64,000 nucleotides of DNA, taken from NCBI GenBank assembly GCA_001897535.1, contig MKTC01000040.1, positions 62,001 through 126,000 of the forward strand, read 5' to 3'. Made by a program: the position numbers and the translations under genes. The DNA is from Bacteroidetes bacterium 37-13 (GTDB taxonomy: Bacteria; Bacteroidota; Bacteroidia; Chitinophagales; LD1). The notes beneath the pieces are model-generated. The model did not search any database. It had not been told where the DNA came from and worked only from the letters and a program-made list of their open reading frames with translations. Positions within the stretch are counted from its first letter, which is position 1; every line of letters begins with the position of its first letter. Positions 1 to 64,000 of the stretch are shown here, piece after piece.

Positions 1-760
1 TATTGATGTTATTGTAATCTTTAATAATTTTTTCGCCTACTGAAGTTCCAAATAAATCATCAGCACGTTGTTTTAACTCGCCACGTGGATAAGGATTTAG
101 GTGTAAAGAATATTTTAGTTGAATACGCTGCTCGCCCCAAATAGCAAACTGTGTAGTTGCCAAAGCAGCACCTAAAAAATCAGCACCTAAATCGCTCACA
201 CTCGCGCCCCATTTAGAAGAAAACCCATCTAAAAGCTCTATAAAAGCAATGTAGGTAAAAGCCATGCCACCCGATGTTAGAGCTGCGGGAACTTTTTTCA
301 TTCCACTCCAACGCAATGCGTGGTAAGTATAAACCGAAATAAAATATGGTGAAAAAATATGCCCGCATTTGTCAATTTGATTCCACTCTCTTGAGTCATC
401 GAAAAAGTGAAATTTACTGCGCGGATATTGTGCATACCAAGCGCGGTCTAAACCAACCATAGAAACCGCAAATAGGCCTGTGGTGATGCCAACTACGCCA
501 GCTAATCTTTTCTTATTTAAGGTGGGAGAATTTTCTAACCAATGCCGCTTTTTTATGGTGGTAAAGGAGTCGGGTAATGCTCGCTTAAATACAGGTGATA
601 CGGTAGATGGAACAGTATTAAAAGATGATGCTGGAAATGCTTGGGTAAAAGCAGTAGTGTCTTCTTGTGCAAATATTCCAAAGGGCAAAGCCGCAAATAC
701 TATCATGCAGATTAAATATTTAATTTGCCGATAAAATCTTCCTTCATTTGCTTTGTGCAT
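1..760 (-). CDS. DUF2279 family protein, partial (3' end outside window)
   Basis: This frame is open on the minus strand from an ATG at 760 through the left edge, so the C-terminus is missing. The N-terminus (MHKANEGRFYRQIKYL, then a hydrophobic stretch ending GIFAQ) reads as a signal peptide. The rest has the pattern of DUF2279, a predicted periplasmic or envelope family: a hydrophobic segment LAGVVGITTGLFAVSMVGL, a WNQIDKCGHIFSPYF block, a second helix with ELLDGFSSKWGAS, and DLGADFLGA. The function of the family is unknown to me. An in-frame ATG at 769 and an internal one at 706 are alternatives; 760 keeps a basic n-region before the hydrophobic core. The gene is divergent from ppk1 with only about 33 bp between starts, so the promoters must overlap. 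Confidence 0.75.
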   Translation of the reverse strand, partial: MHKANEGRFYRQIKYLICMIVFAALPFGIFAQEDTTAFTQAFPASSFNTVPSTVSPVFKRALPDSFTTIKKRHWLENSPTLNKKRLAGVVGITTGLFAVSMVGLDRAWYAQYPRSKFHFFDDSREWNQIDKCGHIFSPYFISVYTYHALRWSGMKKVPAALTSGGMAFTYIAFIELLDGFSSKWGASVSDLGADFLGAALATTQFAIWGEQRIQLKYSLHLNPYPRGELKQRADDLFGTSVGEKIIKDYNNIN

Positions 761-793
761 ACATTGCATTGTAAGCGAATAAACAATAAAAAT

Positions 794-2842
794 ATGAAGC
801 GCGATAAATTTGTAAATCGTGAAATTAGTTGGCTAAGTTTTAATGAAAGAGTGTTGCAAGAAGCGGCTGATGAAAATGTGCCGCTAATTGAGCGTTTGCG
901 TTTTTTGGCAATTTTTTCAAACAATCAAGATGAGTTTTACAGAGTGCGTGTTGCTACCGTGAAGCGCATGATTGAACTAGGGAAAAAGAGCAGAGAATCT
1001 TATACTTCAAAACCCAAAAAACTCTTAGAAGAAATTCAGGAAATTGTAATAAGGCAAACTGCGAAATTTGAAGAAATTTACAACGAAATTACTGAACAGC
1101 TAAAGCAGCACGGTGTTTCAATTATTACAGAAAAAAGTTTAAGTAAATCACAAGAAAATTTTGCCCGAAATTATTTTAATGAATTTGTGCGCCCGGCTTT
1201 AGTGCCAATAATGTTAAGCCAAGTGCCGAAATTTCCTTACCTGAAAGGGAAAGCAATTTATTTGGCAATAAAACTTTATAGGGCAGAAAATATAAAGTCA
1301 GTTCAGTATGCTTTAATTGAAGTTCCTACTGATGTGGTAAATCGGTTTTTGATTCTTCCTTCCACATCAGAGCAAAAGCACATTGTTTTATTAGATGATT
1401 TAATCCGCTTTTTTCTACCTGAAATTTTTTCCCAATTCAATTTTAATAGGTTTGAAGCTTGGGCAATAAAACTTACGCGCGATGCGGAATTGGATATTGA
1501 TAATGATATTTCACAAAGTTTTATTGATAAAATTTCAAAGAGTGTAAAAGCGAGACAAAAAGGATTGCCGGTAAGATTTATTTACGACCAAAAAATTGAT
1601 AAACTTTTGCTTCATTTCATTACTTCTAAAATGAATTTAAAGCGAATGGATAATCTTATTCCGGGCGGCAGATACCATAACTTTAAAGACTTTATCAATT
1701 TCCCGAATGTAGGCGAAAAAAATTTGGTTTATCCGGCATTTAAACCGTTGCAGCATCCGGCTTTTGCTAATTCAAAAAGTATGTTTGAAGTATTGAAAGA
1801 GCGCGATGTAATGTTGCATTTTCCGTATCAAACATTTAACCATTTTGTTGATTTGCTTCGCGAAGCAGCGATAGACCCGAATGTAAAAAGTATAAGTATT
1901 ACACTCTATCGTGTAGCTGAAAAAAGTGTGGTGGTAAACACCTTGATAAATGCTGCCAAGAACGGCAAAAAGGTTACAGCAGTTGTAGAGCTTCAAGCAC
2001 GATTTGATGAAGAAGCAAATATTCGATGGGCAAAGGAATTGCAGAGCGAAGGCGTGCAGGTTATTTATGGTGTGCCAGGCTTAAAAGTGCATGGTAAACT
2101 TTGCCTAATTGAACGTATTGAAAAGCGAAAAATTAAACGCTATTCAAATATCACTACAGGCAATTACAACGAGAATACCGCTAAGATTTATGCAGATGAT
2201 TCTTTACTTACTGCCAATACAAAAATTGGGCAAGAAGTTGCAGACATTTTCGATTTTTTTTCAAAGAATTATAAGCAAATAAATACGAAACATTTAGTGC
2301 TTTCGCCTCACCAAACACGCAAGTATTTTACAAAGCTAATTGGTAATGAAATGGAAAATGCAAAGCAAGGAAAGCCGGCTTCAATTTTTTTGAAATTAAA
2401 CAGTTTTTCGAGCGAAGATATGGCGCGGGAGTTATACGAAGCAAGCAGAGCAGGTGTGAAAGTTCGTTGCATTGTTCGTGGCTTAAATGTGCTAATCCCG
2501 GGAGTAGAAAAGCAAAGTGAAAATATAGAAGTGATAAGTATAGTAGATAGATTTTTGGAGCATTCGCGCGTTTTTATTTTTGAGAATGCAGGCAAGCCGC
2601 TTTACTTTATTAGTAGCTGCGATTTTATGACCCGAAATTTAGATAATAGAGTTGAAGTGAGCTGCCCGATTTATGATGAAAACTTACAACAAGAATTGCG
2701 CACTATGCTCGAAATTCAATGGAGCGATAATGTAAAAGCAAGAACCATTGATGCTTCACAGCAAAACATTCACCGAAGCACGAGTACAAAAACTTTAGTT
2801 CGTGCACAGCATAAAACCTATGACTTTTTGAAAAAGCTATAG
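794..2842 (+). CDS. ppk1: Polyphosphate kinase 1
   Basis: PPK1 reversibly moves the terminal phosphate of ATP onto long-chain polyphosphate. The 682-residue product has the four-domain family layout: an N-terminal helical domain (NREISWLSFNERVLQEA at the start), the head domain, and two phospholipase D-like C-terminal domains. The autophosphorylated histidine is His433 in GLKVHGKLCLIER, and the second catalytic histidine is His590 in FLEHSRVFIF; both match the spacing of E. coli H435 and H592. ITTGNYNENTAKIYAD is also typical. The start is placed at 794 (MKRDKFVNREISW) rather than further upstream because the family begins there. The gene converges on nuoH with a 26-bp gap, and no clear terminator is visible between them. 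Confidence 0.97.
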   Translation: MKRDKFVNREISWLSFNERVLQEAADENVPLIERLRFLAIFSNNQDEFYRVRVATVKRMIELGKKSRESYTSKPKKLLEEIQEIVIRQTAKFEEIYNEITEQLKQHGVSIITEKSLSKSQENFARNYFNEFVRPALVPIMLSQVPKFPYLKGKAIYLAIKLYRAENIKSVQYALIEVPTDVVNRFLILPSTSEQKHIVLLDDLIRFFLPEIFSQFNFNRFEAWAIKLTRDAELDIDNDISQSFIDKISKSVKARQKGLPVRFIYDQKIDKLLLHFITSKMNLKRMDNLIPGGRYHNFKDFINFPNVGEKNLVYPAFKPLQHPAFANSKSMFEVLKERDVMLHFPYQTFNHFVDLLREAAIDPNVKSISITLYRVAEKSVVVNTLINAAKNGKKVTAVVELQARFDEEANIRWAKELQSEGVQVIYGVPGLKVHGKLCLIERIEKRKIKRYSNITTGNYNENTAKIYADDSLLTANTKIGQEVADIFDFFSKNYKQINTKHLVLSPHQTRKYFTKLIGNEMENAKQGKPASIFLKLNSFSSEDMARELYEASRAGVKVRCIVRGLNVLIPGVEKQSENIEVISIVDRFLEHSRVFIFENAGKPLYFISSCDFMTRNLDNRVEVSCPIYDENLQQELRTMLEIQWSDNVKARTIDASQQNIHRSTSTKTLVRAQHKTYDFLKKL

Positions 2843-2868
2843 CGATAAAAAGACATTCTAAAACCGAT

Positions 2869-3921
2869 TTAGTTTAGCAATAAAATTGCTGTGCCGGTAA
2901 TGATGATATTTGCAATAGCAAGCGGAATCAATATTTTCCAGCCTAAGTTCATTAGTTGGTCGTAGCGGAAACGAGGAAGTGTCCAGCGAACCCACATGTA
3001 GAAGAAAATAAAGAAGATGATTTTAGCAAACAGCACTACTACACCCAAAATGGTTGCAATATTCGGTCCGATGTGATCTGCAACCCAATTTACACCAGGA
3101 TAATTATAGCCGCCAAAGTAAAGTGTAGCAATAATAGCGCTTGAAATAAACATACTAATGTATTCGGCAAATAAGAAGAAGCCTAATTTCATAGAAGAAT
3201 ATTCAGTGTGATAACCACCTATCAATTCAGCTTCGCACTCCGGTAAATCGAATGGCGTTCTATTAGTTTCGGCAAATGCGCAAACAAGGAAAATTAAAAA
3301 GCCCAATGGCTGATAAAATATATTCCATTTCATGCCGCTGATGCCTAAAAAATCACCGCCTTGTTGAGCAGCAATTTCGCGTACGCTTAAAGTGCCGCTA
3401 AGCATTAAAAGAGCAATAATTGAAAGCCCCATTGCTACTTCGTAAGAAATCATTTGCGAAGAAGCTCTCACTGCGCCAAGCAACGCAAACTTATTGTTTG
3501 AAGCCCAACCGCCAATCATAATTCCATACACGCCAATAGAAATTACACCTAAAATAAATAGAATAGCCACATTTATATCGGCAACAAAAAGCGAAACTTC
3601 ATATCCAAAAATATTGAGTTTGTCGCCCCAAGGTAAAACAGAACTGGTTAAAAGTGCGGTTGTCATAAACAACGCAGGCCCAAAAATAAATAGCCATTTA
3701 TTTGGAGTATTTGGGATAAAATCTTCTTTAGTAAACATTTTTACACCATCGGCAAGCGGTTGCAATAAGCCACCCGGTCCGGCACGGTTTGGGCCTCTTC
3801 TATCTTGGAAATAGGCTGCTACAACTCTTTCTCCAAAAGTGGAATAAAGTGCAATAAGCATGGTGATTCCCCAGATTACTAAAATCAAAATTCCTTTTTC
3901 AATTAGAAATGATGTTTCCAT
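2869..3921 (-). CDS. nuoH: NADH-quinone oxidoreductase subunit H
   Basis: This is the membrane subunit of respiratory complex I that sits at the junction between the hydrophilic arm and the membrane arm and lines the quinone site. The 350-residue protein is almost entirely transmembrane helices. It carries the diagnostic stretches VVAAYFQDRRGPNRAGPGG (residues 33-51), the LQPLADGVKMFTKEDFIP loop, and ETNRTPFDLPECEAELIGGY, with the acidic loop facing the quinone cavity. Its length is normal. It follows nuoG at a gap of 83 bp on the same strand and is the last gene of the pair; the next gene downstream, ppk1, is convergent, so nuoI-N must lie elsewhere. Confidence 0.97.
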   Translation of the reverse strand: METSFLIEKGILILVIWGITMLIALYSTFGERVVAAYFQDRRGPNRAGPGGLLQPLADGVKMFTKEDFIPNTPNKWLFIFGPALFMTTALLTSSVLPWGDKLNIFGYEVSLFVADINVAILFILGVISIGVYGIMIGGWASNNKFALLGAVRASSQMISYEVAMGLSIIALLMLSGTLSVREIAAQQGGDFLGISGMKWNIFYQPLGFLIFLVCAFAETNRTPFDLPECEAELIGGYHTEYSSMKLGFFLFAEYISMFISSAIIATLYFGGYNYPGVNWVADHIGPNIATILGVVVLFAKIIFFIFFYMWVRWTLPRFRYDQLMNLGWKILIPLAIANIIITGTAILLLN

Positions 3922-4004
3922 GTTTTTATATTTTCTAAAACAAGAAGAAAACTAAGTGATAGCTTCTATCTTAATTTATTTATTTAAGGTTTAATTCTAA
4001 TGAT

Positions 4005-5060
4005 TTATTGCCCATCGCTTAACACCTGTTTTGGTGTGTGCGTGTTGTTCATGCTAATCGCTTTTCTATCGTCTTTTCTACCGTAAAGCAATCTTTGGTC
4101 GGTATCAATTTCAACATTGTCCATTTCGCGCGTGTAGTTGTTTTGGTTAATCACACTCCAAGGCTCTAATTTACGTGGACCTTCGATAGTCCAGTCGTTA
4201 ATATCTTTCTTTTCAAAACGACAAGTGTTGCAAATCCAAAGTGCATTGCCATCGGCATCTTTTTCGGCTTCGCGGTACACATCTTTGCGCGTGGTAACTC
4301 TGTAAATTTCTTTCCCAAACATCCAAACGGTAGTTATACCGCTGCATTTATCACAATTTCTGTGTGCATTAAAAGGTTTTAAAAACCAAACGCGGCTTTT
4401 AAATCTAAATGTTTTATCGGTAAGTGCACCAACGGGGCAAACATCAATCATGTTTCCGCTCATTTCGTTTGTTACAGCACCTTGTATATAGGTAGAAATT
4501 TCGGCAACATCTCCACGGTTCATTACTCCGTGCACACGCTCCGGTGTAAGCTGGTCGGCAACGTGCACGCAGCGGTAGCAAAGAATACAGCGTGTCATGT
4601 GCAACTGTATGTTTTTGCCGATATCTATTTTGTCAAAAATTCTTTTGTCTTCTTTAAAGCGAGTACCTTGAACTCCAAAGCCGAAACTTAAATTTTGCAA
4701 ATCACATTCACCGGCTTGGTCGCAAACAGGGCAGTCCAGAGGATGGTTTATCAATAAAAATTCAACAACTGATTTGCGTGCTTCCACTGCTTTTTCGCTG
4801 GTGAGGTTTTTTACTTCCATGCCATCGGCAACTTCGGTTCTGCAACTTGCTTGTAGTTTTGGTACAGGGCGTGGATTGGCTTCGCTGCCTTTGGTAATTT
4901 CTACCATGCAAACACGGCATTTGCCGCCACTGCCTTCTAACGAACTGTAATAGCACATGGCAGGCGGTACCAAATCGCCTCCAATTTGGCGTGCTGCATT
5001 TAATATGGTGGTGCCAGCTTCTACTTCTATGGTTATTCCATCTATGGTAACTTTTGGCAT
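4005..5060 (-). CDS. nuoG: NADH-quinone oxidoreductase subunit G, short iron-sulfur form
   Basis: This is the peripheral-arm complex I subunit carrying the iron-sulfur chain from NuoF towards NuoI. The 351-residue protein has the N-terminal ferredoxin-like 2Fe-2S domain (Cys36, Cys48, Cys51, Cys73), the His/Cys N3-type cluster segment around HPLDCPVCDQAGECDLQ, and a 4Fe-4S segment around CILCYRCV followed by CPVGALTDK. A further CDKCSG and CNTCR pair lies near residues 237-280. The long molybdopterin-oxidoreductase-like C-terminal domain of proteobacterial NuoG (about 900 residues) is absent, which to my knowledge is normal in Bacteroidota. No nuoF, nuoE or nuoA-D precedes it. The flanks hold an unrelated DUF1571 gene upstream and nuoH downstream. 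Confidence 0.93.
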   Translation of the reverse strand: MPKVTIDGITIEVEAGTTILNAARQIGGDLVPPAMCYYSSLEGSGGKCRVCMVEITKGSEANPRPVPKLQASCRTEVADGMEVKNLTSEKAVEARKSVVEFLLINHPLDCPVCDQAGECDLQNLSFGFGVQGTRFKEDKRIFDKIDIGKNIQLHMTRCILCYRCVHVADQLTPERVHGVMNRGDVAEISTYIQGAVTNEMSGNMIDVCPVGALTDKTFRFKSRVWFLKPFNAHRNCDKCSGITTVWMFGKEIYRVTTRKDVYREAEKDADGNALWICNTCRFEKKDINDWTIEGPRKLEPWSVINQNNYTREMDNVEIDTDQRLLYGRKDDRKAISMNNTHTPKQVLSDGQ

Positions 5061-5170
5061 AATTTTATTTTTTGAAATTCAATAATTGCTCAGCGCGAAT
5101 GTATGTGTTTTTAAAGAAGTAGGGTAAGGAAAATAGAAAGAAATTAAACAGAGTTTGCTAAAAATAAAAA

Positions 5171-5213
5171 GACCACTGTTTTAAATACTAAAAAGTAATC
5201 AAAAACAGTGGTC
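5171..5213 (-). terminator. Intrinsic terminator of the DUF1571 gene
   Basis: A perfect 12-bp inverted repeat (arms 5171-5182 and 5202-5213, GACCACTGTTTT) encloses a 19-nt loop. On the minus strand it is followed by a U-rich tract (complement of 5161-5170). It lies 27 bp past the stop of the gene at 5240-6094 and before nuoG, so it separates the two transcription units. Confidence 0.8.
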
Positions 5214-5239
5214 AATAATATCTAAAAAACGCTCTCTTT

Positions 5240-6094
5240 CTAAAAATTATAGCCGCTAAACTCGCTGCTGAACTCGTCTGAAGCGTAGGCTGGATTTACT
5301 TTCAAATCTTTAAATTCATATTTTTCAAACACGCCTTTGTTGTCCCACATTTCTTGGTAAATAGGGAAGTAGTTTTGCTTATCAATATAGACTACACTTT
5401 TTTGGGCGTAAGAAGTTACTATTTTAAGTTTCTTTCCTTCTAAGTTATCGTCAATATTTTTAATACCATTTGCATCTTGAATGGTATATTCCGGAATTAG
5501 TAATTTTTGGGATAGAGAATAAGGGCTGTCGCCTTTTTGGCCAACATAGTCTATTGTTTTATAGGTAGGATCTTCAATTACTAATTTGTAGCATTTCCTT
5601 CCATCAAAATCTACCTCGCCTTCAATATTAAAAACTTGATCAAATCCGCTTTGAGCATCAGCGCGTTTAATTCCTTCGCTAATATTTTTATAAAAAAAAC
5701 TGAAGCCGGAACTTAGTAAGCAGTGGTGCTGCTCTTTCATAAGCAAACTACTGAAAGGCGAAAGTTTTAGCGCAGGCACCCAACCTGCTTTTACTAATAT
5801 TTTTCCTTCGCGTTCACCATGTGCATATAGCATTTCTGTTCCCTTGTTTGGGTCATTCATCACACGTGCAAAAATTTTTCTGGGCGAAATATTTACTTTA
5901 GTATAAACTACGGTTACGCGATTGGTTGTTTTACCTAAAATTCTTTCGGTGCCTTGCATGGTGTAGGTATATCCCTTTGCATTTTTAACGGCAGTAAGCA
6001 TAGAGTTTACAATGCCTCTTGCATCAGGCGACTCTCCAAACGAATAGTTACACAAAAGCAAAGCAAAAAGCGCTGTAAATAAATTTTTTGTCAT
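5240..6094 (-). CDS. DUF1571-like secreted protein
   Basis: The protein starts with MTKNLFTALFALLLCNYSFG, a signal peptide, and is probably periplasmic or outer-membrane associated. The mature part fits the DUF1571 pattern: ARGIVNSMLTAVKNAKGYTYT at the start, an outer-membrane lipoprotein-sorting-like fold, GTEMLYAHGEREGKILVKAG near residue 90, and a C-terminal YKTIDYVGQKGDSPYSLSQ-type region ending in KYEFKDLKVNPAYASDEF. The family resembles LolA/LolB lipid-binding barrels, but no function is established. An ATG at 6121 would add nine residues (MFYNFIKNN); 6094 gives the cleaner signal peptide. It is monocistronic or follows the DUF962 gene at 45 bp, and ends at a strong terminator. Confidence 0.65.
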   Translation of the reverse strand: MTKNLFTALFALLLCNYSFGESPDARGIVNSMLTAVKNAKGYTYTMQGTERILGKTTNRVTVVYTKVNISPRKIFARVMNDPNKGTEMLYAHGEREGKILVKAGWVPALKLSPFSSLLMKEQHHCLLSSGFSFFYKNISEGIKRADAQSGFDQVFNIEGEVDFDGRKCYKLVIEDPTYKTIDYVGQKGDSPYSLSQKLLIPEYTIQDANGIKNIDDNLEGKKLKIVTSYAQKSVVYIDKQNYFPIYQEMWDNKGVFEKYEFKDLKVNPAYASDEFSSEFSGYNF

Positions 6095-6138
6095 GTTGTT
6101 TTTTATGAAGTTGTAAAACATTTTTTAGTTTGAAAAGT

Positions 6139-6603
6139 TTAATATGAAATGCCTAATTTTTTGTAAATAAAACTCATAATCCAAGCCGGTCCAATCATTA
6201 AAAATTGTAAGTCTTTTAAGAAAGAAGGCTTTTGTCCTTCAACTTTATGTCCCCAAAATTGAAATATCCAAGCAATTACAAATATTCCTGCCGATACCCA
6301 AAATACATTTAACCCGGCAAGTGAAATTTGATGGCAAATAACTAAGCAAGCTAAAGAAAATAGTAACATTCCCACAGCAAGAGGAAATGATAATCGCAAG
6401 TAATAGAGGAACACAAATACTAAAGCCAAAGTGGCAATATTTACAGAAAAAAATGAAGTTTCGTAAAGCGAAAAAGGAATGCTATAAAACATGCCTACAA
6501 TCGAAAAAAATATAAGAGGCACACAAAAATAATGCACCATTTTATTGGTTGGATTTTGGTGGCTCACGGCATATTCATCTAACCAGCTTTGAATGTTTTT
6601 CAT
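6139..6603 (-). CDS. Mpo1-like (DUF962) membrane protein
   Basis: A 154-residue protein with about four hydrophobic helices. The N-terminus WLDEYAVSHQNPTNKMVHYFCVP contains the conserved H-x-N-P-x-N-x-x-x-H pattern of the DUF962 / YGL010w family, and FQFWGHKVEGQKPSF near residue 113 contributes the second conserved histidine. The yeast member Mpo1 is an Fe(II)-dependent dioxygenase acting on 2-hydroxy fatty acids during phytosphingosine breakdown; a related lipid alpha-oxidation role here is inference from the family only. It lies upstream of the DUF1571 gene on the same strand, 45 bp away, and could share its transcript. Confidence 0.8.
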   Translation of the reverse strand: MKNIQSWLDEYAVSHQNPTNKMVHYFCVPLIFFSIVGMFYSIPFSLYETSFFSVNIATLALVFVFLYYLRLSFPLAVGMLLFSLACLVICHQISLAGLNVFWVSAGIFVIAWIFQFWGHKVEGQKPSFLKDLQFLMIGPAWIMSFIYKKLGISY

Positions 6604-6712
6604 GTGTAAAAGTTTTAGTTTGAATCTTAAGGGTGTCGAATGTAATTTGTAGTTCGGTTATAACAAAGAGAATTGTTTTTTTATGTAAATTATTTTGGAA
6701 AACAAATGAGCT

Positions 6713-6749
6713 AAAAAAAAGAAACCCGCTCGTTTTAGAGAGCGGGTTT
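6713..6749 (-). terminator. Intrinsic terminator of the downstream T9SS paralog
   Basis: A perfect 10-bp stem (6722-6731 with 6740-6749, AAACCCGCTC) has an 8-nt loop. On the minus strand it is followed by an uninterrupted run of eight U (complement of 6713-6720). It lies 27 bp beyond the stop of the gene at 6776-7648. Confidence 0.9.
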
Positions 6750-6775
6750 TCAGTTAAATAATTGGTCTTGTTTAT

Positions 6776-7648
6776 CTATTCAACCACATTAAAGCGTTTT
6801 GAAACTTGTGTTTTGCCAACCGAAATAGTCATTAAATATAAACCATTGGCAATACCGTTGCGCTCAAAAGTGAAACTGTTTTCTCCAACTGTGCTGTTTA
6901 CAGTTTTGCTCCAAACTGTTCTGCCCGAAATGTCGGTTACAAATACATTTGCTTCGCTGTTTTCTGTTGCAACAAATTGAACATTTGCTGTTGAATTAAC
7001 GTGTGATGGAACAATTTTTAAACTGTTTACAGTATTAGAAATTTCACCGATACCTGTTTGGCAAGCTGCAGGATTTCCTACTTTGTTGTTTGCAGAAGCA
7101 GAAGTATCTACATGTACGCAAGCTCCGTTGGCATCTTTAACTTTCGCATAAAGCTTAGTGTTTGGAATGGTGTTTTCATAAGGCTCTAAACCTCCCGGTG
7201 GGTCAATAAGCGCTTGTGGGTTGTAGTTGCCATCAGTAATTTGTGCTTTCAACACTAATTTAAGCTTATACTGTCCAACTTGGTCGGTTGTGGTTCCTGT
7301 AAATTTAATACAGCCATCTTCGCCTCCGGCAAAAACGTTATTTGCCTTATTGGTACTCCAACAAATGCCACAAGGTAAGTTTAAGATAGAATCAATACGC
7401 ATGTAATAAACTGTAACAGGCCCGGTTCCCGGAATTACCAAGTTGGTAAAGTTTTTAAACTGCACTACTACATCTCCTGCTACTCCAGTTACAAAGCAGT
7501 CTATGCTATCAGGGTTTTCGAATCCGTTTTGTGCTAATGGCACTGCCGTGCATACCGATGAGCTGGAATTGCCACACGGCAGCGATTGTGCATTTACTCC
7601 TAAGCATAGGAGCAAAGCGGGTAAAATGGTTAATCTTAATTTTTTCAT
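6776..7648 (-). CDS. T9SS type A sorting-domain secreted protein (paralog 1)
   Basis: A 290-residue secreted protein of unknown function. MKKLRLTILPALLLCLGVNAQ is a signal peptide. The middle (about residues 25-190) looks like an Ig-like or beta-sandwich domain with paired cysteines (SIDCFVTG, CGICW, DGCIKFTG). The last 75 residues are a type A T9SS C-terminal domain: an LKIVPSHVNSTANVQF start, a VFVTDISGRTVWSKTV strand, GIANGLYLMTISVGKTQVSKRF and a final VVE. It would therefore be exported by the T9SS and attached to the surface or released. The gene just upstream (7753-8607) has the same layout and a similar middle region (GCIKFTGTTTDQVGQYKLKL against GCVKLSGTPTSTAGQYRLGI), so the two are tandem duplicates. 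A strong terminator follows. Confidence 0.85.
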   Translation of the reverse strand: MKKLRLTILPALLLCLGVNAQSLPCGNSSSSVCTAVPLAQNGFENPDSIDCFVTGVAGDVVVQFKNFTNLVIPGTGPVTVYYMRIDSILNLPCGICWSTNKANNVFAGGEDGCIKFTGTTTDQVGQYKLKLVLKAQITDGNYNPQALIDPPGGLEPYENTIPNTKLYAKVKDANGACVHVDTSASANNKVGNPAACQTGIGEISNTVNSLKIVPSHVNSTANVQFVATENSEANVFVTDISGRTVWSKTVNSTVGENSFTFERNGIANGLYLMTISVGKTQVSKRFNVVE

Positions 7649-7693
7649 TCTTAATTTTGTTTTGGTTATGTAAAAGCAAATGAATAATAGTTT

Positions 7694-7728
7694 TTTTAAA
7701 ACAACAAAGCCTCCCTTTTGAGGAGGCT
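7694..7728 (-). terminator. Terminator between the two T9SS paralogs
   Basis: A 7-bp stem (7708-7714 AGCCTCC with 7722-7728) has a 7-nt loop. On the minus strand it is followed by UUUGUUGUUUU and then an A-run. The U tract is interrupted, so termination may be partial. It lies 25 bp past the stop of the gene at 7753-8607 and upstream of its paralog. Confidence 0.65.
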
Positions 7729-7752
7729 CTGTAATATTAAGTTATCAACAGA

Positions 7753-8607
7753 TTATTCTATGATAAAGCGTTTAGTAATTAAACCTTTTCCATCAGTAAG
7801 TGTAAAGAAATAAACACCACCAGACAATTCATTTCTGTTGAAAGAAATTGAATTGTTTCCAGCTTTAATGCTTACGCTTTTTTGCATTACTTCTTTGCCA
7901 ATTAGGTTAGTGATTTTTGCAGTGTAAGTAGCTGTTTTTTCAGAGATAAATTCTACTACTGCATTGCTTGAAACTGGATTTGGCGCAATGCTTAATTGGC
8001 TGATAGCGCTTTGTACATCAGAGATGCCAGTTCCAGATCCAACTTCAGGACACATAGTTTCTGTACCGTCATAAACTTTAATATCGTTGGTGGTAAGTCT
8101 TGTAGTATCTACGCAAGGGCAATTAGGACCTGCAGCATCTTTTAAACGAACCCAAATAACATATTTGTTTGCATCGGCAACACCTTGGCTGCTTGCTACT
8201 TCGTAAAGTTCACCAGGCAAAGTAAGTGTGTTGTTTACTTTAATTCTAACATAAATTCCTAAACGGTATTGACCGGCTGTAGAAGTTGGCGTACCAGAAA
8301 GTTTTACACAACCTGTTTCGTTTGCATTGTATTGACCTCCAATTCCTTTGTTTAATTCATAAGTTAAACCAGCAGGCAAGTTGGTAACACTATCAATAGC
8401 CATCCAGTTGATGGTAAAGCTTCCGGCAGTTGCAGGAATTCTAAATTTGAATGTTTGAGAGTAAGGTTGGTTTTTTACCATGCAAGCTACTGAATCCGGT
8501 TTTGGATCAAACTTAGGTTCAGATAGCGGTGGTGTTGGGCTACAAACTTGAGCCATAATGCTTCCTGTAAGGAAAAGGCTTGCGCAAATTGTAAAAATTT
8601 TTTTCAT
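7753..8607 (-). CDS. T9SS type A sorting-domain secreted protein (paralog 2)
   Basis: A 284-residue secreted protein. MKKIFTICASLFLTGSIMAQ is a signal peptide. A beta-sandwich-like middle contains VACMVKNQPYSQTFKFRIP, INWMAIDSVTNLPAGLTY and TGCVKLSGTPTSTAGQY, close to the putative-Ig (He_PIG-like) pattern. From about residue 210 a T9SS type A domain follows: QLSIAPNPVSSNAVVEF, TAKITNLIGKEVMQKS, LSGGVYFFTLTDGKGLITKRF, IIE. It shares domain order and several motifs with the next gene downstream and probably arose with it by tandem duplication. Ligand and function are unknown. Confidence 0.85.
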   Translation of the reverse strand: MKKIFTICASLFLTGSIMAQVCSPTPPLSEPKFDPKPDSVACMVKNQPYSQTFKFRIPATAGSFTINWMAIDSVTNLPAGLTYELNKGIGGQYNANETGCVKLSGTPTSTAGQYRLGIYVRIKVNNTLTLPGELYEVASSQGVADANKYVIWVRLKDAAGPNCPCVDTTRLTTNDIKVYDGTETMCPEVGSGTGISDVQSAISQLSIAPNPVSSNAVVEFISEKTATYTAKITNLIGKEVMQKSVSIKAGNNSISFNRNELSGGVYFFTLTDGKGLITKRFIIE

Positions 8608-8910
8608 GTTGTAAGTTTAAATGTTGTTTTAGCAAATGTAGAAATTCAAAAAACAAAATTCAAACATTTATTCTCCACAATGTCTGATTTCTTATGTTTA
8701 ATTATGTTCATTATTGTAGAATTACAATTTGTTTTAATTCAAAAATTATTCAATTACTTGAATGTAATTCACAATTTCTAAAATCAAATTGTGTGAGCAC
8801 AAAAGCAGTTTTATTTCGCAATAACATACTATAACAAATTCACTTTCGTTTATGGCAGTAGAAGCTACCTCTACATTTCCCTTATTATTCATTTTAAAAT
8901 TCAAAAAGCT
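8608..8910. other. Divergent intergenic region, AT-rich
   Basis: 303 bp separate the T9SS protein (minus strand) from the barrel gene pair (plus strand). The region is very AT-rich and must hold both promoters, but no convincing TTG / TAnnTTTG pair was found. It contains an inverted repeat with 8-bp arms and an 8-nt spacer (CACAATTT at 8770-8777, AAATTGTG at 8786-8793) that could be an operator or a leader hairpin. No gene is visible. Confidence 0.4.
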
Positions 8911-9600
8911 ATGAACACGCATAGAAAATTTGTGGTGGCGGCATTGCTTTCTGTTTGGTGCTTTTTAGAACTTTCTGCACAAGATTCTTTAGCTACTAAA
9001 AAGAAATATAAGAACTTGCCATTGCGCGAACAAGGCGGCTATTTTTCGTTGGGGTTGCGAAGCACTATTAGTAGTTTTTCGCATGGTAATCCTAAAGGCG
9101 TAGGCATTGGTGCCGGTGGGCAAATGCGCCTTCAGCTCATTGATAGGTTGAATACGGAATGGTTTGCCGATGTGTTTTCAAACGATATTAAAGGCAAGGC
9201 GCATCGCTTCGATTATCATATTGGTTGGAGTGTGATGTTTTACGTGCTTAACCCAAAACAATTTACGCGTAAGTTTACACCGTATGTTGTGGCAGGGCAT
9301 TGTTTCGATTTATCGGTGGTGAAAATAAATGGCGTAAATGGTCAAAAAGCATCTCGCTTTAGCTCTGCTGTGCAAGCTGGAATTGGCTGCAACTACAATA
9401 TAAACCCGCGTTTTGATATTTCGCTTTCTACACAATACATGCTGCATTTGGGCGAAGAATTAGATGTGCACGAAAAAAGCGATGGAAATATGTTTATCGA
9501 ATCGCATAAACATACAGGCTGGGAGGGGCATTTGCTCATAAGTTTGAGTGTTAACTATAAAATAGTAAAGCTATGGAAGAGAGACAGAAAACAAATGTAG
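8911..9600 (+). CDS. Outer-membrane beta-barrel protein
   Basis: A 229-residue protein with an N-terminal signal peptide (MNTHRKFVVAALLSVWCFLELSAQ). Alternating hydrophobic strands and glycine turns typical of small 8-stranded barrels follow: GGYFSLGLRSTISSFSHG, RFDYHIGWSVMFYVLNPKQF, AVQAGIGCNYNINPRFDISL, and a C-terminal strand ending LLISLSVNYKIVKLWK. It is probably an OmpA/OmpW-like outer-membrane protein; no specific function can be named. Its stop lies 28 bp inside the next gene, which encodes a similar barrel, so the two are almost certainly cotranscribed and may be translationally coupled. Confidence 0.7.
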   Translation: MNTHRKFVVAALLSVWCFLELSAQDSLATKKKYKNLPLREQGGYFSLGLRSTISSFSHGNPKGVGIGAGGQMRLQLIDRLNTEWFADVFSNDIKGKAHRFDYHIGWSVMFYVLNPKQFTRKFTPYVVAGHCFDLSVVKINGVNGQKASRFSSAVQAGIGCNYNINPRFDISLSTQYMLHLGEELDVHEKSDGNMFIESHKHTGWEGHLLISLSVNYKIVKLWKRDRKQM

Positions 9601-10211
9601 TTGCAGTATTTTGCATTGCATTTTTATTGCTTGGTTTTGTTCAAAATTTAGCAGCACAAAAAATTTGGGAAGTGCGAAAAGGCTGTATTCGGGCACAAGG
9701 AAATTTAGCTCCCGGATATTTATTTTCGCAGAAATATTTTGCGGCTTATGTAACCGGTGATATGGAATTGTTTTTAGATGACCGCGCTGCGTTTACAGGT
9801 GCAGTTTGGGTTTCGTTTAGCACAAAGCCGAAAAACAAAGAAGGATTAACAGATAATCATTCACTTTTTGCCGGTATGGATTATCACTTTTTAAAACCGA
9901 AAAGATTTGATCCTTATGTTGGAATAACTCCTGGTGTGGCGTTGGTAAGAGCGGCTTACAACAATAAAGAAGGTGTTTTAACCAAGAGCAAATTTTCTGC
10001 GGCTCCGCTTATTTCTTTAGCGGTTGGCTGCAATTATTATGTTGGAAGTTTCTTCCATTTCTTTGTAAAAGTGCAAGGCGTTGCGGGGCAAACATTTGGC
10101 AATGCGCCAAGCCCAAGCAGATTAGATGAATTAAAAATGACCGCAGGTTTAGGCTGGAATATCCGCGCTTGGAAACCTAAAAAAACTGATGAATGGAAAC
10201 AGCGGAAATAG
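9573..10211 (+). CDS. Outer-membrane beta-barrel protein, overlapping the previous gene
   Basis: A 212-residue protein. MEERQKTNVVAVFCIAFLLLGFVQNLAAQ is a signal peptide with a basic n-region; this is why the start at 9573 is kept although it overlaps the previous gene by 28 bp. The body consists of barrel-like strands (NLAPGYLFSQKYFAAYVTGD, LFAGMDYHFLKPKRFDPYVG, AAPLISLAVGCNYYVGSFFH) and ends KMTAGLGWNIRAWKPKK. The layout parallels the upstream barrel (YHF-LKPKRF-PYVG against MFYVLNPKQF-PYVV), suggesting related proteins that work together. Its stop codon falls in a 14-bp palindrome shared with the stop of the convergent gene. Confidence 0.7.
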   Translation: MEERQKTNVVAVFCIAFLLLGFVQNLAAQKIWEVRKGCIRAQGNLAPGYLFSQKYFAAYVTGDMELFLDDRAAFTGAVWVSFSTKPKNKEGLTDNHSLFAGMDYHFLKPKRFDPYVGITPGVALVRAAYNNKEGVLTKSKFSAAPLISLAVGCNYYVGSFFHFFVKVQGVAGQTFGNAPSPSRLDELKMTAGLGWNIRAWKPKKTDEWKQRK

Positions 10212-10213
10212 CG

Positions 10214-11692
10214 CTATTTTACCAAAGTAACATTGCCGTTTGCTAAGCGCACTTTTTTCATGTTCTGGGTTTGAAATTCTGCGTTCCAAACATAAACACC
10301 TAAACTTTGTTCGTGGGTTTTGAAAGTACCGTCCCAACCTGTTTTGGCATTGTCGGTTTCAAAAATCAATTCACCCCAACGGTTGTAAACTTGTAGTTTA
10401 AACTTCTTTAAATTTTTGTTTGCAGGGCGAAAGAAATCATTTACTCCATCACCATTAGGAGAAAATCCGGTTGGCATCAGCAACTCATCGGGCGAAACAA
10501 TCGCTTGAACCGAATCGGTGGCTGTGCAGCCGGCAGCATCAGTTACCATTAAAGTATAAGTGGTATTTTCAGTTGGCGTAACTTCAGGCGCAGGGCAATC
10601 GCTGCAATCTAAATAAGTAGTTGGTTGCCAATCAAAAACCGGAGAAGTAACACCGCTTACCAAAGGAGAAAACTGTCCCGTTTCACCTTCTGTTAGCTGT
10701 AAATTTGACCCGGCATCAATTGTGAAACTTTTATTGGCTAAAGCGTATTGCGCATTTGTGTCAGGGAAATTGTAACCAGCAACAGCTACCGTTGCAAAGC
10801 CAATTGCATTGCCCGAACTTGCTGTTCCGGTATAATTCCAAAGTGCATTGTTTCTCCAGTTTCCTTGAGCATTCCAACTGCCATCGGTAGTGGCATCGTA
10901 AAACATTGTAATTGTAGCTGGATTTGTTCCGGAAAAGCGCTGAATATGATGATAAAAATTAGGATTTACTTTACATAAATCGGCATCAAATTGCGTTACA
11001 TCGTATCCGGCAGCCGTAGCATCACCGGCAATTGTTCTCACGCCAAAAGTGTGTGGCATATTTATGGAAGGACTAATTTCTATCGGGCGATAAAGTGGCG
11101 TTCCTAAACTTGAAGGCGAAGCTGTAGGGAAAAAATATGACGAAACTGAATTGGTAGCGCGAGAAAGATTGCCATATCCTAATGACGAAACAAATCCATT
11201 ATTGCGCACAATCGCACCAGCATTGGCGTTTGATACATTCATGCTGTAAACATCAGTTGCCAATTCGGCATTCGATAAATTTAAAATTCCGGTAACTTCT
11301 TGGTTAATGGTTTGTGTTTTTACTGTGTTTCCGCCAAGCAAAGCCAGATTATTAAAAGTAGTAGCTTGTGAGCCACTTAGCTGCTGCGCGCCTCCGGTCA
11401 TTTCAACCCAACTTGATGCGCCAGTATAAGTAGCATTGTTTACCCAATTTCCTGTGAGGCGAATGGTATCTCCTGAGCCATTTATGTTGGCATCATTTTG
11501 CACAAAACCTTCTACCTCAATAGTTCCTGAGTTATCAATTAAACCAACTGCATTTTGTACGGAATTGGTTTTTACAATCATGTAACCACCATCTTTCACA
11601 TACATATCAGCGCCATTGTTGTAAAACAAAGCCTGCCCAAACACAGGTGCAGAAACAACACAAAGTATAAATTTAAGTATATTATTAGCCAT
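10214..11692 (-). CDS. T9SS type B sorting-domain protein (gliding motility-associated C-terminus)
   Basis: A 492-residue secreted protein starting MANNILKFILCVVSAPVFGQ (signal peptide). The N-terminal half is rich in short beta repeats (GGYMIVKTNSVQNAVGLIDNSG, TIRLTGNWVNNATYTGASSW). An Ig/PKD-like segment (FDWQPTTYLDCSDCPAPEVT, TTYTLMVTDAAGCTATDSV) comes near residue 360. The final 90 residues are a CHU_C-type T9SS type B domain: MPTGFSPNGDGVNDFFRP, KLQVYNRWGELIFET, GWDGTF, GVYVWNAEFQ. Proteins with this tail are T9SS cargo that often use a dedicated PorP/SprF partner. The gene is convergent with the barrel pair (2 bp between stops) and divergent from rimP. Function beyond surface display is unknown. 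Confidence 0.85.
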   Translation of the reverse strand: MANNILKFILCVVSAPVFGQALFYNNGADMYVKDGGYMIVKTNSVQNAVGLIDNSGTIEVEGFVQNDANINGSGDTIRLTGNWVNNATYTGASSWVEMTGGAQQLSGSQATTFNNLALLGGNTVKTQTINQEVTGILNLSNAELATDVYSMNVSNANAGAIVRNNGFVSSLGYGNLSRATNSVSSYFFPTASPSSLGTPLYRPIEISPSINMPHTFGVRTIAGDATAAGYDVTQFDADLCKVNPNFYHHIQRFSGTNPATITMFYDATTDGSWNAQGNWRNNALWNYTGTASSGNAIGFATVAVAGYNFPDTNAQYALANKSFTIDAGSNLQLTEGETGQFSPLVSGVTSPVFDWQPTTYLDCSDCPAPEVTPTENTTYTLMVTDAAGCTATDSVQAIVSPDELLMPTGFSPNGDGVNDFFRPANKNLKKFKLQVYNRWGELIFETDNAKTGWDGTFKTHEQSLGVYVWNAEFQTQNMKKVRLANGNVTLVK

Positions 11693-11827
11693 AGAAATTT
11701 TAAAACGAAGGTTTGAAAATAACCACTTTTATGAAAGATTGAAATTTTGCCTAAAAAGTTGCTCAATATTCTAAAACATTTGTAGATGTGATAAAAAAAT
11801 GCCACATTCGCACCGCGTTTGGAAAGA

Positions 11828-11852
11828 GGGGACAAGAAAGTCCCCTTTTTTT
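11828..11852 (+). promoter_or_regulatory. Leader terminator (putative attenuator) before rimP
   Basis: A 6-bp GC-rich stem (GGGGAC 11828-11833, GTCCCC 11840-11845) with a 6-nt loop is followed directly by seven T (11846-11852). It lies on the sense strand 13 bp before the rimP ATG and inside the rimP-nusA-infB transcription unit. Because the convergent or divergent neighbours do not end here, it cannot be an ordinary gene-end terminator. NusA enhances hairpin-dependent termination, so feedback attenuation by the operon's own product is a reasonable inference. Confidence 0.7.
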
Positions 11853-11864
11853 GTGCTAAAGTTT

Positions 11865-12350
11865 ATGCAAGAAGTAAAAGAAAAGATTGGAGAATGGTTA
11901 AAGCCTGCATTGCAGGACGAGACTGTTTTTTTGGTTGAAGTAAAAGTGCTTCTTAACGGAAAAAAAATTGAGGTTTACTTAGATAGCGATGCCGGAATAG
12001 GAATTGATCAATGTGCTGTGATTAGCCGCCAATTAGAAAAAAACCTTGATGAAAGCGGCTTAGTTCCTGAAAATTATGTGATTGAAGTAAGTTCACCGGG
12101 CATCACCAATCCGCTAAAAGTACCGCGTCAATACAAGAAAAGAATTGGCAGTAAATTAGAAGTTTGGACAGCAGATGGCAATCTAGTGGAAGGTGAATTG
12201 AAAGCCGCAACAAACGAAGGAATTGAACTGGAAAAAACAATAAAGCCGATAAAGAAGAAAAAGAATGAAGCGCAGCCGGAAGTAAAACCTGAAAAGATAA
12301 ACATAGAATATAAGAACATTAAAAAAGCACTACTGCAATTAAATTGGTAA
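11865..12350 (+). CDS. rimP: Ribosome maturation factor RimP
   Basis: RimP assists 30S subunit assembly. The 161-residue product has the family core: VFLVEVKVLLNGKKIEVYLD, DQCAVISRQLEKNLD, and the diagnostic YVIEVSSPGITNPLKVPRQYKKRIG (residues about 74-98), followed by an Sm-like C-terminal barrel (LEVWTADGNLVEGELK). The C-terminus carries a lysine-rich extension (IKPIKKKKNEAQPEVKPEK) before IEYKNIKKALLQLNW. The start at 11865 (MQEVKEKIGEW) fits the family; an upstream in-frame ATG at 11799 would translate through the leader terminator and is unlikely. It is the first gene of rimP-nusA-infB, 27 bp before nusA. Confidence 0.95.
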   Translation: MQEVKEKIGEWLKPALQDETVFLVEVKVLLNGKKIEVYLDSDAGIGIDQCAVISRQLEKNLDESGLVPENYVIEVSSPGITNPLKVPRQYKKRIGSKLEVWTADGNLVEGELKAATNEGIELEKTIKPIKKKKNEAQPEVKPEKINIEYKNIKKALLQLNW

Positions 12351-12377
12351 AGCTTTAAATAAATAAATATAGTTATT

Positions 12378-13625
12378 ATGAATAGTATAGAACTTATTGA
12401 TTCGTTTTCGGAGTTTAAACAACTTAAAAACATCGATCGCCCAACCATGATGAAAGTGTTGGAAGATGTATTTCGTTCGTTACTTAAAAAGAAATATATC
12501 GAAACCGACAACTTCGATATTATCGTAAACACCGATAAAGGAGATTTGGAAATTTGGCAACGTAGAGAAATTGTAGAAGATGGAACGGTTGAAAACCCAA
12601 ACACTCAAATTTCTTTAACCGATGCGCATAAAATCGAGGAAGACTTTGAAATTGGAGAAGAAACTTACGAAAAAGTTGAACTGGAAAGTTTCGGCAGACG
12701 TTCAGTTTTGGCTGCTCGCCAAACACTTGTAGGTAAAATTTTGGATTTAGAAAAAGACGAAGTTTACAAAAAGTATAAAGACCGCGTTGGCGAAATTGTA
12801 AATGGTGAAGTTTACCAAATTTGGAAAAATGAAATCATGCTTTTAGATGAAGAAGGAAATGAATTAAGCCTTCCGAAAAAGGAAACTATTCGTGCCGATT
12901 TCTTCAAGAAAGGCGAAACAGTTCGCGCGGTTATTAAACGTGTAGATTTAAAAGGCAGTTCACCGGTAATTGTACTTTCAAGAACCGATTCTTCTTTTCT
13001 TTCAAAACTTTTAGAACAAGAAGTTCCTGAAATTTTTGATGGTTTAATTGTAATTAAAAATGTAGTGCGCGAACCGGGCGAAAAAGCAAAAGTAGTTGTA
13101 GAATCTTTTGACGACCGCATCGATCCCGTAGGTGCTTGCGTAGGCGTGAAAGGTTCGAGAATTCATGGAATTGTACGCGAACTTAAAAACGAAAACATTG
13201 ATATAATTAACCATACCACCAACTTAAACTTGATGGTTCAGCGTGCTTTAGCGCCTGCAAAAATTACTTCAATGGAAATTAACCAAGATAGGAAGCGTAT
13301 TTATGTTTACTTAAAACCAGATCAAGTAAGTTTGGCTATCGGTAAAAAAGGCGTAAACATTAAGTTGGCAAGTAAATTAGTGAACTATGAGCTTGATGTG
13401 TATCGCGAAGGTGATGAAATAGAAGAAGATTACGATATTGACTTAGATGAATTTAGCGATGAAATAGACCAATGGATGATTGATGAATTAAAGAAAATTG
13501 GTTGTGATACCGCACGCAGTGTACTCAATTTGAGCGAAGAAGAATTAGTGCGCAGAGCTGATTTAGAAGAAGAAACTATCAAAGAAATCCGCAAGATATT
13601 GCAGGCTGAATTTGATGGAAACTAA
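12378..13625 (+). CDS. nusA: Transcription termination/antitermination factor NusA
   Basis: NusA binds RNA polymerase and modulates pausing, intrinsic termination and antitermination. The 415-residue protein has the N-terminal RNAP-binding domain (residues 1-125), an S1 domain near 135-200 (GEIVNGEVYQIWKNEIMLLD), and two KH domains (about 205-345; VGACVGVKGSRIHGIVREL and VSLAIGKKGVNIKLASKL carry the GxxG loops). A short acidic C-terminal tail with helix-hairpin-helix character (EEELVRRADLEEETIKEIRKIL) follows. This is the standard architecture without the extended double AR repeats of E. coli. The upstream region is A-rich with no Shine-Dalgarno sequence. It is the second gene of the operon. 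Confidence 0.97.
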   Translation: MNSIELIDSFSEFKQLKNIDRPTMMKVLEDVFRSLLKKKYIETDNFDIIVNTDKGDLEIWQRREIVEDGTVENPNTQISLTDAHKIEEDFEIGEETYEKVELESFGRRSVLAARQTLVGKILDLEKDEVYKKYKDRVGEIVNGEVYQIWKNEIMLLDEEGNELSLPKKETIRADFFKKGETVRAVIKRVDLKGSSPVIVLSRTDSSFLSKLLEQEVPEIFDGLIVIKNVVREPGEKAKVVVESFDDRIDPVGACVGVKGSRIHGIVRELKNENIDIINHTTNLNLMVQRALAPAKITSMEINQDRKRIYVYLKPDQVSLAIGKKGVNIKLASKLVNYELDVYREGDEIEEDYDIDLDEFSDEIDQWMIDELKKIGCDTARSVLNLSEEELVRRADLEEETIKEIRKILQAEFDGN

Positions 13626-13765
13626 AACTATATGACTACCACACTCATCTTTTCTTGTTAAGCGATGAAACGAATTATGTAGGTTTTTAATCACATTATT
13701 GTTTTGACGTTTGTTTCCGGCAAGGAAAGGTGTTTTTTAAATTAAAAGGAAACAGAAAAAACAAT

Positions 13766-16654
13766 ATGTCTGAATTAAAACCAATTCGCTTGGCAGCAGC
13801 GGCTACACGTTACAATGTATCCACTACGCATATTTTGGAAAAACTAACCGATAGTGGCTTCCCTGTAGAGGATAAGCCAACTTTTAAGCTTTCGGTTGAA
13901 ATGATGGCGGTGCTTGAAAAAGCATTCGACAAAGATAGAGTGCACAAAAAAGAAGCTGATAGTGTATCGGCAGAAAAACCTAAAAAAGAAGTTGTGGTTA
14001 TTCCTGAAACTCCAGTTGTAGAAAAACAAAAGGAGAAAGAGGAAGAAAAAGAAATTCTTATTAGAAGAAATACCGTAGTTGCACCTCCGCCACCTATAGT
14101 AGAAGAAAAAGCTATCGAAGTCGAAGTAAAAGAAGAGCCTAAGAAAGAACCCCAAGTAGAAGTTCCTGCGCCTAAGGAAGAAGTTGCAAAAGAAGAAGTA
14201 CAAGAAGAGAAAGCAGAAGAGGCAGATGTAAAGGCGAAAGGTAAACTTAAAGGTCCTAAAGTTGTAGGTAAAGTAGATTTAGATAAACCTAAAAAGAAAC
14301 CTAAGAAGGAAGAAATTGCACAAGCGGAAGCAATTGTTGAAGAAGAAAAAGCAGTTGCAGAAGAAACTCCTGCAAAACCAGAAGTGGTTGAACCTGTTGA
14401 AGTTCCCGCTGTTGAAGAGACCAAACCAGAACCAACAGTAAAAGTAGAAGAAGCAAAGCCAAAAGAAGAACCAGATGCTAACTTTATTCAAACAAAGAGA
14501 ATAGAATTAGCCGGGCCAAAAATTTTAGGTAAAGTAGTTTTAGAAACACCTAAAAAGAAAGAAGAGAAAAAGCCGGAAACAAAACCGGGCGAAAAACGCC
14601 ATCGTGAAAGAAAGCGTATTGTAAAAACAGTAGAAAGAAAACCGGTTGAATTCGACAACGAGCACGAGAAAAAAGTACGCAACTTTAGAGAAAAAGAAGA
14701 GCGCAAAAAATTCACTCGTGGGCCAGGAGGAAACACTCCACCACAACCAACTGAAATTACAGAAAAGGAGATAGAGGATAAAATTCGCGCTACAATGGCG
14801 AAAATTCAACAGCAAACCTCAAAGAGCGATAGAAGTAAATTTAGAAGAGAGAAGCGCGAGTCTATTCAAGAGAAAATGGCTGCGCAGCAAGAAAACGTTA
14901 GCTCCAAACTACAAGTAACTGAGTTTATTTCAGTGAGTGAGTTGGCAAGTTTAATGAACGTGCCTGCCGTAAAGGTTATTCAAACTTGTATTAGCTTGGG
15001 TGTTATTGTTTCAATAAACCAACGACTTGATGCCGAAATTATAGAATTAGTTGCCGGAGAACACGGTTTTGAAATTGAATTTATTTCTGCACAAGACCAA
15101 CACACTTTGGAAACTGAAGAAGTAGATGCTCCGGAAGATTTAAAACCACGCGCACCAATTGTTACCATCATGGGCCACGTGGATCACGGTAAAACTTCAT
15201 TACTCGATTATATTAGAAAAGCAAATGTGGTTTCTAAAGAAGCCGGAGGTATTACCCAGCACATTGGAGCTTACGAAGTAACTACACCAAAAGGAAGAAA
15301 AATTACATTCTTAGATACTCCGGGGCACGAAGCCTTCACAGCGATGCGTGCGCGTGGTGCAAAAGTTACCGATGTGGCAGTAATTGTGATTGCAGCTGAT
15401 GACGCGGTGATGCCACAAACCAAAGAGGCGATTAACCACGCTCAAAGCGCTGGTGTGCCAATGATTTTTGCCATCAATAAAGTGGATAAAGAAGGCGCCC
15501 AGCCAGAGAAAATTAGAGAACAATTAGCCGGCATGAATTTATTGGTTGAAGAATGGGGCGGAAAATATCAAAGCCAAGAAATTTCAGCTAAAAAGGGATT
15601 GAATATCGAAAACCTTTTGGATAAAATTTTGTTGGAAGCAGACTTATTAGAACTGAAAGCAAACCCAAATAAAGTAGCTTCGGGTTCTGTGGTAGAAGCA
15701 ATGTTAGATAAAGGTAGAGGGTTTGTGGCAACAATGTTAGTTCAAGCAGGTACTTTAAAAGTTGGCGATATTATGGTGAGTGGCCCATATCATGGCAAAG
15801 TAAAAGCAATGTACAGCTACACAGGAGGCAAAATTAAAGAAGCAGGACCTGCAGTTCCGGTTCAAATTCTTGGTTTAAACGGTGCGCCACAAGCAGGTGA
15901 AAAATTCAAGATTTTTGATAATGAGCAAGAAGCTAAAGCAATGGCATCTAAACGCGCCCAGCTTGAAAGAGAACAAGGAATTAGAACGAAGAAACACATC
16001 ACTTTAGATGAAATAGGAAGGCGTTTAGCTTTAGGAACTTTCAAAGAGTTGAACTTAATTATTAAAGGTGATATGGACGGCTCGGTTGAAGCATTGGGCG
16101 ATTCATTATTGAAACTTTCTACAGAAGAAATTAGAGTGAATGTAATTCACAAAGGTGTGGGTGCCATTAGCGAAAGCGATGTGAACCTTGCAGCCGCTTC
16201 TGATGCTATTATTATCGGCTTTAACGTTCGTCCTTCAATTGGAGCGAAACGTGTTGCAGAGAATGAAAATATAGAGATAAAACTCTACTCAATTATCTAC
16301 AACGCTATTGAAGAAGTGAAGAGCGCGATGGAAGGTTTATTAGAGCCTAAGATTGAAGAAAAAGTGATTGGTAACGTTGAGGTGAGAGAAACATTCCACA
16401 TTACAAAAGTGGGAACTATTGCCGGATGTTTTGTTACCGAAGGAAAAATTACACGCTCTTCTAAAATACGCTTAATCCGCGATGGTATTGTGGTTCACAC
16501 CGGAAGCTTAGCATCATTAAAACGCTTTAAAGACGATGCGAAAGAAGTAACCAGCGGCATGGATTGTGGAGTACAAATAAAAGACTACCACGACTTAAAA
16601 GTTGCCGATGTAATTGAAGTGTTTGAAGAAATTGAAGTAGCAAGAAAACTCTAA
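13766..16654 (+). CDS. infB: Translation initiation factor IF-2
   Basis: IF-2 is the GTPase that delivers initiator tRNA to the 30S subunit and promotes subunit joining. The 962-residue protein starts [20 protein letters not shown] with the IF-2 N-terminal helix motif. A charged, low-complexity region (about 60-370) follows, in which the segment [19 protein letters not shown] recurs as [17 protein letters not shown] second N-domain comes near 390-450, then the G domain with [10 protein letters not shown] (about residue 470), DTPGHEAF and NKVDKEG, then domains II-IV. ATG 13766 is chosen over an upstream ORF start at 13730 because it begins the conserved N-terminus. The 140-bp gap after nusA contains no recognisable gene. 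Confidence 0.97.
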
Positions 16655-16774
16655 CACTTTCTTTCACTACTTGTTTGTGTTGCTTGCATTTAAATCTTGA
16701 ATGTCAAAATTGCAAATTTACTTGTTAGTATATAGATAAAATATTATACTTGTATATAGCAAGCATACACATTT

Positions 16775-17212
16775 ATGTTTTGCCGCAATCAATTTTCTTA
16801 TTTGCAATCCTTGCAAACTACAGGATTGGATTATTTTAAAGTAAATATTGGAAGCATTAAGAACTCAGTTTTCAATGATAATTCTTTTGGGAATATAGTT
16901 GACAACTCATTGAAAAGCATCATTGAAATGGGAAAGTTTAAAGAATATTGGAGTATTACTAAAGATAAAATTGATGTTTGCAATCAGTGTGAATATAGAA
17001 ATATGTGTGTAGATAATCGTGTTCCTGTTAAACGGGATAACGGTAGTTATTATTTTGAGGGAGAATGTGACTATAATCCTTTTATTTCAAAGTGGAAGGA
17101 AGAACAACAATATGTAAATTTGGCAAACTGTGGAATTGTTATAGATAAAAATCAGATTCATATTGATAAAAGAAAAATAGAAGGTATAAATCTGGAAATT
17201 TGGAGTGTTTAA
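16775..17212 (+). pseudogene. Remnant of a SPASM-domain peptide maturase (grasp-with-spasm type)
   Basis: A 145-codon frame that matches only the C-terminal part of a radical-SAM/SPASM maturase. VCNQCEYRNMCVDNR (about residues 71-85) has the SPASM cysteine spacing C-x2-C-x5-C. It is followed by a further cysteine in GECDYNPFISKW, and preceded by FKVNIGSIKNSVFNDNSFGNI, which resembles the 'Ixx-G-IKN...FGNI' lead-in to SPASM domains. This ending is what I know from the SPASM maturase of Bacteroidota grasp-with-spasm peptide systems. The radical SAM domain with its CxxxCxxC motif is absent, as are an ATP-grasp partner and a precursor peptide. The segment is more AT-rich than infB and lspA on either side. 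It is most likely a 5'-truncated remnant of a transferred cluster. Confidence 0.6.
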
Positions 17213-17341
17213 CTTATACACAAACCCCGGCTTCCACAAATCACTCTGCAAATATATTTCCATTGGTTTTTGATTATTGCTTAGTATCGTTTTAGGAAAC
17301 TAAGTAAAAATGAATAACATCGCTTTTTAAAATATGCACGA

Positions 17342-18010
17342 ATGAGAAAAATATATCCGGCTCTTTTAGTACTTGGAATTTTGCTTATAGACCAATGTGT
17401 AAAAATTTGGGTGAAAACGCACATGATAATGGGCGATGCCGGAGAATTTGTAGTTGCCGATTGGTTTAGGATTCACTTTACTGAAAACGAAGGAATGGCT
17501 TTTGGAATGGTACTTCCGGGTATTTACGGTAAAATATTATTGAGCTCGTTTCGTGTTTTTGCGGTTGGGTTTTTAATCTACTATATCAGAAAGCTAATTC
17601 AGGAAAATGCGCATACCGGACTCATAGTTTCTATGTGCATGATACTTGCAGGAGCAGCAGGAAATATTATTGATAGCGCATTTTATGGACTTATTTTTTC
17701 AGGAAGTTACTATGGGCAAATTGCCACTTTTGTGCCATTCGGAACCGGCTATGCAGATTTTATGAAAGGGCATGTGGTTGATATGTTTTTCTTTCCAATT
17801 TTCAAAGGATTTTTACCGGAATGGATCCCTTTTATGGGCGGTCAATTTTTTGTGTTTTTTAATGCTGTTTTTAATGTGGCAGACGCTGCTATTTCTGTTG
17901 GAGTATTTATAATTTTTATTTTTCAGAAACAGTTTTTTTCTCAAAAGATCCTTCAAACACCTACTGAGCAAGAAGCAGCAGAGGAAGTTTTGCCTAATAC
18001 TGAAAAGTAG
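17342..18010 (+). CDS. lspA: Lipoprotein signal peptidase
   Basis: This is the inner-membrane aspartyl protease that cleaves lipoprotein signal peptides after lipidation. The 222-residue protein has four hydrophobic helices and the conserved motifs DQCVKIWVK (helix 1), HFTENEGMAFGM, AGAAGNIIDSAFYG with the first catalytic Asp, and FNAVFNVADAAISVGV with the second catalytic Asp. GHVVDMFFFP lies between them. It is longer than the roughly 165 residues of the E. coli enzyme because of an insertion around residues 120-150, which I believe is usual in Bacteroidota. Its stop is 3 bp from the convergent aminotransferase stop. Several lipoproteins in this window would be substrates. Confidence 0.96.
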   Translation: MRKIYPALLVLGILLIDQCVKIWVKTHMIMGDAGEFVVADWFRIHFTENEGMAFGMVLPGIYGKILLSSFRVFAVGFLIYYIRKLIQENAHTGLIVSMCMILAGAAGNIIDSAFYGLIFSGSYYGQIATFVPFGTGYADFMKGHVVDMFFFPIFKGFLPEWIPFMGGQFFVFFNAVFNVADAAISVGVFIIFIFQKQFFSQKILQTPTEQEAAEEVLPNTEK

Positions 18011-18013
18011 TTG

Positions 18014-19162
18014 TCATAAGCCTTTCAGCCTCTCAGCAGCGCACTCTAAAGTGCTTTCTTGCTTCGCAAAACAGAAGCGAACAAGATTTACATTGTTATT
18101 GTTTTCAGCGTAAAAAACAGAAACGGGAATTGCTGCCACACCTTTTTCAGCCGTAAGCCATTTGCAAAATTCTATATCGCTTTTGCTGCTAATATTTTTG
18201 TAACTCGCTACTTGAAAATAAGTGCCTTTGCACGGCAGAAATTCAAAAGATGAATCTGCTAAAAGTGAGCGAAAATAATTTCGCTTGGTTTCGTAAAAAG
18301 AAGAAAGCGAATGATACATTTCTGGGAAATCTAAAACATTGGCAAATGCTTCTTGCGCAAAACTACTTACGCTGAACACATTGAATTGATGCGCTTTTCT
18401 AAATTCAGAAGTAAGTTTTTCCGGTGCAATGCAATAGCCAATTTTCCAACCGGTAACATGATATGTTTTTCCAAAAGAAAAAATTACAAAACTTCTGCTG
18501 CGCAATTCTTCATCTGCCAAAAAGCTATAATGCTTTTCATTGTCAAATACTATGTGTTCATATACTTCATCGCTAAGCAAAAGTGCATTTGTGTGTTGAA
18601 GAATTGATTTTAATTGTGCCATATCATCTGCCGAAAGCAGTGATCCTGTTGGGTTGTGTGGCGAATTGAAAATGATGAGTTTTGTTTTATCGGAAACTAA
18701 TTTTCGCACTTCGTTCCAATCAATTTTAAAATTTGGCGGCAGCATATTGTAATAAACACATTTGCCTCCAGCCAGCGTTACCGCAGGCGAATAACTATCG
18801 TAGCAAGGTGCAAACAAAAGCACTTCATCGTTTGGTTTTACTACCGCTTGTATAGCTGTAAAAATTGCTTGTGTGCCGCCTGCCGTAATGGTAATTTCCT
18901 TTTCTGCATCAATTTGAACAGTATATTTTTTACTGTATTTTGTAGCAAGCTGCTCGCGAAGTTTGGCATTGCCCACCATTAACGCATACTGATGATGATT
19001 GCCATTTAGTGCTTCTTCAGCAGCCTCCATTAGCTTCTTTTTAGGAGGAAAATCGGGAAAGCCTTGCGATAAATTTACCGCTTGATGTTGTGCAGCAAGC
19101 TTACTCATTACTGAAAAAATGGTAGTACCTATATCGGGAAGTTTTGAAGAAATATTTGGCAT
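18014..19162 (-). CDS. Pyridoxal-phosphate aminotransferase, YbdL/methionine aminotransferase-like
   Basis: A fold-type I aminotransferase of 382 residues. It shows VNLSQGFPDFPP near the N-terminus, TAGGTQAIFTAI for phosphate binding, NSPHNPTGSLLS (Asn170), SDEVYEHIVFD with the Asp that contacts the pyridine nitrogen, and SFGKTYHVTGWKIGY with the PLP lysine Lys232. The overall sequence is closest to the methionine / kynurenine-oxoglutarate aminotransferase group (E. coli YbdL), which transaminates methionine and aromatic amino acids, but the substrate is inferred from subgroup resemblance. It is a single gene convergent with lspA. Confidence 0.88.
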   Translation of the reverse strand: MPNISSKLPDIGTTIFSVMSKLAAQHQAVNLSQGFPDFPPKKKLMEAAEEALNGNHHQYALMVGNAKLREQLATKYSKKYTVQIDAEKEITITAGGTQAIFTAIQAVVKPNDEVLLFAPCYDSYSPAVTLAGGKCVYYNMLPPNFKIDWNEVRKLVSDKTKLIIFNSPHNPTGSLLSADDMAQLKSILQHTNALLLSDEVYEHIVFDNEKHYSFLADEELRSRSFVIFSFGKTYHVTGWKIGYCIAPEKLTSEFRKAHQFNVFSVSSFAQEAFANVLDFPEMYHSLSSFYETKRNYFRSLLADSSFEFLPCKGTYFQVASYKNISSKSDIEFCKWLTAEKGVAAIPVSVFYAENNNNVNLVRFCFAKQESTLECAAERLKGL

Positions 19163-19251
19163 GATTGCAATTTCAGCGAACTAGGAAATGAAAATTATGA
19201 AAGTAAAATTGCAAACTTGTAACGCTTTTCAAAACACAAAAGCTTTTTAAG

Positions 19252-19956
19252 TTGAAAAAATCTGAATCAAAGAATTTTACAAGTGACTTTTCGGGTAAGC
19301 AATTTCCTGTAAGTGAAAAAATTCACGGTAGCAACATTCGCCAATCGCTGCTCAATTTAATTCAAGCTGCAAAGCCAGAATTTACAAAGGAAAACACGAT
19401 TGCTGCGAGCGAACTAAATACTTTTAGAGAGCAATATGTAGCTGATTTTATTGGCAAAAAAGTTGACGAACTTTCGGAGTTGGAAAAATCAGTTTTGTAT
19501 TCTGTGAAGGATAGAAGCATTATCTCCGATAAATTAGATGACGATGATGCAAAACTTTCTTTGGGGCAAAGATTGGCAGATGCGGTTGCAGATTTTGGCG
19601 GTAGCTGGACATTCATTTCTATCTTCACAGTGTTTATATTTTTTTGGATACTTGGTAATGTTTTGTTTTTGAGCAATAAAGGCTTTGATCCGTATCCATT
19701 TATTCTACTCAACTTAATTCTCTCTTGTATTGCTGCAGTGCAGGCTCCGGTGATTATGATGAGCCAAAATAGACAAGAAGAAAAGGATAGAATGCGCGCT
19801 AAAAAAGATTATATGATTAACCTAAAATCGGAATTAGAGATAAGAATTTTACACGAAAAAATTGATCATTTAATTATTCATCAACAAGAAGAATTATTGG
19901 AAATTCAACGGGTGCAAATTGAAATGATGAATGATATTTTAGAGCGCATAAAGTAA
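19252..19956 (+). CDS. DUF1003 membrane protein
   Basis: A 234-residue protein. The core around residues 100-205 is the DUF1003 signature: LGQRLADAVADFGGSWTFI, two transmembrane helices (FIFFWILGNVLFL; PFILLNLILSCIAAVQAPVI), then MMSQNRQEEKDRMRAKKDY and a coiled-coil-like tail (LEIRILHEKIDHLIIHQQEE). The function of the family is unknown. The frame has no ATG before the conserved region: it is open from about 19207, and the best initiation codon is TTG at 19252, giving MKKSESKNF. It lies divergent from the aminotransferase and 30 bp upstream of nadD on the same strand. Confidence 0.82.
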   Translation: MKKSESKNFTSDFSGKQFPVSEKIHGSNIRQSLLNLIQAAKPEFTKENTIAASELNTFREQYVADFIGKKVDELSELEKSVLYSVKDRSIISDKLDDDDAKLSLGQRLADAVADFGGSWTFISIFTVFIFFWILGNVLFLSNKGFDPYPFILLNLILSCIAAVQAPVIMMSQNRQEEKDRMRAKKDYMINLKSELEIRILHEKIDHLIIHQQEELLEIQRVQIEMMNDILERIK

Positions 19957-19986
19957 TTTTATTTCCTCAATTCCATAGTATTTAAA

Positions 19987-20562
19987 ATGAATATAGGCTT
20001 GTTTTTCGGCTCGTTTAATCCAGTTCACAACGGGCATTTAATGATTGCAAATTATATAGTAGAAACTACCGGTTTAGATAAAGTTTGGTTGGTGGTGAGT
20101 CCACACAATCCATTCAAACAAAAAGATACTTTGCTTAATGAATACGATAGATTGCATTTGGTGAATTTAGGCATTGGCGAAAACACGAGATTGCAAGCGA
20201 GTGATATTGAATTTAAGTTGCCCAAACCTTCTTACACCATTGATACGCTCACACATTTGAAGGAAAAATATCCTCAACATAATTTCTCGCTAATTATGGG
20301 AAGCGATAATCTACATTCTTTTCATAAATGGAAAAATGCAGAACTCATGCTAAAGCATTATCAAATCTATGTTTACAAGCGGAAAGGCTTTACGGAAAAC
20401 CAATACGCAGCACTTGAAAATGTGCACTTATTAGACGTGCCTTTATTGGATATTTCAGCTTCTTTTATTAGAGAAAATATCCGAAAAAAAATTTCCATGC
20501 AATACTTTTTGCCTGAAAAAGTTTGGGAGTATATCCAGTTAAATCATTTGTTTAGTTCATAA
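19987..20562 (+). CDS. nadD: Nicotinate-nucleotide adenylyltransferase
   Basis: NadD adenylates nicotinate mononucleotide to deamido-NAD in NAD synthesis. The 191-residue protein has the nucleotidyltransferase motif GSFNPVHNGH (residues 8-17, with the HxGH histidines) and PHNPFKQKDTLL with the substrate loop. It also has LIMGSDNLHSFHKWK with the conserved GxDN-like segment, and ISASFIRENI near residue 158 for the ISSTxIR motif. Its length is normal. It follows the DUF1003 gene by 30 bp and precedes the TonB-dependent receptor by 7 bp, suggesting one transcript. Confidence 0.96.
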   Translation: MNIGLFFGSFNPVHNGHLMIANYIVETTGLDKVWLVVSPHNPFKQKDTLLNEYDRLHLVNLGIGENTRLQASDIEFKLPKPSYTIDTLTHLKEKYPQHNFSLIMGSDNLHSFHKWKNAELMLKHYQIYVYKRKGFTENQYAALENVHLLDVPLLDISASFIRENIRKKISMQYFLPEKVWEYIQLNHLFSS

Positions 20563-20569
20563 CCTAAGA

Positions 20570-22960
20570 GTGGAGTTTCAAAAAAAAATATTTGCGTTTA
20601 TATGCCTTGTTACCTTGTGTTTTAGCGCAACAGCACAAGACTATTCAAAGGCATTGCGCGGCAGAGTTGTTGATAGCGACACTAAGCAGCCGCTTGAAGG
20701 CGTGAATGTGGTGATTTTAAACATGCCGAAATTTACAGCAACTACTACAGATAACAACGGGCAATTTTCGTTTGAAAAACTAAAAGCAGGGCGCTACTCA
20801 CTTAAATTTTCGATGGTGAGTTACCACGATGCGGCATTGAATAATGTTTCAGTTACTTCAGGAAAGGAAACCATTTTGAATGTGGAAATGACTGAAAAAA
20901 TTTCAGGAATGCAAGAGTTGGTAGTTACTGCAGAGCGCGATAAAACCCGTTCCAACAATGAGTTTGCGCCAATTAGTGCGCGTTTTTTTTCTATGGAAGA
21001 AACCAAAAGATTTGCAGCAACCATGAACGATCCGGCACGTATGGCTCAAACATTTCCAGGTGTAATTTCTGCTAATGATGAAAACAATGCGATTGTGGTA
21101 CGAGGCAATTCACCACGCGGAATTTTGTGGCGCTTGGAAGGAGTAGAAATTCCTAATCCCAACCATTTTGCGGGTAGCGAAGGCGCGAGCGGTGGCGGTG
21201 TTGCAATGTTGAGCGCAAACATGCTGGGTAGAACAGATTTTTTGAGCGGTGCTTTTCCGGCAGAGTATGGCAATGCTTTAAGCGGTGTAATGGATATGAA
21301 TTTCAGGAAAGGGAATAGCGCAAAACACGAGTTTACTTTGCAGGTCGGAATACTTGGCGCAGAAGCAGCTTTAGAAGGCCCATTCAGTAAAAAAAACAAT
21401 GCTTCGTATTTGGTAAATTATCGCTACTCAACTTTGGAATTGTTTGCATTGATGGGTTTTAAAATTGGTGGAGATATAACTCCAAAGTATCAAGATTTGA
21501 GTTTCAATTTTTCATTTCCTACAAAGAAAATTGGCACATTTTCTTTGTTTGGTTTGGGTGGCATGAGCAGCTTGGGAACTTCATTGCAAAAAGATACTTT
21601 GAAGTGGCAAAGTATTCAAGATAAATCGAGCGATATGCAGCATTATTATATGTTCACAACAGGCGTTACACACTTAATTTTACCCGATGTAAAGACATAT
21701 ATTAAAACAACGCTGAGTTTTAGCTACACCAACAGCGGAAGCAATACAGATACATTTACAACGCTGCTGAAGCCAACTACAATTTTTGATGAAAGCTACA
21801 AGTATTACAATGCGCGATTAGCAGTGGCTGTGAATAGAAAAATTGATAGCAAAAATTTAGTGCGCAGTGGTATTTATTACACCGGTACTTTTTATAATTT
21901 GCAAAACAGAGATTTCAGTTTTCTGCATCATCAATTAGAAACCCGTGTGCAGAGTAAAGGAAACACACATTTGCTCGAAGCATATTGGCAATGGAAGCAT
22001 CGCTTTTCTGAAACGCTGAGTGTTACTTCGGGCTTACACTTTACTTACTTTTTGTTGAATAAAAAAGCTGCTTTAGAGCCTCGCGCAAATATTGAGTGGA
22101 AGCCGACATTTAACCACACGGTGAGCGCAGCAGTTGGTTTGCACAATCGCACCGATGCTGTTTCTGCTTATGTTTCTACGGTGGAAACAGTGAACGGATT
22201 GCAGCAGAGCAATAAGTTTTTAGATATGAGCAAAGCGGCTCATGCTGTGCTGGGTTATGATTTTGTTTTCTTGAAAAATTTTAGACTTCATGCAGAAACA
22301 TATTTTCAATACCTGTTTAAAATTCCAGCTGGCGTTGATACCAATGCTTGGTATGCAACCATCAATCAAAACGATGGGTTTGTAAATTTTCCTTTGATGA
22401 ATAAAGGCAAAGGAATGAACTACGGTTTGGAGCTTACGGTGGAAAAATTTTTCTCGAACAACTACTTTTTTTTAGTTACCACTTCGCTGTTTAATTCGCG
22501 CTATGCCGGAACCGATGGCGTGTGGCGAAACACGGCTTACAATGGAAATTATGTGCTGAATGTGGTAGGCTGCAAAGAGTTTCTTTTAGGCAAGCAAAAG
22601 ATAAATATTATAGGCATAACAGCAAAAGTTTTGTATCGCGGAGGCATGAGAATTACGCCTATAAATATTGCAGAAAGTAAGCAACAGCAACAAACTGTTT
22701 ATGACTACAAAAATGCCTACGGTGAAAAACTACCCGATTATGTGCGAATGGATTTTGGCACTTATTTTAGAAGAAATAAAAAGCGCTGGAGTTGGATTTT
22801 AAGTTTAGATATTCAGAATGTAATTAACCGACAAAATGTGGCAGGAAAAATTTATGACCCGCAAAAAGATGAAGTGCGCATTATTAAAAACTTAGGTATT
22901 GTGCCTGTGCTTAGTTGGAAAGTAGAATTTGGAGTAAAGAAAAAGCAGCTTGAAAAATGA
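20570..22960 (+). CDS. TonB-dependent receptor with carboxypeptidase-regulatory-like N-domain
   Basis: A 796-residue outer-membrane receptor. A signal peptide (KIFAFICLVTLCFSATAQ) is followed by a CarboxypepD_reg-like domain (LRGRVVDSDTKQPLEGVNVV to VEMTEKISGMQELVV, residues about 27-118). A plug domain follows, containing RMAQTFPGVISANDENNAIV, VRGNSPRGILWRLEGVEIPN and GNALSGVMDMNFRKGN. The rest is a long barrel to the C-terminus. No starch-uptake SusD partner is nearby, so the ligand is unknown. Translation probably starts at the GTG at 20570, 7 bp after nadD. The final ATGA overlaps the start of the S4-domain gene by 4 bp. Confidence 0.9.
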   Translation: MEFQKKIFAFICLVTLCFSATAQDYSKALRGRVVDSDTKQPLEGVNVVILNMPKFTATTTDNNGQFSFEKLKAGRYSLKFSMVSYHDAALNNVSVTSGKETILNVEMTEKISGMQELVVTAERDKTRSNNEFAPISARFFSMEETKRFAATMNDPARMAQTFPGVISANDENNAIVVRGNSPRGILWRLEGVEIPNPNHFAGSEGASGGGVAMLSANMLGRTDFLSGAFPAEYGNALSGVMDMNFRKGNSAKHEFTLQVGILGAEAALEGPFSKKNNASYLVNYRYSTLELFALMGFKIGGDITPKYQDLSFNFSFPTKKIGTFSLFGLGGMSSLGTSLQKDTLKWQSIQDKSSDMQHYYMFTTGVTHLILPDVKTYIKTTLSFSYTNSGSNTDTFTTLLKPTTIFDESYKYYNARLAVAVNRKIDSKNLVRSGIYYTGTFYNLQNRDFSFLHHQLETRVQSKGNTHLLEAYWQWKHRFSETLSVTSGLHFTYFLLNKKAALEPRANIEWKPTFNHTVSAAVGLHNRTDAVSAYVSTVETVNGLQQSNKFLDMSKAAHAVLGYDFVFLKNFRLHAETYFQYLFKIPAGVDTNAWYATINQNDGFVNFPLMNKGKGMNYGLELTVEKFFSNNYFFLVTTSLFNSRYAGTDGVWRNTAYNGNYVLNVVGCKEFLLGKQKINIIGITAKVLYRGGMRITPINIAESKQQQQTVYDYKNAYGEKLPDYVRMDFGTYFRRNKKRWSWILSLDIQNVINRQNVAGKIYDPQKDEVRIIKNLGIVPVLSWKVEFGVKKKQLEK

Positions 22961-23334
22961 GTGCGGTAAATGTGAGGTTAGATAAATATTTATGGGCGAT
23001 ACGAATTTTTAAAACCCGTTCACAGGCTGCTGAAGCTATTGATAAGGGTAAAGTGAAACACAATGGCGTAGCGGTGAAGCCAAGCAAAACAGTAAAAATT
23101 GGCGACTGCTACGAAATAAAAGCGGAGCATAAAAATTGGGAAATTGAAGTGCTTGAATTGTTAGAGCAGCGCAAACAATTTAGCGAAGCATGTTTGTTTT
23201 ATAGCGATTTAAGCCCGAAAGAAATTCCTGCAAAGCAGCAAATTACTTTTGTTGAAAACACTGGCAAGCGACAAAGTAAACAAGGTCGCCCAACCAAAAA
23301 GAATCGAAGATTGTTAGATAATTTAGAGTATTAG
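22957..23334 (+). CDS. S4-domain RNA-binding protein, Hsp15-like
   Basis: A 125-residue protein beginning VRLDKYLWAIRIFKTRSQAAEAIDKGKVKHNG, which is a canonical S4 RNA-binding domain of the HslR/Hsp15 and YlmH type. It continues KPSKTVKIGDCYEIKAEHKN and has a basic C-terminal tail (GKRQSKQGRPTKKNRRLLDNL). Hsp15 recycles stalled 50S subunits that carry nascent chains in E. coli; the same role here is inferred from the family. It overlaps the TonB receptor stop by 4 bp, so translation is likely coupled. A MITE follows 31 bp after its stop. Confidence 0.85.
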   Translation: MSAVNVRLDKYLWAIRIFKTRSQAAEAIDKGKVKHNGVAVKPSKTVKIGDCYEIKAEHKNWEIEVLELLEQRKQFSEACLFYSDLSPKEIPAKQQITFVENTGKRQSKQGRPTKKNRRLLDNLEY

Positions 23335-23360
23335 TATAAATATTGAAAAGTAGCTGTAAG

Positions 23361-23522
23361 TTAAACCCAGATTCCGCAATAGATTCTTTGCTACGATAAA
23401 ATACTACTTTACATCTGCTTCAACTGCTCAAAAACCATAATTCATTATGCTTTTATCGCATTTTGCAGCTGTTTTGTATTATTTCATCTCGCTTAAATTT
23501 CTATTGCGGAATCTGGGTTAAA
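23361..23522. mobile_element. 152-bp MITE with 18-bp terminal inverted repeats and TTAAA target duplication
   Basis: The left end at 23366 and the reverse complement of the right end at 23517 are identical for 18 bp (CCCAGATTCCGCAATAGA). The element is flanked by the direct repeat TTAAA at 23361-23365 and 23518-23522, as expected for a 4-5 bp target-site duplication. The 152-bp interior has no ORF. It contains partial internal symmetry (CTACGATAAAAT near the left, the complement of GCTTTTATCGC near the right, and CATAATTCATTATG in the middle). CCC/GGG ends at a TTAA-type target recall the IS1380/piggyBac group, so a non-autonomous derivative of such an element is inferred. It sits between the S4-domain gene and the nrdJ terminator. 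Confidence 0.8.
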
Positions 23523-23556
23523 TTATCTTTTGGGTGGAGCGAATTAGGCTACAAAT

Positions 23557-23596
23557 AAAAAAAGCAGCTTCCGATTAAAGAAACTGCTTTTATTTT
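23557..23596 (-). terminator. Terminator of nrdJ
   Basis: Stem arms AAAAGCAG (23560-23567) and CTGCTTTT (23584-23591) are followed on the minus strand by a U-rich run. The hairpin is 24 bp past the nrdJ stop. A diverged copy of it occurs at 52099-52134 as part of a duplicated nrdJ 3' segment. Confidence 0.8.
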
Positions 23597-23619
23597 TTAA
23601 AACAAACTGAATAATAAAA

Positions 23620-26600
23620 TTAGCTGCAACCCAAGCTGTTGCCGCAGTTTAAGCACTTGTAGCAAGTTCCACTGCGAATGGTGATGTTGCCACAAACATT
23701 ACATGCCGGAGCATCGCCCATTTGTCCTTTAGCTGCTTGGTTAAAAGCGTCCATTGCGCCTGGTTTTACTATAATGTTTTTATGCGTAGCCGTAACTTTT
23801 ACTTCTGCTTTTTTTGTAGGAGTAGTAATTGAGGCAGACATTGATTTATTCACCTTGAACTCTTGAATAGAGTGCGAACGTTCAGCAACTGCTGGCTCGT
23901 CATCGTGTGCATCTGGAGATAAATCCAACACGCTGTGTTCGCGCAAAGCAATTTGCTCTGGTGTTACGTGAACCAAATCTGTACGGTTCAAATATTCAAA
24001 GCCTAACAAGCGGAAGATATAATCTACAATTGAAGAAGCATTTTTAATATTTGGATGATCCACCATTCCACTTGGCTCAAAGCGAGTGAAAGTAAGTTTA
24101 TCTACAAATTCGTTTAGTGGAACACCGTATTGCAAACCGATAGAAACCGAAATAGCAAAGCAGTTCATTAAACTGCGGAAGGACGCACCTTCTTTGTGCA
24201 TATCAATAAAGATTTCGCCTAAGGTTCCATCTTCGTATTCACCTGTGCGCACAAAAACAGTTTGTCCACCAATTTTTGCTTTTTGTGTAAAGCCATTGCG
24301 TTTGTGCGGCAAACGTTTGCGCTCCACAATTCTTGCCAATGCGGTTTTAAATTGTGTATCGCTGCTTTCTTGCATAAAAATGCGGGCGGCTTCCAACACT
24401 TGTTCAGGTGTAAGTTTGCTCAATTCTTGTTCAGGCGCAGCAGTTGAAGTTTCAGCAACTTTTGCTGTTTGGGTATCTTCTTTTTCTTCGTCTTTTTTGT
24501 TAGAAAGTGGTTGAGAAAGTTTGCATCCATCACGGTAAAGTGCATTTGCTTTCAAGCCCAATTTCCAGCTTAATTCGTAGCAGCTTTTAATGTCTGCTTC
24601 TGTAGCTTCGTTTGGTAAGTTAATTGTTTTTGAAATTGCTCCACTAATGAATGGTTGAACGGCTGCCATCATGCGAATGTGGCCATGTGCATGAATAAAT
24701 CGCTGACCTTTTGTGCCGCATTTATTAGCGCAATCAAAAACCGAAAGGTGTTCGTCTTTTAAGAATGGCGCACCTTCCACTGTCATTGTGCCGCAAACGT
24801 ACTCGTTGGCTGCTTCAATTTCGTGTTTGGTGTAGCCAATGGTACGAAGTAAATTGAAAGTGCGATCGCTGTATTGCTCTTTGCTAATGCCTAAGCGCTG
24901 CATGGCATCTTCGCCCAATGTCCAAACATTAAATGCGAATGTGATGTCGAAAGCTGAAGGCATATTGGCTTCTACTTTATCAATATCTGCTTGTGTGAAA
25001 CCTTTAGCCATAAGCGTTTCAGGGTTTACACCCGGAGCGCCATAGATGGAAGCGTTTCCTTTAGCGTAGTTTACGATTGCTTCAATTTGGTTTTCAGCAT
25101 AGCCTAAATTGCGCAGTGCAAACGGTACTGATTCATTTACAATTTTAAAGTAACCGCCACCGGATAGCTTTTTAAATTTCACTAAAGCGAAATCTGGTTC
25201 AACGCCTGTAGTGTCGCAATCCATCAATAAACCGATTGTGCCTGTTGGTGCAATTACGGTAGCTTGTGCATTGCGGAAGCCGTGCTGTTCGCCCAATTTA
25301 AGCGCTTCGTCCCAAGCGTTTGCTGCTGCTTGTAATAAATAATCAGGGCAATATTGTGGGTCTAAACCTACCGGAATAATATCTAAACCTTCATACATTT
25401 CCGGTGAAGCATTGTAAGCTGCGTAGCGATGGTTGCGTATAACGCGCAGCATGTTTTCTTTGTTTCTTTCGTAGCCCGGGAAAGTTCCTAAAGCTTCCGC
25501 CATTTCTGCTGAAGTTTTGTAAGAAGTTCCGGTCATAATAGCGGTAATTGCTCCACCAATGGCGCGGGCGCGATCGCTATCGTAAGGAATGCCGCTTACC
25601 ATAAGCACAGAGCCTAAGTTAGCATAGCCCAAACCTAAAGTTCTAAATTCATAAGAAAGTTGAGCAACTTCTTTTGAAGGGAATTGAGCCATGAGTACTG
25701 AAATTTCAAGTACCATAGTCCAAACGCGGCTTTGGTGTTCAAAGCCTTTTACATCAAACTCTAAAGTTTCGTCATTAAAGAATTTGCGAAGGTTAAACGA
25801 AGCTAAATTACAAGCGGTGTTATCCAAGAACATATATTCACTGCAAGGATTGCTTGCGCGAATTGGTCCATCGGCAGGGCAAGTATGCCATTCGTTTATA
25901 GTTGAATCGAACTGAACGCCCGGATCGGCACAGCGCCAAGCTGCATGTGCAATTTTATTCCATAATTCCGCAGAAGGAATTTCTTTCATGGTTTTGCCAT
26001 TGGTGCGTGCTTTAAGTGCCCAATTTTCACCTTTTTCTAAGGCACGGAAAAAGCTATTTGGAATACGAACGGAGTTGTTGGAATTTTGTCCGCTCACGGT
26101 GCGGTATGCTTCGCCTTCGTAGTGGTTATCGTAGCCGGCAGCAATAAGTGCAGCTACTTTGTCTTCCTCCTTCATTTTCCATTCGATAAAGTCCACTATT
26201 TCAGGGTGGTCTAAATCTAAGCAAACCATTTTGGCAGCTCTTCTTGTTGTGCCGCCTGATTTTATTGCTCCTGCTGCGCTATCTCCAATTTTCAAAAAGC
26301 TCATTAAGCCTGAAGAGGTTCCGCCTCCGCTTAATCTTTCGCCTTCGCCACGCACATTGCTAAAGTTCGTTCCTACGCCTGAGCCATATTTGAAAATACG
26401 TGCTTCGCGTACCCACAAATCCATAATTCCTCCACCGTTTACTAAATCATCAACCACGCCTAAAATAAAGCAAGCATGCGGCTGTGGACGCTCGTAAGCT
26501 GAAGTTGATTCTTTTAATTCTCCGGTTTCGGGTTCTACATAGTAATGACCTTGCGGACTGCCTGTAATTCCATAAGAAGAATGTAAACCGGTGTTGAACC

Positions 26601-27006
26601 ACTGTGGGCTGTTTGGCGCTGCCATTTGCCCAACGAGTGAATACACGATTTCATCATAAAAAATATCTGCATCTTTTTGGGTAGCGAAGTAGCCGTATTT
26701 TTCGCCCCAAAAACGCCAGCAATGTGCTAAGCGATGTACTGTTTGCTTAATAGAAGTTTCACCTCCCAAAGAACCATCGGGTTGAGGAACGCCTGCTTTG
26801 CGGAAATACTTTTGCGCTAAAATATCGGTAGCTACTTGACTCCAAAATTTTGGCACTTCCACATTATACATTTCAAATACAGCATCTCCTTTTGGGTTTC
26901 GGATAACACTGCTGCGTAGTTCGTAGTCGAACAAGTCGAAAGGATTAACGCCTTCTTTAGTATAGTAGCGATTAACCTTTAGTCCTTTGGTAATTTTTTT
27001 TGCCAT
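23620..27006 (-). CDS. nrdJ: Adenosylcobalamin-dependent (class II) ribonucleotide reductase
   Basis: NrdJ reduces ribonucleotides to deoxyribonucleotides with a radical generated from adenosylcobalamin, independent of oxygen. The 1128-residue protein contains the class II large-subunit core, with CFILGVVDDLVNGGGIMDL and RIFKYGSGVGTNFS near the N-terminal third. The finger-loop motif NPCSEYMFLDNTACNL lies around residue 385, with the Asn-Cys-Glu active-site triad, and VIAPTGTIGLLMDCDTTGVEPD follows. The C-terminal region ends in a cysteine-rich tail CNVCG...CYKCLNCGNSLGCS that should carry the redox-active cysteines and possibly a zinc ribbon. No thioredoxin or nrdR gene is adjacent. DnaA-box-like sites lie upstream, and its 3' end is duplicated at about 51.9-52.1 kb. 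Confidence 0.96.
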   Translation of the reverse strand: MAKKITKGLKVNRYYTKEGVNPFDLFDYELRSSVIRNPKGDAVFEMYNVEVPKFWSQVATDILAQKYFRKAGVPQPDGSLGGETSIKQTVHRLAHCWRFWGEKYGYFATQKDADIFYDEIVYSLVGQMAAPNSPQWFNTGLHSSYGITGSPQGHYYVEPETGELKESTSAYERPQPHACFILGVVDDLVNGGGIMDLWVREARIFKYGSGVGTNFSNVRGEGERLSGGGTSSGLMSFLKIGDSAAGAIKSGGTTRRAAKMVCLDLDHPEIVDFIEWKMKEEDKVAALIAAGYDNHYEGEAYRTVSGQNSNNSVRIPNSFFRALEKGENWALKARTNGKTMKEIPSAELWNKIAHAAWRCADPGVQFDSTINEWHTCPADGPIRASNPCSEYMFLDNTACNLASFNLRKFFNDETLEFDVKGFEHQSRVWTMVLEISVLMAQFPSKEVAQLSYEFRTLGLGYANLGSVLMVSGIPYDSDRARAIGGAITAIMTGTSYKTSAEMAEALGTFPGYERNKENMLRVIRNHRYAAYNASPEMYEGLDIIPVGLDPQYCPDYLLQAAANAWDEALKLGEQHGFRNAQATVIAPTGTIGLLMDCDTTGVEPDFALVKFKKLSGGGYFKIVNESVPFALRNLGYAENQIEAIVNYAKGNASIYGAPGVNPETLMAKGFTQADIDKVEANMPSAFDITFAFNVWTLGEDAMQRLGISKEQYSDRTFNLLRTIGYTKHEIEAANEYVCGTMTVEGAPFLKDEHLSVFDCANKCGTKGQRFIHAHGHIRMMAAVQPFISGAISKTINLPNEATEADIKSCYELSWKLGLKANALYRDGCKLSQPLSNKKDEEKEDTQTAKVAETSTAAPEQELSKLTPEQVLEAARIFMQESSDTQFKTALARIVERKRLPHKRNGFTQKAKIGGQTVFVRTGEYEDGTLGEIFIDMHKEGASFRSLMNCFAISVSIGLQYGVPLNEFVDKLTFTRFEPSGMVDHPNIKNASSIVDYIFRLLGFEYLNRTDLVHVTPEQIALREHSVLDLSPDAHDDEPAVAERSHSIQEFKVNKSMSASITTPTKKAEVKVTATHKNIIVKPGAMDAFNQAAKGQMGDAPACNVCGNITIRSGTCYKCLNCGNSLGCS

Positions 27007-27368
27007 CAGCTAAATTATTTATTGAGATTGATAAAATTTATTGATTTCGTTGTCGTGCGAAAATGAAATGCGTTTTTAATGTTCATTTCATAAACGTGGA
27101 ACGAATGTAAATTTCAGACTAAGATTTTAAAAGGTATCTTTTCAACAGCTTGAGTGTGCAAGGGGCGGTTATTTTTTCTATTGCTTGTGTGGCGTGGTTT
27201 GCGTTTGTGGATAACCGTTTTGAAGAATATTTACCCACATGTGTGGACGAAAATACTTGCTTGTTGAGTGCGTTCTTTTTAGGACGTGGTATTTCTTAAA
27301 AAAACATATTTGCACTGCGAATGTATTAGAAAAAGAATTGACTTTTGAGCGAACAATTGCAGATATTT
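27007..27368. other. Intergenic region upstream of nrdJ
   Basis: 362 bp between nrdJ and the helical-repeat gene; both lie on the minus strand. It holds an inverted repeat with perfect 8-bp arms (27063-27070 ATGAAATG, 27084-27091) close to the nrdJ start, a potential operator, and a group of DnaA-box-like 9-mers at 27206-27250. No coding frame, RNA gene or B12 riboswitch consensus was recognised. Confidence 0.4.
27206..27250. promoter_or_regulatory. Cluster of DnaA-box-like sites upstream of nrdJ
   Basis: TGTGGATAA at 27206-27214 is an exact match to the DnaA box consensus in reverse orientation. TTACCCACA at 27231-27239 differs by one base, and TGTGGACGA at 27242-27250 by two. The three lie within 45 bp, about 200 bp upstream of the nrdJ start. 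E. coli nrdAB is controlled through DnaA boxes, so a comparable link is possible but unproven. Chance occurrence in AT-rich DNA is not excluded. Confidence 0.3.
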
Positions 27369-28904
27369 TTATGTGGTAGTCAATAGCTTGTTTTGTTGCA
27401 ACTCCAAAGCATAGGAACTATTATTCAGTTTGCTTTTGCACCACAACAACAAATTGAAATCGTGATAGTATGTAGCTTCTTGTTCAAAATGTTTACCATA
27501 TAATTCTTCAATTTTGTCATGTGCCAAAAGTATTGAATTTGCTTGTGTTTCAGCTTCAGAAAGCAGTAATATTTTTTTGCTCACAGCAATAGTTTCTTTT
27601 AGAAAAGGAGATACTATATTTTCTTTCTTCATAAAATATTCTACTGCGCGCAGTGTGCTTTCTGCCAATGAAATTTGCTTTAAATCGAAATACACAAACG
27701 CCATTAAAAGTCGGCAGTATGCTTGCACATTTTTTAGATTGGTGTTGGTGTGCCTTACTGCTTGTTCAAGCCATTCTAAACATTGCTCTTTATTGTTTAC
27801 ACAATAGAATAAAACAGCTAAATAATAAGTGCTCATTAAGTTGTTGTCGCCTCTGCTTTCAGGCTTCTGGTTCACATATAATTTCTCTACTTCCGTTACT
27901 TCTTGTTCCGTAATATTTTCTAAACTTTTTACCATCAAATACATAAGCGTGTTCTTTGCTAAAATGCGTTTGCGGTAGTCTTCTAATTGCCTATCGCGAA
28001 AAGATTGTTGCTTTAGATGAGTGATGTAGTTTCCTGCATCTTCAATTTCGCCAAGGTTTAGCAGCGCGAGAATAATATTGCTGATGTTTGCTAAATAGCC
28101 ATTTGTGTTGCGAACATCCAATTCAATTTCTTCAAAAATATTGTGCCGCAATTTCATGTAGAGTAGCACATCTTTATCATTTCCTTTTAGGGCTGAATAG
28201 AAATGGAGTGAAGCATAAGCCATCAACTTTCCTTTCCGTGAAAGCGTTTCGGGGTTTTGCAAAAGTTTATTGGTCATCAACTTTGAAGTTTCTTCTACAA
28301 TGCTTTTATCCTGCATCGCCCTGTTGTTGCCTTCATCGTAAAGCATTTTTACTTTAAAGAGCAATTGGCTTAATTCTGTTTCTTGATTTAGTTTTTGTAG
28401 TGCATGAATAATTTCCTCTTTCACTTTCAATATTTGAGCATTGGAAAACATGCCAATATTGCGCTGCATAAGCGATTCTTCTATGCAGAGTACAGCGTAT
28501 AATGTATCGAAACTTTCATGTTTATTGGCAAATTCTTTCGCTTTGAAAATGCAATCCATTGCTTGCGAAATCAGATTTTTATCTATCAAATTTTGAATAT
28601 CCAGAATGCTCTCACACATACTGTAGAGCTGGCTTTTGCCTGAAGTGTAAGAGCGTAATGATTTTAGAATTTGATGATAGAGATAGTTTTTCTGTGCGCT
28701 TAAATTTATCTTTTTCCCATTCTTGCTCGGCAATGCTTCTTTTAATTTTTGTTCATTGTACTCGGGCATTTTATCGAGCAAATCAAACAGCTTTAAATAT
28801 TCGTTGCCTTCTGTTTTTTCGCCATAGCGGTTGGCGAATTTTTTAAAATAGCCCTTTTCGGTTTTATCCAACGACTTTATTAAATCAAACAGTGCGTCTG
28901 CCAT
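27369..28904 (-). CDS. Helical-repeat protein of unknown function
   Basis: A 511-residue protein without signal peptide or membrane segment, so probably cytoplasmic. It is predominantly alpha-helical with TPR-like paired helices over most of its length (for example LISQAMDCIFKAKEFANKH, EDAGNYITHLKQQSF, CLEWLEQAVRHTNTNLKNVQAYCRLLMAFVYFDLKQISLAESTL, in pieces). The N-terminus MADALFDLIKSLDKTEKGYFKKF is distinctive, and I believe such proteins recur as hypothetical proteins in Bacteroidota. No catalytic motif is visible; a scaffold or interaction role is inference. It lies 46 bp downstream of the start-side neighbour and is followed by the 362-bp nrdJ upstream region. Confidence 0.7.
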   Translation of the reverse strand: MADALFDLIKSLDKTEKGYFKKFANRYGEKTEGNEYLKLFDLLDKMPEYNEQKLKEALPSKNGKKINLSAQKNYLYHQILKSLRSYTSGKSQLYSMCESILDIQNLIDKNLISQAMDCIFKAKEFANKHESFDTLYAVLCIEESLMQRNIGMFSNAQILKVKEEIIHALQKLNQETELSQLLFKVKMLYDEGNNRAMQDKSIVEETSKLMTNKLLQNPETLSRKGKLMAYASLHFYSALKGNDKDVLLYMKLRHNIFEEIELDVRNTNGYLANISNIILALLNLGEIEDAGNYITHLKQQSFRDRQLEDYRKRILAKNTLMYLMVKSLENITEQEVTEVEKLYVNQKPESRGDNNLMSTYYLAVLFYCVNNKEQCLEWLEQAVRHTNTNLKNVQAYCRLLMAFVYFDLKQISLAESTLRAVEYFMKKENIVSPFLKETIAVSKKILLLSEAETQANSILLAHDKIEELYGKHFEQEATYYHDFNLLLWCKSKLNNSSYALELQQNKLLTTT

Positions 28905-28950
28905 GTGTGGGTTGTTTATAATTATGTATATTAATTCACGATAAGTAGAG

Positions 28951-30078
28951 TTAAGGCTTTAGTATTTTTACTTTTAGTAAGCTGTTTGTAGTTTTAATAT
29001 TGGCAAAATAAATTCCGCTCGGCCACCTGCTTGTGTTTATTTCTTGTTCTTTTCCGGCATAAACAATATTGCCGATAGTATTGAAAATGCTAATGTTCTC
29101 TACTGGATCACTTGTGTTTGTCTTTAATTTATCTGTAAAGGGATTGGGTGAAATTTTAATAAAACTTTCATCTTGAATGGTGGTTCTTATTCCTGTTTGT
29201 GTGTTTAACTTATGGCGTTTAAAGAAGTTCCAAATTTCTGTGCTGGCATTAAAGTCTCTATTGGTATTGCCATTGCCAATATCAATTAAGCCCGATGGCC
29301 AGGTGTGCCCGCCATTCAATATTTTATAGAAATATACTTCAGAATTATCGGCACAATTCCGGAAGCGAATAAGCTGGGCTGTGCTGCTATCAGTGGTGTT
29401 TATATCGAGAATATTGATTGTGTCTGATATGGGTAAGCAGTCGTTTGTGTCTTTCCAAAACTGCAAACAAGTTTCAATACTCATGCCGGTAAAATTTCCC
29501 TGTCCGGCATTTATACCACCGGTTTGGTAATTTACAATGGGGTCTGCCGTGCCGTGAATTTGCATTACGGGCATTTTATGTTCTATGGCACAATGTTGCA
29601 AATCCCAAGCACTCAGCGAACCTGTAACAGATGCAATAGCTGCAATTTTATTGCTGAGGTGGCAAGCTAAAGAGTAGCTCATAAAACCGCCATTGCTCAT
29701 GCCGCAACTATAAACAGAACTTCTATCAATAGAGTAATCTCTGGATAATTTTTCTATGAGAGAATCAATAAACTTTATATCGTTGGCACCATAGTTAAAA
29801 GCATTCCAATAATTAGAAACACCATTGGGGTAAACTACAATAAAATTATTGGAATCTGCCGTAGCATTCATTTGTGTATAAAGCATTTGCTGCGAAGCAT
29901 CGGAGGTGTAGCCATGTAAATTAAACACCAAAGGATATTGTGCAGAAGCTGTGTATGAGGCAGGTAAGTGTATAATGTAGGTTCGTGTTACATTATCAAT
30001 AAAAATACTGCCATTTATGGTTTGTGCAAAATTGCCAATGGTAATGGCAGTTAGTAAAAATGTAAATAGACTTTTCAT
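28951..30078 (-). CDS. Secreted PHB-depolymerase/feruloyl-esterase-type hydrolase with T9SS domain
   Basis: A 375-residue alpha/beta hydrolase of the LpqC / esterase PHB family. After a signal peptide (MKSLFTFLLTAITIGNFAQ) come NLHGYTSD (oxyanion region, residues 53-60), the nucleophile elbow YSCGMSNGGFM with Ser128, IHGTADPIVNYQ with the likely catalytic Asp, and NGGHTWPSG with the catalytic His. Such enzymes release ferulate or acetyl groups from plant xylan, or cleave polyhydroxyalkanoates; which applies here cannot be told. The C-terminus (ISPNPFTDKLK, IFNTIGNIVYAG, SGIYFANIKT) is a T9SS type A sorting domain, so the enzyme is exported to the surface. It is 46 bp upstream of the helical-repeat gene on the same strand. 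Confidence 0.88.
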   Translation of the reverse strand: MKSLFTFLLTAITIGNFAQTINGSIFIDNVTRTYIIHLPASYTASAQYPLVFNLHGYTSDASQQMLYTQMNATADSNNFIVVYPNGVSNYWNAFNYGANDIKFIDSLIEKLSRDYSIDRSSVYSCGMSNGGFMSYSLACHLSNKIAAIASVTGSLSAWDLQHCAIEHKMPVMQIHGTADPIVNYQTGGINAGQGNFTGMSIETCLQFWKDTNDCLPISDTINILDINTTDSSTAQLIRFRNCADNSEVYFYKILNGGHTWPSGLIDIGNGNTNRDFNASTEIWNFFKRHKLNTQTGIRTTIQDESFIKISPNPFTDKLKTNTSDPVENISIFNTIGNIVYAGKEQEINTSRWPSGIYFANIKTTNSLLKVKILKP

Positions 30079-30440
30079 TTAGGCTTAAATTGTTTCTGTG
30101 AAAATGCGGAACAAATAAAGTGGAAATATTTATTTGGGGTTTAAGATTTTGCATTGATAGAATTGATCAAAGTAAGCTCAATAACAAAGAAAGAAAGCAA
30201 ATGTCTTTTCTATCCTATTCAATATTTTCAGTATTTATTATCAACTAAAGTATTATTCTATGTTTTAATGTTTTCTAAAATAATATTTTTTTCATTCAAG
30301 TTTTATTTCGATGTAGAGTTAATATATTGATTATCAAATAATTGCTTTTTGTTAAAGTTCTTTCAACTACTAAATAATTGAAGAATTTTAGTTTGCAACC
30401 AATAAATCGTTTAACGATTTTTGTACAAAATTTATTGGCT
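30079..30440. other. Divergent intergenic region before the giant-protein cluster
   Basis: 362 bp of AT-rich DNA between the esterase (minus) and the 1927-residue protein gene (plus). It must carry both promoters. I see no clear TTG / TAnnTTTG pair at the expected spacing, no terminator and no coding frame. Confidence 0.4.
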
Positions 30441-33400
30441 ATGAAAAAACTATTCTTTGCTATAGTTTGCCTCGTTGCGATATTACAATCGTTTGCACAA
30501 AACACGGTAGTTGTTAATACGCAAGTTATTCCGCCTTATTCGCCATACATCAGCACGTATGTTGATAATCCAAACAAGCTCATTTTAACGCTTACCAATA
30601 CTTCGGCACAGCAGCAAAATGTAAAACTTTGGGTTCGTATTTCTGGAGATAATGGCGTAAGTGGAACTACGACCAACGGCTTTAAACCTTTTAGTCCAAT
30701 TGTTTTGTCGCCATACCAAACCAAAGTAATAGATTTTAGCAGTGCAGAAACTAAATCCTATTTTGATGCTAATAATGTAACTTTAGTAGGTATTACTAAA
30801 GCGCAACTAATACAAAACCAAGCATTGCCCGAAGGCGCATATACTATTTGTGTAAAGGCTTTGGATTACAATACCTCTCAGCCGCTTTCTGTTGATGGGC
30901 AAGGCTGTTCAGCACCGTTTTTAGTAAGTTATATAGATCCTTGTATGCTTACTCAGCCATTGTGCAATGGTGATGTAACACAGACTGAACCACAAAATAT
31001 TTTGTTCACTTGGACACCACCGGCTACCGCTCCGGGTAACTTACAATACGAGTTTACGCTTAAAGAAGTTCCCAATAATTTAAACCCCAACGATGTTATT
31101 AAAAATGCTGCTTTCCCTGTGGTTTATTCATACACCGGCACAGCCATCAATTCGTTGTTATATACTAATGCACTGCCACAATTAACTGCAGCTAAAAAAT
31201 ATGTATGGCGCATAAAATGTATAGACCCAACTAATACTGTTCAATTTAAAAATAATGGTTACAGCCAGCCTTGCACTTTTAATTATAAGGCTAAAGCCGC
31301 AGCACCAAACTTTAATATAGACCCAACAGTAAACGCTCCTTCTTCAACGCAAAACAAAGGCGGCTCTGGATACAATCCAGTAAGCACACCTAACCAAGGA
31401 AATATTTATCTGCCGCCAATAGTACAGCTTGCTAATGTAAATGGACAATTAGTTTACAACTGGCAGAGCGGTGCAAACAAGAATTATCCTATGACTTTTG
31501 CTACCATACGCTTAGTAGTTAAACATTTCTTGTTAAGTGGTTTAGACACACTTCCTGCTTATACTTCAATATGCTACGATGGAATTTGCGATGGTGCAGA
31601 AATTGCAGTAACAAAAACAGATGCCAATGGAAATTTCAACTTTAGTTTTGCATCTGCATTTCCTTTTGGAAAAATAGCAGATAAGCATACTTCTGGAAGT
31701 GGAGAATTTAAAAGCACAGGAACACTTTATCGCCAAGCGGTGATTGAAATACTTTATCCCCACAACCAATACTACCATGACCCAACACAAAAAATATTGC
31801 CCATACCGGGCGAAAGCGTGAATGTCGGCATAGTAACTTCAGCCGTAAAAACATGTAAATTAGAAGTAACAGTAGTGCGAAAAGGCGGTGTTGGCAATCA
31901 GCTATACGGCACATCTAATAATACTTTGCCCGATGCCAAGGTTTACTTATGCAGAAAACCAATTTCTATTTTTGCTCAAAATTCTTTTCCGAAAGACGAT
32001 GGATTGCCCAAAAAAGTCATTGTAATATCCCCTGGGTCAAGCTCTAAAAATGATAAGCCTGAGGCATTAAGTGCGGTGGAAGTTGTGGCACAAACTAAAA
32101 GTAAGAGTAATGGAAAGGTTGTGTTTGAACGTGTGGCACTACACAATAATTCCAATTATCAATATTTCATTTATGCCGATTTTGATAAAACTGCAACAGG
32201 ATTTTATAATTATACTTCGGTAAATGGCCCCGAAAAGTTTAAAAAAGAAGTGCCTCCGGGAGGATTTAATATTTCGAATGGTGTAGGAGAAACTTATGTG
32301 CAAACGCTCACTATGAATCCGGAACCACCCAGAATTGCAGGTGTAGTAATTGATAAATTTGATGGAAAGCCTAAAAGTGGACTTATTACTTTAAATAGTA
32401 TTTATGTGTCAAGCGGAGGCAAAACTGTTTTAACATCAATAGGTAGTACTCAAGCAGAATATGATGCTGCTGAGTATTTCTATTCTTGTGCATCTTTTTG
32501 TGCAAGGAAAGTAACCCGCTCATTTTACAGAGGAAACTCAGGAGAGTTTGAGTTTAATAAACTCGCTGTGTTATACGATTTGAACGAAAAGAAGATTACA
32601 GGTCCGCTTCATTTACTTACAGCAAAAGCACCGGGCTACGATGATAAAAATCATGGAATATCGGAAATTCTTTACTACGGCTCACAACATTATGCCGAAC
32701 TAAAATTAGACCGAGGTGGTGAAATAGCAGGCAGAATAGTAGATGGAGAAACAGGCAAAGGACTGGCTGCCAACTTTTATTTTATAGATGAGAACAAGTC
32801 GGACAAATGCAATAGCAGCGGCTATTTTAGTGGCTACCCGGCACGCAAATTAACAACTAAGCAGAAGCTGATTATTTCTTATCCGGGATATATTACAGAT
32901 ACTGCGGAAGTATTGGTAGATAAAGAAAAAACAGATTTGGGAACTTTGAAAATCTATACGCTCAACAGAAGACTAACAGTGAGTGTAAGCGATGAAAAAA
33001 CAGGAAAATCTATTGAAAATGCTAGTGTTGAAATTTTAGGTGTAACAACCACTTGCAAAGCTAAAAGTGGGCAATTTAATATTGTGAGCCAATGCCCTTT
33101 AATGGAAAAAACCAAAAAACTCTATAGCTTTTTAGGTATAGATATAGCTACTGCGTCTTTCAGTTTTAAAAATGCAGGCGGGCAAGAAAATAACGGGCAA
33201 ATTTATAAAGTTAGAATAACCGGACCAGACAGCAGCAACTACGAAAGCACAACTATATCTACCGCTATTCCATATTCTTCAAAAAGTAAAACACTACAAG
33301 TAAAATTAAAACCTGCCACTTGTATTGCCGGCTATGTTTATGCAGGCAAAGGAAACACTTCTCCAGTGCAGGGCGCAAGGGTGAAAATGGATGTTACAGC

Positions 33401-36224
33401 GCCTGCGGGATATTCTTTTTATTATGGGCAGCAATATGCTAAAACCAGTGAAGTAGAAGCGATAAGCGATGCCAATGGTTATTATGAATTAAAGAACGTG
33501 CCACTGCGCGATTATCCGCAAATTGTTCGCGCCATGAAAGGCAGTGCCGATTTGGTGGGTGATAGTTTTGTGATTGTTACACAGCCCTCCAACAATTCTT
33601 CGTATTACAATTTTAGTGGTGGAAGCTACAAGCCGGGCGGCAATTATGGTAATATGAATTTTAATGCCAATTCTCTTATACCGGGTTCTCAAAAGAGTTC
33701 GTGTATAAAACACGATTTTAACTTAACTGTTTACAATGGTTTAGACTTGAGCAGCTTAATGGGATTTCCTATTGAAGTAAGTTCTCTGAAACCTAATGGA
33801 ACAAATGGCGCAATTATTACGGGGCAATTTGTTTCGCTCAATGGTAACGATCAATTTAACTCAAAGCCGAATAGTTCTTTACAATTTAAAAACATAAAAG
33901 TGTTGCCGAGTGCTACAATTAAAAATGACAAAGGCATTCCCGCAGCTGCTCCCGAAAGTACACCAATTACCACCGAAAACAATATGCTGCCACTGCTGCT
34001 TTACAATAGTGTAGATGGCATGGTGGAAGACAAAAAATTAGGGATTTATTTAGATAAAGATGTGGGCGGAAAACAGTATGGCGTAATTAAAGGAAAAGTA
34101 AAAATACTGAACACGGCATTCAACCAAAGTGTTATTGCATTTGGTGATACTTTCTATTTAGCGCTGCCCAACGAAACATCTATTTCTAAATTGATTATTC
34201 CGGTTATCAATGCCGATAAAACAATTAAAAATCCGGCTATTGCACCTTCGGGTTTTAAAATTGCAAACAGCGTAGGCTATCCTGTAAAGTTTTCTTTGCC
34301 GGGCTTTGCCAATAGTGTGCTGAGTGATTATGATGCCACTACTTTTTTCAATGGAGAACTCAATCTTACTGCACGCATTCAAACCGATATTAAAGATATA
34401 ACACCCTCAAATTTAAACATTGCACTTTCAAATATTAAACTAAGAAAAGGAACAAACCCAAGCATCAACAGCAGCACGCCTATTTCTTTTAATATGGGCA
34501 ACTGGAAGTTGAGCAGCAGCGATTTTGTGTTAGATGAAAATGGATTAAAACTCAATAAAGGAACGATTGATGCAGGAGTGAGTGTTCCTTTCAAAAATTT
34601 AGGTATCCGATATAACCAATTATTTAGCAATGCGACTGAAGTACAATTAGATGAAATGAAATTAGCCGAAATGCATCCTGTAAATATTGTTTCTACCAAT
34701 AAAACTTTTGGTTTAATAGATGTTGCAGGAGGAAAAAAAGCATGGCAAATTTATGCAGGTCCCACACCAGATGTGGCGGCTACTATTTCTAATTTGCCGG
34801 CACTCAATTCTACCGATAAAATAGAGTTGAGCAGTATAAGATTACTGAGCAATGGTGAGCAACGTTTAGCACTCCGTGCCAAGCCGGTTACACTTCGGAA
34901 TCTCTTAAAATTTACTCCTTTAGATGCTACTTATATCAGTGCTTCAGCTAATCAATTTTTAATTACAGGGTTATTTCAATTAAAGCTACCTGATCCCAAA
35001 AGCTTTTCTACCACTTTGATGTATGAGCGTAGTGGAAACAGTTTGAATTTTAGCATGGTGAATACTGAAATTGTTTCGTTTAATAAACCTACACAATTAG
35101 CCCATAAATTTGACGCTAAGCCAACACTCACCAATGGTAAATTCACTTACAATGGCACGAGCGAAGAAGCGGGCACTTTCCCTGCAACCAAAACTACTTT
35201 GTATTATACAAACGACTCTGTGAGTGTTTGGATAGATGGCGGACAAGATATACCAATAAGCGGTGCACGTAAGTTTGGCAAAGCCGAAGGTGGAATGCGC
35301 ATTGAAGCCAACAACTGGACACCGTTTTGGTTTAGTGGCGATATGGAAGGAATGGCGGGAATTTCTGATGTTCAGGTTGGCGGAAAAAAACAACGCATGA
35401 AATTTTTTGTGCAAGGTGAAGTAACTGCCGATGCACAAAGCCTGAGCGTAAAAAATGTGGAAACACCTTTTGGTGATATGACATGGACATACAAATTCCC
35501 TGAAAGCAGATTGATTGGATATTTGGGTATAGATATGAATTTGAATGCTATGCACCTTAGCGGAAACCTTAACACTATTGTAGATGGCAGCGGTTGGTTT
35601 TTTGGTATAGATGGAAATTTAAAAGTAACAGGCGTAGGCGATTTAGGATTTATGGGAATATTTGGTGATTATCCTCAATACCCCCCGGGAATAAAACTTA
35701 ATATGGGAGATTTTAAATGTCTGCCACCTGCTTTTAATAATAAAGTAAATGGCTTCTTATTCCAAGCCGGAATTCATAAGCAGGTAGTACCGGAAATAAA
35801 TATGGGTATTCCGGGTTTGCTAACAATAGGTTTTGGTGTAGATATTGGACTAAATACCCGATTTTGGAAGTCCTTTGGAGAAAACAATAACCAGTTAGGG
35901 CTTTCATTGCTGGCACGTGGGCATGCTTTTGCAAAAGGAGATTGTGAAGTTACCTGCTCCAGTGTTGAGGCAAATGCTAATGCAGAAGTGAGCATTAGCG
36001 GCACTTACAATGGCACCAACGGAGAATACAATATTAACGGCTGTAGCAGCGTAGGTTTTAGCCTTGAAGCGCAGCAATGCCTTGGTGCTTTAGGTCTATG
36101 TTCTAGTACTTGTGCCGGCATTAGGACAGGCGATATAAACGTAGGTATAAATTTGAATTACAATAGCAATAAAGGCGCAGATATAGGTATTCAGTTTAGC
36201 AGTTGCAGTTCAAGTTGTAAATAA
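30441..36224 (+). CDS. Giant multidomain secreted protein, unknown function
   Basis: A 1927-residue protein with signal peptide MKKLFFAIVCLVAILQSFAQ; an ORF start at 30378 (TTG) would precede it and is rejected. Residues about 21-165 form an Ig-like domain (NTQVIPPYSPYISTYVDNP, ISGDNGV), followed by an Fn3-like domain (ILFTWTPPA, KYVWRIKCIDP). A chain of carboxypeptidase-regulatory/SpaA-like domains follows (LPDAKVYLC, GVVIDKFDGKPKSG, EIAGRIVDGETGKGLAA, TVSVSDEKTGKSIENASV, AGYVYAGKGNTSPVQGARV). About 750 residues of beta-rich sequence with repeated GSGWFFGIDGNLKVTGVGDLG-type strands come next, then a cysteine-rich end (final residues SSCSSSCK). There is no T9SS sorting domain. The start resembles Bacteroidota proteins annotated with a TANFOR domain, a recollection I cannot verify. 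It is the first gene of a tight three-gene cluster. Confidence 0.75.
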   Translation: MKKLFFAIVCLVAILQSFAQNTVVVNTQVIPPYSPYISTYVDNPNKLILTLTNTSAQQQNVKLWVRISGDNGVSGTTTNGFKPFSPIVLSPYQTKVIDFSSAETKSYFDANNVTLVGITKAQLIQNQALPEGAYTICVKALDYNTSQPLSVDGQGCSAPFLVSYIDPCMLTQPLCNGDVTQTEPQNILFTWTPPATAPGNLQYEFTLKEVPNNLNPNDVIKNAAFPVVYSYTGTAINSLLYTNALPQLTAAKKYVWRIKCIDPTNTVQFKNNGYSQPCTFNYKAKAAAPNFNIDPTVNAPSSTQNKGGSGYNPVSTPNQGNIYLPPIVQLANVNGQLVYNWQSGANKNYPMTFATIRLVVKHFLLSGLDTLPAYTSICYDGICDGAEIAVTKTDANGNFNFSFASAFPFGKIADKHTSGSGEFKSTGTLYRQAVIEILYPHNQYYHDPTQKILPIPGESVNVGIVTSAVKTCKLEVTVVRKGGVGNQLYGTSNNTLPDAKVYLCRKPISIFAQNSFPKDDGLPKKVIVISPGSSSKNDKPEALSAVEVVAQTKSKSNGKVVFERVALHNNSNYQYFIYADFDKTATGFYNYTSVNGPEKFKKEVPPGGFNISNGVGETYVQTLTMNPEPPRIAGVVIDKFDGKPKSGLITLNSIYVSSGGKTVLTSIGSTQAEYDAAEYFYSCASFCARKVTRSFYRGNSGEFEFNKLAVLYDLNEKKITGPLHLLTAKAPGYDDKNHGISEILYYGSQHYAELKLDRGGEIAGRIVDGETGKGLAANFYFIDENKSDKCNSSGYFSGYPARKLTTKQKLIISYPGYITDTAEVLVDKEKTDLGTLKIYTLNRRLTVSVSDEKTGKSIENASVEILGVTTTCKAKSGQFNIVSQCPLMEKTKKLYSFLGIDIATASFSFKNAGGQENNGQIYKVRITGPDSSNYESTTISTAIPYSSKSKTLQVKLKPATCIAGYVYAGKGNTSPVQGARVKMDVTAPAGYSFYYGQQYAKTSEVEAISDANGYYELKNVPLRDYPQIVRAMKGSADLVGDSFVIVTQPSNNSSYYNFSGGSYKPGGNYGNMNFNANSLIPGSQKSSCIKHDFNLTVYNGLDLSSLMGFPIEVSSLKPNGTNGAIITGQFVSLNGNDQFNSKPNSSLQFKNIKVLPSATIKNDKGIPAAAPESTPITTENNMLPLLLYNSVDGMVEDKKLGIYLDKDVGGKQYGVIKGKVKILNTAFNQSVIAFGDTFYLALPNETSISKLIIPVINADKTIKNPAIAPSGFKIANSVGYPVKFSLPGFANSVLSDYDATTFFNGELNLTARIQTDIKDITPSNLNIALSNIKLRKGTNPSINSSTPISFNMGNWKLSSSDFVLDENGLKLNKGTIDAGVSVPFKNLGIRYNQLFSNATEVQLDEMKLAEMHPVNIVSTNKTFGLIDVAGGKKAWQIYAGPTPDVAATISNLPALNSTDKIELSSIRLLSNGEQRLALRAKPVTLRNLLKFTPLDATYISASANQFLITGLFQLKLPDPKSFSTTLMYERSGNSLNFSMVNTEIVSFNKPTQLAHKFDAKPTLTNGKFTYNGTSEEAGTFPATKTTLYYTNDSVSVWIDGGQDIPISGARKFGKAEGGMRIEANNWTPFWFSGDMEGMAGISDVQVGGKKQRMKFFVQGEVTADAQSLSVKNVETPFGDMTWTYKFPESRLIGYLGIDMNLNAMHLSGNLNTIVDGSGWFFGIDGNLKVTGVGDLGFMGIFGDYPQYPPGIKLNMGDFKCLPPAFNNKVNGFLFQAGIHKQVVPEINMGIPGLLTIGFGVDIGLNTRFWKSFGENNNQLGLSLLARGHAFAKGDCEVTCSSVEANANAEVSISGTYNGTNGEYNINGCSSVGFSLEAQQCLGALGLCSSTCAGIRTGDINVGINLNYNSNKGADIGIQFSSCSSSCK

Positions 36225-36239
36225 TAAAATACTAAAGAG

Positions 36240-38195
36240 ATGAAAATGAAAAATTGCATAATATCAATAGCTGTTTTACTCATTAGTATCAGCATTTCAG
36301 CACAAGAAGAATTTGCATTTGCAGCACCAAAAGGCATTTTTGTGTATTTAGGAAAAAATATTCCCAACGGTAAAAAAATAAGTTCTATTCTACTAAGCAG
36401 AAAAGATGAGAAAGGAAACTTTAAAAAATTAGCTGAAGTAAAATGTGCAGCCACCGAACAGGAATTTATGAGCGAAGCAAAAGATGCCGCCAAGTATTTT
36501 CCCGATTTCAGTTTTGCGCCCGATTCCTCTCTAAAATCGGTGTGGTTGCGTGCTTCTAAATACGGCACATTAGATTCTGCCGGCTATTGGGCAATGCACC
36601 CTGCGGTGCGCATGGCATTAGGTATTTTATACTACGATTTAGATGCAAAAGAGAATACGAAATACAGTTACAAGTTTGATAATTATACTTCTACCGAAGT
36701 GAGTTATCCATTTCACCCAAAATACGATGATGTGAGTTTATCTGAATATCAATACGATAAAAATGGTTTATACATCCGCTTTAAATCTGTTGGAAGAAAC
36801 CCCTCAAAAGCATTTAAGTTATATAAATACAACGATGATAAAAAGCCCGAAGAAGTAAGTGGCATCCGCAATCAATACAAGATAAAAGATACTACTTTTT
36901 ATATCATTAACGACACCAAAGTAACCGCAGCCAAGCAATACCAATACTCTTGGATTGGTGTAGATGTGTATGGAAACACCAGCTATGGTAGTTTGCCTTT
37001 TATTATTGATTTACGCGACTTTAGTACGGTTTATTTTAAGCGCATAAAAGCTAAAAAGGCAGATGCCATGTTGGCTATCAATTTGAATTGGAATATCAGC
37101 GATGTAACAAACGTGAAGAGTATTCACATTTTCAAAAGCGATAATTATGATAAGGGATTTAAAGAGATTGGCGTAATGGAAGCAGCCGACACTTCGTTTA
37201 CCGATGAGAGCATTATTCCAGATAAGATTTATTACTACTATTTACAAATAGCAGATAAAACAAACACGCTTACTAAAAACTCTGCAAAATTCTTCGATTT
37301 CGGCTTCGACAAAAGCACACCAATCACACCTATTTTGAAGAATGCAGTAGGTATAGCTAATGGCATAAAATTAGAACTTGCTGTTCCCGATAATTTTATT
37401 GCAGGTTACAGGGTTTTTAGAAGCGAAAACGGCAGCGATGACTATACTGTAATTGCTGATATGGTGAAATTAAATCCGGATTCAAACACGGCTACTTATT
37501 ACGATACAGGCGCAACTATGAACGGCAGAACTTTTTACAACTATAAAATTCAAAGTGAAAATACTTCTCATGCAGTGAGCGAATTATCAAATAAACTCCA
37601 AGCACGTCCGGAAATGAGCGCTAAGGTTATTGCACCTACTAATTTGTCGGTTTATTTTCAAGATTCAGTTATCAATTTATTTTGGAACGATATACGCAAA
37701 GACGATGAAATGGTGGCAGGTTACCGCCTGTATAAAAGAGAAAAAGGTGCCGCTAAGTTTACTTCAATATTTTCCGAAGATTCTGTGTATGAAGGCAACC
37801 GTTTTATTGATGCAATATACAGTGCGGGAAAAACTTATGAATATGCAGTAGAAAGCGTTGATTTGTTTGGCTACGCAAGCGATAGCCGCGCTTCGGCACA
37901 AGTAAGTATTGATAAATATTTGCCGGCAGCACCAGCTATAAGCAGCGCTATCAACCTACCCGATGGTATTTTAATTGAATGGAGCAAGCCGAATATATCC
38001 AACTTGAAAGGATATAAACTATACCGATATCAGCGCGGACAAAACCCTGTTGCCATTGCACAGCCTAATGCCGATGCAGAAAACTATTTAGACAAAACAG
38101 CTAAACCCGGAGAATTGTATTTCTACACACTAACCTCTTTAAACAGCGAAGGTACTGAAAGCACAGAGAGTGAAGAGGCAGGAGTTCGACACTAA
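36240..38195 (+). CDS. Secreted fibronectin type III-repeat protein
   Basis: A 651-residue secreted protein (signal peptide KNCIISIAVLLISISISAQ). The N-terminal 130 residues lack an obvious domain. From about residue 155 four to five Fn3-like beta sandwiches follow, recognisable by repeated G-Y-x-x-Y/F-R and D-x-x-x-x-x-G-x-x-Y-x-Y patterns (IAGYRVFRSENGSDDYT, VAGYRLYKREKGAAKF, GKTYEYAVESVDLFGYAS, KGYKLYRYQRGQNPV, ELYFYTLTSLNSEG). It ends without a sorting domain. It starts 15 bp after the giant protein gene and ends 20 bp before the barrel gene, so the three are one operon. Its role is unknown; Fn3 arrays usually serve as spacers or binding modules. Confidence 0.8.
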   Translation: MKMKNCIISIAVLLISISISAQEEFAFAAPKGIFVYLGKNIPNGKKISSILLSRKDEKGNFKKLAEVKCAATEQEFMSEAKDAAKYFPDFSFAPDSSLKSVWLRASKYGTLDSAGYWAMHPAVRMALGILYYDLDAKENTKYSYKFDNYTSTEVSYPFHPKYDDVSLSEYQYDKNGLYIRFKSVGRNPSKAFKLYKYNDDKKPEEVSGIRNQYKIKDTTFYIINDTKVTAAKQYQYSWIGVDVYGNTSYGSLPFIIDLRDFSTVYFKRIKAKKADAMLAINLNWNISDVTNVKSIHIFKSDNYDKGFKEIGVMEAADTSFTDESIIPDKIYYYYLQIADKTNTLTKNSAKFFDFGFDKSTPITPILKNAVGIANGIKLELAVPDNFIAGYRVFRSENGSDDYTVIADMVKLNPDSNTATYYDTGATMNGRTFYNYKIQSENTSHAVSELSNKLQARPEMSAKVIAPTNLSVYFQDSVINLFWNDIRKDDEMVAGYRLYKREKGAAKFTSIFSEDSVYEGNRFIDAIYSAGKTYEYAVESVDLFGYASDSRASAQVSIDKYLPAAPAISSAINLPDGILIEWSKPNISNLKGYKLYRYQRGQNPVAIAQPNADAENYLDKTAKPGELYFYTLTSLNSEGTESTESEEAGVRH

Positions 38196-38214
38196 ACAAA
38201 TACAAGTTGCCTAT

Positions 38215-39927
38215 ATGGTAAATTTTATGACACAAAAGGGCATAAAAAAATGGAAAATATATTTGGCAGCAATGGTTTTGCTTTGTTTAAGCCATGTTGC
38301 ATTATTGGCACAAGACTTAGAAAATATTACCAAGCAAAAACCTTTTGAGATACACGGAGCCATAAGTTTAAGCGGAGGCTACTACAAGGGTTCTGGTTTT
38401 AACAGCACCCGCAAGCCTTATACTTATTCACTAATGGCAGCACCCACAGTTTCAATTTATGGCGTTCAAATTCCGTTTAATATTACATTAACCGAAGGTA
38501 GCAATTCGCTCAAAAACCCATTTGCGCAATTTGGTGTAAACCCTTATTGGAAATGGATAAAAGGCTATCTGTGCTGGACAAATATGAATTGGACTCCAAC
38601 TACTTTAGGTGGAAAAACTTTTCTTGGTGTTGGCTTAGAAATTAACCCTTCTTTATTTCGCTTTGGCGGCTTTTGGGGAAGGCTAAACCCCGCAGTAAAA
38701 GAAAACCTATTAGGTACAGAACCTATTCAACCACAATACAAACGCTTTGGTTGGGGTTTAAAAATTGGCGTAGGAAACGAGAAAAATTACTTCGATTTTA
38801 TTTGGCTCTACGGCAAAGACCAAAATGCTTCTATTCCTAATCCCGTAGATACACTAAACCAATTAAATTACACACCGGCACAAAATGCCATCATTGGTTT
38901 TAAGAGCCACCAAACATTTGTAAAAGGAAAGTTTATTTGGGATTTAGATGGTGCAATAAGTGCTTACACGCGCAATACCAATTCGCAACTTTTGGATATA
39001 GGAAATGGTTTCGGCACCAAGTTTTTGAAAGTAGCATTTCCTCCACGCCTAAGCAGTAGTTTTGCTTGGAGTTTACACAATAATTTTACTTACAAAACAG
39101 ATAATCTTACTCTTGGTTTTGACTATAACCGTATTGAACCGGAATATCAAAGCATGGGTGTAGATTACATTTTAAACGACCAAGAAAAGATTACGCTCAA
39201 CCAAGTTTTTTATGCAGGGAAAAAGAAATGGAGTTTTAGCTTTAATGAATTTTACCAGCACGATAATTTGAATAAGCGCAAAGCACTGCGCACGCATCGC
39301 ACCGGCTTGAGTGCTAATGCTAATTGGCAGTTAAATCAAAAATTTGGAGCCACTTTTTCTTACAACAACTTTTTCATGTTCCAATCAAAAGGGTTAAAGC
39401 AAGTAAACGATTCTACCAAAGTGGCACAGTTGCAAAATACCTTTCTGCTAAGTCCGCGCTACATGATTTTAAACACCAAAATGGTTCATGTTATTTTTGC
39501 GGCAATTACATACACTCGTTTAGACGACCTCAATAAATTTACCGAAAAATTTACTCGTAACAATACTATAAACACCAATATCGGATACACACTTTCGCAC
39601 ATAAAATCGGGCTTTGGTTTTTCTCCGAGTTTTAATGTAATGTATTCTAAATCTCCTTCTTTTGATGTGCTAAATATTACACCTGCAGCAGCTTTCAACA
39701 AATCGTTTTGGAAAGGAAAAATCAATACTTCGCTTATGATTGGCTACACAGCTTCACGCCAAAATAAATTGTGGAACAGCCACACTATAAATAACACTAT
39801 TGGCATTGGATATAATATTACCACACACCACGCGCTTAAATTCGACAATAGCATGATGTACACCCGCGGGCAAATACTTGCCACTCAAGAATACAAAGGT
39901 GCGCTCACTTATACTTATACGTTTTAA
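38215..39927 (+). CDS. Outer-membrane beta-barrel protein, third gene of the cluster
   Basis: A 570-residue protein. The start is placed at ATG 38215 (MVNFMTQKGIKKWKIYLAAM); ATG 38227 is equally possible, and the longer GTG-initiated frame from 38170 overlapping the previous gene is unlikely. A signal peptide ends ALLAQDLE. The rest is alternating beta strands and turns (HGAISLSGGYYKGSGF, SVYGVQ-like IYGVQIPFNITLTEG, FLGVGLEINPSLFRFGGFWG, FSYNNFFMF, IGYNITTHHALKFD) ending with aromatic strand GALTYTYTF, a typical barrel C-terminus. It could anchor or export the two preceding secreted proteins; that is inference from the operon. Confidence 0.78.
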   Translation: MVNFMTQKGIKKWKIYLAAMVLLCLSHVALLAQDLENITKQKPFEIHGAISLSGGYYKGSGFNSTRKPYTYSLMAAPTVSIYGVQIPFNITLTEGSNSLKNPFAQFGVNPYWKWIKGYLCWTNMNWTPTTLGGKTFLGVGLEINPSLFRFGGFWGRLNPAVKENLLGTEPIQPQYKRFGWGLKIGVGNEKNYFDFIWLYGKDQNASIPNPVDTLNQLNYTPAQNAIIGFKSHQTFVKGKFIWDLDGAISAYTRNTNSQLLDIGNGFGTKFLKVAFPPRLSSSFAWSLHNNFTYKTDNLTLGFDYNRIEPEYQSMGVDYILNDQEKITLNQVFYAGKKKWSFSFNEFYQHDNLNKRKALRTHRTGLSANANWQLNQKFGATFSYNNFFMFQSKGLKQVNDSTKVAQLQNTFLLSPRYMILNTKMVHVIFAAITYTRLDDLNKFTEKFTRNNTINTNIGYTLSHIKSGFGFSPSFNVMYSKSPSFDVLNITPAAAFNKSFWKGKINTSLMIGYTASRQNKLWNSHTINNTIGIGYNITTHHALKFDNSMMYTRGQILATQEYKGALTYTYTF

Positions 39928-39937
39928 AAGACGAAAT

Positions 39938-40549
39938 CTATTCTGTTTTATCAGTCCAGTTTTGAACAAAAGAAGATTTCAAATCTATCTCTGGCAGAGG
40001 CTTTATGAAGAAAGCCATAGAGTCTGTTGGAAAGCTAATGAGCGGAGTGCCGGGCGCATAAAAATTCATCAATGGAACCATGTACGAAAACTGATATGGA
40101 TCGGTAGCAAATGCTATTTTTTGAAAACCGAGTTGCTTTGCTAGTGCTTTTCCTTTCACAATGTTTTGATTGGTGTGCAGTGCTTTTGTTTCCTCAAAAA
40201 TGTGCTCTGCGGGAATGCCAAGTGAAATGGCAAAAAGCTTCATAGCAGCACCTTCGGTATAAGGCGTGTGCACAGCATCTCCGGAAAAAATAATGTTTTT
40301 GGCAATGCCTCTATCGTAGAGTGCTTTTGCCCAATGCACGCGCACGGTAAAAAGCTCTTGATTGCTGGGAGCTTTATACGGATAGCCCGGAATAATGATG
40401 ACATCGTATGGCGCTTTTGCAAGGCTTATTTTATTTTTTTTCTGCACTAATTTATCAAGCGAGCAAGAGCTGGCGAGTAATAAAATAGCAAGAATAAAAA
40501 GCAGGCTTTTGTTGGTGCTTTTTTTAAAAAGGTAATGGATCTGTTTCAT
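39938..40549 (-). CDS. YdcF-like (DUF218) lipoprotein
   Basis: A 203-residue protein. The start at 40549 (MKQIHYLFKKSTNKSLLF) gives a lipoprotein signal peptide with lipobox LLASSC; longer frames upstream to 40612 lie inside the preceding gene. The body matches the DUF218/YdcF family: YDVIIIPGYPYKAP, VHWAKALYDRGIAKNIIFSGDAVHTPYTEGAAM, IPAEHIFEETKALHTNQNIV, KIAFATDPYQFSYM. Family members (YdcF, SanA) are thought to act at the envelope on nucleotide-like ligands, but the reaction is not settled. It overlaps the 3' end of the DUF3127 gene by 26 bp, implying coupling, and converges on the barrel gene. Confidence 0.82.
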   Translation of the reverse strand: MKQIHYLFKKSTNKSLLFILAILLLASSCSLDKLVQKKNKISLAKAPYDVIIIPGYPYKAPSNQELFTVRVHWAKALYDRGIAKNIIFSGDAVHTPYTEGAAMKLFAISLGIPAEHIFEETKALHTNQNIVKGKALAKQLGFQKIAFATDPYQFSYMVPLMNFYAPGTPLISFPTDSMAFFIKPLPEIDLKSSFVQNWTDKTE

Positions 40550-40865
40550 CGGGAATAAAATCTGGTATATCATTATTCTCATTAGATACAGCGGAACCCG
40601 AAAAGGTTTCAATTTTCCAAGCTTTTACATCGGTGTACCATTTGCCGTTAAACTCGCGGCTTTCGAGATTGAAACTTATTTTAAGTTCCGAGCCGGACGA
40701 AAGTTTATCTGCCAAGTCCGCTTGCTCATTCCACGCGGTGATGGCAACTTTTTTAGGAAATTTATCCTTTGTTTCAATCACAAATGTTTTCTTTTTCCAA
40801 GGTCCGTTTGCACCTACGCCACTATTTGTTTCTAACAAAGAAACCAATGTTCCGTTAATTTCCAT
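40524..40865 (-). CDS. DUF3127 OB-fold protein with SSB-like acidic tail
   Basis: A 113-residue cytoplasmic protein. MEINGTLVSLLETNSGVGANGPWKKKTFVIET and FPKKVAITAWNEQADLA, in order, are characteristic of DUF3127, a Bacteroidota family that reads like a five-stranded OB-fold (GSELKISFNLESREFNGKWYTDVKAWKIE, in pieces). After residue 92 the chain becomes acidic and disordered and ends IPDETDPLPF. That tip resembles the conserved DDDIPF end of single-stranded DNA-binding protein, which recruits repair and replication proteins. A nucleic-acid role is inferred from fold and tail only. It is cotranscribed with the YdcF-like gene. Confidence 0.78.
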   Translation of the reverse strand: MEINGTLVSLLETNSGVGANGPWKKKTFVIETKDKFPKKVAITAWNEQADLADKLSSGSELKISFNLESREFNGKWYTDVKAWKIETFSGSAVSNENNDIPDFIPDETDPLPF

Positions 40866-41017
40866 TTTCTATTCTTAATTTAAGTACAAACTAAGTTTTT
40901 TTCTTGGAAACTACTAAACCATAAAATGGGAGGTGAAAATTTAAACCTGTTTATTTTTACATTTATTAGCTTGAATAAGATAAATGAATACATTTACCAC
41001 TTAAATATTATCTGATT

Positions 41018-44000
41018 ATGGAATTTATCAGAGCCAAATTTTGGGCGCTTTTTATACTTGTTTGTTTTACTGCCAATGCACAGCAAACTACTTTTAGAAT
41101 TAACTACGACATTGCAAACTTCGATTTTGCATCTAAAACCGTAGAGTCGCTAACCCCGGGAAACATTATGCTTTGCGGTTGGAACACCAGCATTATTCCA
41201 ATTTATTCTTCATTAACTGAAGTAAATGGAAGTGGTAATGTACTGTGGTCTAAGCGTTATAGCGGAGGTATTTCGTATCAACTAAATGATATTAGAAAAG
41301 ATGCTGTTGCTAACCAATATTTTGCTTGTGGCGGCACAGGAAATGGCGTAGGTATTTTAATGGTTTTGAACAATGCGGGAACTCCTGTAATTACAAGAAA
41401 TTTCTCTCTTGCTCAAGCAGATGGCGTTTATTTTAACCGATTGATAAAAACTAGCGATGGCGGTTATGTGGTAGTTGGTTATGTGAATGGCTACGACCCG
41501 GATGGTGCAGGACCTGAAGTAAAGTTTTCTTCCATTACTTATGTTGATAACAATGGCGATAGCCAAACAGAAAGTATCGGCTCACCGATAATTGTAAAGT
41601 TTGATGCGAGTGGAAACCATTTGTGGCACCATGTGTTGCGCTATTACAAAACATCTGCAAAACTTGCTACCGATAGAATTTACAACGATGGTTCGCTAAA
41701 TGATGTAGTAGAAGTGAGTGATGGTTACATTGCAGTTGGTAACTATAAAGTGAATGACTTTCGTTCTGCCACTAATAGCGATGGAGATGATGCTACACCC
41801 TCTGATGCAATATTTTTAAAAACAACAACAGCTGGAGCTGTTACTTATCATCAACAAATTGATGCACCAAATACTTCTACTTCTCAAAAAAGTAAAACAT
41901 TAGCTTCGGCAAATAAAACAAGCACTGGCTTGCCGCTTATTGCGGGGAATGATGTAGATGGTGAGCCTGGAATTTTAATGCGTTTAGCAGCTTCGGGTGG
42001 TTGGGCTTCGCCATCATGGATTCAAAAATATTCTGTTGGTAATAGTTTTATTACAGGCTACACACCTTTTTTGCCAAATACTTTTTTTGAAACAGACGAT
42101 GGTAATTATGCTACTTGGGCGCAAATGATTCCATTTGGAATTCCACCGGCAATTTCATCTGCATTATTAAAAGTAACACCAACTGGTGGCATACTTTTTG
42201 GTAAGCAATATCAGGTAAGTACTTTTGCGCTTCTCCCAACAGGGCAGCAGCTTTCTGATAAAGGTTATGTGAGTTTATCGCTTGCAGGAGGCTTAACCAA
42301 TTTCGATTTGCAATTAGTAAAAGCAGACTCCGCAGGAAATGCTCCGGCAGCTTGTCCTCAAACGGATTTAAATCCAACTTCAAAAGTTCCTGGCTATTCT
42401 TATGCTGCTCCATATTACAACAGTTGGAATGCAAATACTGTTAGCAATACTTCTGCAACACCTACGGTTACCAATATAACTCCTGCACAAAATATTCTTT
42501 GTCGCACGGTGGTTTGTAATCCTAAGCCTGCCACACCAACCGTAACAGCAAATCCAAACCCTATTTGCGAAGGCAATTCAACTTTGTTGAGTGCTTCGGG
42601 TGGAAGTAATGTTACATACCGTTTTTACACAGTTCCAACCGGTGGCACAGCAATTGGTACAGGAACTTCATTATCAGTATCGCCAACTACAACTACAACT
42701 TACTATGTAGAAGCAGAAGATAACAGCAACCCGGGTTGTGTGAGCAATCGCGGAAGTGTAGTTGTAACAGTAAATAAATTGCCTGATAATATTGGAACAA
42801 TTACCGGAAATGTAGCTCCGTGTCCTAGTGCGCAAGGCTATGCTATTCCTACGGTGAATTATGCAACAGGCTACACTTGGTCTGTACCTGTGGCGGGTGG
42901 AAGTGTTACAAGTGGAGGGTCTTCAACCAATGCAACAATTACTTGGACAAATGCCGGAACTTATGTGGTTACGGTAACTGCAACAAACTCTTGTGGTACG
43001 AAGCAACAAACTTTATCGGTAACAGTGCAAAGTGGACCGCCAACTGGTATTGGTGCTATTGCAGGAAACTTAAATCCTTGCCCGGGAAGTGAAAATTATT
43101 CGGTTTCTCCAGTAGCAAATGCTACAAATTATGTGTGGAGTGTTTCAGGTGGCGGCAGCTTAACAGGCACGCAAGGTTCTGTGTCTAATACTGTAAACTG
43201 GACTACTCCGGGTGGACCTTATACCGTGAGTGTAACTGCAAGCAATTCTTGTGGCTCAGTTGGGCAATCTGCACAAGTAACAGTGAAGAATGCTAAACCT
43301 GTTATTAGCGGAACAATTATAGGCAACCAAAATCCATGTCCTGGCAATCAAAACTATTCTATTGTTGCTGTGCCAAATGCTACAAGTTATACTTGGGCAG
43401 TTTCCGGAGGTGGAAATGTTACACCTTCACAAAATAGTGCAAACATAAATTGGCTTACTTCTGGAACTTATACCGTGAGCGTAACAGCAGCCAACGATTG
43501 CGGAACTTCTACAGCTACTTTAACTGTAACCGTAAAAACAGCTCCGCCAACTTCAGTAAATGCCATTACAGGAAGCAATAATGTTTGCCCGGGAACTGAA
43601 ACGTATTCTATAACTCCTGTAACCGGAGCAACTGGCTACCAATGGAGTGTTTCTAATGGCGGAACCATTTCGCAAGGGCAAGGCACTACTTCAATAAATG
43701 TAAATTGGACTACTCCTGGCGGACCATATTCTGTGAGTGTTGTTGCCAGCAACGATTGCGGAAATGCTTCTAATACATTAAGTGTATTGGTGCAAAATCC
43801 TGCTCCGCTTCAGCCGGGTAAGATAACTGGCGACACCGTAGTGTGTGTAGGAAATGGAAACTATGCTATTGCTCCTGTAACGAATGCTACAAGCTACACT
43901 TGGGCAGTTTCGGGGGGTGGAACAATTACACAAGGTCAAGGTGCGTTAAACACAATCATAAATTGGACAGCCGCTGGAATATATACAGTTTCAGTTACGG

Positions 44001-46360
44001 CAACCAATAGTTGCGGCAACAGCACTGCGCGTGTTGTTACTGTAAAAGTAGAAAGTGGTGCCCCAACAGGTTTAGGAAATATTTTAGGCAATGCAGTAGT
44101 TTGTAAAGGAACAGCGACCTATAGCGTAACACCAATTTCCAGTGCCTCAAATTACAATTGGACAGTTGGCAATCCGGGCACAATCGTTTCAGGTCAAGGC
44201 ACTTCTTCTATCACTGTAAACTGGCCAAATGTTTCAGGAACTTTCCCAATTACGGTTTCTGCAAGTAATGTGTGCGGCACTTCTAATACGGCATCATTAA
44301 ATGTAGCAGTTTCGGATACCACACCTCCTGCTCCGGCAGTAATTACTGGCAATGCTTCTCCTTGTCCGGGAACTTTGGTTTATACCATTAGTTCAATTTC
44401 ACAAGCTACTTCTTATACTTGGACACTTTCAGGTGGTGGTTCAATTATTTCAGGTCAAGGAACTACTTCCGTAAATATTGATTGGACAACTGTTGGAGGA
44501 CCTTACACACTTTCTGTTTCAGCCGAAAACGTTTGCGGTTCGAGTGTTCAAACAAGTTTAACTATAAACGTATTAAACGGCAGCGCTCCGGTTGTGGGTG
44601 CAATTTCGGGCGATACTTTGCTTTGTCCTTCAACCAAAACGTATAGCATAGCAACAGTTTCAGGCGCTACGGGTTATGTGTGGAGTGTAACAGGTGGCGG
44701 CACAATCACTTCGGGTCAATCTACCACGAGCATTGATGTGAATTGGGCGCAAGCCGGTAGCGGTGTAGTGAGTGTAATTGCAAATGGTTCATGCAGCAAT
44801 AGCACTCCTGCAACTTTAAATGTAACAGTGAAGCCGGGTGCTCCTGCACAACCGGGAAATATTACTGGAACACAAGCTGTTTGCGGTGGTGTGAGCGAAA
44901 ATTACAGCATTGCAAGTGTACCGAATGCTACAAATTATGTTTGGGGAATTTCCAATGGTGGCATAATTATATCTGGTCAAGGTACAACAGGAATAAATAT
45001 CAACTGGGGCAATTCCACAGGCGCTTTCACCATTTCTGTTTATGCTGAAAATGATTGCGGACAAAGCGCAGTGCAAACTATTCAAGTAACTGTACAGCCA
45101 GGCACTCCAGTAATAAACACAGCTATTATTGGCGACACGGCAACTTGTCCGGTTCAGCAAGTGTATAGCATTGCAGCGGTTACTGATGCTACATCTTACA
45201 ATTGGACGTTAAGTTCCGGTGGCAATATTTTAATTGGACAAGGTACTACAAGTGTTACCGTAAATTGGACAAGCGCAGGCGTACATACATTGAGTGTAAC
45301 GGCAAGCAACAGTTGTGGAACTTCAGTTGCAGCAACCATCCAAGTGCGTGTGAATGTGGCTCCAACTGTGCCAACTGCCACAGCGCAAGATGCAACAATA
45401 TGCGAAGGCAGTTCTACGGTGCTTACAGGTAGCAATTCTTTAGGCGGAAATGTGAGCTATAATTTTTATGATGCAGAGGTTGGCGGAAACTTAGTTGGTG
45501 CAAGCCCACTTACCGTTTCTCCTACCATTACTACAACTTACTACCTTGAATCGGTGAATGAATTTGGTTGCCGCCACAGCGGTACACGCATTCCTGTTAC
45601 GGTAACGGTGGTTAATGCACCAAAAGTTTTAGAGGTGAAAGCTGAAAACGCTTCGGTGTGCTATGGCGATTCTACAGTGCTTACGGCAACTGCTTCAAAC
45701 GGAGCTACCATTACTTGGTGGGACGCGCCTCTCAATGGAAACCAAATAGGAACAGGCGCAACTTTAAACACAGGAAAACTTACTGAAACTACTTCATATT
45801 ATGCTTCGGCAACCAACTCAAGCGGTTGCAAAACTTTAGAAGCAAGAAAAGTAGTTACGGTTGAAATAAAACAACTTCCGGTAGTAGAACTTACCAGCGA
45901 TAAAGAAGAAAACAAAATTTTTCCGCAGGAGCGAATTGTGTTTACTGCCAATCCTTCGGGCTATGCCAACTATGAATTTTTCGTGAATGGAAAATCGGTT
46001 CAATCAGGTATTGAAAACGTTTATGCATCATCAAAATTAGGTGATAAAGATACAGTAGTTGTAGTTGCGCAAGACAACGGCTGCCGCAGTGTTGCCGATA
46101 CTGCAATTGTGCGCGTAGTAGATTTTCCAAACGCATTTACACCAAACACCGATGGCAAAAACGATGTGTTTTTGAAAGGCTACGACTTAGTAGTGTTGAA
46201 CCGTTGGGGACAAGAACTTTACAAAGGAATTGATGGTTGGGACGGCACTTTTAAAGGTAAAAAAGTTTCACCCGGAACTTATTTCTACATCGTGGAAATG
46301 GAAAGCATTACCGATAGAAAATCTATTGTGAAAGGAACTGTTTTATTGATTCAAGATTAA
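41018..46360 (+). CDS. Giant T9SS type B adhesin with ten PKD-like repeats
   Basis: A 1780-residue surface protein. A signal peptide (RAKFWALFILVCFTANAQ) is followed by about 460 residues resembling a propeller of SDGGYVVVGY-type blades (LIKTSDGGYVVVGYVNGYD, VEVSDGYIAVGNYK). An Ig-like domain ending near residue 586 is next, then ten tandem PKD-like domains (residues 587-1447, about 86 each) with the motif Y-x-W-x-V-S-x-G-G and N-W-T, closed by S/N-x-C-G. Two more Ig-like domains follow (ATICEGSSTVLTGSN; ASVCYGDSTVLTATA). The CHU_C type B sorting domain ends the protein: FPNAFTPNTDGKNDVFLKGY, LVVLNRWGQELYKG, GWDGTFKGKKVSPGTYFYIVE. Followed at 24 bp by a PorE-like gene and then porP/sprF-like, it resembles SprB-type adhesin loci. 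Confidence 0.92.
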   Translation: MEFIRAKFWALFILVCFTANAQQTTFRINYDIANFDFASKTVESLTPGNIMLCGWNTSIIPIYSSLTEVNGSGNVLWSKRYSGGISYQLNDIRKDAVANQYFACGGTGNGVGILMVLNNAGTPVITRNFSLAQADGVYFNRLIKTSDGGYVVVGYVNGYDPDGAGPEVKFSSITYVDNNGDSQTESIGSPIIVKFDASGNHLWHHVLRYYKTSAKLATDRIYNDGSLNDVVEVSDGYIAVGNYKVNDFRSATNSDGDDATPSDAIFLKTTTAGAVTYHQQIDAPNTSTSQKSKTLASANKTSTGLPLIAGNDVDGEPGILMRLAASGGWASPSWIQKYSVGNSFITGYTPFLPNTFFETDDGNYATWAQMIPFGIPPAISSALLKVTPTGGILFGKQYQVSTFALLPTGQQLSDKGYVSLSLAGGLTNFDLQLVKADSAGNAPAACPQTDLNPTSKVPGYSYAAPYYNSWNANTVSNTSATPTVTNITPAQNILCRTVVCNPKPATPTVTANPNPICEGNSTLLSASGGSNVTYRFYTVPTGGTAIGTGTSLSVSPTTTTTYYVEAEDNSNPGCVSNRGSVVVTVNKLPDNIGTITGNVAPCPSAQGYAIPTVNYATGYTWSVPVAGGSVTSGGSSTNATITWTNAGTYVVTVTATNSCGTKQQTLSVTVQSGPPTGIGAIAGNLNPCPGSENYSVSPVANATNYVWSVSGGGSLTGTQGSVSNTVNWTTPGGPYTVSVTASNSCGSVGQSAQVTVKNAKPVISGTIIGNQNPCPGNQNYSIVAVPNATSYTWAVSGGGNVTPSQNSANINWLTSGTYTVSVTAANDCGTSTATLTVTVKTAPPTSVNAITGSNNVCPGTETYSITPVTGATGYQWSVSNGGTISQGQGTTSINVNWTTPGGPYSVSVVASNDCGNASNTLSVLVQNPAPLQPGKITGDTVVCVGNGNYAIAPVTNATSYTWAVSGGGTITQGQGALNTIINWTAAGIYTVSVTATNSCGNSTARVVTVKVESGAPTGLGNILGNAVVCKGTATYSVTPISSASNYNWTVGNPGTIVSGQGTSSITVNWPNVSGTFPITVSASNVCGTSNTASLNVAVSDTTPPAPAVITGNASPCPGTLVYTISSISQATSYTWTLSGGGSIISGQGTTSVNIDWTTVGGPYTLSVSAENVCGSSVQTSLTINVLNGSAPVVGAISGDTLLCPSTKTYSIATVSGATGYVWSVTGGGTITSGQSTTSIDVNWAQAGSGVVSVIANGSCSNSTPATLNVTVKPGAPAQPGNITGTQAVCGGVSENYSIASVPNATNYVWGISNGGIIISGQGTTGININWGNSTGAFTISVYAENDCGQSAVQTIQVTVQPGTPVINTAIIGDTATCPVQQVYSIAAVTDATSYNWTLSSGGNILIGQGTTSVTVNWTSAGVHTLSVTASNSCGTSVAATIQVRVNVAPTVPTATAQDATICEGSSTVLTGSNSLGGNVSYNFYDAEVGGNLVGASPLTVSPTITTTYYLESVNEFGCRHSGTRIPVTVTVVNAPKVLEVKAENASVCYGDSTVLTATASNGATITWWDAPLNGNQIGTGATLNTGKLTETTSYYASATNSSGCKTLEARKVVTVEIKQLPVVELTSDKEENKIFPQERIVFTANPSGYANYEFFVNGKSVQSGIENVYASSKLGDKDTVVVVAQDNGCRSVADTAIVRVVDFPNAFTPNTDGKNDVFLKGYDLVVLNRWGQELYKGIDGWDGTFKGKKVSPGTYFYIVEMESITDRKSIVKGTVLLIQD
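42776..45358 (+). repeat. Ten tandem PKD-like coding repeats in the adhesin gene
   Basis: 2583 bp encode ten consecutive domains of 83-88 residues. Each begins near a CPG/CPS cysteine motif and ends with an S/N-x-CG followed by a V-T-V strand. Units are clearly homologous at the protein level but diverged in DNA, and long identical DNA stretches are not apparent, so recent expansion is unlikely. Unit 6 (about 44063-44326) and unit 8 depart most from consensus, for example VGNPGTIVSG in place of the S-G-G-G turn in unit 6. Confidence 0.85.
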
Positions 46361-46384
46361 ACTAAAGACACACCTTTTTTAAAC

Positions 46385-48325
46385 ATGAAATACATACCAA
46401 ATTCATATTTAAGCATGAAAAGTAATTGGCGTTTGTGCATGGTAATTTTTATTCTTCTGTTTTCGTTTTCGCTAAATGTGCATGCGCAAACCGATATGGA
46501 AATTGCCAACGCAGCTTTTGAAAATAAAGAATATGCTACGGCATTAAATTTATACCAAAAACTGTACGAAAAAACTAGAAGTGCAAAAGCAAAAGTTGAT
46601 TTGAATTTTAAAATGGCTGAATGTTATCGCTATACCGGACACGGCTTAGAAGCGGTGAAATGGTACGATAAAGCAAAAGCCGGAGGCTATGAAAATCCAA
46701 ACTATTTGTATCATCAAGCAAATATTTATTTGCAGTTGGGCGATTACGAAAATGCTAAATCTAAAATCACTGCATTTTTAGCGGCCGTACCTGATGATAA
46801 AGACGGAACTTTAATATTGAACAACTGCAATTACGCATTGTCGCTGCCTAAAGATTCTACGCTTTATACTTTTAAAAACGAGAGTTCGCTTAATTCTAAA
46901 TACAACGATTATGCACCAATTCAAATAAAGGATAAACTCTATTTTACTTCATCGAAAATAGTAGATGAAAAGTTAGACAAAACTTATTCTTATGACGGAG
47001 AGGGCTTCTCTGATATTTATGTAACTTCTTATAGCAACGAAGATAAAAGCTACAACAAACCTAAAAAAGTTGAGGTGCTGAATACGCCTTTCAACGAAGG
47101 TGTGATGACCTATTGCGAGAAAACAAAAACAGCATATTTCACCAAGTGCAACGACAATAAGAGCAAAAGCGAAAGTTGCATAATTGTAGAAACTACTTTA
47201 GGTAGCGATGGAAATTGGAGTGCACCAACACCAATAAAATTATCATTTAAACCGACAAACGATATAGAACATCCTGCAATTTCTGCTGATGGAAACAAAC
47301 TATATTTTGCTTCTAAAATGGAAGGTGGAAATGGTGGCAGCGATATTTGGGTGATGAAAAAAAATGGAGAAGAATGGGGCGAACCTGTAAACTTAGGCTC
47401 AACAGTAAACACAGAACGCAACGAAATGTTTCCTGTAGCAACTGAAACTGCATTGTATTTTTCAACCGATGGATTAGCAGGTTTAGGAGGTTTAGATTTG
47501 TATGTTTCTAATTTCAATGGCGATGGTACACTTTCAAAACCGGTGAATTTAAAACCACCATTCAACAGCGCAGGCGATGACTTTTTTATTACTTACAACG
47601 ACAGCGAAAAATCGAAAGGTTTTCTCTCTTCAAATAGGCAAGGTGGTGTTGGCGGTGATGATATTTATAGCTTTTACCTTACACCTGTTTTACTTACTGT
47701 GAAAGGTAGAATTTTTGATGTGGACAGCAACCGAGCTATTGCTAATGCACAAGTAGTTTTAACTGCAAGCGATGGCACTACCGACACAGCTTACACCAAT
47801 GCGAATGGTGAATACAGCTTTAACTTAGATAAGAATAAAGACTACAAAATAAACGCAATTGCACCGGGCTATTTTGGCGATTCACGCAAGTTGAGTACAC
47901 AAGGCGAAAAGTTTAGCAAAGAGTTTTCTAAAGCCACCGGACACAACTATGATTTTGGTATTAAGCGCATACCAAAAGAGGAAATAAAAATCGAAGATAT
48001 TTATTACGATTACGATAGCTATACTTTGCGCGAAGAATCGAAACCGAGCTTAGATAAATTGGTGAAACTTTTGGAAGATACACCGGAAGCAAACGTGCAA
48101 ATCAATTCGCACACCGATGAGCGCGGCAAGTTCGATTACAACATGAAACTTTCTGAAAACAGAGCAAAGAGTGTGGTTGATTATTTAATTGAAAAAGGAA
48201 TTAACCCAACCAGGCTTTCTTCAAAAGGTTTTGCAAGTTCACAACCAGTAGTTAAGAATGCAAAAACCGAAGAAGACCACCAAAAGAACAGAAGAACAAC
48301 ATTCCAAGTTTTGAAAAACGACTAA
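46385..48325 (+). CDS. PorE-like TPR / beta-propeller / CRD / OmpA protein
   Basis: A 646-residue envelope protein. After a signal peptide ending LNVHAQ come TPR-like helices (residues about 35-140: AAFENKEYATALNLYQKLYEK, GLEAVKWYDKAKAGGYENP). A WD40-like PD40 propeller spans about 165-430 (HPAISADGNKLYFASKMEGG, GGSDIWVMKK, MFPVATETALYFSTDG, GGLDLYVSNFNGDG). A carboxypeptidase-regulatory domain follows (VKGRIFDVDSNRAIANAQVV, about 437-520). A C-terminal OmpA peptidoglycan-binding domain (INSHTDERGKFDYNMKLSENRA, with the conserved Asp/Arg) ends the protein. This order is that of the T9SS protein PorE. It lies between the adhesin and the PorP/SprF gene. A start at 46415 is an alternative. Confidence 0.9.
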   Translation: MKYIPNSYLSMKSNWRLCMVIFILLFSFSLNVHAQTDMEIANAAFENKEYATALNLYQKLYEKTRSAKAKVDLNFKMAECYRYTGHGLEAVKWYDKAKAGGYENPNYLYHQANIYLQLGDYENAKSKITAFLAAVPDDKDGTLILNNCNYALSLPKDSTLYTFKNESSLNSKYNDYAPIQIKDKLYFTSSKIVDEKLDKTYSYDGEGFSDIYVTSYSNEDKSYNKPKKVEVLNTPFNEGVMTYCEKTKTAYFTKCNDNKSKSESCIIVETTLGSDGNWSAPTPIKLSFKPTNDIEHPAISADGNKLYFASKMEGGNGGSDIWVMKKNGEEWGEPVNLGSTVNTERNEMFPVATETALYFSTDGLAGLGGLDLYVSNFNGDGTLSKPVNLKPPFNSAGDDFFITYNDSEKSKGFLSSNRQGGVGGDDIYSFYLTPVLLTVKGRIFDVDSNRAIANAQVVLTASDGTTDTAYTNANGEYSFNLDKNKDYKINAIAPGYFGDSRKLSTQGEKFSKEFSKATGHNYDFGIKRIPKEEIKIEDIYYDYDSYTLREESKPSLDKLVKLLEDTPEANVQINSHTDERGKFDYNMKLSENRAKSVVDYLIEKGINPTRLSSKGFASSQPVVKNAKTEEDHQKNRRTTFQVLKND

Positions 48326-48336
48326 TTAGTTAAGCA

Positions 48337-49263
48337 ATGAAGCATATTTTAAATAAAATTTTTGCAGCAACATTTGTACTGCTTTTTGCTGTTGGCGCAA
48401 GTGCGCAGAACGAAACTGTGATTGCACATTTTATGTATCACAGCCATGTGTTTAATCCGGCTGTGGCGGGCAATACGCGCGATATTTATATAAGCGCATT
48501 AGCACGCCAGCAGTGGGTTGGGTTTAAAGATGCACCATCAACACAACTTTTAGATGCTTACGGCTACGTGAAACAAATTCACGGTGGTGTTGGCTTGGTG
48601 GTAATGCACGATATGCTAGGTAAAGAGCGCAGCATTTCTGCCCGCGTTTCTTATGCTTATTCGCAACGCTTGGCAGGTGGCAAAGCATATCTTTCTGCCG
48701 GAGTAAGCTTAGGCTTTTTAAATCGCTCTGTTCGCGGCTCTGAGTTAGTGTATCAGCAATCTTCAGACCAGAGCGGGATTTACGATAACACAAGTAAATG
48801 GAAGCCTTATTTTGCTATGGGAATTGAGTTTACGGGCTGGAATGCAACAGTAGGTTTTGCAGTTACGCATTTAGACCAATCGCAGAAAGATGCAACCGTA
48901 TTTAAAGTGCCGCGCCACTACATGGCTTATGCAAAATATAATTGGGATATAAACGAAAAGTTTAGCCTTACTCCAGGAATTTTTGTGCGCAGCAGTGTGT
49001 TTATTACACAAGCAGAAGTGAATATTAACGCCACTTTTCGCAAGCGTATTGTGGCAGGTTTAATTTATAGGAGCAACGATGCCGGAGGAGCTTTGTTGGG
49101 CGTTCATATTTGGAAAGGATTGTTTGCCAGCTACTCTTACGATTTCAATTTTGGTCGCTTAATGAACTCCCAAACCGGATCGCACGAAATAAATTTAAGC
49201 TATACCATAAAGCAAAAAACACCTAAGCGCCCATTCTACAAATCGCAAAGGTATATGAACTAA
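48337..49263 (+). CDS. PorP/SprF family type IX secretion outer-membrane protein
   Basis: A 308-residue outer-membrane barrel protein with signal peptide ending VGASAQ. The N-terminus of the mature protein, IAHFMYHSHVFNPAVAGNTRDI, is the family hallmark (F-N-P-A-x-A-G), followed by ISALARQQWVGFKDAPSTQ. Barrel strands such as VSYAYSQRLAGGKAYLSAGV, FSLTPGIFVRSSVFI and the C-terminal LFASYSYDFNFGRLMNSQTGSHEINLSY (in pieces) complete it. SprF-type proteins are paired with type B sorting-domain adhesins and needed for their surface attachment. Here the likely client is the giant adhesin two genes upstream. It is separated by 11 bp from the PorE-like gene. Confidence 0.92.
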   Translation: MKHILNKIFAATFVLLFAVGASAQNETVIAHFMYHSHVFNPAVAGNTRDIYISALARQQWVGFKDAPSTQLLDAYGYVKQIHGGVGLVVMHDMLGKERSISARVSYAYSQRLAGGKAYLSAGVSLGFLNRSVRGSELVYQQSSDQSGIYDNTSKWKPYFAMGIEFTGWNATVGFAVTHLDQSQKDATVFKVPRHYMAYAKYNWDINEKFSLTPGIFVRSSVFITQAEVNINATFRKRIVAGLIYRSNDAGGALLGVHIWKGLFASYSYDFNFGRLMNSQTGSHEINLSYTIKQKTPKRPFYKSQRYMN

Positions 49264-49408
49264 TAATGGTATTTCTTTTAAGTAAAAAACTAAAGGATAA
49301 CACAACAACTCTGGCATAGATTTTTAATAGTTTGTAACCTTTTTGTTTTTGGTTTTCTCTACTGGTTTAATTCAAACATTTTTTTTAAACAAGTAAAAAA
49401 TCAAAAAC

Positions 49409-50071
49409 ATGAAAACAATTCAAAAACAGTTAAACACAGTTGGCAAAACATTTGTGGTGCTAATGCTTACAGCAGCATTTTTATTTTCGGTGCAGAGTTG
49501 CAAAAAAGAAGATGCAAAAGATCCTTTAACCACTGCAAAGTATGGAGAGCTAAATAGTGAAATGCAAAAGTTATGGGCAGATCACATGCAATATACTTAT
49601 GCAACAGTTGATGCGTATTTTAATAACTCATCAGCGCTGCAAGCATCATTAGACAGGTTAATGAAGAACCAAGAAGAAATTGGTGCAGCAATAGTTCCAT
49701 ACTATGGACAAGCTGCTGGCGACCAATTAACCACATTGCTTAAAGGGCACATTAATGGCGCAGTGCCAGTGTTGGCAGCAGCAAAAAATAATGATCAAGC
49801 AGCATTAGACCAAGCAGTAGCCAATTGGCGTGCTAATGGAAAAGAAATTGCTGATTTCCTTTCATTTGCTAATCCTCAAAATTGGGAGCAAGATCACATG
49901 CGCACACACATGGATGACCACTTAACCAAAACTATTGCTTACTCGGTTAGCTTGCTACAAAAAGATTATCCTAATGCAGTTTCTAACTATGATGCTGCGT
50001 TTAATGATATGATGCACTTTGCTGAAAGTTTATCAGAAGGCATTGCGAAACAGTTTGCCGATAAGTTTTAA
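49409..50071 (+). CDS. Helical-bundle lipoprotein of unknown function
   Basis: A 220-residue protein with a lipoprotein signal (lipobox SVQSC, Cys31, followed by KKEDAKDP). The mature part is alpha-helical with a regular pattern suggesting a four-helix bundle: LNSEMQKLWADHMQYTYATV, LMKNQEEIGAAIVPYYG, LTTLLKGHINGAVPVLAAAK, NWRANGKEIADFLSFANPQNW, MDDHLTKTIAYSVSLLQKDY, FNDMMHFAESLSEGIAKQF. His and acidic residues recur at equivalent helix positions (DH, GH, DDH, MMH), as in hemerythrin-like metal sites. I recognise the same pattern from small uncharacterised proteins in Paenibacillus and Bacteroidota. Metal binding is inference. It stands alone, 145 bp after the T9SS module. Confidence 0.65.
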   Translation: MKTIQKQLNTVGKTFVVLMLTAAFLFSVQSCKKEDAKDPLTTAKYGELNSEMQKLWADHMQYTYATVDAYFNNSSALQASLDRLMKNQEEIGAAIVPYYGQAAGDQLTTLLKGHINGAVPVLAAAKNNDQAALDQAVANWRANGKEIADFLSFANPQNWEQDHMRTHMDDHLTKTIAYSVSLLQKDYPNAVSNYDAAFNDMMHFAESLSEGIAKQFADKF

Positions 50072-50413
50072 GAGAAAAACAATTGCCCGAAAAAATGAGG
50101 ATTCTGCTGAAAGGCGGAATCTTCATTTGCATGTAATCAGTTTAAGATGAAAACTATAGTGCTGAATGAAACCAATGGCTATCGGTCAAAGTTTTTATAC
50201 AAAAATGATTTTTAAAATAGGCGGAAATTTTACAGTATAATACTCCCGATAGCTATCGGGATGATAGCCGTTTAGAACAATTTTATTGGTCTATTACGGA
50301 TATCCTTTCGATATTACATTTGCCATAAAACAAATTCAAAAAAGCCGCCCCTCGACTCCGCTTGGGGTAACAATTCTTTCTATACTTGTGAAAGGATTTC
50401 GCTTTCTAAAAGG
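50072..50413. repeat. Spacer with palindromic repeats
   Basis: 342 bp between the helical lipoprotein and the glutamine-synthetase-like gene. It contains a hairpin with 13-bp imperfect arms (50095-50126) that may end the lipoprotein transcript, and the perfect 16-bp palindrome CCCGATAGCTATCGGG (50245-50260). A second GC-rich element has CCCC (50348-50351) pairing with GGGG (50364-50367) around CTCGACTCCGC. Sequences of this kind recur as intergenic repeats in Bacteroidota genomes. No coding frame is evident. Confidence 0.55.
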
Positions 50414-51772
50414 CTAAATAATTTCAAAGTAGCGTTTCATTTCCCAATCAGTAACTACTTTGCTAAATTGACACCATTCCCATTCGCGCGTAGCCGCAAA
50501 ATGTTCTACAAATTCTTTCCCAAAAAGTTCTGAAGCAATGCTGTTTGTTTTCATGGCTTGTGTTGCTTCCCATAAATTTTTTGGAAGCGTTCCTAAACTG
50601 GTGTCGCGGTAACCATTTCCGATTGAGGCAGGTTGTTTTAATTTAAGTTTGTTTTTTACACCATACAAACCCGATGCTAAACACGCTGCCATTGCCAAAT
50701 ATGGGTTGCAGTCGCTGCCAACAACACGTGTTTCTAAACGTGCCGATTTGCTGCCGCAAGGCAAAGCACGCAAAGCTACTGTGCGGTTATCTACGCTCCA
50801 GGTTAGTGTGGTGGGTGCCCAAGCGCCTTCTACCAAGCGCTTGTAAGAGTTTACGGTTGGCGCATACATCGGTAAAATATAAGGTAAACAGTATAATTGT
50901 CCTGCAATATAGCTGCGCATAGTTTCGCTCATTTTTTGTTTATCTTTTTCATCGTAAAAAAGATTTTTGGTGGAGTTTTTATTCCACAAACTTTGGTGAA
51001 CGTGTCCGCTGCAACCCGGTAAATTTTCGTTCCACTTTGCCATAAAACTTGCCATTATTCCATGCTTGTAGGCAATTTCTTTCACGGCAGACTTAAATAA
51101 AACAGCGCGGTCGGCAGAGTCTTCAATTAAACCATACTGAATGGCAGCTTCGTAAGTGCCAGGGCCTGTTTCGGTGTGCAAGCCTTCAACCGGAACCTGA
51201 AATTTGCGCAATAGTTCAAATAGGTCTGTGAAAAATTCATTTTTTAGTGAACTGCGTAAAATGGAATAGCCAAACATGCCGGGTGTAAGTGGCGTTGGGC
51301 TTTTGTAATCTTTTTGGTGAAAAGAATCGGGTGTTTCTGCAAAATTAAACCATTCAAATTCTTGGCTGAAATAGGGTGTGAAACCTTCTTTTTGCGCTTG
51401 TAAATTTATTTTGTGAAGCAGTTGCCTTGGGCAAATTTGTATTGGTTCGTTTTTGCTGTTCACGAATGAGCCAAGAAAAAATGGAACATCCATTTCCCAA
51501 GGTATGGTTCTAAACGAATTAAAATCAACTTTCACCAACGCATCAGGATAGCCGGTGTGCCAGCCTGTAAATTGGGCATTGTCATAAGCAACATCATTGC
51601 TGTCCCAGCCAAAAACAACATCGCAAAATCCGAATGAATTATCGGCAATGGAGAGAAATTTTTCGGTGCTCACATATTTGCCGCGTAAAATTCCGTCCAT
51701 ATCGGTGATGGCTAATTTTACTTTTTGCAAAGGATGTTGCTTTACATATTCCAGAATCTGCTTGTTGGTCAT
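50414..51772 (-). CDS. Glutamine synthetase-family enzyme
   Basis: A 452-residue type I-like glutamine synthetase fold enzyme. The start at 51772 (MTNKQILEYVKQHP) fits the family N-terminus; the frame is open further upstream but has no supporting similarity. Conserved elements are the beta-grasp VKLAITDMDGILRGKYV, metal site SQEFEWFNF, GLHTETGPGTYEAAIQYG, ATP-binding GCSGHVHQSLWNKN, NSYKRLVEGAWAP, TWSVDNRTVALRAL and ETRVVGSDCNPYLAMA. The GSGMH-type loop reads PGCSGHVH, and the length is below the 470 of classical GlnA. It could be a gamma-glutamylpolyamine synthetase (PuuA-like) rather than a housekeeping glutamine synthetase. No polyamine catabolism or nitrogen-regulation genes are adjacent. 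Confidence 0.85.
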   Translation of the reverse strand: MTNKQILEYVKQHPLQKVKLAITDMDGILRGKYVSTEKFLSIADNSFGFCDVVFGWDSNDVAYDNAQFTGWHTGYPDALVKVDFNSFRTIPWEMDVPFFLGSFVNSKNEPIQICPRQLLHKINLQAQKEGFTPYFSQEFEWFNFAETPDSFHQKDYKSPTPLTPGMFGYSILRSSLKNEFFTDLFELLRKFQVPVEGLHTETGPGTYEAAIQYGLIEDSADRAVLFKSAVKEIAYKHGIMASFMAKWNENLPGCSGHVHQSLWNKNSTKNLFYDEKDKQKMSETMRSYIAGQLYCLPYILPMYAPTVNSYKRLVEGAWAPTTLTWSVDNRTVALRALPCGSKSARLETRVVGSDCNPYLAMAACLASGLYGVKNKLKLKQPASIGNGYRDTSLGTLPKNLWEATQAMKTNSIASELFGKEFVEHFAATREWEWCQFSKVVTDWEMKRYFEII

Positions 51773-51913
51773 AAAAATGATGTAGTTTATTTTACAGAAA
51801 GCAATTTTACTAAAAACATAAATATGGCTAAGAGAAATCTTATGTGTGAGAAAGGAGTTACAGCAATCAGGTTTTTTCTGTTTTGTGCGATGGAACACCC
51901 AAACACAAAACAG

Positions 51914-52075
51914 GAAAACATTGTAGTAAAACCAAGCGCAATGGACGCTTTTAACCAAGCAGCAAAAGGATAGATGGGCGATGCTCCTGCATGTAATGTT
52001 TGTGGTAACATTACATGTAGGAGTGGAACTTGCTATAAGTGCATAAACTGCGGCAACAGCTTGGGTTTCAGTTAA
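51914..52075 (+). pseudogene. Duplicated 3'-terminal fragment of nrdJ
   Basis: This plus-strand segment encodes NIVVKPSAMDAFNQAAKG, a TAG stop, then MGDAPACNVCGNIT, CRSGTCYKCINCGNSLGFS and TAA. It is a close copy of the last 53 codons of the intact nrdJ at 23.6 kb (KNIIVKPGAMDAFNQAAKG, QMGDAPACNVCGNIT and onward). The glutamine codon has become TAG, the penultimate cysteine is phenylalanine, and the rest of nrdJ is missing. Similarity continues past the stop into the terminator. The copy is inverted relative to the original and lies in the gap between the glutamine-synthetase-like gene and the tail-fibre-like gene. It cannot encode a functional reductase. Confidence 0.9.
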
Positions 52076-52096
52076 TTTTATTATTCAGTTTGTTTT

Positions 52097-52136
52097 AAAA
52101 AAAAGCAGTTACTATAATCGGGTTCTGCTTTTTTTG
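52097..52136. terminator. Bidirectional terminator copied from nrdJ
   Basis: Arms AAAAAAGCAG (52099-52108) and CTGCTTTTTT (52125-52134) have A and T runs on both sides, so termination is possible in either direction. It derives from the nrdJ terminator by the same duplication. On the minus strand it is 53 bp past the stop of the tail-fibre-like gene and could now serve that gene. Confidence 0.7.
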
Positions 52137-52188
52137 TTTATATTATACTGATTTAAGAGAACTATAATCACTTAAACAAAATAACTGC

Positions 52189-54858
52189 TTAATACTTAGC
52201 AGAATATGTAAACTTTACATTTTCTGTTGGAGGAGTATGAAATAAAATTGTGAATGTTCCTTCCTCTTTATTTACTATTTCAAAATTGCTTAATCCTATT
52301 ACAGTTATTTTCGATTCAGGAGAAATACGAGCATCCATAATTACATAGTTTTTCATGCCTTTATATGCTGTTGCTTTTTCTGTAAATTCTAAATTTCCTA
52401 ATTCTTTTCCGGTTAGCTGGGTTACTAATTTTTCTAAGCGCTCAATTCTTGAAGTAAGGGAAGCATCTCTGCTTTTGGTTTCGGCACGAAGCTGGCGTAC
52501 GCCTCCCCATGCTAAAGCAATTGCAGACGACATGTTTATTGCCCCTCCATTAACATCATCGGTTTTTATTCCGTGTCCTCTTTCTGTAATTACTTCAGGT
52601 ATTGTTGCAGGATCAATTTCTTGGATAATATTTCCTGTCTTTTCATCTACTTTGCTTAAAGGTTTCATGTTATCTATGGCATCTAAATCATTATGTGTAT
52701 CAAGCCAATAACCACGCCAATAAGAATAAACCCCATATATCCATAAATCTCCAGACATGAATCCGGGAGAGACGCCTAAAGCATCTCGATGTATATGCGC
52801 TATATCGCTATTATTTGAGCGGAAATATATATTGCCGGAATAACTTGGAGAGTTTACAAAAGTATTAGTTGCATCAGTTAATATTCCATAGTCGTTTCCG
52901 TTTTTCCAAAGAGCAGCATAGTTTTCACCGTAAGTAGGGTGCGTGCCAATTGATGCCTGAGATGAGCCCGCCATTATTTGACCGGTTGTTTCAATTCCCA
53001 TTAAAGATCCTTGGTTGTCTCCAAATTGCATTCTCCTAAATCCACCTTGGCTACCAAGCAAACGGATATAGCCTTCGTGATACCCCGAAGAGTGAAATTG
53101 AATAGTTGGTTGGCGACCTGTTGTACTAGTTGCTTCTGCCAATGATAGTGTATAATTTCCACCGCCACAACATTCCGTAGTTTTATCCCTTGATATATGT
53201 GCTTGACCATAAACATCGAGTGCCGCATTAGGAGTAGCAGTTTTAATACCTACATTTCCGCCAAAAATTGAGTTGCCAGTTGTTGTAACTTCAAAAGGTT
53301 GATCGCCACGAGTGGTGGCTACCATACCAGTTAATGAATTACGTAAGAGTCCAAAGTTGTTATTATTTATTTTCCCTAAAAACCACGAGTTTGTAATGCT
53401 ATTTGCTGTTTCTCTAAAAAATATAGCATTGTATCCTCCCGAGCTAGGGTTTATTTCTATTCCTTCACACCAATTTCCATACTTTGGAGTTACACTCAAC
53501 ATTGCATTTGTATTTGTGCTTAGGTTATTGTTTATTCCTACACTGCCATTGCTACGAATACGCATAATTTCTGTATTGGCAGCACCATCCCATGTATTAA
53601 AAACTATATCGGCACTTGAACCTGAAAGTCCATTTTGAATACCGGTAATTGAGGCATTTGGAGTTGGATCAGTTGAGCCGTCAGTATTAAAAGCAATTCG
53701 CATATTGTTTCCTCTTATCCAAACATCTCCTCCATCTACCCAAAGCTTGCCTTGTGCCGGATTGGTTGTGCCAATACCCACACTCGTTCCATTATCAAAA
53801 ATCTGGCTATTACCTATGGTGTTTGCAGAAGTAAATTTGGAAACATAATCAGTTGTGCCGCTGCCGTTCATCCCATTACTTAGCCCCAACATATTTTTAA
53901 CTTGTGAGGGAGTTAAATCTTCTGGATCTCCTGTGCCTGAGCTGGCTCTACCTTTAATAGTATTAGAGGCTATATTATCTAGCTTGGCGTTAGTAACTGC
54001 ATCGTTTGCAATTTTGGTTGTACTTACTGCATCATTTGCCAATTTGCCATTATCTATTTTTCCTGCGCCTACTGTTGGGTTTGGATAAGTTCCGGTTAAA
54101 TCGCCACCTGCATTCCCGCTTGGTGGCAATGCGCTTGGTGTGCCTGCCACATCGCTGTATTGCACTTGTGCAAATTCATACGCTGTGTTGGCATTGTTTC
54201 TTCTCAATACTTGATTGCCTGATGATGATGCTACGCCACTTACCGGGCTTGAGCCATTGCCAATTACTGCACCTGTTACGGTGTTTACACCTGTGCCGCC
54301 ATTCGATACTGGTAACACATTGTTTACTTTTTGGGTTAAATCTATAGTGTTGTTTTGTATATCTGTTCCTGTTATGGTGCCATCTAAAATGTGAGTAGAA
54401 GTAACTTTACTATTGCCAATATTGGGATTCGGATAAGTTCCAGTTAAATCGCCACCAGCATTTCCTGTTGGCGGACCGCCTGCTCCATCGCCTACGGCTT
54501 TCCATGCCGTGCCGTCCCAAAAATCGGTTCGGTTTAAATCGGTATCAAATACCAATAAGCCTTTATTTGTTCCGTTTAATGTTCCTCCTAAAGTAGTTTT
54601 CTGCGCAGTAGTTAAACGCGGTATATAAAATCCTTTGTTGGTAACATCTGTACTAAATATTGCTTTTGCAGTATCTGCTGTAACCGTTCCTGCCACAAAG
54701 CCGCGTGTGCCTATTACTTTATCATTTGCTTTAGCGCTTCCTGCCACATCTAATTTCTGTTCAGGATTGCTTGTACCAATACCCACTCTGCCGCTTTGAG
54801 AGTAAGAAAGCGAAATTGCTAATATTGAAATTAGTACTAGGAGAAAATGTTTTTTCAT
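52189..54858 (-). CDS. Secreted tail-fibre-like repeat protein
   Basis: An 889-residue protein starting MKKHFLLVLISILAISLSYSQ (signal peptide), then SGRVGIGTSNPEQKLDVAGSAKAN, the typical opening of Bacteroidota fibre-like surface proteins. GNAGGDLTGTYPNP occurs twice (about residues 132 and 247), followed by collagen- or fibre-like NGKLANDAVSTTKIANDAVTNAKL. Further VGIGTTNP- and VGIKTATPNAALDV-type elements come after it. The C-terminal 200 residues include DNMKPLSKVDEKTGNIIQE, MSSAIALAWGGVRQLRAETKSRDASLTSRIERLEKLV (a short coiled coil) and a final beta domain (FEIVNKEEGTFTILFHTPP). This resembles phage tail-fibre trimerisation ends but lacks a clear peptidase S74 motif. It probably forms a trimeric surface fibre. 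Confidence 0.78.
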   Translation of the reverse strand: MKKHFLLVLISILAISLSYSQSGRVGIGTSNPEQKLDVAGSAKANDKVIGTRGFVAGTVTADTAKAIFSTDVTNKGFYIPRLTTAQKTTLGGTLNGTNKGLLVFDTDLNRTDFWDGTAWKAVGDGAGGPPTGNAGGDLTGTYPNPNIGNSKVTSTHILDGTITGTDIQNNTIDLTQKVNNVLPVSNGGTGVNTVTGAVIGNGSSPVSGVASSSGNQVLRRNNANTAYEFAQVQYSDVAGTPSALPPSGNAGGDLTGTYPNPTVGAGKIDNGKLANDAVSTTKIANDAVTNAKLDNIASNTIKGRASSGTGDPEDLTPSQVKNMLGLSNGMNGSGTTDYVSKFTSANTIGNSQIFDNGTSVGIGTTNPAQGKLWVDGGDVWIRGNNMRIAFNTDGSTDPTPNASITGIQNGLSGSSADIVFNTWDGAANTEIMRIRSNGSVGINNNLSTNTNAMLSVTPKYGNWCEGIEINPSSGGYNAIFFRETANSITNSWFLGKINNNNFGLLRNSLTGMVATTRGDQPFEVTTTGNSIFGGNVGIKTATPNAALDVYGQAHISRDKTTECCGGGNYTLSLAEATSTTGRQPTIQFHSSGYHEGYIRLLGSQGGFRRMQFGDNQGSLMGIETTGQIMAGSSQASIGTHPTYGENYAALWKNGNDYGILTDATNTFVNSPSYSGNIYFRSNNSDIAHIHRDALGVSPGFMSGDLWIYGVYSYWRGYWLDTHNDLDAIDNMKPLSKVDEKTGNIIQEIDPATIPEVITERGHGIKTDDVNGGAINMSSAIALAWGGVRQLRAETKSRDASLTSRIERLEKLVTQLTGKELGNLEFTEKATAYKGMKNYVIMDARISPESKITVIGLSNFEIVNKEEGTFTILFHTPPTENVKFTYSAKY

Positions 54859-55164
54859 GCTATATATATTTTATACGTCTATCTTACAAACATCAAAGAC
54901 AATGCCAAGATACAAAGATGTAAAATTAAATATACGAAATTTATACGCAGAGGCATTCTTATTGTTACTACTTGCTTTTTTTAAAAGAACCACTTGTTCT
55001 TTTGTTTAGCCAATAGTACAACTGCTGTAGTTTAAAAGATACAAACTGCTTTTTAGAGACACTGTGCCAACATCTCGAAAGTGAGTTGGATACTTTTTTA
55101 AAGTATTTGTTACAATTTGTTGCAGTAATGTTATAGGTACAAAAATTTCGTTTAATTTTATGAC
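54859..55164. other. Divergent intergenic region with a hairpin
   Basis: 306 bp between the tail-fibre-like gene (minus) and the amidotransferase-like gene (plus). A perfect 8-bp hairpin with a 5-nt loop (54983-54990 AAAAGAAC, 54996-55003) is followed by GTTT. Because no gene ends here it would lie in a leader or be a binding site. No coding frame is visible. Confidence 0.4.
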
Positions 55165-56421
55165 ATGAAGTTCTTGCTTACGATTTTCTCTATCTTATTT
55201 TTTCTGTTTTCTGCTACTGCTGCTCGCATTTTAATTCCTATGGATTTGGCGCAGCCCAACCACATGAAAGCTTACGGCATAGCCTACTGGGCGCTCAAAC
55301 AAAGTGTGGAAGTAGATTGGTTGCTAAACTATCGCGGTGGAAGTTTTTCTACGCCTTATGCAAAAGCAATAGAAGATGAATGTAAAATTAGAGGCGTGGG
55401 CTACGAAGTAATTGCCGATGGCCAATACACTTCTATGCTAAGTGAAATTGCGAATCCGGAAACCAATATGGACGTAGTGAAATTAGAGAAAGCACCAAAG
55501 ATTGCGGTTTATTCTCCCAAAGGAAAATTGCCTTGGGACGATGCTGTAACTTTAGTTCTCACTTATGCCGAAATTCCCTACGATATAATTTATGATGATG
55601 AAATTTTAGATGGCAAACTTATTATGTACGATTGGCTGCATTTGCACCACGAAGATTTTACCGGACAATACGGAAAATTCTTTGCTTCATTTGGGCAAAC
55701 AGAATGGTATAAAGCACAAGTTCATGAGTTAGAAGATATTGCCAAAAGAAGAGGTTTTGCAAAAGTGAGTCAGCTAAAATTGGCGGTGGCACAGGCAATT
55801 AAAAACTATGTTTTTGGCGGTGGATTTATGTTTGCCATGTGTAGCGCAACCGATAGCTACGATATAGCTTTGGCGGCAGAACATACCGACATCTGCGATG
55901 TAATGTACGACCACGATCCACAAGACCCGAAAGCACAAAGTAAATTGGAATTTGATAAGTGTTTTGCATTTGAAAATTTTCACCTTATCACCAATCCTTA
56001 TGAATATGAATACAGCGACATTGATGCGCAGTATGGAAGGCAAGTGCCAAAAGATTTAGACTATTTCACCTTGTTTGATTTTAGTGCAAAATGGGATCCT
56101 GTGCCAACTATGCTTACACAAAACCATACCAAAACTGTGAAAGGTTTTTTAGGACAAACTACCGCATTTAAAAAGCAATTTGTAAAAAGCAGCGTATTGG
56201 TGATGGGACAAAATAAAACTTACAACGAAGCGCGATATATTCATGGAGAATATGGCAAAGGAATGTGGACTTTCTATGGAGGGCACGACCCGGAAGATTA
56301 CCAACACTTGGTAGGCGATCCGCCAACTAATTTAGATTTACATCCAAACAGTCCCGGCTATCGTTTAATACTAAATAACGTATTGTTTCCAGCTGCGAGA
56401 AAGAAGAAACAAAAGACTTGA
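55165..56421 (+). CDS. Secreted class I glutamine amidotransferase-like protein
   Basis: A 418-residue protein with a signal peptide (MKFLLTIFSILFFLFSATAA). The fold appears to be that of a Rossmann-like class I GATase/ThuA-type domain: ILIPMDLAQPNHMKAYGIAY at the start, PKIAVYSPKGKLPWDDAV, and a nucleophile-elbow-like GGGFMFAMCSATDSYD with Cys226. FYGGHDPEDYQHL near the end carries a candidate catalytic His and acidic residue. Proteins of this kind are, to my knowledge, sometimes labelled asparagine synthetase B in Bacteroidota databases, but none of the asparagine synthetase motifs (N-terminal Cys2, SGGxDS ATP loop) are present. The substrate is unknown. It is convergent with ftsY at 13 bp. 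Confidence 0.65.
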   Translation: MKFLLTIFSILFFLFSATAARILIPMDLAQPNHMKAYGIAYWALKQSVEVDWLLNYRGGSFSTPYAKAIEDECKIRGVGYEVIADGQYTSMLSEIANPETNMDVVKLEKAPKIAVYSPKGKLPWDDAVTLVLTYAEIPYDIIYDDEILDGKLIMYDWLHLHHEDFTGQYGKFFASFGQTEWYKAQVHELEDIAKRRGFAKVSQLKLAVAQAIKNYVFGGGFMFAMCSATDSYDIALAAEHTDICDVMYDHDPQDPKAQSKLEFDKCFAFENFHLITNPYEYEYSDIDAQYGRQVPKDLDYFTLFDFSAKWDPVPTMLTQNHTKTVKGFLGQTTAFKKQFVKSSVLVMGQNKTYNEARYIHGEYGKGMWTFYGGHDPEDYQHLVGDPPTNLDLHPNSPGYRLILNNVLFPAARKKKQKT

Positions 56422-56434
56422 TTGATGCAATTTG

Positions 56435-57388
56435 CTATTGCTTAAACAAACTTTCTACAAACAATTTTCGATTAAACACTTGTAGTTTATCAATCGCTTC
56501 GCCAACGCCAATATATTTCACAGGAATTTTGAATTGGTCGGTAATGCCAAGCACCACGCCACCTTTGGCAGTGCCATCTAATTTTGTAATGGCAAGTGCT
56601 GTAACTTGTGTGGCAGCTGTAAATTGTTTGGCTTGTTCAATAGCATTTTGTCCGGTTGAACCATCTAAAACTAATAAAACTTCGTGTGGCGCATCGGGAA
56701 TTACCTTTTGCATCACGCGCCTAATTTTTGAAAGTTCATTCATTAAATCTACACGATTATGCAAACGTCCGGCAGTATCAATAATTACTACATCGGCATT
56801 ATTGGTAACTGCCTTTTCTAAAGTGGTAAATGCCACTGCGGCAGGGTCAGCTCCCATTTTTGTTTTTACTATTTCAACTCCTGCGCGTTTTGCCCAAACA
56901 TCTAATTGGTCTATGGCAGCTGCGCGAAAAGTATCGGCAGCGCCCAATAAAACTTGCTTTCCGGCTTGCTTAAACTGATGCGAAAGTTTGCCAATTGTAG
57001 TGGTTTTTCCTGCGCCATTCACGCCAACAACCATTATTACATAAGGCTTTTTGCCTTCAGGTGTATCGAAATTTTCGGTGTCTGTATTTTTATTTTCGGC
57101 AAGGAGTGCTGCTATTTCATCTTGTATGAGCGCATACATTTCTTGCTCATTGCTAAATTTGTCTTTTGCAGCTCTTGCTTCAATTCTTTTAATAATTTTT
57201 GAAGTGGTAGCCACCCCTACATCAGAGGCGATGAGCGCTTCTTCTAAATTGTCTAATGCCTCATCGTCTATTTTACTCTTTCCGGTAAAAACTTTAGCAA
57301 TTCTTGAGAAAAACCCTTCCTTGGTTTTTTCTAAACCTTTCTCTAGGTCGTCCTTTTTCTCTTTGGTAAAAAAACTGAATAAGCCCAT
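56435..57388 (-). CDS. ftsY: Signal recognition particle receptor FtsY
   Basis: FtsY docks SRP-ribosome complexes at the membrane. The 317-residue protein has a short charged N-terminus (GLFSFFTKEKKDDLEKGLEKT) and the NG domain: a helical N domain with DLEEALIASDVGV, then the G domain with P-loop GVNGAGKTTTIGKL (about residue 118). It continues with DTFRAAAIDQL, VIIDTAGRLHN, TKLDGTAKGG and a C-terminal VKYIGVGEAIDKLQVF. The long acidic A domain of E. coli FtsY is absent, as is common. It lies downstream of rpmB-rpmG-DUF4295 on the same strand but behind a terminator at 57403-57429. Confidence 0.97.
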   Translation of the reverse strand: MGLFSFFTKEKKDDLEKGLEKTKEGFFSRIAKVFTGKSKIDDEALDNLEEALIASDVGVATTSKIIKRIEARAAKDKFSNEQEMYALIQDEIAALLAENKNTDTENFDTPEGKKPYVIMVVGVNGAGKTTTIGKLSHQFKQAGKQVLLGAADTFRAAAIDQLDVWAKRAGVEIVKTKMGADPAAVAFTTLEKAVTNNADVVIIDTAGRLHNRVDLMNELSKIRRVMQKVIPDAPHEVLLVLDGSTGQNAIEQAKQFTAATQVTALAITKLDGTAKGGVVLGITDQFKIPVKYIGVGEAIDKLQVFNRKLFVESLFKQ

Positions 57389-57401
57389 AGCCCAACATTA
57401 A

Positions 57402-57429
57402 ACAAAAAAAGCCTCATTACGAGGCTTTT
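57402..57429 (-). terminator. Terminator between the DUF4295 gene and ftsY
   Basis: A 7-bp stem (57411-57417 AAGCCTC with 57423-57429) has a 5-nt loop. On the minus strand it is followed by UUUUUGUUU (complement of 57402-57410). It separates the ribosomal-protein genes from ftsY; some readthrough may supply ftsY, whose start is 14 bp beyond. Confidence 0.75.
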
Positions 57430-57449
57430 CGTTATAGAAAAATTTTAAA

Positions 57450-57617
57450 TTAGTCTTTTTGTGCTAAAAATTCTTGCACTTTGTCTTTGTGAACTATTTT
57501 TTCAAGAAAGCCATAAGTATTGCTTTTTGATTTTACAGCTTTAATCACTTTTACAAAATCTTTTGACCCTGTTTGTACTTGACGGTCTGTTCTTGAGTTC
57601 TTTGAAACTTTTGCCAT
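57450..57617 (-). CDS. DUF4295 small basic protein, ribosome-associated
   Basis: A 55-residue protein, MAKVSKNSRTDRQVQTGSKD through GFLEKIVHKDKVQEFLAQKD, rich in lysine. The sequence and its position directly after rpmG match DUF4295, a Bacteroidota-specific family. I recall that structural work on the Flavobacterium johnsoniae ribosome reported a novel large-subunit protein (bL38) that may correspond to it, but I am not certain of the correspondence. It starts 20 bp after the rpmG stop and ends before a terminator, completing the rpmB-rpmG-DUF4295 unit. Confidence 0.85.
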   Translation of the reverse strand: MAKVSKNSRTDRQVQTGSKDFVKVIKAVKSKSNTYGFLEKIVHKDKVQEFLAQKD

Positions 57618-57637
57618 GATACTAAAGTTTTTATAGG

Positions 57638-57826
57638 TTACTTAATTTCTTTATGAATGGTATGACGCTTTAAGATGGCATTGAACTTGCGCAATTCCAA
57701 TCTTTCGGTTGTGTTCTTACGGTTTTTGTAAGTTACATAGCGTGAAGTACCAGGCATACCGCTGGTTTTATGTTCTGTACATTCTAAAATAATTTGAATG
57801 CGAGCGTCTTTACTTTTTTTAGCCAT
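57638..57826 (-). CDS. rpmG: Large ribosomal subunit protein bL33
   Basis: A 62-residue protein, [19 protein letters not shown] at the start, with the family motif [21 protein letters not shown] near residue 28 and IHKEIK at the end. Only one cysteine is present, so this is the zinc-free (C-minus) form of bL33. It lies 22 bp after rpmB and 20 bp before the DUF4295 gene in one transcription unit. Confidence 0.96.
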
Positions 57827-57848
57827 TTCTCTTGCTTTTTAAAATTAG

Positions 57849-58082
57849 TTATAGAGTAGCTTTTTTGTCTAACTCTTTCAAATATTGAAAAATACCCTTT
57901 TTGTTTATAGTGCGCAAAGTTGATGTTGCTACACGTAATTCAATCCATTGGTCTAATTCAGGAACGAAAAAACGTTTCTTCTGCAAGTTAGGTAAAAACT
58001 TACGTTTAGTTTTGCGGTTACTGTGCGAAACGTAGTTGCCGCTAACCGGACGTTTTCCTGATAAATCACATACTCGAGCCAT
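57849..58082 (-). CDS. rpmB: Large ribosomal subunit protein bL28
   Basis: A 77-residue protein starting MARVCDLSGKRPVSGNYVSH, then SNRKTKRKFLPNLQKKRFFV and a C-terminal VATSTLRTINKKGIFQYLKEL, all typical of bL28. An in-frame ATG at 58106 would add eight residues (MHPKIFEA) not found in the family, so 58082 is used. It is the first gene of the ribosomal-protein unit; its promoter should lie in the 228-bp region shared with the divergent FG-GAP gene. Confidence 0.96.
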   Translation of the reverse strand: MARVCDLSGKRPVSGNYVSHSNRKTKRKFLPNLQKKRFFVPELDQWIELRVATSTLRTINKKGIFQYLKELDKKATL

Positions 58083-58310
58083 TGCTTCAAAAATTTTGGG
58101 GTGCAAAGATGCTAATTTATTTTGGTTTCACAAATATTTTTCTGCGAAGTAGGATTTGAGGTTTATTTTTGGGTGAAATTCTACCCTTATTGTTTAAGGG
58201 TTGGAATATCCTACAGAGCATGTTAAGTAACGTGTATTTGTGGGTGTTTAGTATAAATTTTTAAAATCAATACAACTCACGCCAATAGCTTTTTATCTTT
58301 ATTCCATATT

Positions 58311-60491
58311 ATGCGCTATACAATTATTTGCTTTTTATTTTTTGCCTTTGCGTACCAAGCTTATTCGCAAACATATTTTGAAACTACTTCAATTCCGGTT
58401 GAAAAAAATGGCGTTCAACTAAAAAATGCTTGGGCAGGCGGATTTGATGCACCACAGTTTTCTCCGGCAGATTTAGATGGCGATGGCAAACAAGATTTAT
58501 TTGTTTTTGATAGAAATGGTTCGCGCTCTTTTGCCTTTATCAATAATGGAAATGGCAATTATGTGTACTCGCCTTCCATCAGCAATCTTTTTCCCGAAAT
58601 GGAGAATTGGGCACTGCTGCGCGATTTTAATAGAGATGGCGTGCCGGATATTTTTTGCTGGGCAAATGGCGGTGTAAAAGTTTACAGAGGCAAGCGCACC
58701 AATGGAGTACTTCAATTTGAATTGAAAACAGATTTGCTGATGTACACCGATTATTTTATGGTGAATTATCCAAAGATAAATATGTATGTACTCACCGATG
58801 ATATTCCGGGCTTTATTGATGTAAACGGTGATGGTGATTTAGACGTTTTAGTGTTTGGAAATTTGCTTAATCCATCGGTGCCGCAGTATTATGAAAATCA
58901 ATCTGTAGAAGGAGGCTTTGGCAGCGACTCACTTATTTTTGATTCGTACAATTTAGATGAGTGCTGGGGGAAATTTATTGAATCAAGCACTTCCAATGCA
59001 GTTTCGTTAGGATATTGCAAAACAGGCGGAATGCAAGGCAGTAGCGCGGCAAGGCACGCAGGTTCTACACTTTGCCCATTTGATGAAAATGGCGATGGCG
59101 ATATAGATTTATTGTTGGGCGATATTTCTTACAATTCAATGATGATGCTGCACAATGGCGGAAGCAGCACAGATGCAACTATGACCGGATACGACAGCCT
59201 TTTCCCAAGCTATAATACTTCAATAAATATTCCGGTGTTTCCTGCGGCTTACCTTGCTGATGTAGATGATGACGGCAAGAATGATTTATTGGTTTCGCCC
59301 AATGCCAGAACAGAAATAAGGAATGTGAAAAATGTGCTGTATTACAAAAATATAGGTAGCAACAACAACTATACTTTTAGTTATCAAACCGATAGCTTTT
59401 TAGTGAACACAATGCTCGATTTTGGCAGCGATTCCAAAGTATCGGTATTTGATTACGATAGTGATGGACTGTTAGATATTATTGTTGGAAACAGCTATTA
59501 TTTTTTACAAGAAGGAGGATTAAAAATTTCTCAGTTAGCATTGTTGAAGAATATTGGAACCGCAACACAACCGGCATTTCAACTAACTAATTTAAACTAT
59601 GAAAATATTGCTCAATACCAATTAAAACAAACACAACCCGCTTGGGGCGATTTAGATAGTGATGGACTATCGGATTTGCTTTTGGGCGATTATGATGGCT
59701 ACTTACAATTCTTTAAAAATACCGGTAGTGCAACAGCAAAATTTCCTGCACTTACCACTCCACAATATTTTGGAATAGATGCTTCTGTTTTAGCAGCGCC
59801 ATTTATTTATGATGTAGATAGCGATGGAGATAACGATATTATTTGCGGAAGAAAAGATGGCACATTAAACTGGTATGTAAATTATGGCAATGCACAAAAC
59901 CCTCAGTTTAGTAAAGATTCTGTAATTACAAATTGGGGCGGTGTAAACCTTAAAGGAACTTACGATATTGACGGGCTTTCGCAGCCGGTGATGTATGAAC
60001 AAAACGATTCTATGTTTTTATTTTCCGGTTCAAGGCGAGGTACAATTTTTAAGTTTTTAATTCCGGGAAATGATTTGCGCAGCGAGAGATTTCAGTTGTT
60101 AGATTCTAATTTGTTTGGCAAATCAGTTGGTGAAAAAAGCACCATTGCAGTGGGCGATTTTAATGGAGATAGCATTCCGGATTTTGTAGTTGGAAATACT
60201 TTAGGGGGCATCAATTTTTTTAGCTCTAAATTGATGAATGTAGCCGTGAATGAAGTTGAAAATGGCACAAATAAAACATGGGAAATATTTCCTAATCCTG
60301 CTTCGCAATCGCTCACTGTTTCCACAGAAAATAACGGCATTAGCAAACTCGAAATTTTTACGCTCACGGGAGAAAAATTAGTAGAAAGTAATTTCTATAA
60401 AGTAGAAAAAGTAAATCTTTCTTCCTTCTCGGCAGGTTTATATTTTGCAAAACTAAACAACCAAACAAAACGGTTTGTAGTGTTGAAGTAG
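58311..60491 (+). CDS. Secreted FG-GAP/VCBS repeat protein with T9SS type A domain
   Basis: A 726-residue secreted protein. MRYTIICFLFFAFAYQAYSQ is a signal peptide. The body holds about nine calcium-loop repeats of the DxDxDGxxD type: DLDGDGKQDLFVFD, DFNRDGVPDIFCW, DVNGDGDLDVLVFG, DENGDGDIDLLLGD, DVDDDGKNDLLVS, DYDSDGLLDIIVGN, DLDSDGLSDLLLGD, DVDSDGDNDIICGR and DFNGDSIPDFVVGN. Together they would form an integrin-like seven-bladed propeller. The last 75 residues (WEIFPNPASQSLTVS, LEIFTLTGEKLVES, FSAGLYFAKL, RFVVLK) are a T9SS type A sorting domain. The role is probably surface binding; the ligand is unknown. The stop is 15 bp from the convergent YceI gene. Confidence 0.92.
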   Translation: MRYTIICFLFFAFAYQAYSQTYFETTSIPVEKNGVQLKNAWAGGFDAPQFSPADLDGDGKQDLFVFDRNGSRSFAFINNGNGNYVYSPSISNLFPEMENWALLRDFNRDGVPDIFCWANGGVKVYRGKRTNGVLQFELKTDLLMYTDYFMVNYPKINMYVLTDDIPGFIDVNGDGDLDVLVFGNLLNPSVPQYYENQSVEGGFGSDSLIFDSYNLDECWGKFIESSTSNAVSLGYCKTGGMQGSSAARHAGSTLCPFDENGDGDIDLLLGDISYNSMMMLHNGGSSTDATMTGYDSLFPSYNTSINIPVFPAAYLADVDDDGKNDLLVSPNARTEIRNVKNVLYYKNIGSNNNYTFSYQTDSFLVNTMLDFGSDSKVSVFDYDSDGLLDIIVGNSYYFLQEGGLKISQLALLKNIGTATQPAFQLTNLNYENIAQYQLKQTQPAWGDLDSDGLSDLLLGDYDGYLQFFKNTGSATAKFPALTTPQYFGIDASVLAAPFIYDVDSDGDNDIICGRKDGTLNWYVNYGNAQNPQFSKDSVITNWGGVNLKGTYDIDGLSQPVMYEQNDSMFLFSGSRRGTIFKFLIPGNDLRSERFQLLDSNLFGKSVGEKSTIAVGDFNGDSIPDFVVGNTLGGINFFSSKLMNVAVNEVENGTNKTWEIFPNPASQSLTVSTENNGISKLEIFTLTGEKLVESNFYKVEKVNLSSFSAGLYFAKLNNQTKRFVVLK

Positions 60492-60506
60492 GCTTTTAAA
60501 CTCTCT

Positions 60507-61058
60507 TTATTTTTGATACTTCACCAAATCAAAGTTTACATCAACGGTGATTACTTCCGCGATATTTAGAATCACAGCTTTTGGGATTTTAATTTTATGC
60601 TCCACTAATTTTATATCAAAAGTAGCTGTTGCCTTTTTAGGCATACCATCTGCAATGGTAAGTTTTGCTTTAATGTCGCGTGGTTTCTTTATGCCATGAA
60701 TATCTAAAATGCCGCTGATAGTAATATCATAAACTCCGTTTCGGGTAAAATCTATATTTTCAACAATTGTTGCATCTAAGTTTCCGTAAGGATATTTATC
60801 ACTTTCCAAATAGTTTTCGTTAAAGTGTTCTTGCATTAGTTTTTGCTTAAACTCAAAACTTTGGATAGGGATTTTTGCCTGTACTTTTTTTGTGGCAGTG
60901 TAAAGTACTCCGATAGCGCTTTGGGTGTTTGCTTCAATATCTTCTAATGGTGTTTTAGAATAGAAATGAACCTTGCCATTTTGAGTAATAAAATTATCTT
61001 GAGCATCAACAAATATTGATGATAGAATACAAAGCATAAAGGCTAAAAACTTCAACAT
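60507..61058 (-). CDS. YceI-family periplasmic protein
   Basis: A 183-residue protein. The start at 61058 gives a signal peptide (MLKFLAFMLCILSSIFVDAQ); the longer frame to 61124 overlaps the upstream gene. The mature part has YceI lipocalin-like features: FITQNGKVHFYSKTPLEDIEANTQ, IPIQSFEFKQKLMQEHFNENYLESDKYPYG, DFTRNGVYDITISGILDIHG and KPRDIKAKLTIADGMPKKA (in pieces). YceI proteins bind isoprenoid or quinone-like lipids in the periplasm. It follows a cytochrome c-like lipoprotein gene at 35 bp, consistent with an envelope redox setting. Confidence 0.85.
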   Translation of the reverse strand: MLKFLAFMLCILSSIFVDAQDNFITQNGKVHFYSKTPLEDIEANTQSAIGVLYTATKKVQAKIPIQSFEFKQKLMQEHFNENYLESDKYPYGNLDATIVENIDFTRNGVYDITISGILDIHGIKKPRDIKAKLTIADGMPKKATATFDIKLVEHKIKIPKAVILNIAEVITVDVNFDLVKYQK

Positions 61059-61093
61059 AGTTGCAATTGTTGAATAGTGTAAGTAGTGAAAGT

Positions 61094-61474
61094 TTAATTG
61101 GGATAACCCGATTTTATCCAACATTCAATTTTTTGAATGGGTGTGTCGGGCATTTTGCCGGTATTGGGCATTCCTACACAGCCGGATTCAAATTTTATAT
61201 TACACACAATATCGTACTTTTCTATTGCAGTTTTAGTATCAGGATAGGTGCTTAAATCTACATTGTTTTCATGCAATATTGGTCTATGGCAGCTTGTGCA
61301 ATTTTGATCTAAAATAGCTTTTATATCGGTTGAATAAGTGAGTATTCCAAGCGAATCGCAAATAGTTTGCTGTGGTATTTTAGTAGTATCTTTAGAGCAA
61401 GATTGTACTAAGAAAACATAAGCAAGAACTCCAATAATATTTGCCGATATAAAAGCTAATCTAAACCTCTTCAA
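61094..61474 (-). CDS. Small c-type cytochrome-like lipoprotein
   Basis: A 126-residue protein with a lipoprotein signal (lipobox VQSC, Cys26). CTSCH at residues 59-63 is a standard covalent haem c motif, preceded by the DIKAILDQN segment common to Bacteroidota cytochrome c-like domains. The candidate distal ligand is Met in TGKMPDTPIQKIECWIKSGYPN; this KMP-x6-W ending is typical. It probably shuttles electrons at the outer face of a membrane; partners are unknown. It lies between the choice-of-anchor V gene (16 bp upstream) and the YceI gene. Confidence 0.82.
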   Translation of the reverse strand: MKRFRLAFISANIIGVLAYVFLVQSCSKDTTKIPQQTICDSLGILTYSTDIKAILDQNCTSCHRPILHENNVDLSTYPDTKTAIEKYDIVCNIKFESGCVGMPNTGKMPDTPIQKIECWIKSGYPN

Positions 61475-61490
61475 AGTGGTAAGGTGGATA

Positions 61491-62348
61491 TTAAAATTTA
61501 ACTAAAGGTTTCACGGAAGATTTTCCTCCTGCATTAATGTGTACAAAGTATTTTCCTGCTGCCAACTCTGCAATGTTAAACGTGTTTTCAACTACGCCAA
61601 TTGCTTGCTTTTCGGCAAACAAATTTTTTACAACTGTACCTTCGCTATTCATAATTTGTGCTGAAACATATTCACTGTTCAATAAGTTGTAGCTAAGAGT
61701 AGTTTTTTCACTCGCAGGATTAGGATATACAGTAAAATTATTTAGGTTACTCGGTGAAATGATTCCAACACTGCCTCCATTGATAGAAACCGCTTTCTTG
61801 TAAATAACATCACCGTTTGATGTTGTATCACCATTGGCAAAATTTGAAGCAATGTAGAATGTGATTGGCCCGTTGATAGTAGCAGGTGAAGTCCATTTAA
61901 AAATCCATGTTTTGGCAGCTGTTGCATTTTTGTGCGATACATACTGAATGCCATTAAATGTATTTGAAGTTACATTGGTATTGTTTACAGTAAAACTGCC
62001 AGCTTGCTGATTGCTTGCTGTTAAAGCACTTAATTCAAAGCCATATTTTTGGGCAGTTCCTGTTAAGCCAACACTTAAATTATACTCGGTAGAAGCAGCC
62101 GGTACGAAAGATGCAGTAGCAGGATTTAATAAATTGGGACTTGTGCCAATTTGTAATGCAATAGCAGAAGTTCCGTCTTGAGTTGTGGAGCCATGACAGC
62201 CTGAACCCGAAGCGCAAGTTTGATTAGTTAATGGGTCTCCAGAATGTCCCGGATCGGGAACTGAGCTGTGCGTGTAAGTTTTGGTTGTAAAGAGCATTAC
62301 TGCGCAAAATGTTGTAGCTACAGCAACAGAGTAGAGCTTTAACTTCAT
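61491..62348 (-). CDS. Choice-of-anchor V protein with T9SS type A domain
   Basis: A 285-residue secreted protein. After an N-terminal hydrophobic segment comes HSSVPDPGHSGDPLTNQTCASGSGCHGST, the position at which choice-of-anchor V (Reelin-like) proteins carry a CxxCH haem site. Here the cysteines (45 and 51) are five residues apart before His52. The central beta domain (residues about 60-200, with TEYNLSVGLTGTAQKYGFEL, KTWIFKWTSPATINGPITFYI and ANFANGDTTSNGD-like elements) matches the family. The last 80 residues (FTVYPNPASEKTTLSY, AQIMNSEGTVVKN, LAAGKYFVHINAG) are a T9SS type A domain. Grouped with the cytochrome and YceI genes, a surface redox role is plausible. Confidence 0.82.
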   Translation of the reverse strand: MKLKLYSVAVATTFCAVMLFTTKTYTHSSVPDPGHSGDPLTNQTCASGSGCHGSTTQDGTSAIALQIGTSPNLLNPATASFVPAASTEYNLSVGLTGTAQKYGFELSALTASNQQAGSFTVNNTNVTSNTFNGIQYVSHKNATAAKTWIFKWTSPATINGPITFYIASNFANGDTTSNGDVIYKKAVSINGGSVGIISPSNLNNFTVYPNPASEKTTLSYNLLNSEYVSAQIMNSEGTVVKNLFAEKQAIGVVENTFNIAELAAGKYFVHINAGGKSSVKPLVKF

Positions 62349-62430
62349 AAAAGTAAAGATTGTTTTTTATTGTTTAAGTAATTGGAAAAAAAAATATGAT
62401 GTGAGGCTTTGTAAAATGGTTGTAAAGAAA

Positions 62431-62940
62431 TTAACGCACAGGAACTTTTAATTTTTGACCAATGCTGATGTTTGTATTGGTTAGCCCGTTCATTTCTTTT
62501 AGCTTATCTACACTAATGCCGTAAATTACACTAATGCGGTAAAAAGTTTGCCCTTTTTCAACTGTGTGTGTACCTGAGTTTGTAACTGAATAGCCTGTTC
62601 CGTTATAGTTAATGACTTCATTACTTGCTGCTGCTTTGGTTTCAGTTTTTGCGGCTTCAGTTTTCACTGGTTGGTATTCAGATTTTTCGATGAAACTCTT
62701 GGTTTCTTTTGCAGGTTCTTCGCCTGGTTTTAGTTCGCGAATTAAAACTACATCACCGCCCGAAAGCCTAATATTATCAGGCAAGTTGTTTAGCATAAGT
62801 AAAAACTTGGCATCTGTACCATATTTTGATGCGATGGTGTAAATAGTTTCACCCGGTAGTACAGTATGCTTTAAAAAACGAGTTTGCGAAAACAGTAATG
62901 TTGAAGATAATAATACTGAAAAAAGTAAAGTTAATTTCAT
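62431..62940 (-). CDS. Secreted protein with two LysM domains
   Basis: A 169-residue protein with signal peptide MKLTLLFSVLLSSTLLFSQ. LysM 1 (residues about 25-69) reads HTVLPGETIYTIASKYGTDAKF. A Lys/Glu/Ala-rich linker (EPAKETKSFIEKSEYQ) connects to LysM 2 (about 124-168), HTVEKGQTFYRISVIYGISVDKL to ISIGQKLKVPVR. LysM domains bind peptidoglycan or chitin-like glycans; with no catalytic domain, this is probably a wall-binding or scaffold protein. It is a single gene. Confidence 0.9.
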   Translation of the reverse strand: MKLTLLFSVLLSSTLLFSQTRFLKHTVLPGETIYTIASKYGTDAKFLLMLNNLPDNIRLSGGDVVLIRELKPGEEPAKETKSFIEKSEYQPVKTEAAKTETKAAASNEVINYNGTGYSVTNSGTHTVEKGQTFYRISVIYGISVDKLKEMNGLTNTNISIGQKLKVPVR

Positions 62941-63010
62941 GTTGTTTGAATTGAAAACATACGAATATAGAAAATCACATTTTGTAGAATGTTAAACTTT
63001 TTGGGTAAAG

Positions 63011-63463
63011 TTATTTGAGATTTAAAATTTGGTTAGCAGCATCGCTCACTTCAACTTTATCAATTATTTGTTGAATAATACCTTTTTCGTTTATTACAAA
63101 AGTTTTTCTGAAAGTACCCATGTATTCACGTCCCATAAATTTCTTCTTCCCCCACACGCTGTACTTCTCTACAATTTCCTTTGTTTCATCGCTGATAAGC
63201 GTAAATGGCAGTTCAAATTTTTCCTCAAATTTTTTGTGCGATTTCACACTATCTACACTCACACCTAAAATTTCAAAACCTGCTTTTTTTAACTGCGAAT
63301 AGCCATCGCGTAAGCTGCATGCCTGCTTAGTGCAGCCGGGGGTATTGTCTTTTGGATAGAAATAAAGAATCACTTTCTTGCCTTTAAAATCTTTAAGTGA
63401 AACGGTTTCTCCATCTTGATTTAGAGCTGAAAAATCAGGCGCTTTATCTCCTGTTTGTAGCAT
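63011..63463 (-). CDS. bcp: Thioredoxin-dependent peroxiredoxin (Bcp/PrxQ)
   Basis: A peroxiredoxin that reduces hydrogen peroxide and lipid peroxides with thioredoxin. The 150-residue protein has KAPDFSALNQDGETVSLKDF at the start and FYPKDNTPGCTKQACSLRDGY, with peroxidatic Cys44 and resolving Cys49 spaced C-x4-C as in the PrxQ group. It continues with ILGVSVDSVKSHKKF and FVINEKGIIQQI. There is no signal peptide, so it is cytoplasmic. Its length is normal. Confidence 0.95.
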   Translation of the reverse strand: MLQTGDKAPDFSALNQDGETVSLKDFKGKKVILYFYPKDNTPGCTKQACSLRDGYSQLKKAGFEILGVSVDSVKSHKKFEEKFELPFTLISDETKEIVEKYSVWGKKKFMGREYMGTFRKTFVINEKGIIQQIIDKVEVSDAANQILNLK

Positions 63464-63592
63464 AAGTTTTTTTGTTATTGAATGGTGAATGTATGATTTG
63501 TGCTTTTAATTGGAGATGGCGAATAATAAAATAGTTACATTTTGTACAGAAATTAGATTCATAAAAGAATTTGAAAGCTGTAATCTTGTTTT

Positions 63593-64000
63593 TTAATTCA
63601 ATAAACTAACAGTACTTTTTAAACCAACAAGAGATAATAAGGAAATACAAAGAACAATTGCTAATAAAAGTAGAGTAGGCATTAACCAAAAAATAAGTAT
63701 TGGCAACAGAATCAACCGCACTATTTCTGCGATAGTTCCCCATTGTTTTTTCTCTAAAAGTGCTCCAATGTTCACGATAGAAAAAATGATGTATGCAATT
63801 ACTGTAAATTTTAGAAAAATATTTTGGCTGAATGGCGGTTTTGTTTCAGAGAAAAGAAAAATGGAAGTTCCAATAATGAGTAAAATATATTGCAGCAAAA
63901 CGTAGTAACTCAAAGCATTGGAAACAGGAGGATTGTATTTGTTGAATTGTTGTGGGGTTATTTCTTTAAAAGGCTCTACTCCGCCAAGTTCTGCGGGTTT
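63593..64000 (-). CDS. C-terminal part of a membrane protein, possibly sterol desaturase-like (partial)
   Basis: The frame is open through the right edge of the window, so the N-terminus is missing. The visible 135 residues begin KPAELGGVEPFKEITPQQF, then three to four hydrophobic helices (YYVLLQYILLIIGTSIFLFS, FTVIAYIIFSIVNIGALLE, IAEIVRLILLPILIFWLMP, LLAIVLCISLLSLVGL). The P-x-x-L-G-G lead followed by helices is what I recall from the C-terminal extension of fatty acid hydroxylase / sterol desaturase proteins. The histidine motifs that would confirm it lie outside the window. An ORF starting at 63913 begins with a TTG that is internal. Confidence 0.5.
   Translation of the reverse strand, partial: KPAELGGVEPFKEITPQQFNKYNPPVSNALSYYVLLQYILLIIGTSIFLFSETKPPFSQNIFLKFTVIAYIIFSIVNIGALLEKKQWGTIAEIVRLILLPILIFWLMPTLLLLAIVLCISLLSLVGLKSTVSLLN

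Follow-up and report, generated by a model that had tools for sequence, protein, structure and literature searches.

Our analysis supports a model in which the hairpin at positions 11828–11852 of the window (the whole 64,000-nucleotide stretch of Bacteroidetes bacterium 37-13 DNA analyzed here) probably mediates NusA-stimulated early termination in the leader of the rimP-nusA-infB operon, and thus feedback on NusA's own operon. What can be read from sequence is a predicted terminator that is conserved and lies immediately downstream of a promoter element, the lack of a visible antiterminator, and the retention of the unit before nusA in genomes without rimP; termination in vivo and the role of NusA as its modulator would follow from comparison among genomes and from work in other phyla. 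The proposal of NusA feedback is not new, having been made in 2010 for other phyla. New here are the survey across the phylum, the spacing between promoter and hairpin, and a family without detectable rimP that keeps the leader at nusA.

Read along the plus strand, the element consists of GGGGAC (11828–11833), the loop AAGAAA, GTCCCC (11840–11845), and seven T (11846–11852); with A-U and G-U pairs extending the core stem, the predicted leader terminator spans 11823–11852. The rimP ATG lies at 11865, leaving 12 bases after the T-run, and an in-frame alternative start (GTG) lies at 11853. On the same strand, rimP (11865–12350; Pfam RimP_N and DUF150_C) is followed by nusA (12378–13625; NusA_N and KH_5), whose product would be the feedback factor, and by infB, encoding IF-2 (13766–16654; IF-2 and IF2_N; start checked). 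The upstream neighbor (10214–11692), which bears a CHU_C type IX secretion signal, lies on the opposite strand, and because it is divergent no gene ends at the hairpin. The initial annotation had described a hairpin and seven T ahead of rimP on the sense strand with no gene end there, and the sequence, the Pfam assignments, and the gene orientation confirm that description. The RNA of the predicted leader (11815–11852) folds with −17.9 kcal/mol (z = −3.6), and 1 of 200 shuffles was equally stable. With one mismatch allowed and the loop length of AAGAAA, the stem pattern occurs once in the 64-kb window (0.00 expected), and with loops of 3–8 nt it is found at a single place in the 3.12-Mb genome. 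A simple terminator scan did not include the hairpin among its 18 sites.

Two other features of the window were observed nearby. In the 140-nt gap between nusA and infB (13626–13765), a short inverted repeat (TTTCC/GGAAA) precedes GGTGTTTTTT and may be an internal terminator or processing site. Downstream of infB, a 145-aa frame without a Pfam match (16775–17212) may be a gene fragment; we take its cysteine spacing to resemble the end of a SPASM-type peptide maturase.

The hairpin is retained throughout the near relatives. RimP was matched in 56 of 60 genomes, those of the window and of 59 relatives, and the leaders of these 56 were read; the other four gave no RimP match. A hairpin with a T-rich tract precedes rimP in all 56 leaders, that of the window and 55 of 55 relatives. 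The commonest stems are GAGGGGAC/GTCCCCTC, with loops that vary in length and sequence. In an alignment (A1) of 47 of the 56 leaders, from which near-duplicates (L008, L014, L019, L020, L024, L025, L026, and L039) and L040 were excluded, changes on both sides were seen in 7 of 11 pairs (2 of 500 shuffles as high) and in 22 cells; shuffles gave 7.6 such cells, and 0 of 500 reached the observed number. The true register exceeded all slid registers on covariation score and on cells paired, and tied with one slid register on further pair types. Stem changes appear to be partly compensated, by a comparison whose shuffle control leaves the relatedness of the tree in. A pattern scan of genome contigs matched at least 120 stretches in at least 80 loci. 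Among the matches listed (83 in 80 loci), RimP lay downstream in 52, comprising 50 of 56 matches of the TCTTTT form versus 2 of 27 of the TTTTTT form; the six TCTTTT misses, again among the matches listed, include one at a stretch end and two on the opposite strand of a counted site.

Stable 5′ hairpins can protect mRNA, and a hairpin this near to the start codon could serve in the mRNA as a 5′ element for message protection or for tuning the translation of rimP, with the T-run incidental. We regard this as highly improbable, as the T-rich tract is retained along with the hairpin, the distance from hairpin to estimated gene start varies (7 to 86 nt in 55 rows, and about 130 nt in L040), and a similar unit precedes nusA in the family without detectable RimP described below.

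Comparison of rimP leaders across Bacteroidota, which the initial annotation had proposed as a check, showed that the hairpin recurs well beyond the near relatives. The phylum sample comprised 148 genomes, with RimP in 147 and NusA in 148. Leaders from 99 of the 147 RimP-bearing genomes were scored (four more had been seen earlier, 44 were not fetched, and L281–L286 were left out of the scoring), and their choice was not random: the 30 top RimP scores, then Bacteroidia not yet fetched, then a selection. Under a strict energy-based terminator test, in which any hairpin inside a stretch of about 266 nt counts (for nine leaders added late, the stretch was up to 370 nt), 89 of the 99 leaders passed, compared with 7 of 99 shuffled sequences, 18 of 99 reverse strands, and 6 of 87 stretches from other parts of these loci. 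The passes on the reverse strand are partly expected because hairpin sites are near-palindromic. Among the ten misses, four fell barely short (−7.5 to −7.8 kcal/mol), and in six a hairpin is present but its T tract is short or interrupted. Stems vary from family to family, for example GAAAGTGGGG/CCCCACTTTT, CGCCC/GGGCG, and AGTGAG/CTCGCT, and the conserved feature is a hairpin and U-tract at this place, not one sequence. Taken together, the comparative tests favor a kept signal over a chance hairpin. A covariance model (R1) was not a specific detector: inspection by eye placed many of the phylum matches it listed away from rimP. Beyond the phylum, RimP was found in 11 of 13 genomes of other groups, and inspection by eye showed a similar hairpin in several of their leaders and none in L277 and L278, with L275 excluded. 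Tandem terminator-like hairpins before rimP were seen by eye in L190, L246, and L260, which belong to families outside the class Bacteroidia.

In Flavobacterium psychrophilum, TAnnTTTG is given as the −7 box (PMC9723704). The best site 8–60 nt upstream is an exact TAnnTTTG in 39 of the 56 near-relative leaders, a level reached by 3.6% of shuffles. Within the phylum sample, the exact element lies 9–30 nt ahead of the hairpin in all 33 Bacteroidia leaders (1.0 expected) and in only 21 of 66 non-Bacteroidia leaders (2.25 expected). The promoter of the window is itself a poor consensus match. Its putative −7 element, CACATTCG (11803–11810, plus strand), agrees at four of the six fixed TAnnTTTG positions and was aligned by eye with the CATATTTG/TATATTCG of relatives; a rival candidate, AACATTTG (11775–11782, plus strand), agrees at five of six and was the choice of an automated best-site scan. 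A putative −33 element, TTTG (11779–11782, plus strand), lies 20 nt before the −7 element and was picked by eye from relatives, under a −33 spacing rule. The predicted transcription start zone (11814–11818, plus strand) is placed by distance to the −7 element only.

Over the 56 loci, a crude longest-frame test put the upstream gene in the same direction in 31, in the opposite direction in 24, and left one undetermined. Because a promoter element precedes the hairpin and the upstream-gene directions are mixed, the hairpin most likely belongs to the operon's own leader. Conservation, the position of the promoter, and the fact that the hairpin occurs whichever way the upstream gene runs thus give strong support to the initial proposal of a terminator within the rimP-nusA-infB leader. 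At three Bacteroidota loci (L069, L102, and L112), an apparent tRNA 3′ end was seen by eye directly before the hairpin, which recalls metY-rimP in E. coli; E. coli K-12 carries GGGC..GCCC and T ahead of rimP, with metY upstream. Such loci would suit a terminator or insulator against transcription from upstream, as after a tRNA gene, but the upstream gene of the window is divergent, the upstream frame is opposite in the 24 leaders just counted, and the promoter element usually intervenes, so that we give this explanation very little weight.

The initial annotation had found no evident antiterminator, and the wider comparison agrees. Neither an antiterminator nor a second conserved 5′ helix was found in 49 folded leaders, which are weakly structured (0 to −6.1 kcal/mol); an AT-rich hairpin is confined to some Flavobacterium-like leaders. 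In the 53 of 56 leaders compared (L046, L049, and L050 were dropped by the pattern), the 16 nt that precede the hairpin did not overall pair with the stem arms more than shuffles did; in one leader they match 5 nt of the 3′ arm, which no shuffle does. There is little RNA before the hairpin, and therefore there would be little room for an antiterminator.

Searches against known RNA families and an alternative coding interpretation led to no other assignment. No Rfam family scored above threshold at the hairpin of the window. The best match, STnc250 (23.5 bits against a threshold of 42; E-value 0.54 over 12 kb and 0.009 over 201 bases), was treated as generic terminator resemblance, and the L13-Bacteroidia leader matched weakly (12.8 of 38 bits). 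RF01770, the rimP leader of Gammaproteobacteria, shares the gene context but is a longer model of 102 positions; it gave no match of at least 47 bits at 11828–11852, whereas the E. coli control leader scored 102 bits. A reading frame that begins upstream (ATG at 11799) and runs through the hairpin was rejected, as it would precede the predicted transcription start; several upstream-extending matches of relatives hold stops somewhere in the match.

The element belongs to a kind that is already known. Naville and Gautheret (2010) named the rimP-leader and called it the most ubiquitous attenuator; its general form has no antiterminator, and NusA was thought the best effector candidate, with RimP considered too (PMC2965389). 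As described in that paper's main text, it is a G-rich/C-rich hairpin with a U-tract before rimP-nusA-infB, 4–130 nt from the gene. The terminator of the window, presumably inside the transcript, lies at 12 nt in the leader of the same operon and likewise lacks a visible antiterminator. The groups named in the main text are Firmicutes and Gammaproteobacteria; the string "bacteroid" has no hits there, and the species lists sit in supplements (PMC2965389). The window stem GGGGAC/GTCCCC is G-rich/C-rich like the published GGGc(...)gCCC but differs from it as a literal motif (PMC2965389), and some Bacteroidota families have a reversed CGCCC/GGGCG relative to it.

Functional precedents come from several bacteria. 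A 2025 review states that in B. subtilis NusA stimulates intrinsic termination within the leader of the operon that encodes it; that autoregulation rests on experiment, whereas the Bacteroidota case, in another phylum, is built from sequence (PMC12288461). In Streptococcus agalactiae, the same operon is reported to terminate 31 nt after the start (PMC4448216), and E. coli NusA is said to regulate its own operon (PMC6511841). Within Bacteroidota, a 2021 study of F. psychrophilum listed, ahead of rimP, a structured 5′ element that is conserved in Flavobacteriaceae and has no Rfam match; it is very likely the same element in a relative, and that report's account of it does not describe NusA, the rimP-leader, or a hairpin (PMC9723704). 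An E. coli rimP leader fusion had lower expression in a Rho mutant, a result left unexplained in that account (PMC7815308), and it does not bear on an intrinsic hairpin. We recognized no further report of a rimP-leader element in Bacteroidota in the open-licence literature.

A family without detectable RimP bears on which gene the leader serves. RimP is a widespread ribosome maturation factor, and among the 148 genomes G165 alone gave no match to it. Two Pfam models, for RimP_N and for the second RimP domain, both found nothing in the same 39 of the 40 genomes of its family; 32 of the 40 reach 90% completeness or more with no more than 5% contamination, and 31 of these 32 are RimP-negative. 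The lone match (L340, on contig G253:C71) lies on a contig other than that of nusA, in a genome with 5% contamination. By eye, this contig has a TATAAT-like promoter, a GGAG ribosome-binding site, and its own leader hairpin; it looks foreign and is probably contamination.

NusA was found in 35 of the 40 family genomes. A blind energy test of the first 30 nusA leaders passed 21 (one of which, L333, is a different hairpin further up), compared with 0 of 30 shuffled and 2 of 30 reverse strands. Using a pattern written after a look at these results, and with two leaders cut by contig ends excluded, a hairpin and T-tract precede nusA in 32 of 33 readable leaders and 0 of 33 shuffled ones, giving a predicted leader terminator tied to nusA where RimP is undetected, as an attenuator of the B. 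subtilis type would have. The only miss, L309, has the stem with a broken T tract. The stem is GGGC..GCCC in 30 of the 32, and an exact TAnnTTTG lies at most 40 nt upstream of the hairpin in 31 of the 32, compared with 3 of 32 shuffled. The hairpin ends at most 231 nt before the NusA domain (the value for L334, which is overstated), and this is therefore too close for an intervening rimP gene. In all six loci checked, infB follows nusA.

The promoter-hairpin-T unit thus goes with nusA(-infB) and not with rimP. Its retention before nusA in these genomes weighs against control by RimP and favors control through NusA (or IF-2); because infB follows nusA, IF-2 stays a candidate for the sensed product. 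We know of no role of IF-2 in termination, which counts against it. Both RimP and IF-2 are encoded downstream of the hairpin, and RimP was among the effectors considered in 2010 (PMC2965389); overall, we find feedback by either product very unlikely.

We therefore return to NusA, a general termination factor, as the probable effector. In the proposed mechanism, the operon begins with a very short leader RNA that the hairpin would terminate, about 38 nt long with the aligned promoter or about 65 nt with the rival one. Polymerase would reach the hairpin almost directly after the promoter, where a fraction would stop and the remainder would go on to make operon mRNA. NusA, the product of the second gene, would increase the stopping fraction; abundant NusA would turn its own operon down, and scarce NusA would let it run.

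In B. subtilis, the hairpins of factor-dependent terminators tend to be weaker or their U tracts interrupted (PMC8060035), and for this reason the strong hairpin of the window, with its unbroken T7, may be able to terminate without NusA. A fixed attenuator, with constant readthrough that damps or tunes expression without product feedback, would be compatible with the wide differences in stem strength and T-tracts among lineages and with the lack of a visible sensor domain or antiterminator. Phylum-wide conservation at the head of the nusA operon, and reports from other phyla of NusA feedback on this operon (PMC12288461, PMC6511841, PMC4448216), speak against it, and we consider it unlikely.

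A broader form of the NusA model can be offered only tentatively. The rimP-leader may really be a nusA leader, near-universal in the phylum, with its terminator a few tens of nucleotides past the start, where the start factor leaves polymerase and NusA joins it. Such a terminator could read NusA loading, and its stem could drift freely because only the hairpin, the U-tract, and the distance would matter.

If there is a phylum-wide loop with its own promoter type, then self-limitation by NusA would be old, with an architecture that is kept while its sequence turns over. Naming the element after rimP had left open which gene the leader serves, and on this the family without detectable rimP adds an argument from comparison.

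What the first reader, a model, noticed from the sequence alone, without database searches (positions are those of the whole stretch)
30441..39927. Uncharacterised three-gene surface cluster: 1927-residue multidomain protein, Fn3 protein and outer-membrane barrel
Three genes separated by 15 and 20 bp encode a giant secreted protein without a T9SS sorting domain, an Fn3-array protein and a barrel. The giant protein combines Ig/Fn3-like, five or more carboxypeptidase-regulatory-like domains, a very long beta-rich region and a cysteine-rich end. None carries a known catalytic motif. The tight order suggests one apparatus, with the barrel as anchor or exporter and the other two as its surface parts. 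It is distinct from the neighbouring T9SS adhesin module. This is the best candidate in the window for an undescribed system.
Basis: partly seen in the sequence, partly recalled or inferred. Interest (0 to 1): 0.62.

Follow-up and report, generated by a model that had tools for sequence, protein, structure and literature searches.

The report
Modular TANFOR surface-protein system with barrel
Three neighbouring genes encode a huge secreted protein, a helper protein and an outer-membrane pore that are kept together across Bacteroidota, and comparing many genomes suggests that a fixed docking-end-plus-pore unit carries exchangeable giant payloads, which gives a known but poorly understood bacterial weapon family a likely missing export or anchor partner.

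Summary
In detail: one tight three-gene unit (giant 30441-36224, Fn3-like 36240-38195, barrel 38215-39927), all apparently secretory, none with a T9SS sorting domain. 'One apparatus' is supported; 'undescribed' is half right. The giant's first ~300 residues are a divergent TANFOR module, the N-terminus of a published class of Bacteroidota polymorphic toxins (PMC7073777). That paper noted Fn3 neighbours but mentions no barrel. Across 296 genomes, 68 of 69 genomes with a clear barrel homologue also have the N-module; 98 of 119 N-module loci have a barrel within 20 kb; the two are fused in six proteins. In 90 complete systems two blocks co-vary: N-module with barrel (r 0.89) and giant body with Fn3 protein (r 0.84), cross-correlations about 0.4; near-identical N-modules and barrels carry unrelated bodies. 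I read this as a chassis (dock + 24-26-strand barrel) displaying exchangeable cargo (body + Fn3 protein). In Flavobacteriia-like relatives the chassis carries toxin-type proteins; the window's clade carries a conserved beta-rich body ending in an amphipathic barrel-like sheet, without toxin domain or immunity gene. Whether cargo crosses through this barrel or T9SS is open. New variant of a known kind.

The parts
30441..36224 (+). giant secreted protein, 1927 aa: signal-like stretch, TANFOR-type N-module, beta-rich body, Cys-rich end
   Evidence: homologues full length in L032-L035
30441..31340 (+). N-module (residues 1 to ~300), the conserved dock; TIGR02542 (TANFOR) match at residues 26-162 (30516-30926)
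   Evidence: boundary seen where related giants lose all similarity after ~res 300
32724..32933 (+). CarbopepD_reg_2 domain (PF13715), residues 762-831
   Evidence: 32.4 bits, cut-off 32.2
33327..33533 (+). CarboxypepD_reg-like domain (PF13620), residues 963-1031, just under cut-off
   Evidence: 29.8 bits, cut-off 32.3
33666..36221 (+). beta-rich C-terminal part of the body (residues 1076-1927)
   Evidence: alignment A3, AlphaFold2 model pLDDT 81.8, pTM 0.48
35439..36194 (+). amphipathic antiparallel, barrel-like sheet at the C-terminus (residues 1667-1918), Cys-rich at its end
   Evidence: VIA Z 14.1 to CymA, rmsd 8.6, 228 aligned; alternation z 6.5
36240..38195 (+). Fn3-type partner protein, 651 aa, inherited together with the giant's body
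38215..39927 (+). outer-membrane beta-barrel, 570 aa from ATG 38215 (or 566 from ATG 38227), 24-26 strands predicted; partner of the N-module

Best explanation
The three genes are a TANFOR-type surface display or export system made of two units. Chassis: the N-terminal ~300 residues of the giant (TANFOR module) and a large 24-26-strand outer-membrane barrel. Cargo: the rest of the giant and the Fn3-type protein. All three proteins are exported by Sec (inferred from signal-like N-termini), the barrel inserts in the outer membrane (inferred from the model), the N-module docks on the barrel and so carries or holds the giant at or through the outer membrane (inferred from co-occurrence, co-variation and fusions), and the Fn3-type protein binds the giant's body as its dedicated companion (inferred). 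The chassis is kept while whole cargo blocks are exchanged between lineages (shown by comparison). In this genome the cargo is a conserved beta-rich body that ends in an amphipathic sheet resembling a membrane barrel; it probably works at the surface or on a membrane and not as a nuclease-type toxin.
For: Co-occurrence in 296 phylum genomes: barrel at 100 bits or more in 69, N-module in 72, both in 68 (Fisher 6.6e-61, phylogeny not corrected). Adjacency: 98/119 N-module loci have a barrel within 20 kb, 87/99 barrels have an N-module, and several orphans of each kind fall in the same genomes. In 80 named loci fetched by barrel, 73 have an adjacent N-giant and 64 an Fn3-type gene. Co-variation in 90 systems: N-barrel r 0.89, Fn3-body 0.84, N-body 0.43, N-Fn3 0.38; partial N~barrel|body 0.87, Fn3~body|N 0.81, barrel~body|N 0.03. 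Of 176 pairs with N identity of 0.55 or more, 107 have unrelated bodies: barrel identity 0.69, Fn3 0.23; 62 have related bodies: barrel 0.70, Fn3 0.53. In 14 systems of the window's N-F-B order, where barrel and N-module lie about 6-8 kb apart, N-barrel is still 0.97 against 0.70 for N-Fn3. N-module fused to barrel in six ORFs. Barrel model pLDDT 87.8, nearest solved fold the 26-strand MtrB (Z 20.0, rmsd 5.5, 441 aligned).
Against: No contact between N-module and barrel is shown; co-variation could partly reflect vertical inheritance of the chassis while cargo moves horizontally as one contiguous DNA block. All 72 genomes with the system have the T9SS translocon SprA, so T9SS may do the transport. 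In window-clade members the body is conserved full length, so exchange is shown in relatives, not in this lineage, apart from L041. Secretion and surface location are not tested.
Confidence: 0.6

Rival explanations
1. The giant is a T9SS substrate that crosses the outer membrane through SprA by an N-terminal signal; the barrel only receives or anchors it at the surface, as PorP/SprF-type barrels are thought to serve type B substrates.
For: All 72 genomes with the N-module have SprA and none of 68 genomes without SprA has it. Jana et al. found that more than 95% of TANFOR genomes carry T9SS and proposed T9SS export. In a Flavobacteriia-like locus the cassette follows an SprB-repeat protein with a T9SS tail (L129).
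Against: No CTD in the window proteins or in some 20 tested giant C-termini. Most SprA-less genomes belong to one family, so the exclusion is weak evidence. A dedicated barrel would be redundant for crossing.
Confidence: 0.4
2. The window giant is itself an antibacterial polymorphic toxin of the TANFOR class with an unrecognised toxin tip.
For: N-module shared with toxin-tipped giants: in L123 an N-module 98% identical to its neighbour's heads a protein ending in a colicin-type DNase (PF21431, 6e-42). Flavobacteriia-like relatives have tips that differ plus a small gene downstream.
Against: In the window's clade identity stays 60-80% to the last residue with no variable tip; no toxin domain; no gene follows on the same strand, so no immunity gene in the operon.
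Confidence: 0.12
3. The cargo is an adhesin or biofilm protein and the C-terminal sheet is only a structural tip.
For: Carboxypeptidase-regulatory-like and Fn3-like domains are common in adhesins (established knowledge); no catalytic domain found; collagen-repeat protein upstream in Pedobacter.
Against: Long amphipathic 18-22-residue strands are unusual for an adhesin tip; no binding data.
Confidence: 0.3
4. The barrel is a nutrient porin or an MtrB-like electron conduit with surface binding proteins.
For: Best solved fold is MtrB of the Mtr complex.
Against: No CXXCH haem motif in the three proteins; fold similarity between large barrels shows no function; no Pfam family hit; cargo exchange would make no sense.
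Confidence: 0.04

Closest known systems
TANFOR-containing polymorphic toxins of Bacteroidetes (Jana, Salomon and Bosis 2020, PMC7073777)
   Same: N-terminal TANFOR module on a giant Sec-exported protein, Fn3 genes next door, exchange of the rest of the protein, T9SS-positive genomes, no CTD
   Different: Window member matches the TIGR02542 model below its cut-off, has no toxin tip and no immunity gene, and comes with a dedicated barrel, which the paper's main text does not mention; the conserved module is about 300 residues, and in many pairs the entire body, not only the tip, is replaced
T9SS type B adhesin plus PorP/SprF-type barrel (an example lies next door at 41018-49263)
   Same: Works alike in principle: a terminal recognition module on a giant surface protein matched to a neighbouring outer-membrane barrel
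   Different: Module is N-terminal, no CHU_C/CTD, and the barrel (570 aa, 24-26 strands) has no PF11751 match
MtrB of the Shewanella Mtr complex (6r2q)
   Same: Best-matching solved barrel fold, Z 20.0 over 441 residues
   Different: 12% identity, no haem partner, no MtrB family hit; fold only
Two-partner secretion (TpsA/TpsB) and chaperone-usher ushers
   Same: Secreted giant with its own outer-membrane barrel; usher folds appear in Foldseek list
   Different: No Omp85/POTRA, usher or TPS family match; N-module is not a TPS domain by any hit

Membership tests
TANFOR-containing polymorphic toxins | N-terminal TANFOR domain (TIGR02542) | tested here: inconclusive
   E 5e-9 (whole protein) to 2e-10, 36-41 bits, under the curated cut-off 67; 19 of 29 family N-modules match the model; none of 296 phylum genomes passes the cut-off
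TANFOR-containing polymorphic toxins | Sec signal peptide | tested here: met
   Hydrophobic N-terminus MKKLFFAIVCLVAILQSFAQ by reading the sequence; no predictor available
TANFOR-containing polymorphic toxins | Variable C-terminal toxin domain | tested here: not met
   No toxin family in Pfam or NCBIfam; C-terminus conserved within the clade
TANFOR-containing polymorphic toxins | Immunity gene immediately downstream | tested here: not met
   Giant is followed by Fn3-type gene and barrel, then an opposite-strand DUF218 gene
T9SS CTD substrates (type A or B) | C-terminal sorting domain (PF18962, PF13585, TIGR04183, TIGR04131) | tested here: not met
   No hit in giant, Fn3-type protein or barrel
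T9SS CTD substrates (type A or B) | T9SS present in the genome | tested here: met
   SprA over cut-off in the own genome G000 and in all 72 N-module genomes
PorP/SprF barrels | PF11751 / TIGR03519 match | tested here: not met
   No Pfam match; NCBIfam none relevant, while the neighbour 48337-49263 matches at 1e-54
Two-partner secretion | Omp85-type TpsB barrel with POTRA and TPS domain on the cargo | tested here: not met
   No such Pfam or NCBIfam match
MtrB electron conduits | Multihaem cytochrome partner | tested here: not met
   No CXXCH in the three proteins
TANFOR-barrel display system (this report) | Secretion of the giant depends on the barrel | not testable with these tools
   needs mutants

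The most novel reading that the evidence does not exclude
N-module plus barrel form a dedicated outer-membrane export route, independent of T9SS, that delivers exchangeable giant cargo (toxins in some lineages, membrane-active beta-rich bodies with Fn3 partners in others): a secretion system of its own.
Probability: 0.2. Interest if true: 0.85.

Novelty: new variant of a known kind. Interest (0 to 1): 0.62.

Why it matters
How TANFOR polymorphic toxins leave the cell has been open since they were described; T9SS was proposed from neighbourhood statistics only. An almost obligate barrel partner makes the question directly testable by one deletion, and the chassis/cargo split predicts which parts can be exchanged. 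It also shows that many members of the class carry giant beta-rich bodies with a Fn3-type companion and not nuclease-type toxins, and it offers names for hundreds of unannotated genes in Bacteroidota (369 barrel-bearing stretches in one scan).

Tried and rejected
TIGR02542 as a search model was too narrow (7 of 296 genomes, none over cut-off), so own profiles were built. Sequence search of the barrel and the N-module against solved structures gave nothing convincing: best barrel hit a fatty-acid transporter fragment at E 0.0015, best N-module hits above 0.05. The Fn3-type protein gave ubiquitin-fusion chains at 2e-10 over about 45 residues, which I take for a low-complexity or construct-related chance match. 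Foldseek of the giant's C-terminal model gives LptD and ushers at low E-values but TM about 0.1, so no global match; only its last ~260 residues align to barrels in the second look. No near match of the cluster on plasmids. Pfam on C-termini of about 18 giants found one clear toxin (L123) and one weak TNT (L133). The idea that the bodies of all systems are unrelated was rejected: profile comparison gives two superfamilies (window-type with c9, c8, c4; and c27 with c5 and others), only weakly alike at the C-terminus.

Full report
What is there. The reported cluster exists as written. Three genes on the + strand, 15 and 19 bp apart, encode a 1927-residue giant (30441-36224), a 651-residue Fn3-type protein (36240-38195) and a 570-residue barrel (38215-39927). 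Genes on both sides run the other way, so this is one unit with about 360 bp of upstream sequence. All three proteins begin with a signal-like stretch; none has a T9SS sorting domain. Pfam supports two, not five, carboxypeptidase-regulatory-like domains in the giant.

Identity of the giant's N-terminus. NCBIfam's TANFOR model TIGR02542 matches residues 26-162 at E 5e-9, below its curated cut-off. Of 29 homologous N-termini (alignment A2), 19 match the same model. TANFOR proteins were described in 2020 as polymorphic toxins of Bacteroidetes, with Fn3, SprB-repeat and T9SS-tail genes enriched next to them and T9SS export proposed (PMC7073777). The words barrel and porin do not occur in that paper, and no other TANFOR paper was found in the library. 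Supplements could not be read.

The barrel partner. In the order of the window's genome, barrel homologues occur in 47 of 198 genomes. Their surroundings hold the same N-module and usually the same Fn3-type gene, in the orders N-F-B (window and relatives) or B-N-F (most others). Over 296 genomes of the phylum, 69 have a barrel at 100 bits or more, 72 the N-module, 68 both (Fisher 6.6e-61, not corrected for relatedness). 98 of 119 N-module loci have a barrel within 20 kb, where chance would give about 1% (my estimate from a 4-Mb genome); 87 of 99 barrels have an N-module within 20 kb; several orphan barrels and orphan N-modules lie in the same genomes, as expected of split loci. A scan of named genomes gave 80 barrel loci (Pedobacter, Mucilaginibacter, Spirosoma, Larkinella, Dyadobacter, Runella, Ignavibacteria, Chitinophagales MAGs): 73 with N-giant, 64 with Fn3-type gene. 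In six ORFs of 871-1016 residues the N-module and the barrel are one protein.

Two blocks. Pairs of giants often keep 70-98% identity over the first ~300 residues and share nothing after that, for example L211/L226 (Spirosoma profusum and S. terrae), L199/L227 (Larkinella), L209/L235, and two tandem giants in L123. For 90 complete systems I compared pairwise similarity of N-module, barrel, Fn3-type protein and body. N-module with barrel: r 0.89. Fn3-type protein with body: 0.84. All cross pairs: 0.38-0.43. Partial correlations: N~barrel given body 0.87; Fn3~body given N 0.81; barrel~body given N 0.03. Among 176 pairs with N identity of 0.55 or more, where the body is unrelated (107 pairs) the barrel is still 0.69 identical and the Fn3-type protein 0.23, background level; where the body is related (62 pairs) the Fn3-type protein is 0.53. 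In the window's gene order, where body and Fn3 gene lie between N-module and barrel, N-barrel is 0.97 (14 systems), so simple physical linkage does not explain it; L041, a near relative in N-module and barrel (0.59-0.68 and 0.52-0.57 against L032-L035) with an unrelated body and Fn3 protein, is a case. Hence a conserved chassis (N-module, barrel) and exchangeable cargo (body, Fn3 protein). Vertical inheritance of the chassis with horizontal transfer of cargo as one block would also give this pattern; it supports modularity but does not prove contact.

Structures. The barrel model is confident (pLDDT 87.8) with 24-26 strands; the nearest solved fold is MtrB, 26 strands (Z 20.0, rmsd 5.5 over 441 residues), ahead of porins at Z 16. 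No haem motif occurs in the cluster, so MtrB is a fold match only. The giant's last 850 residues (pLDDT 81.8, pTM 0.48) match no solved fold globally; the last ~260 align to outer-membrane barrels such as CymA (Z 14.1, rmsd 8.6, 228 aligned) and their strands alternate polar and apolar residues far more than shuffled ones (z 6.5, against 2.6 for the real barrel). This suggests a membrane-active or barrel-like end, not proven. The bodies fall into two superfamilies by profile comparison, plus a few unassigned ones.

Toxins and T9SS. In L123 one giant ends in a colicin-type DNase. So the same chassis carries toxin-type cargo elsewhere. In the window's clade identity runs to the last residue and no gene follows on the same strand, so neither toxin tip nor immunity gene is seen. 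All 72 N-module genomes have SprA and none of 68 SprA-less genomes has the N-module, so T9SS involvement stays possible; most SprA-less genomes belong to one family, which weakens this.

Verdict. Shown: a conserved three-gene system, its TANFOR-type N-module, obligate-like barrel partner, fusion, and two co-inherited blocks. Inferred: docking of N-module on barrel, surface display, companion role of the Fn3 protein, membrane activity of the C-terminus. The system is a new variant of a known kind (TANFOR proteins); the barrel and the chassis/cargo division are, as far as the held literature shows, new.

Noticed in passing
41018-49263: Complete T9SS type B module: PKD/Ig-repeat giant with CHU_C tail, PorE-like OmpA protein, PorP/SprF barrel.
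   Followed up: partly
28951-30078: PHB-depolymerase-like esterase with a T9SS tail (Por_Secre_tail) on the minus strand next to the cluster.
   Followed up: no
L119:1039-3690, L120:2177-4558 and about 35 genomes: Widespread 790-930-residue proteins whose C-terminal half is a distant relative of the barrel; the two tested match no Pfam or NCBIfam family. Not tied to N-modules.
   Followed up: partly
L108, L111, L127 and others: N-module giants of 4000-6400 residues directly downstream of the barrel; the one tested (L108, 4137 aa) has no Pfam hit.
   Followed up: no
L123:4827-17298: Tandem giants with 98% identical N-modules, one with a colicin-type DNase tip; the barrel gene is cut short and followed by an ORF that looks by eye like a REP-type transposase.
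   Followed up: partly
L187:5747-9912, L186, L214: In Pedobacter a TPR histidine kinase and a collagen-repeat protein sit upstream of the cassette; in Spirosoma three similar ~640-residue ORFs, the one tested a TPR histidine kinase, and an S9 peptidase.
   Followed up: partly
L112, L115, L118: Loci with a fused N-module-barrel protein also hold further N-module proteins and an Fn3-type gene, so the barrel itself can carry a copy of the dock.
   Followed up: partly
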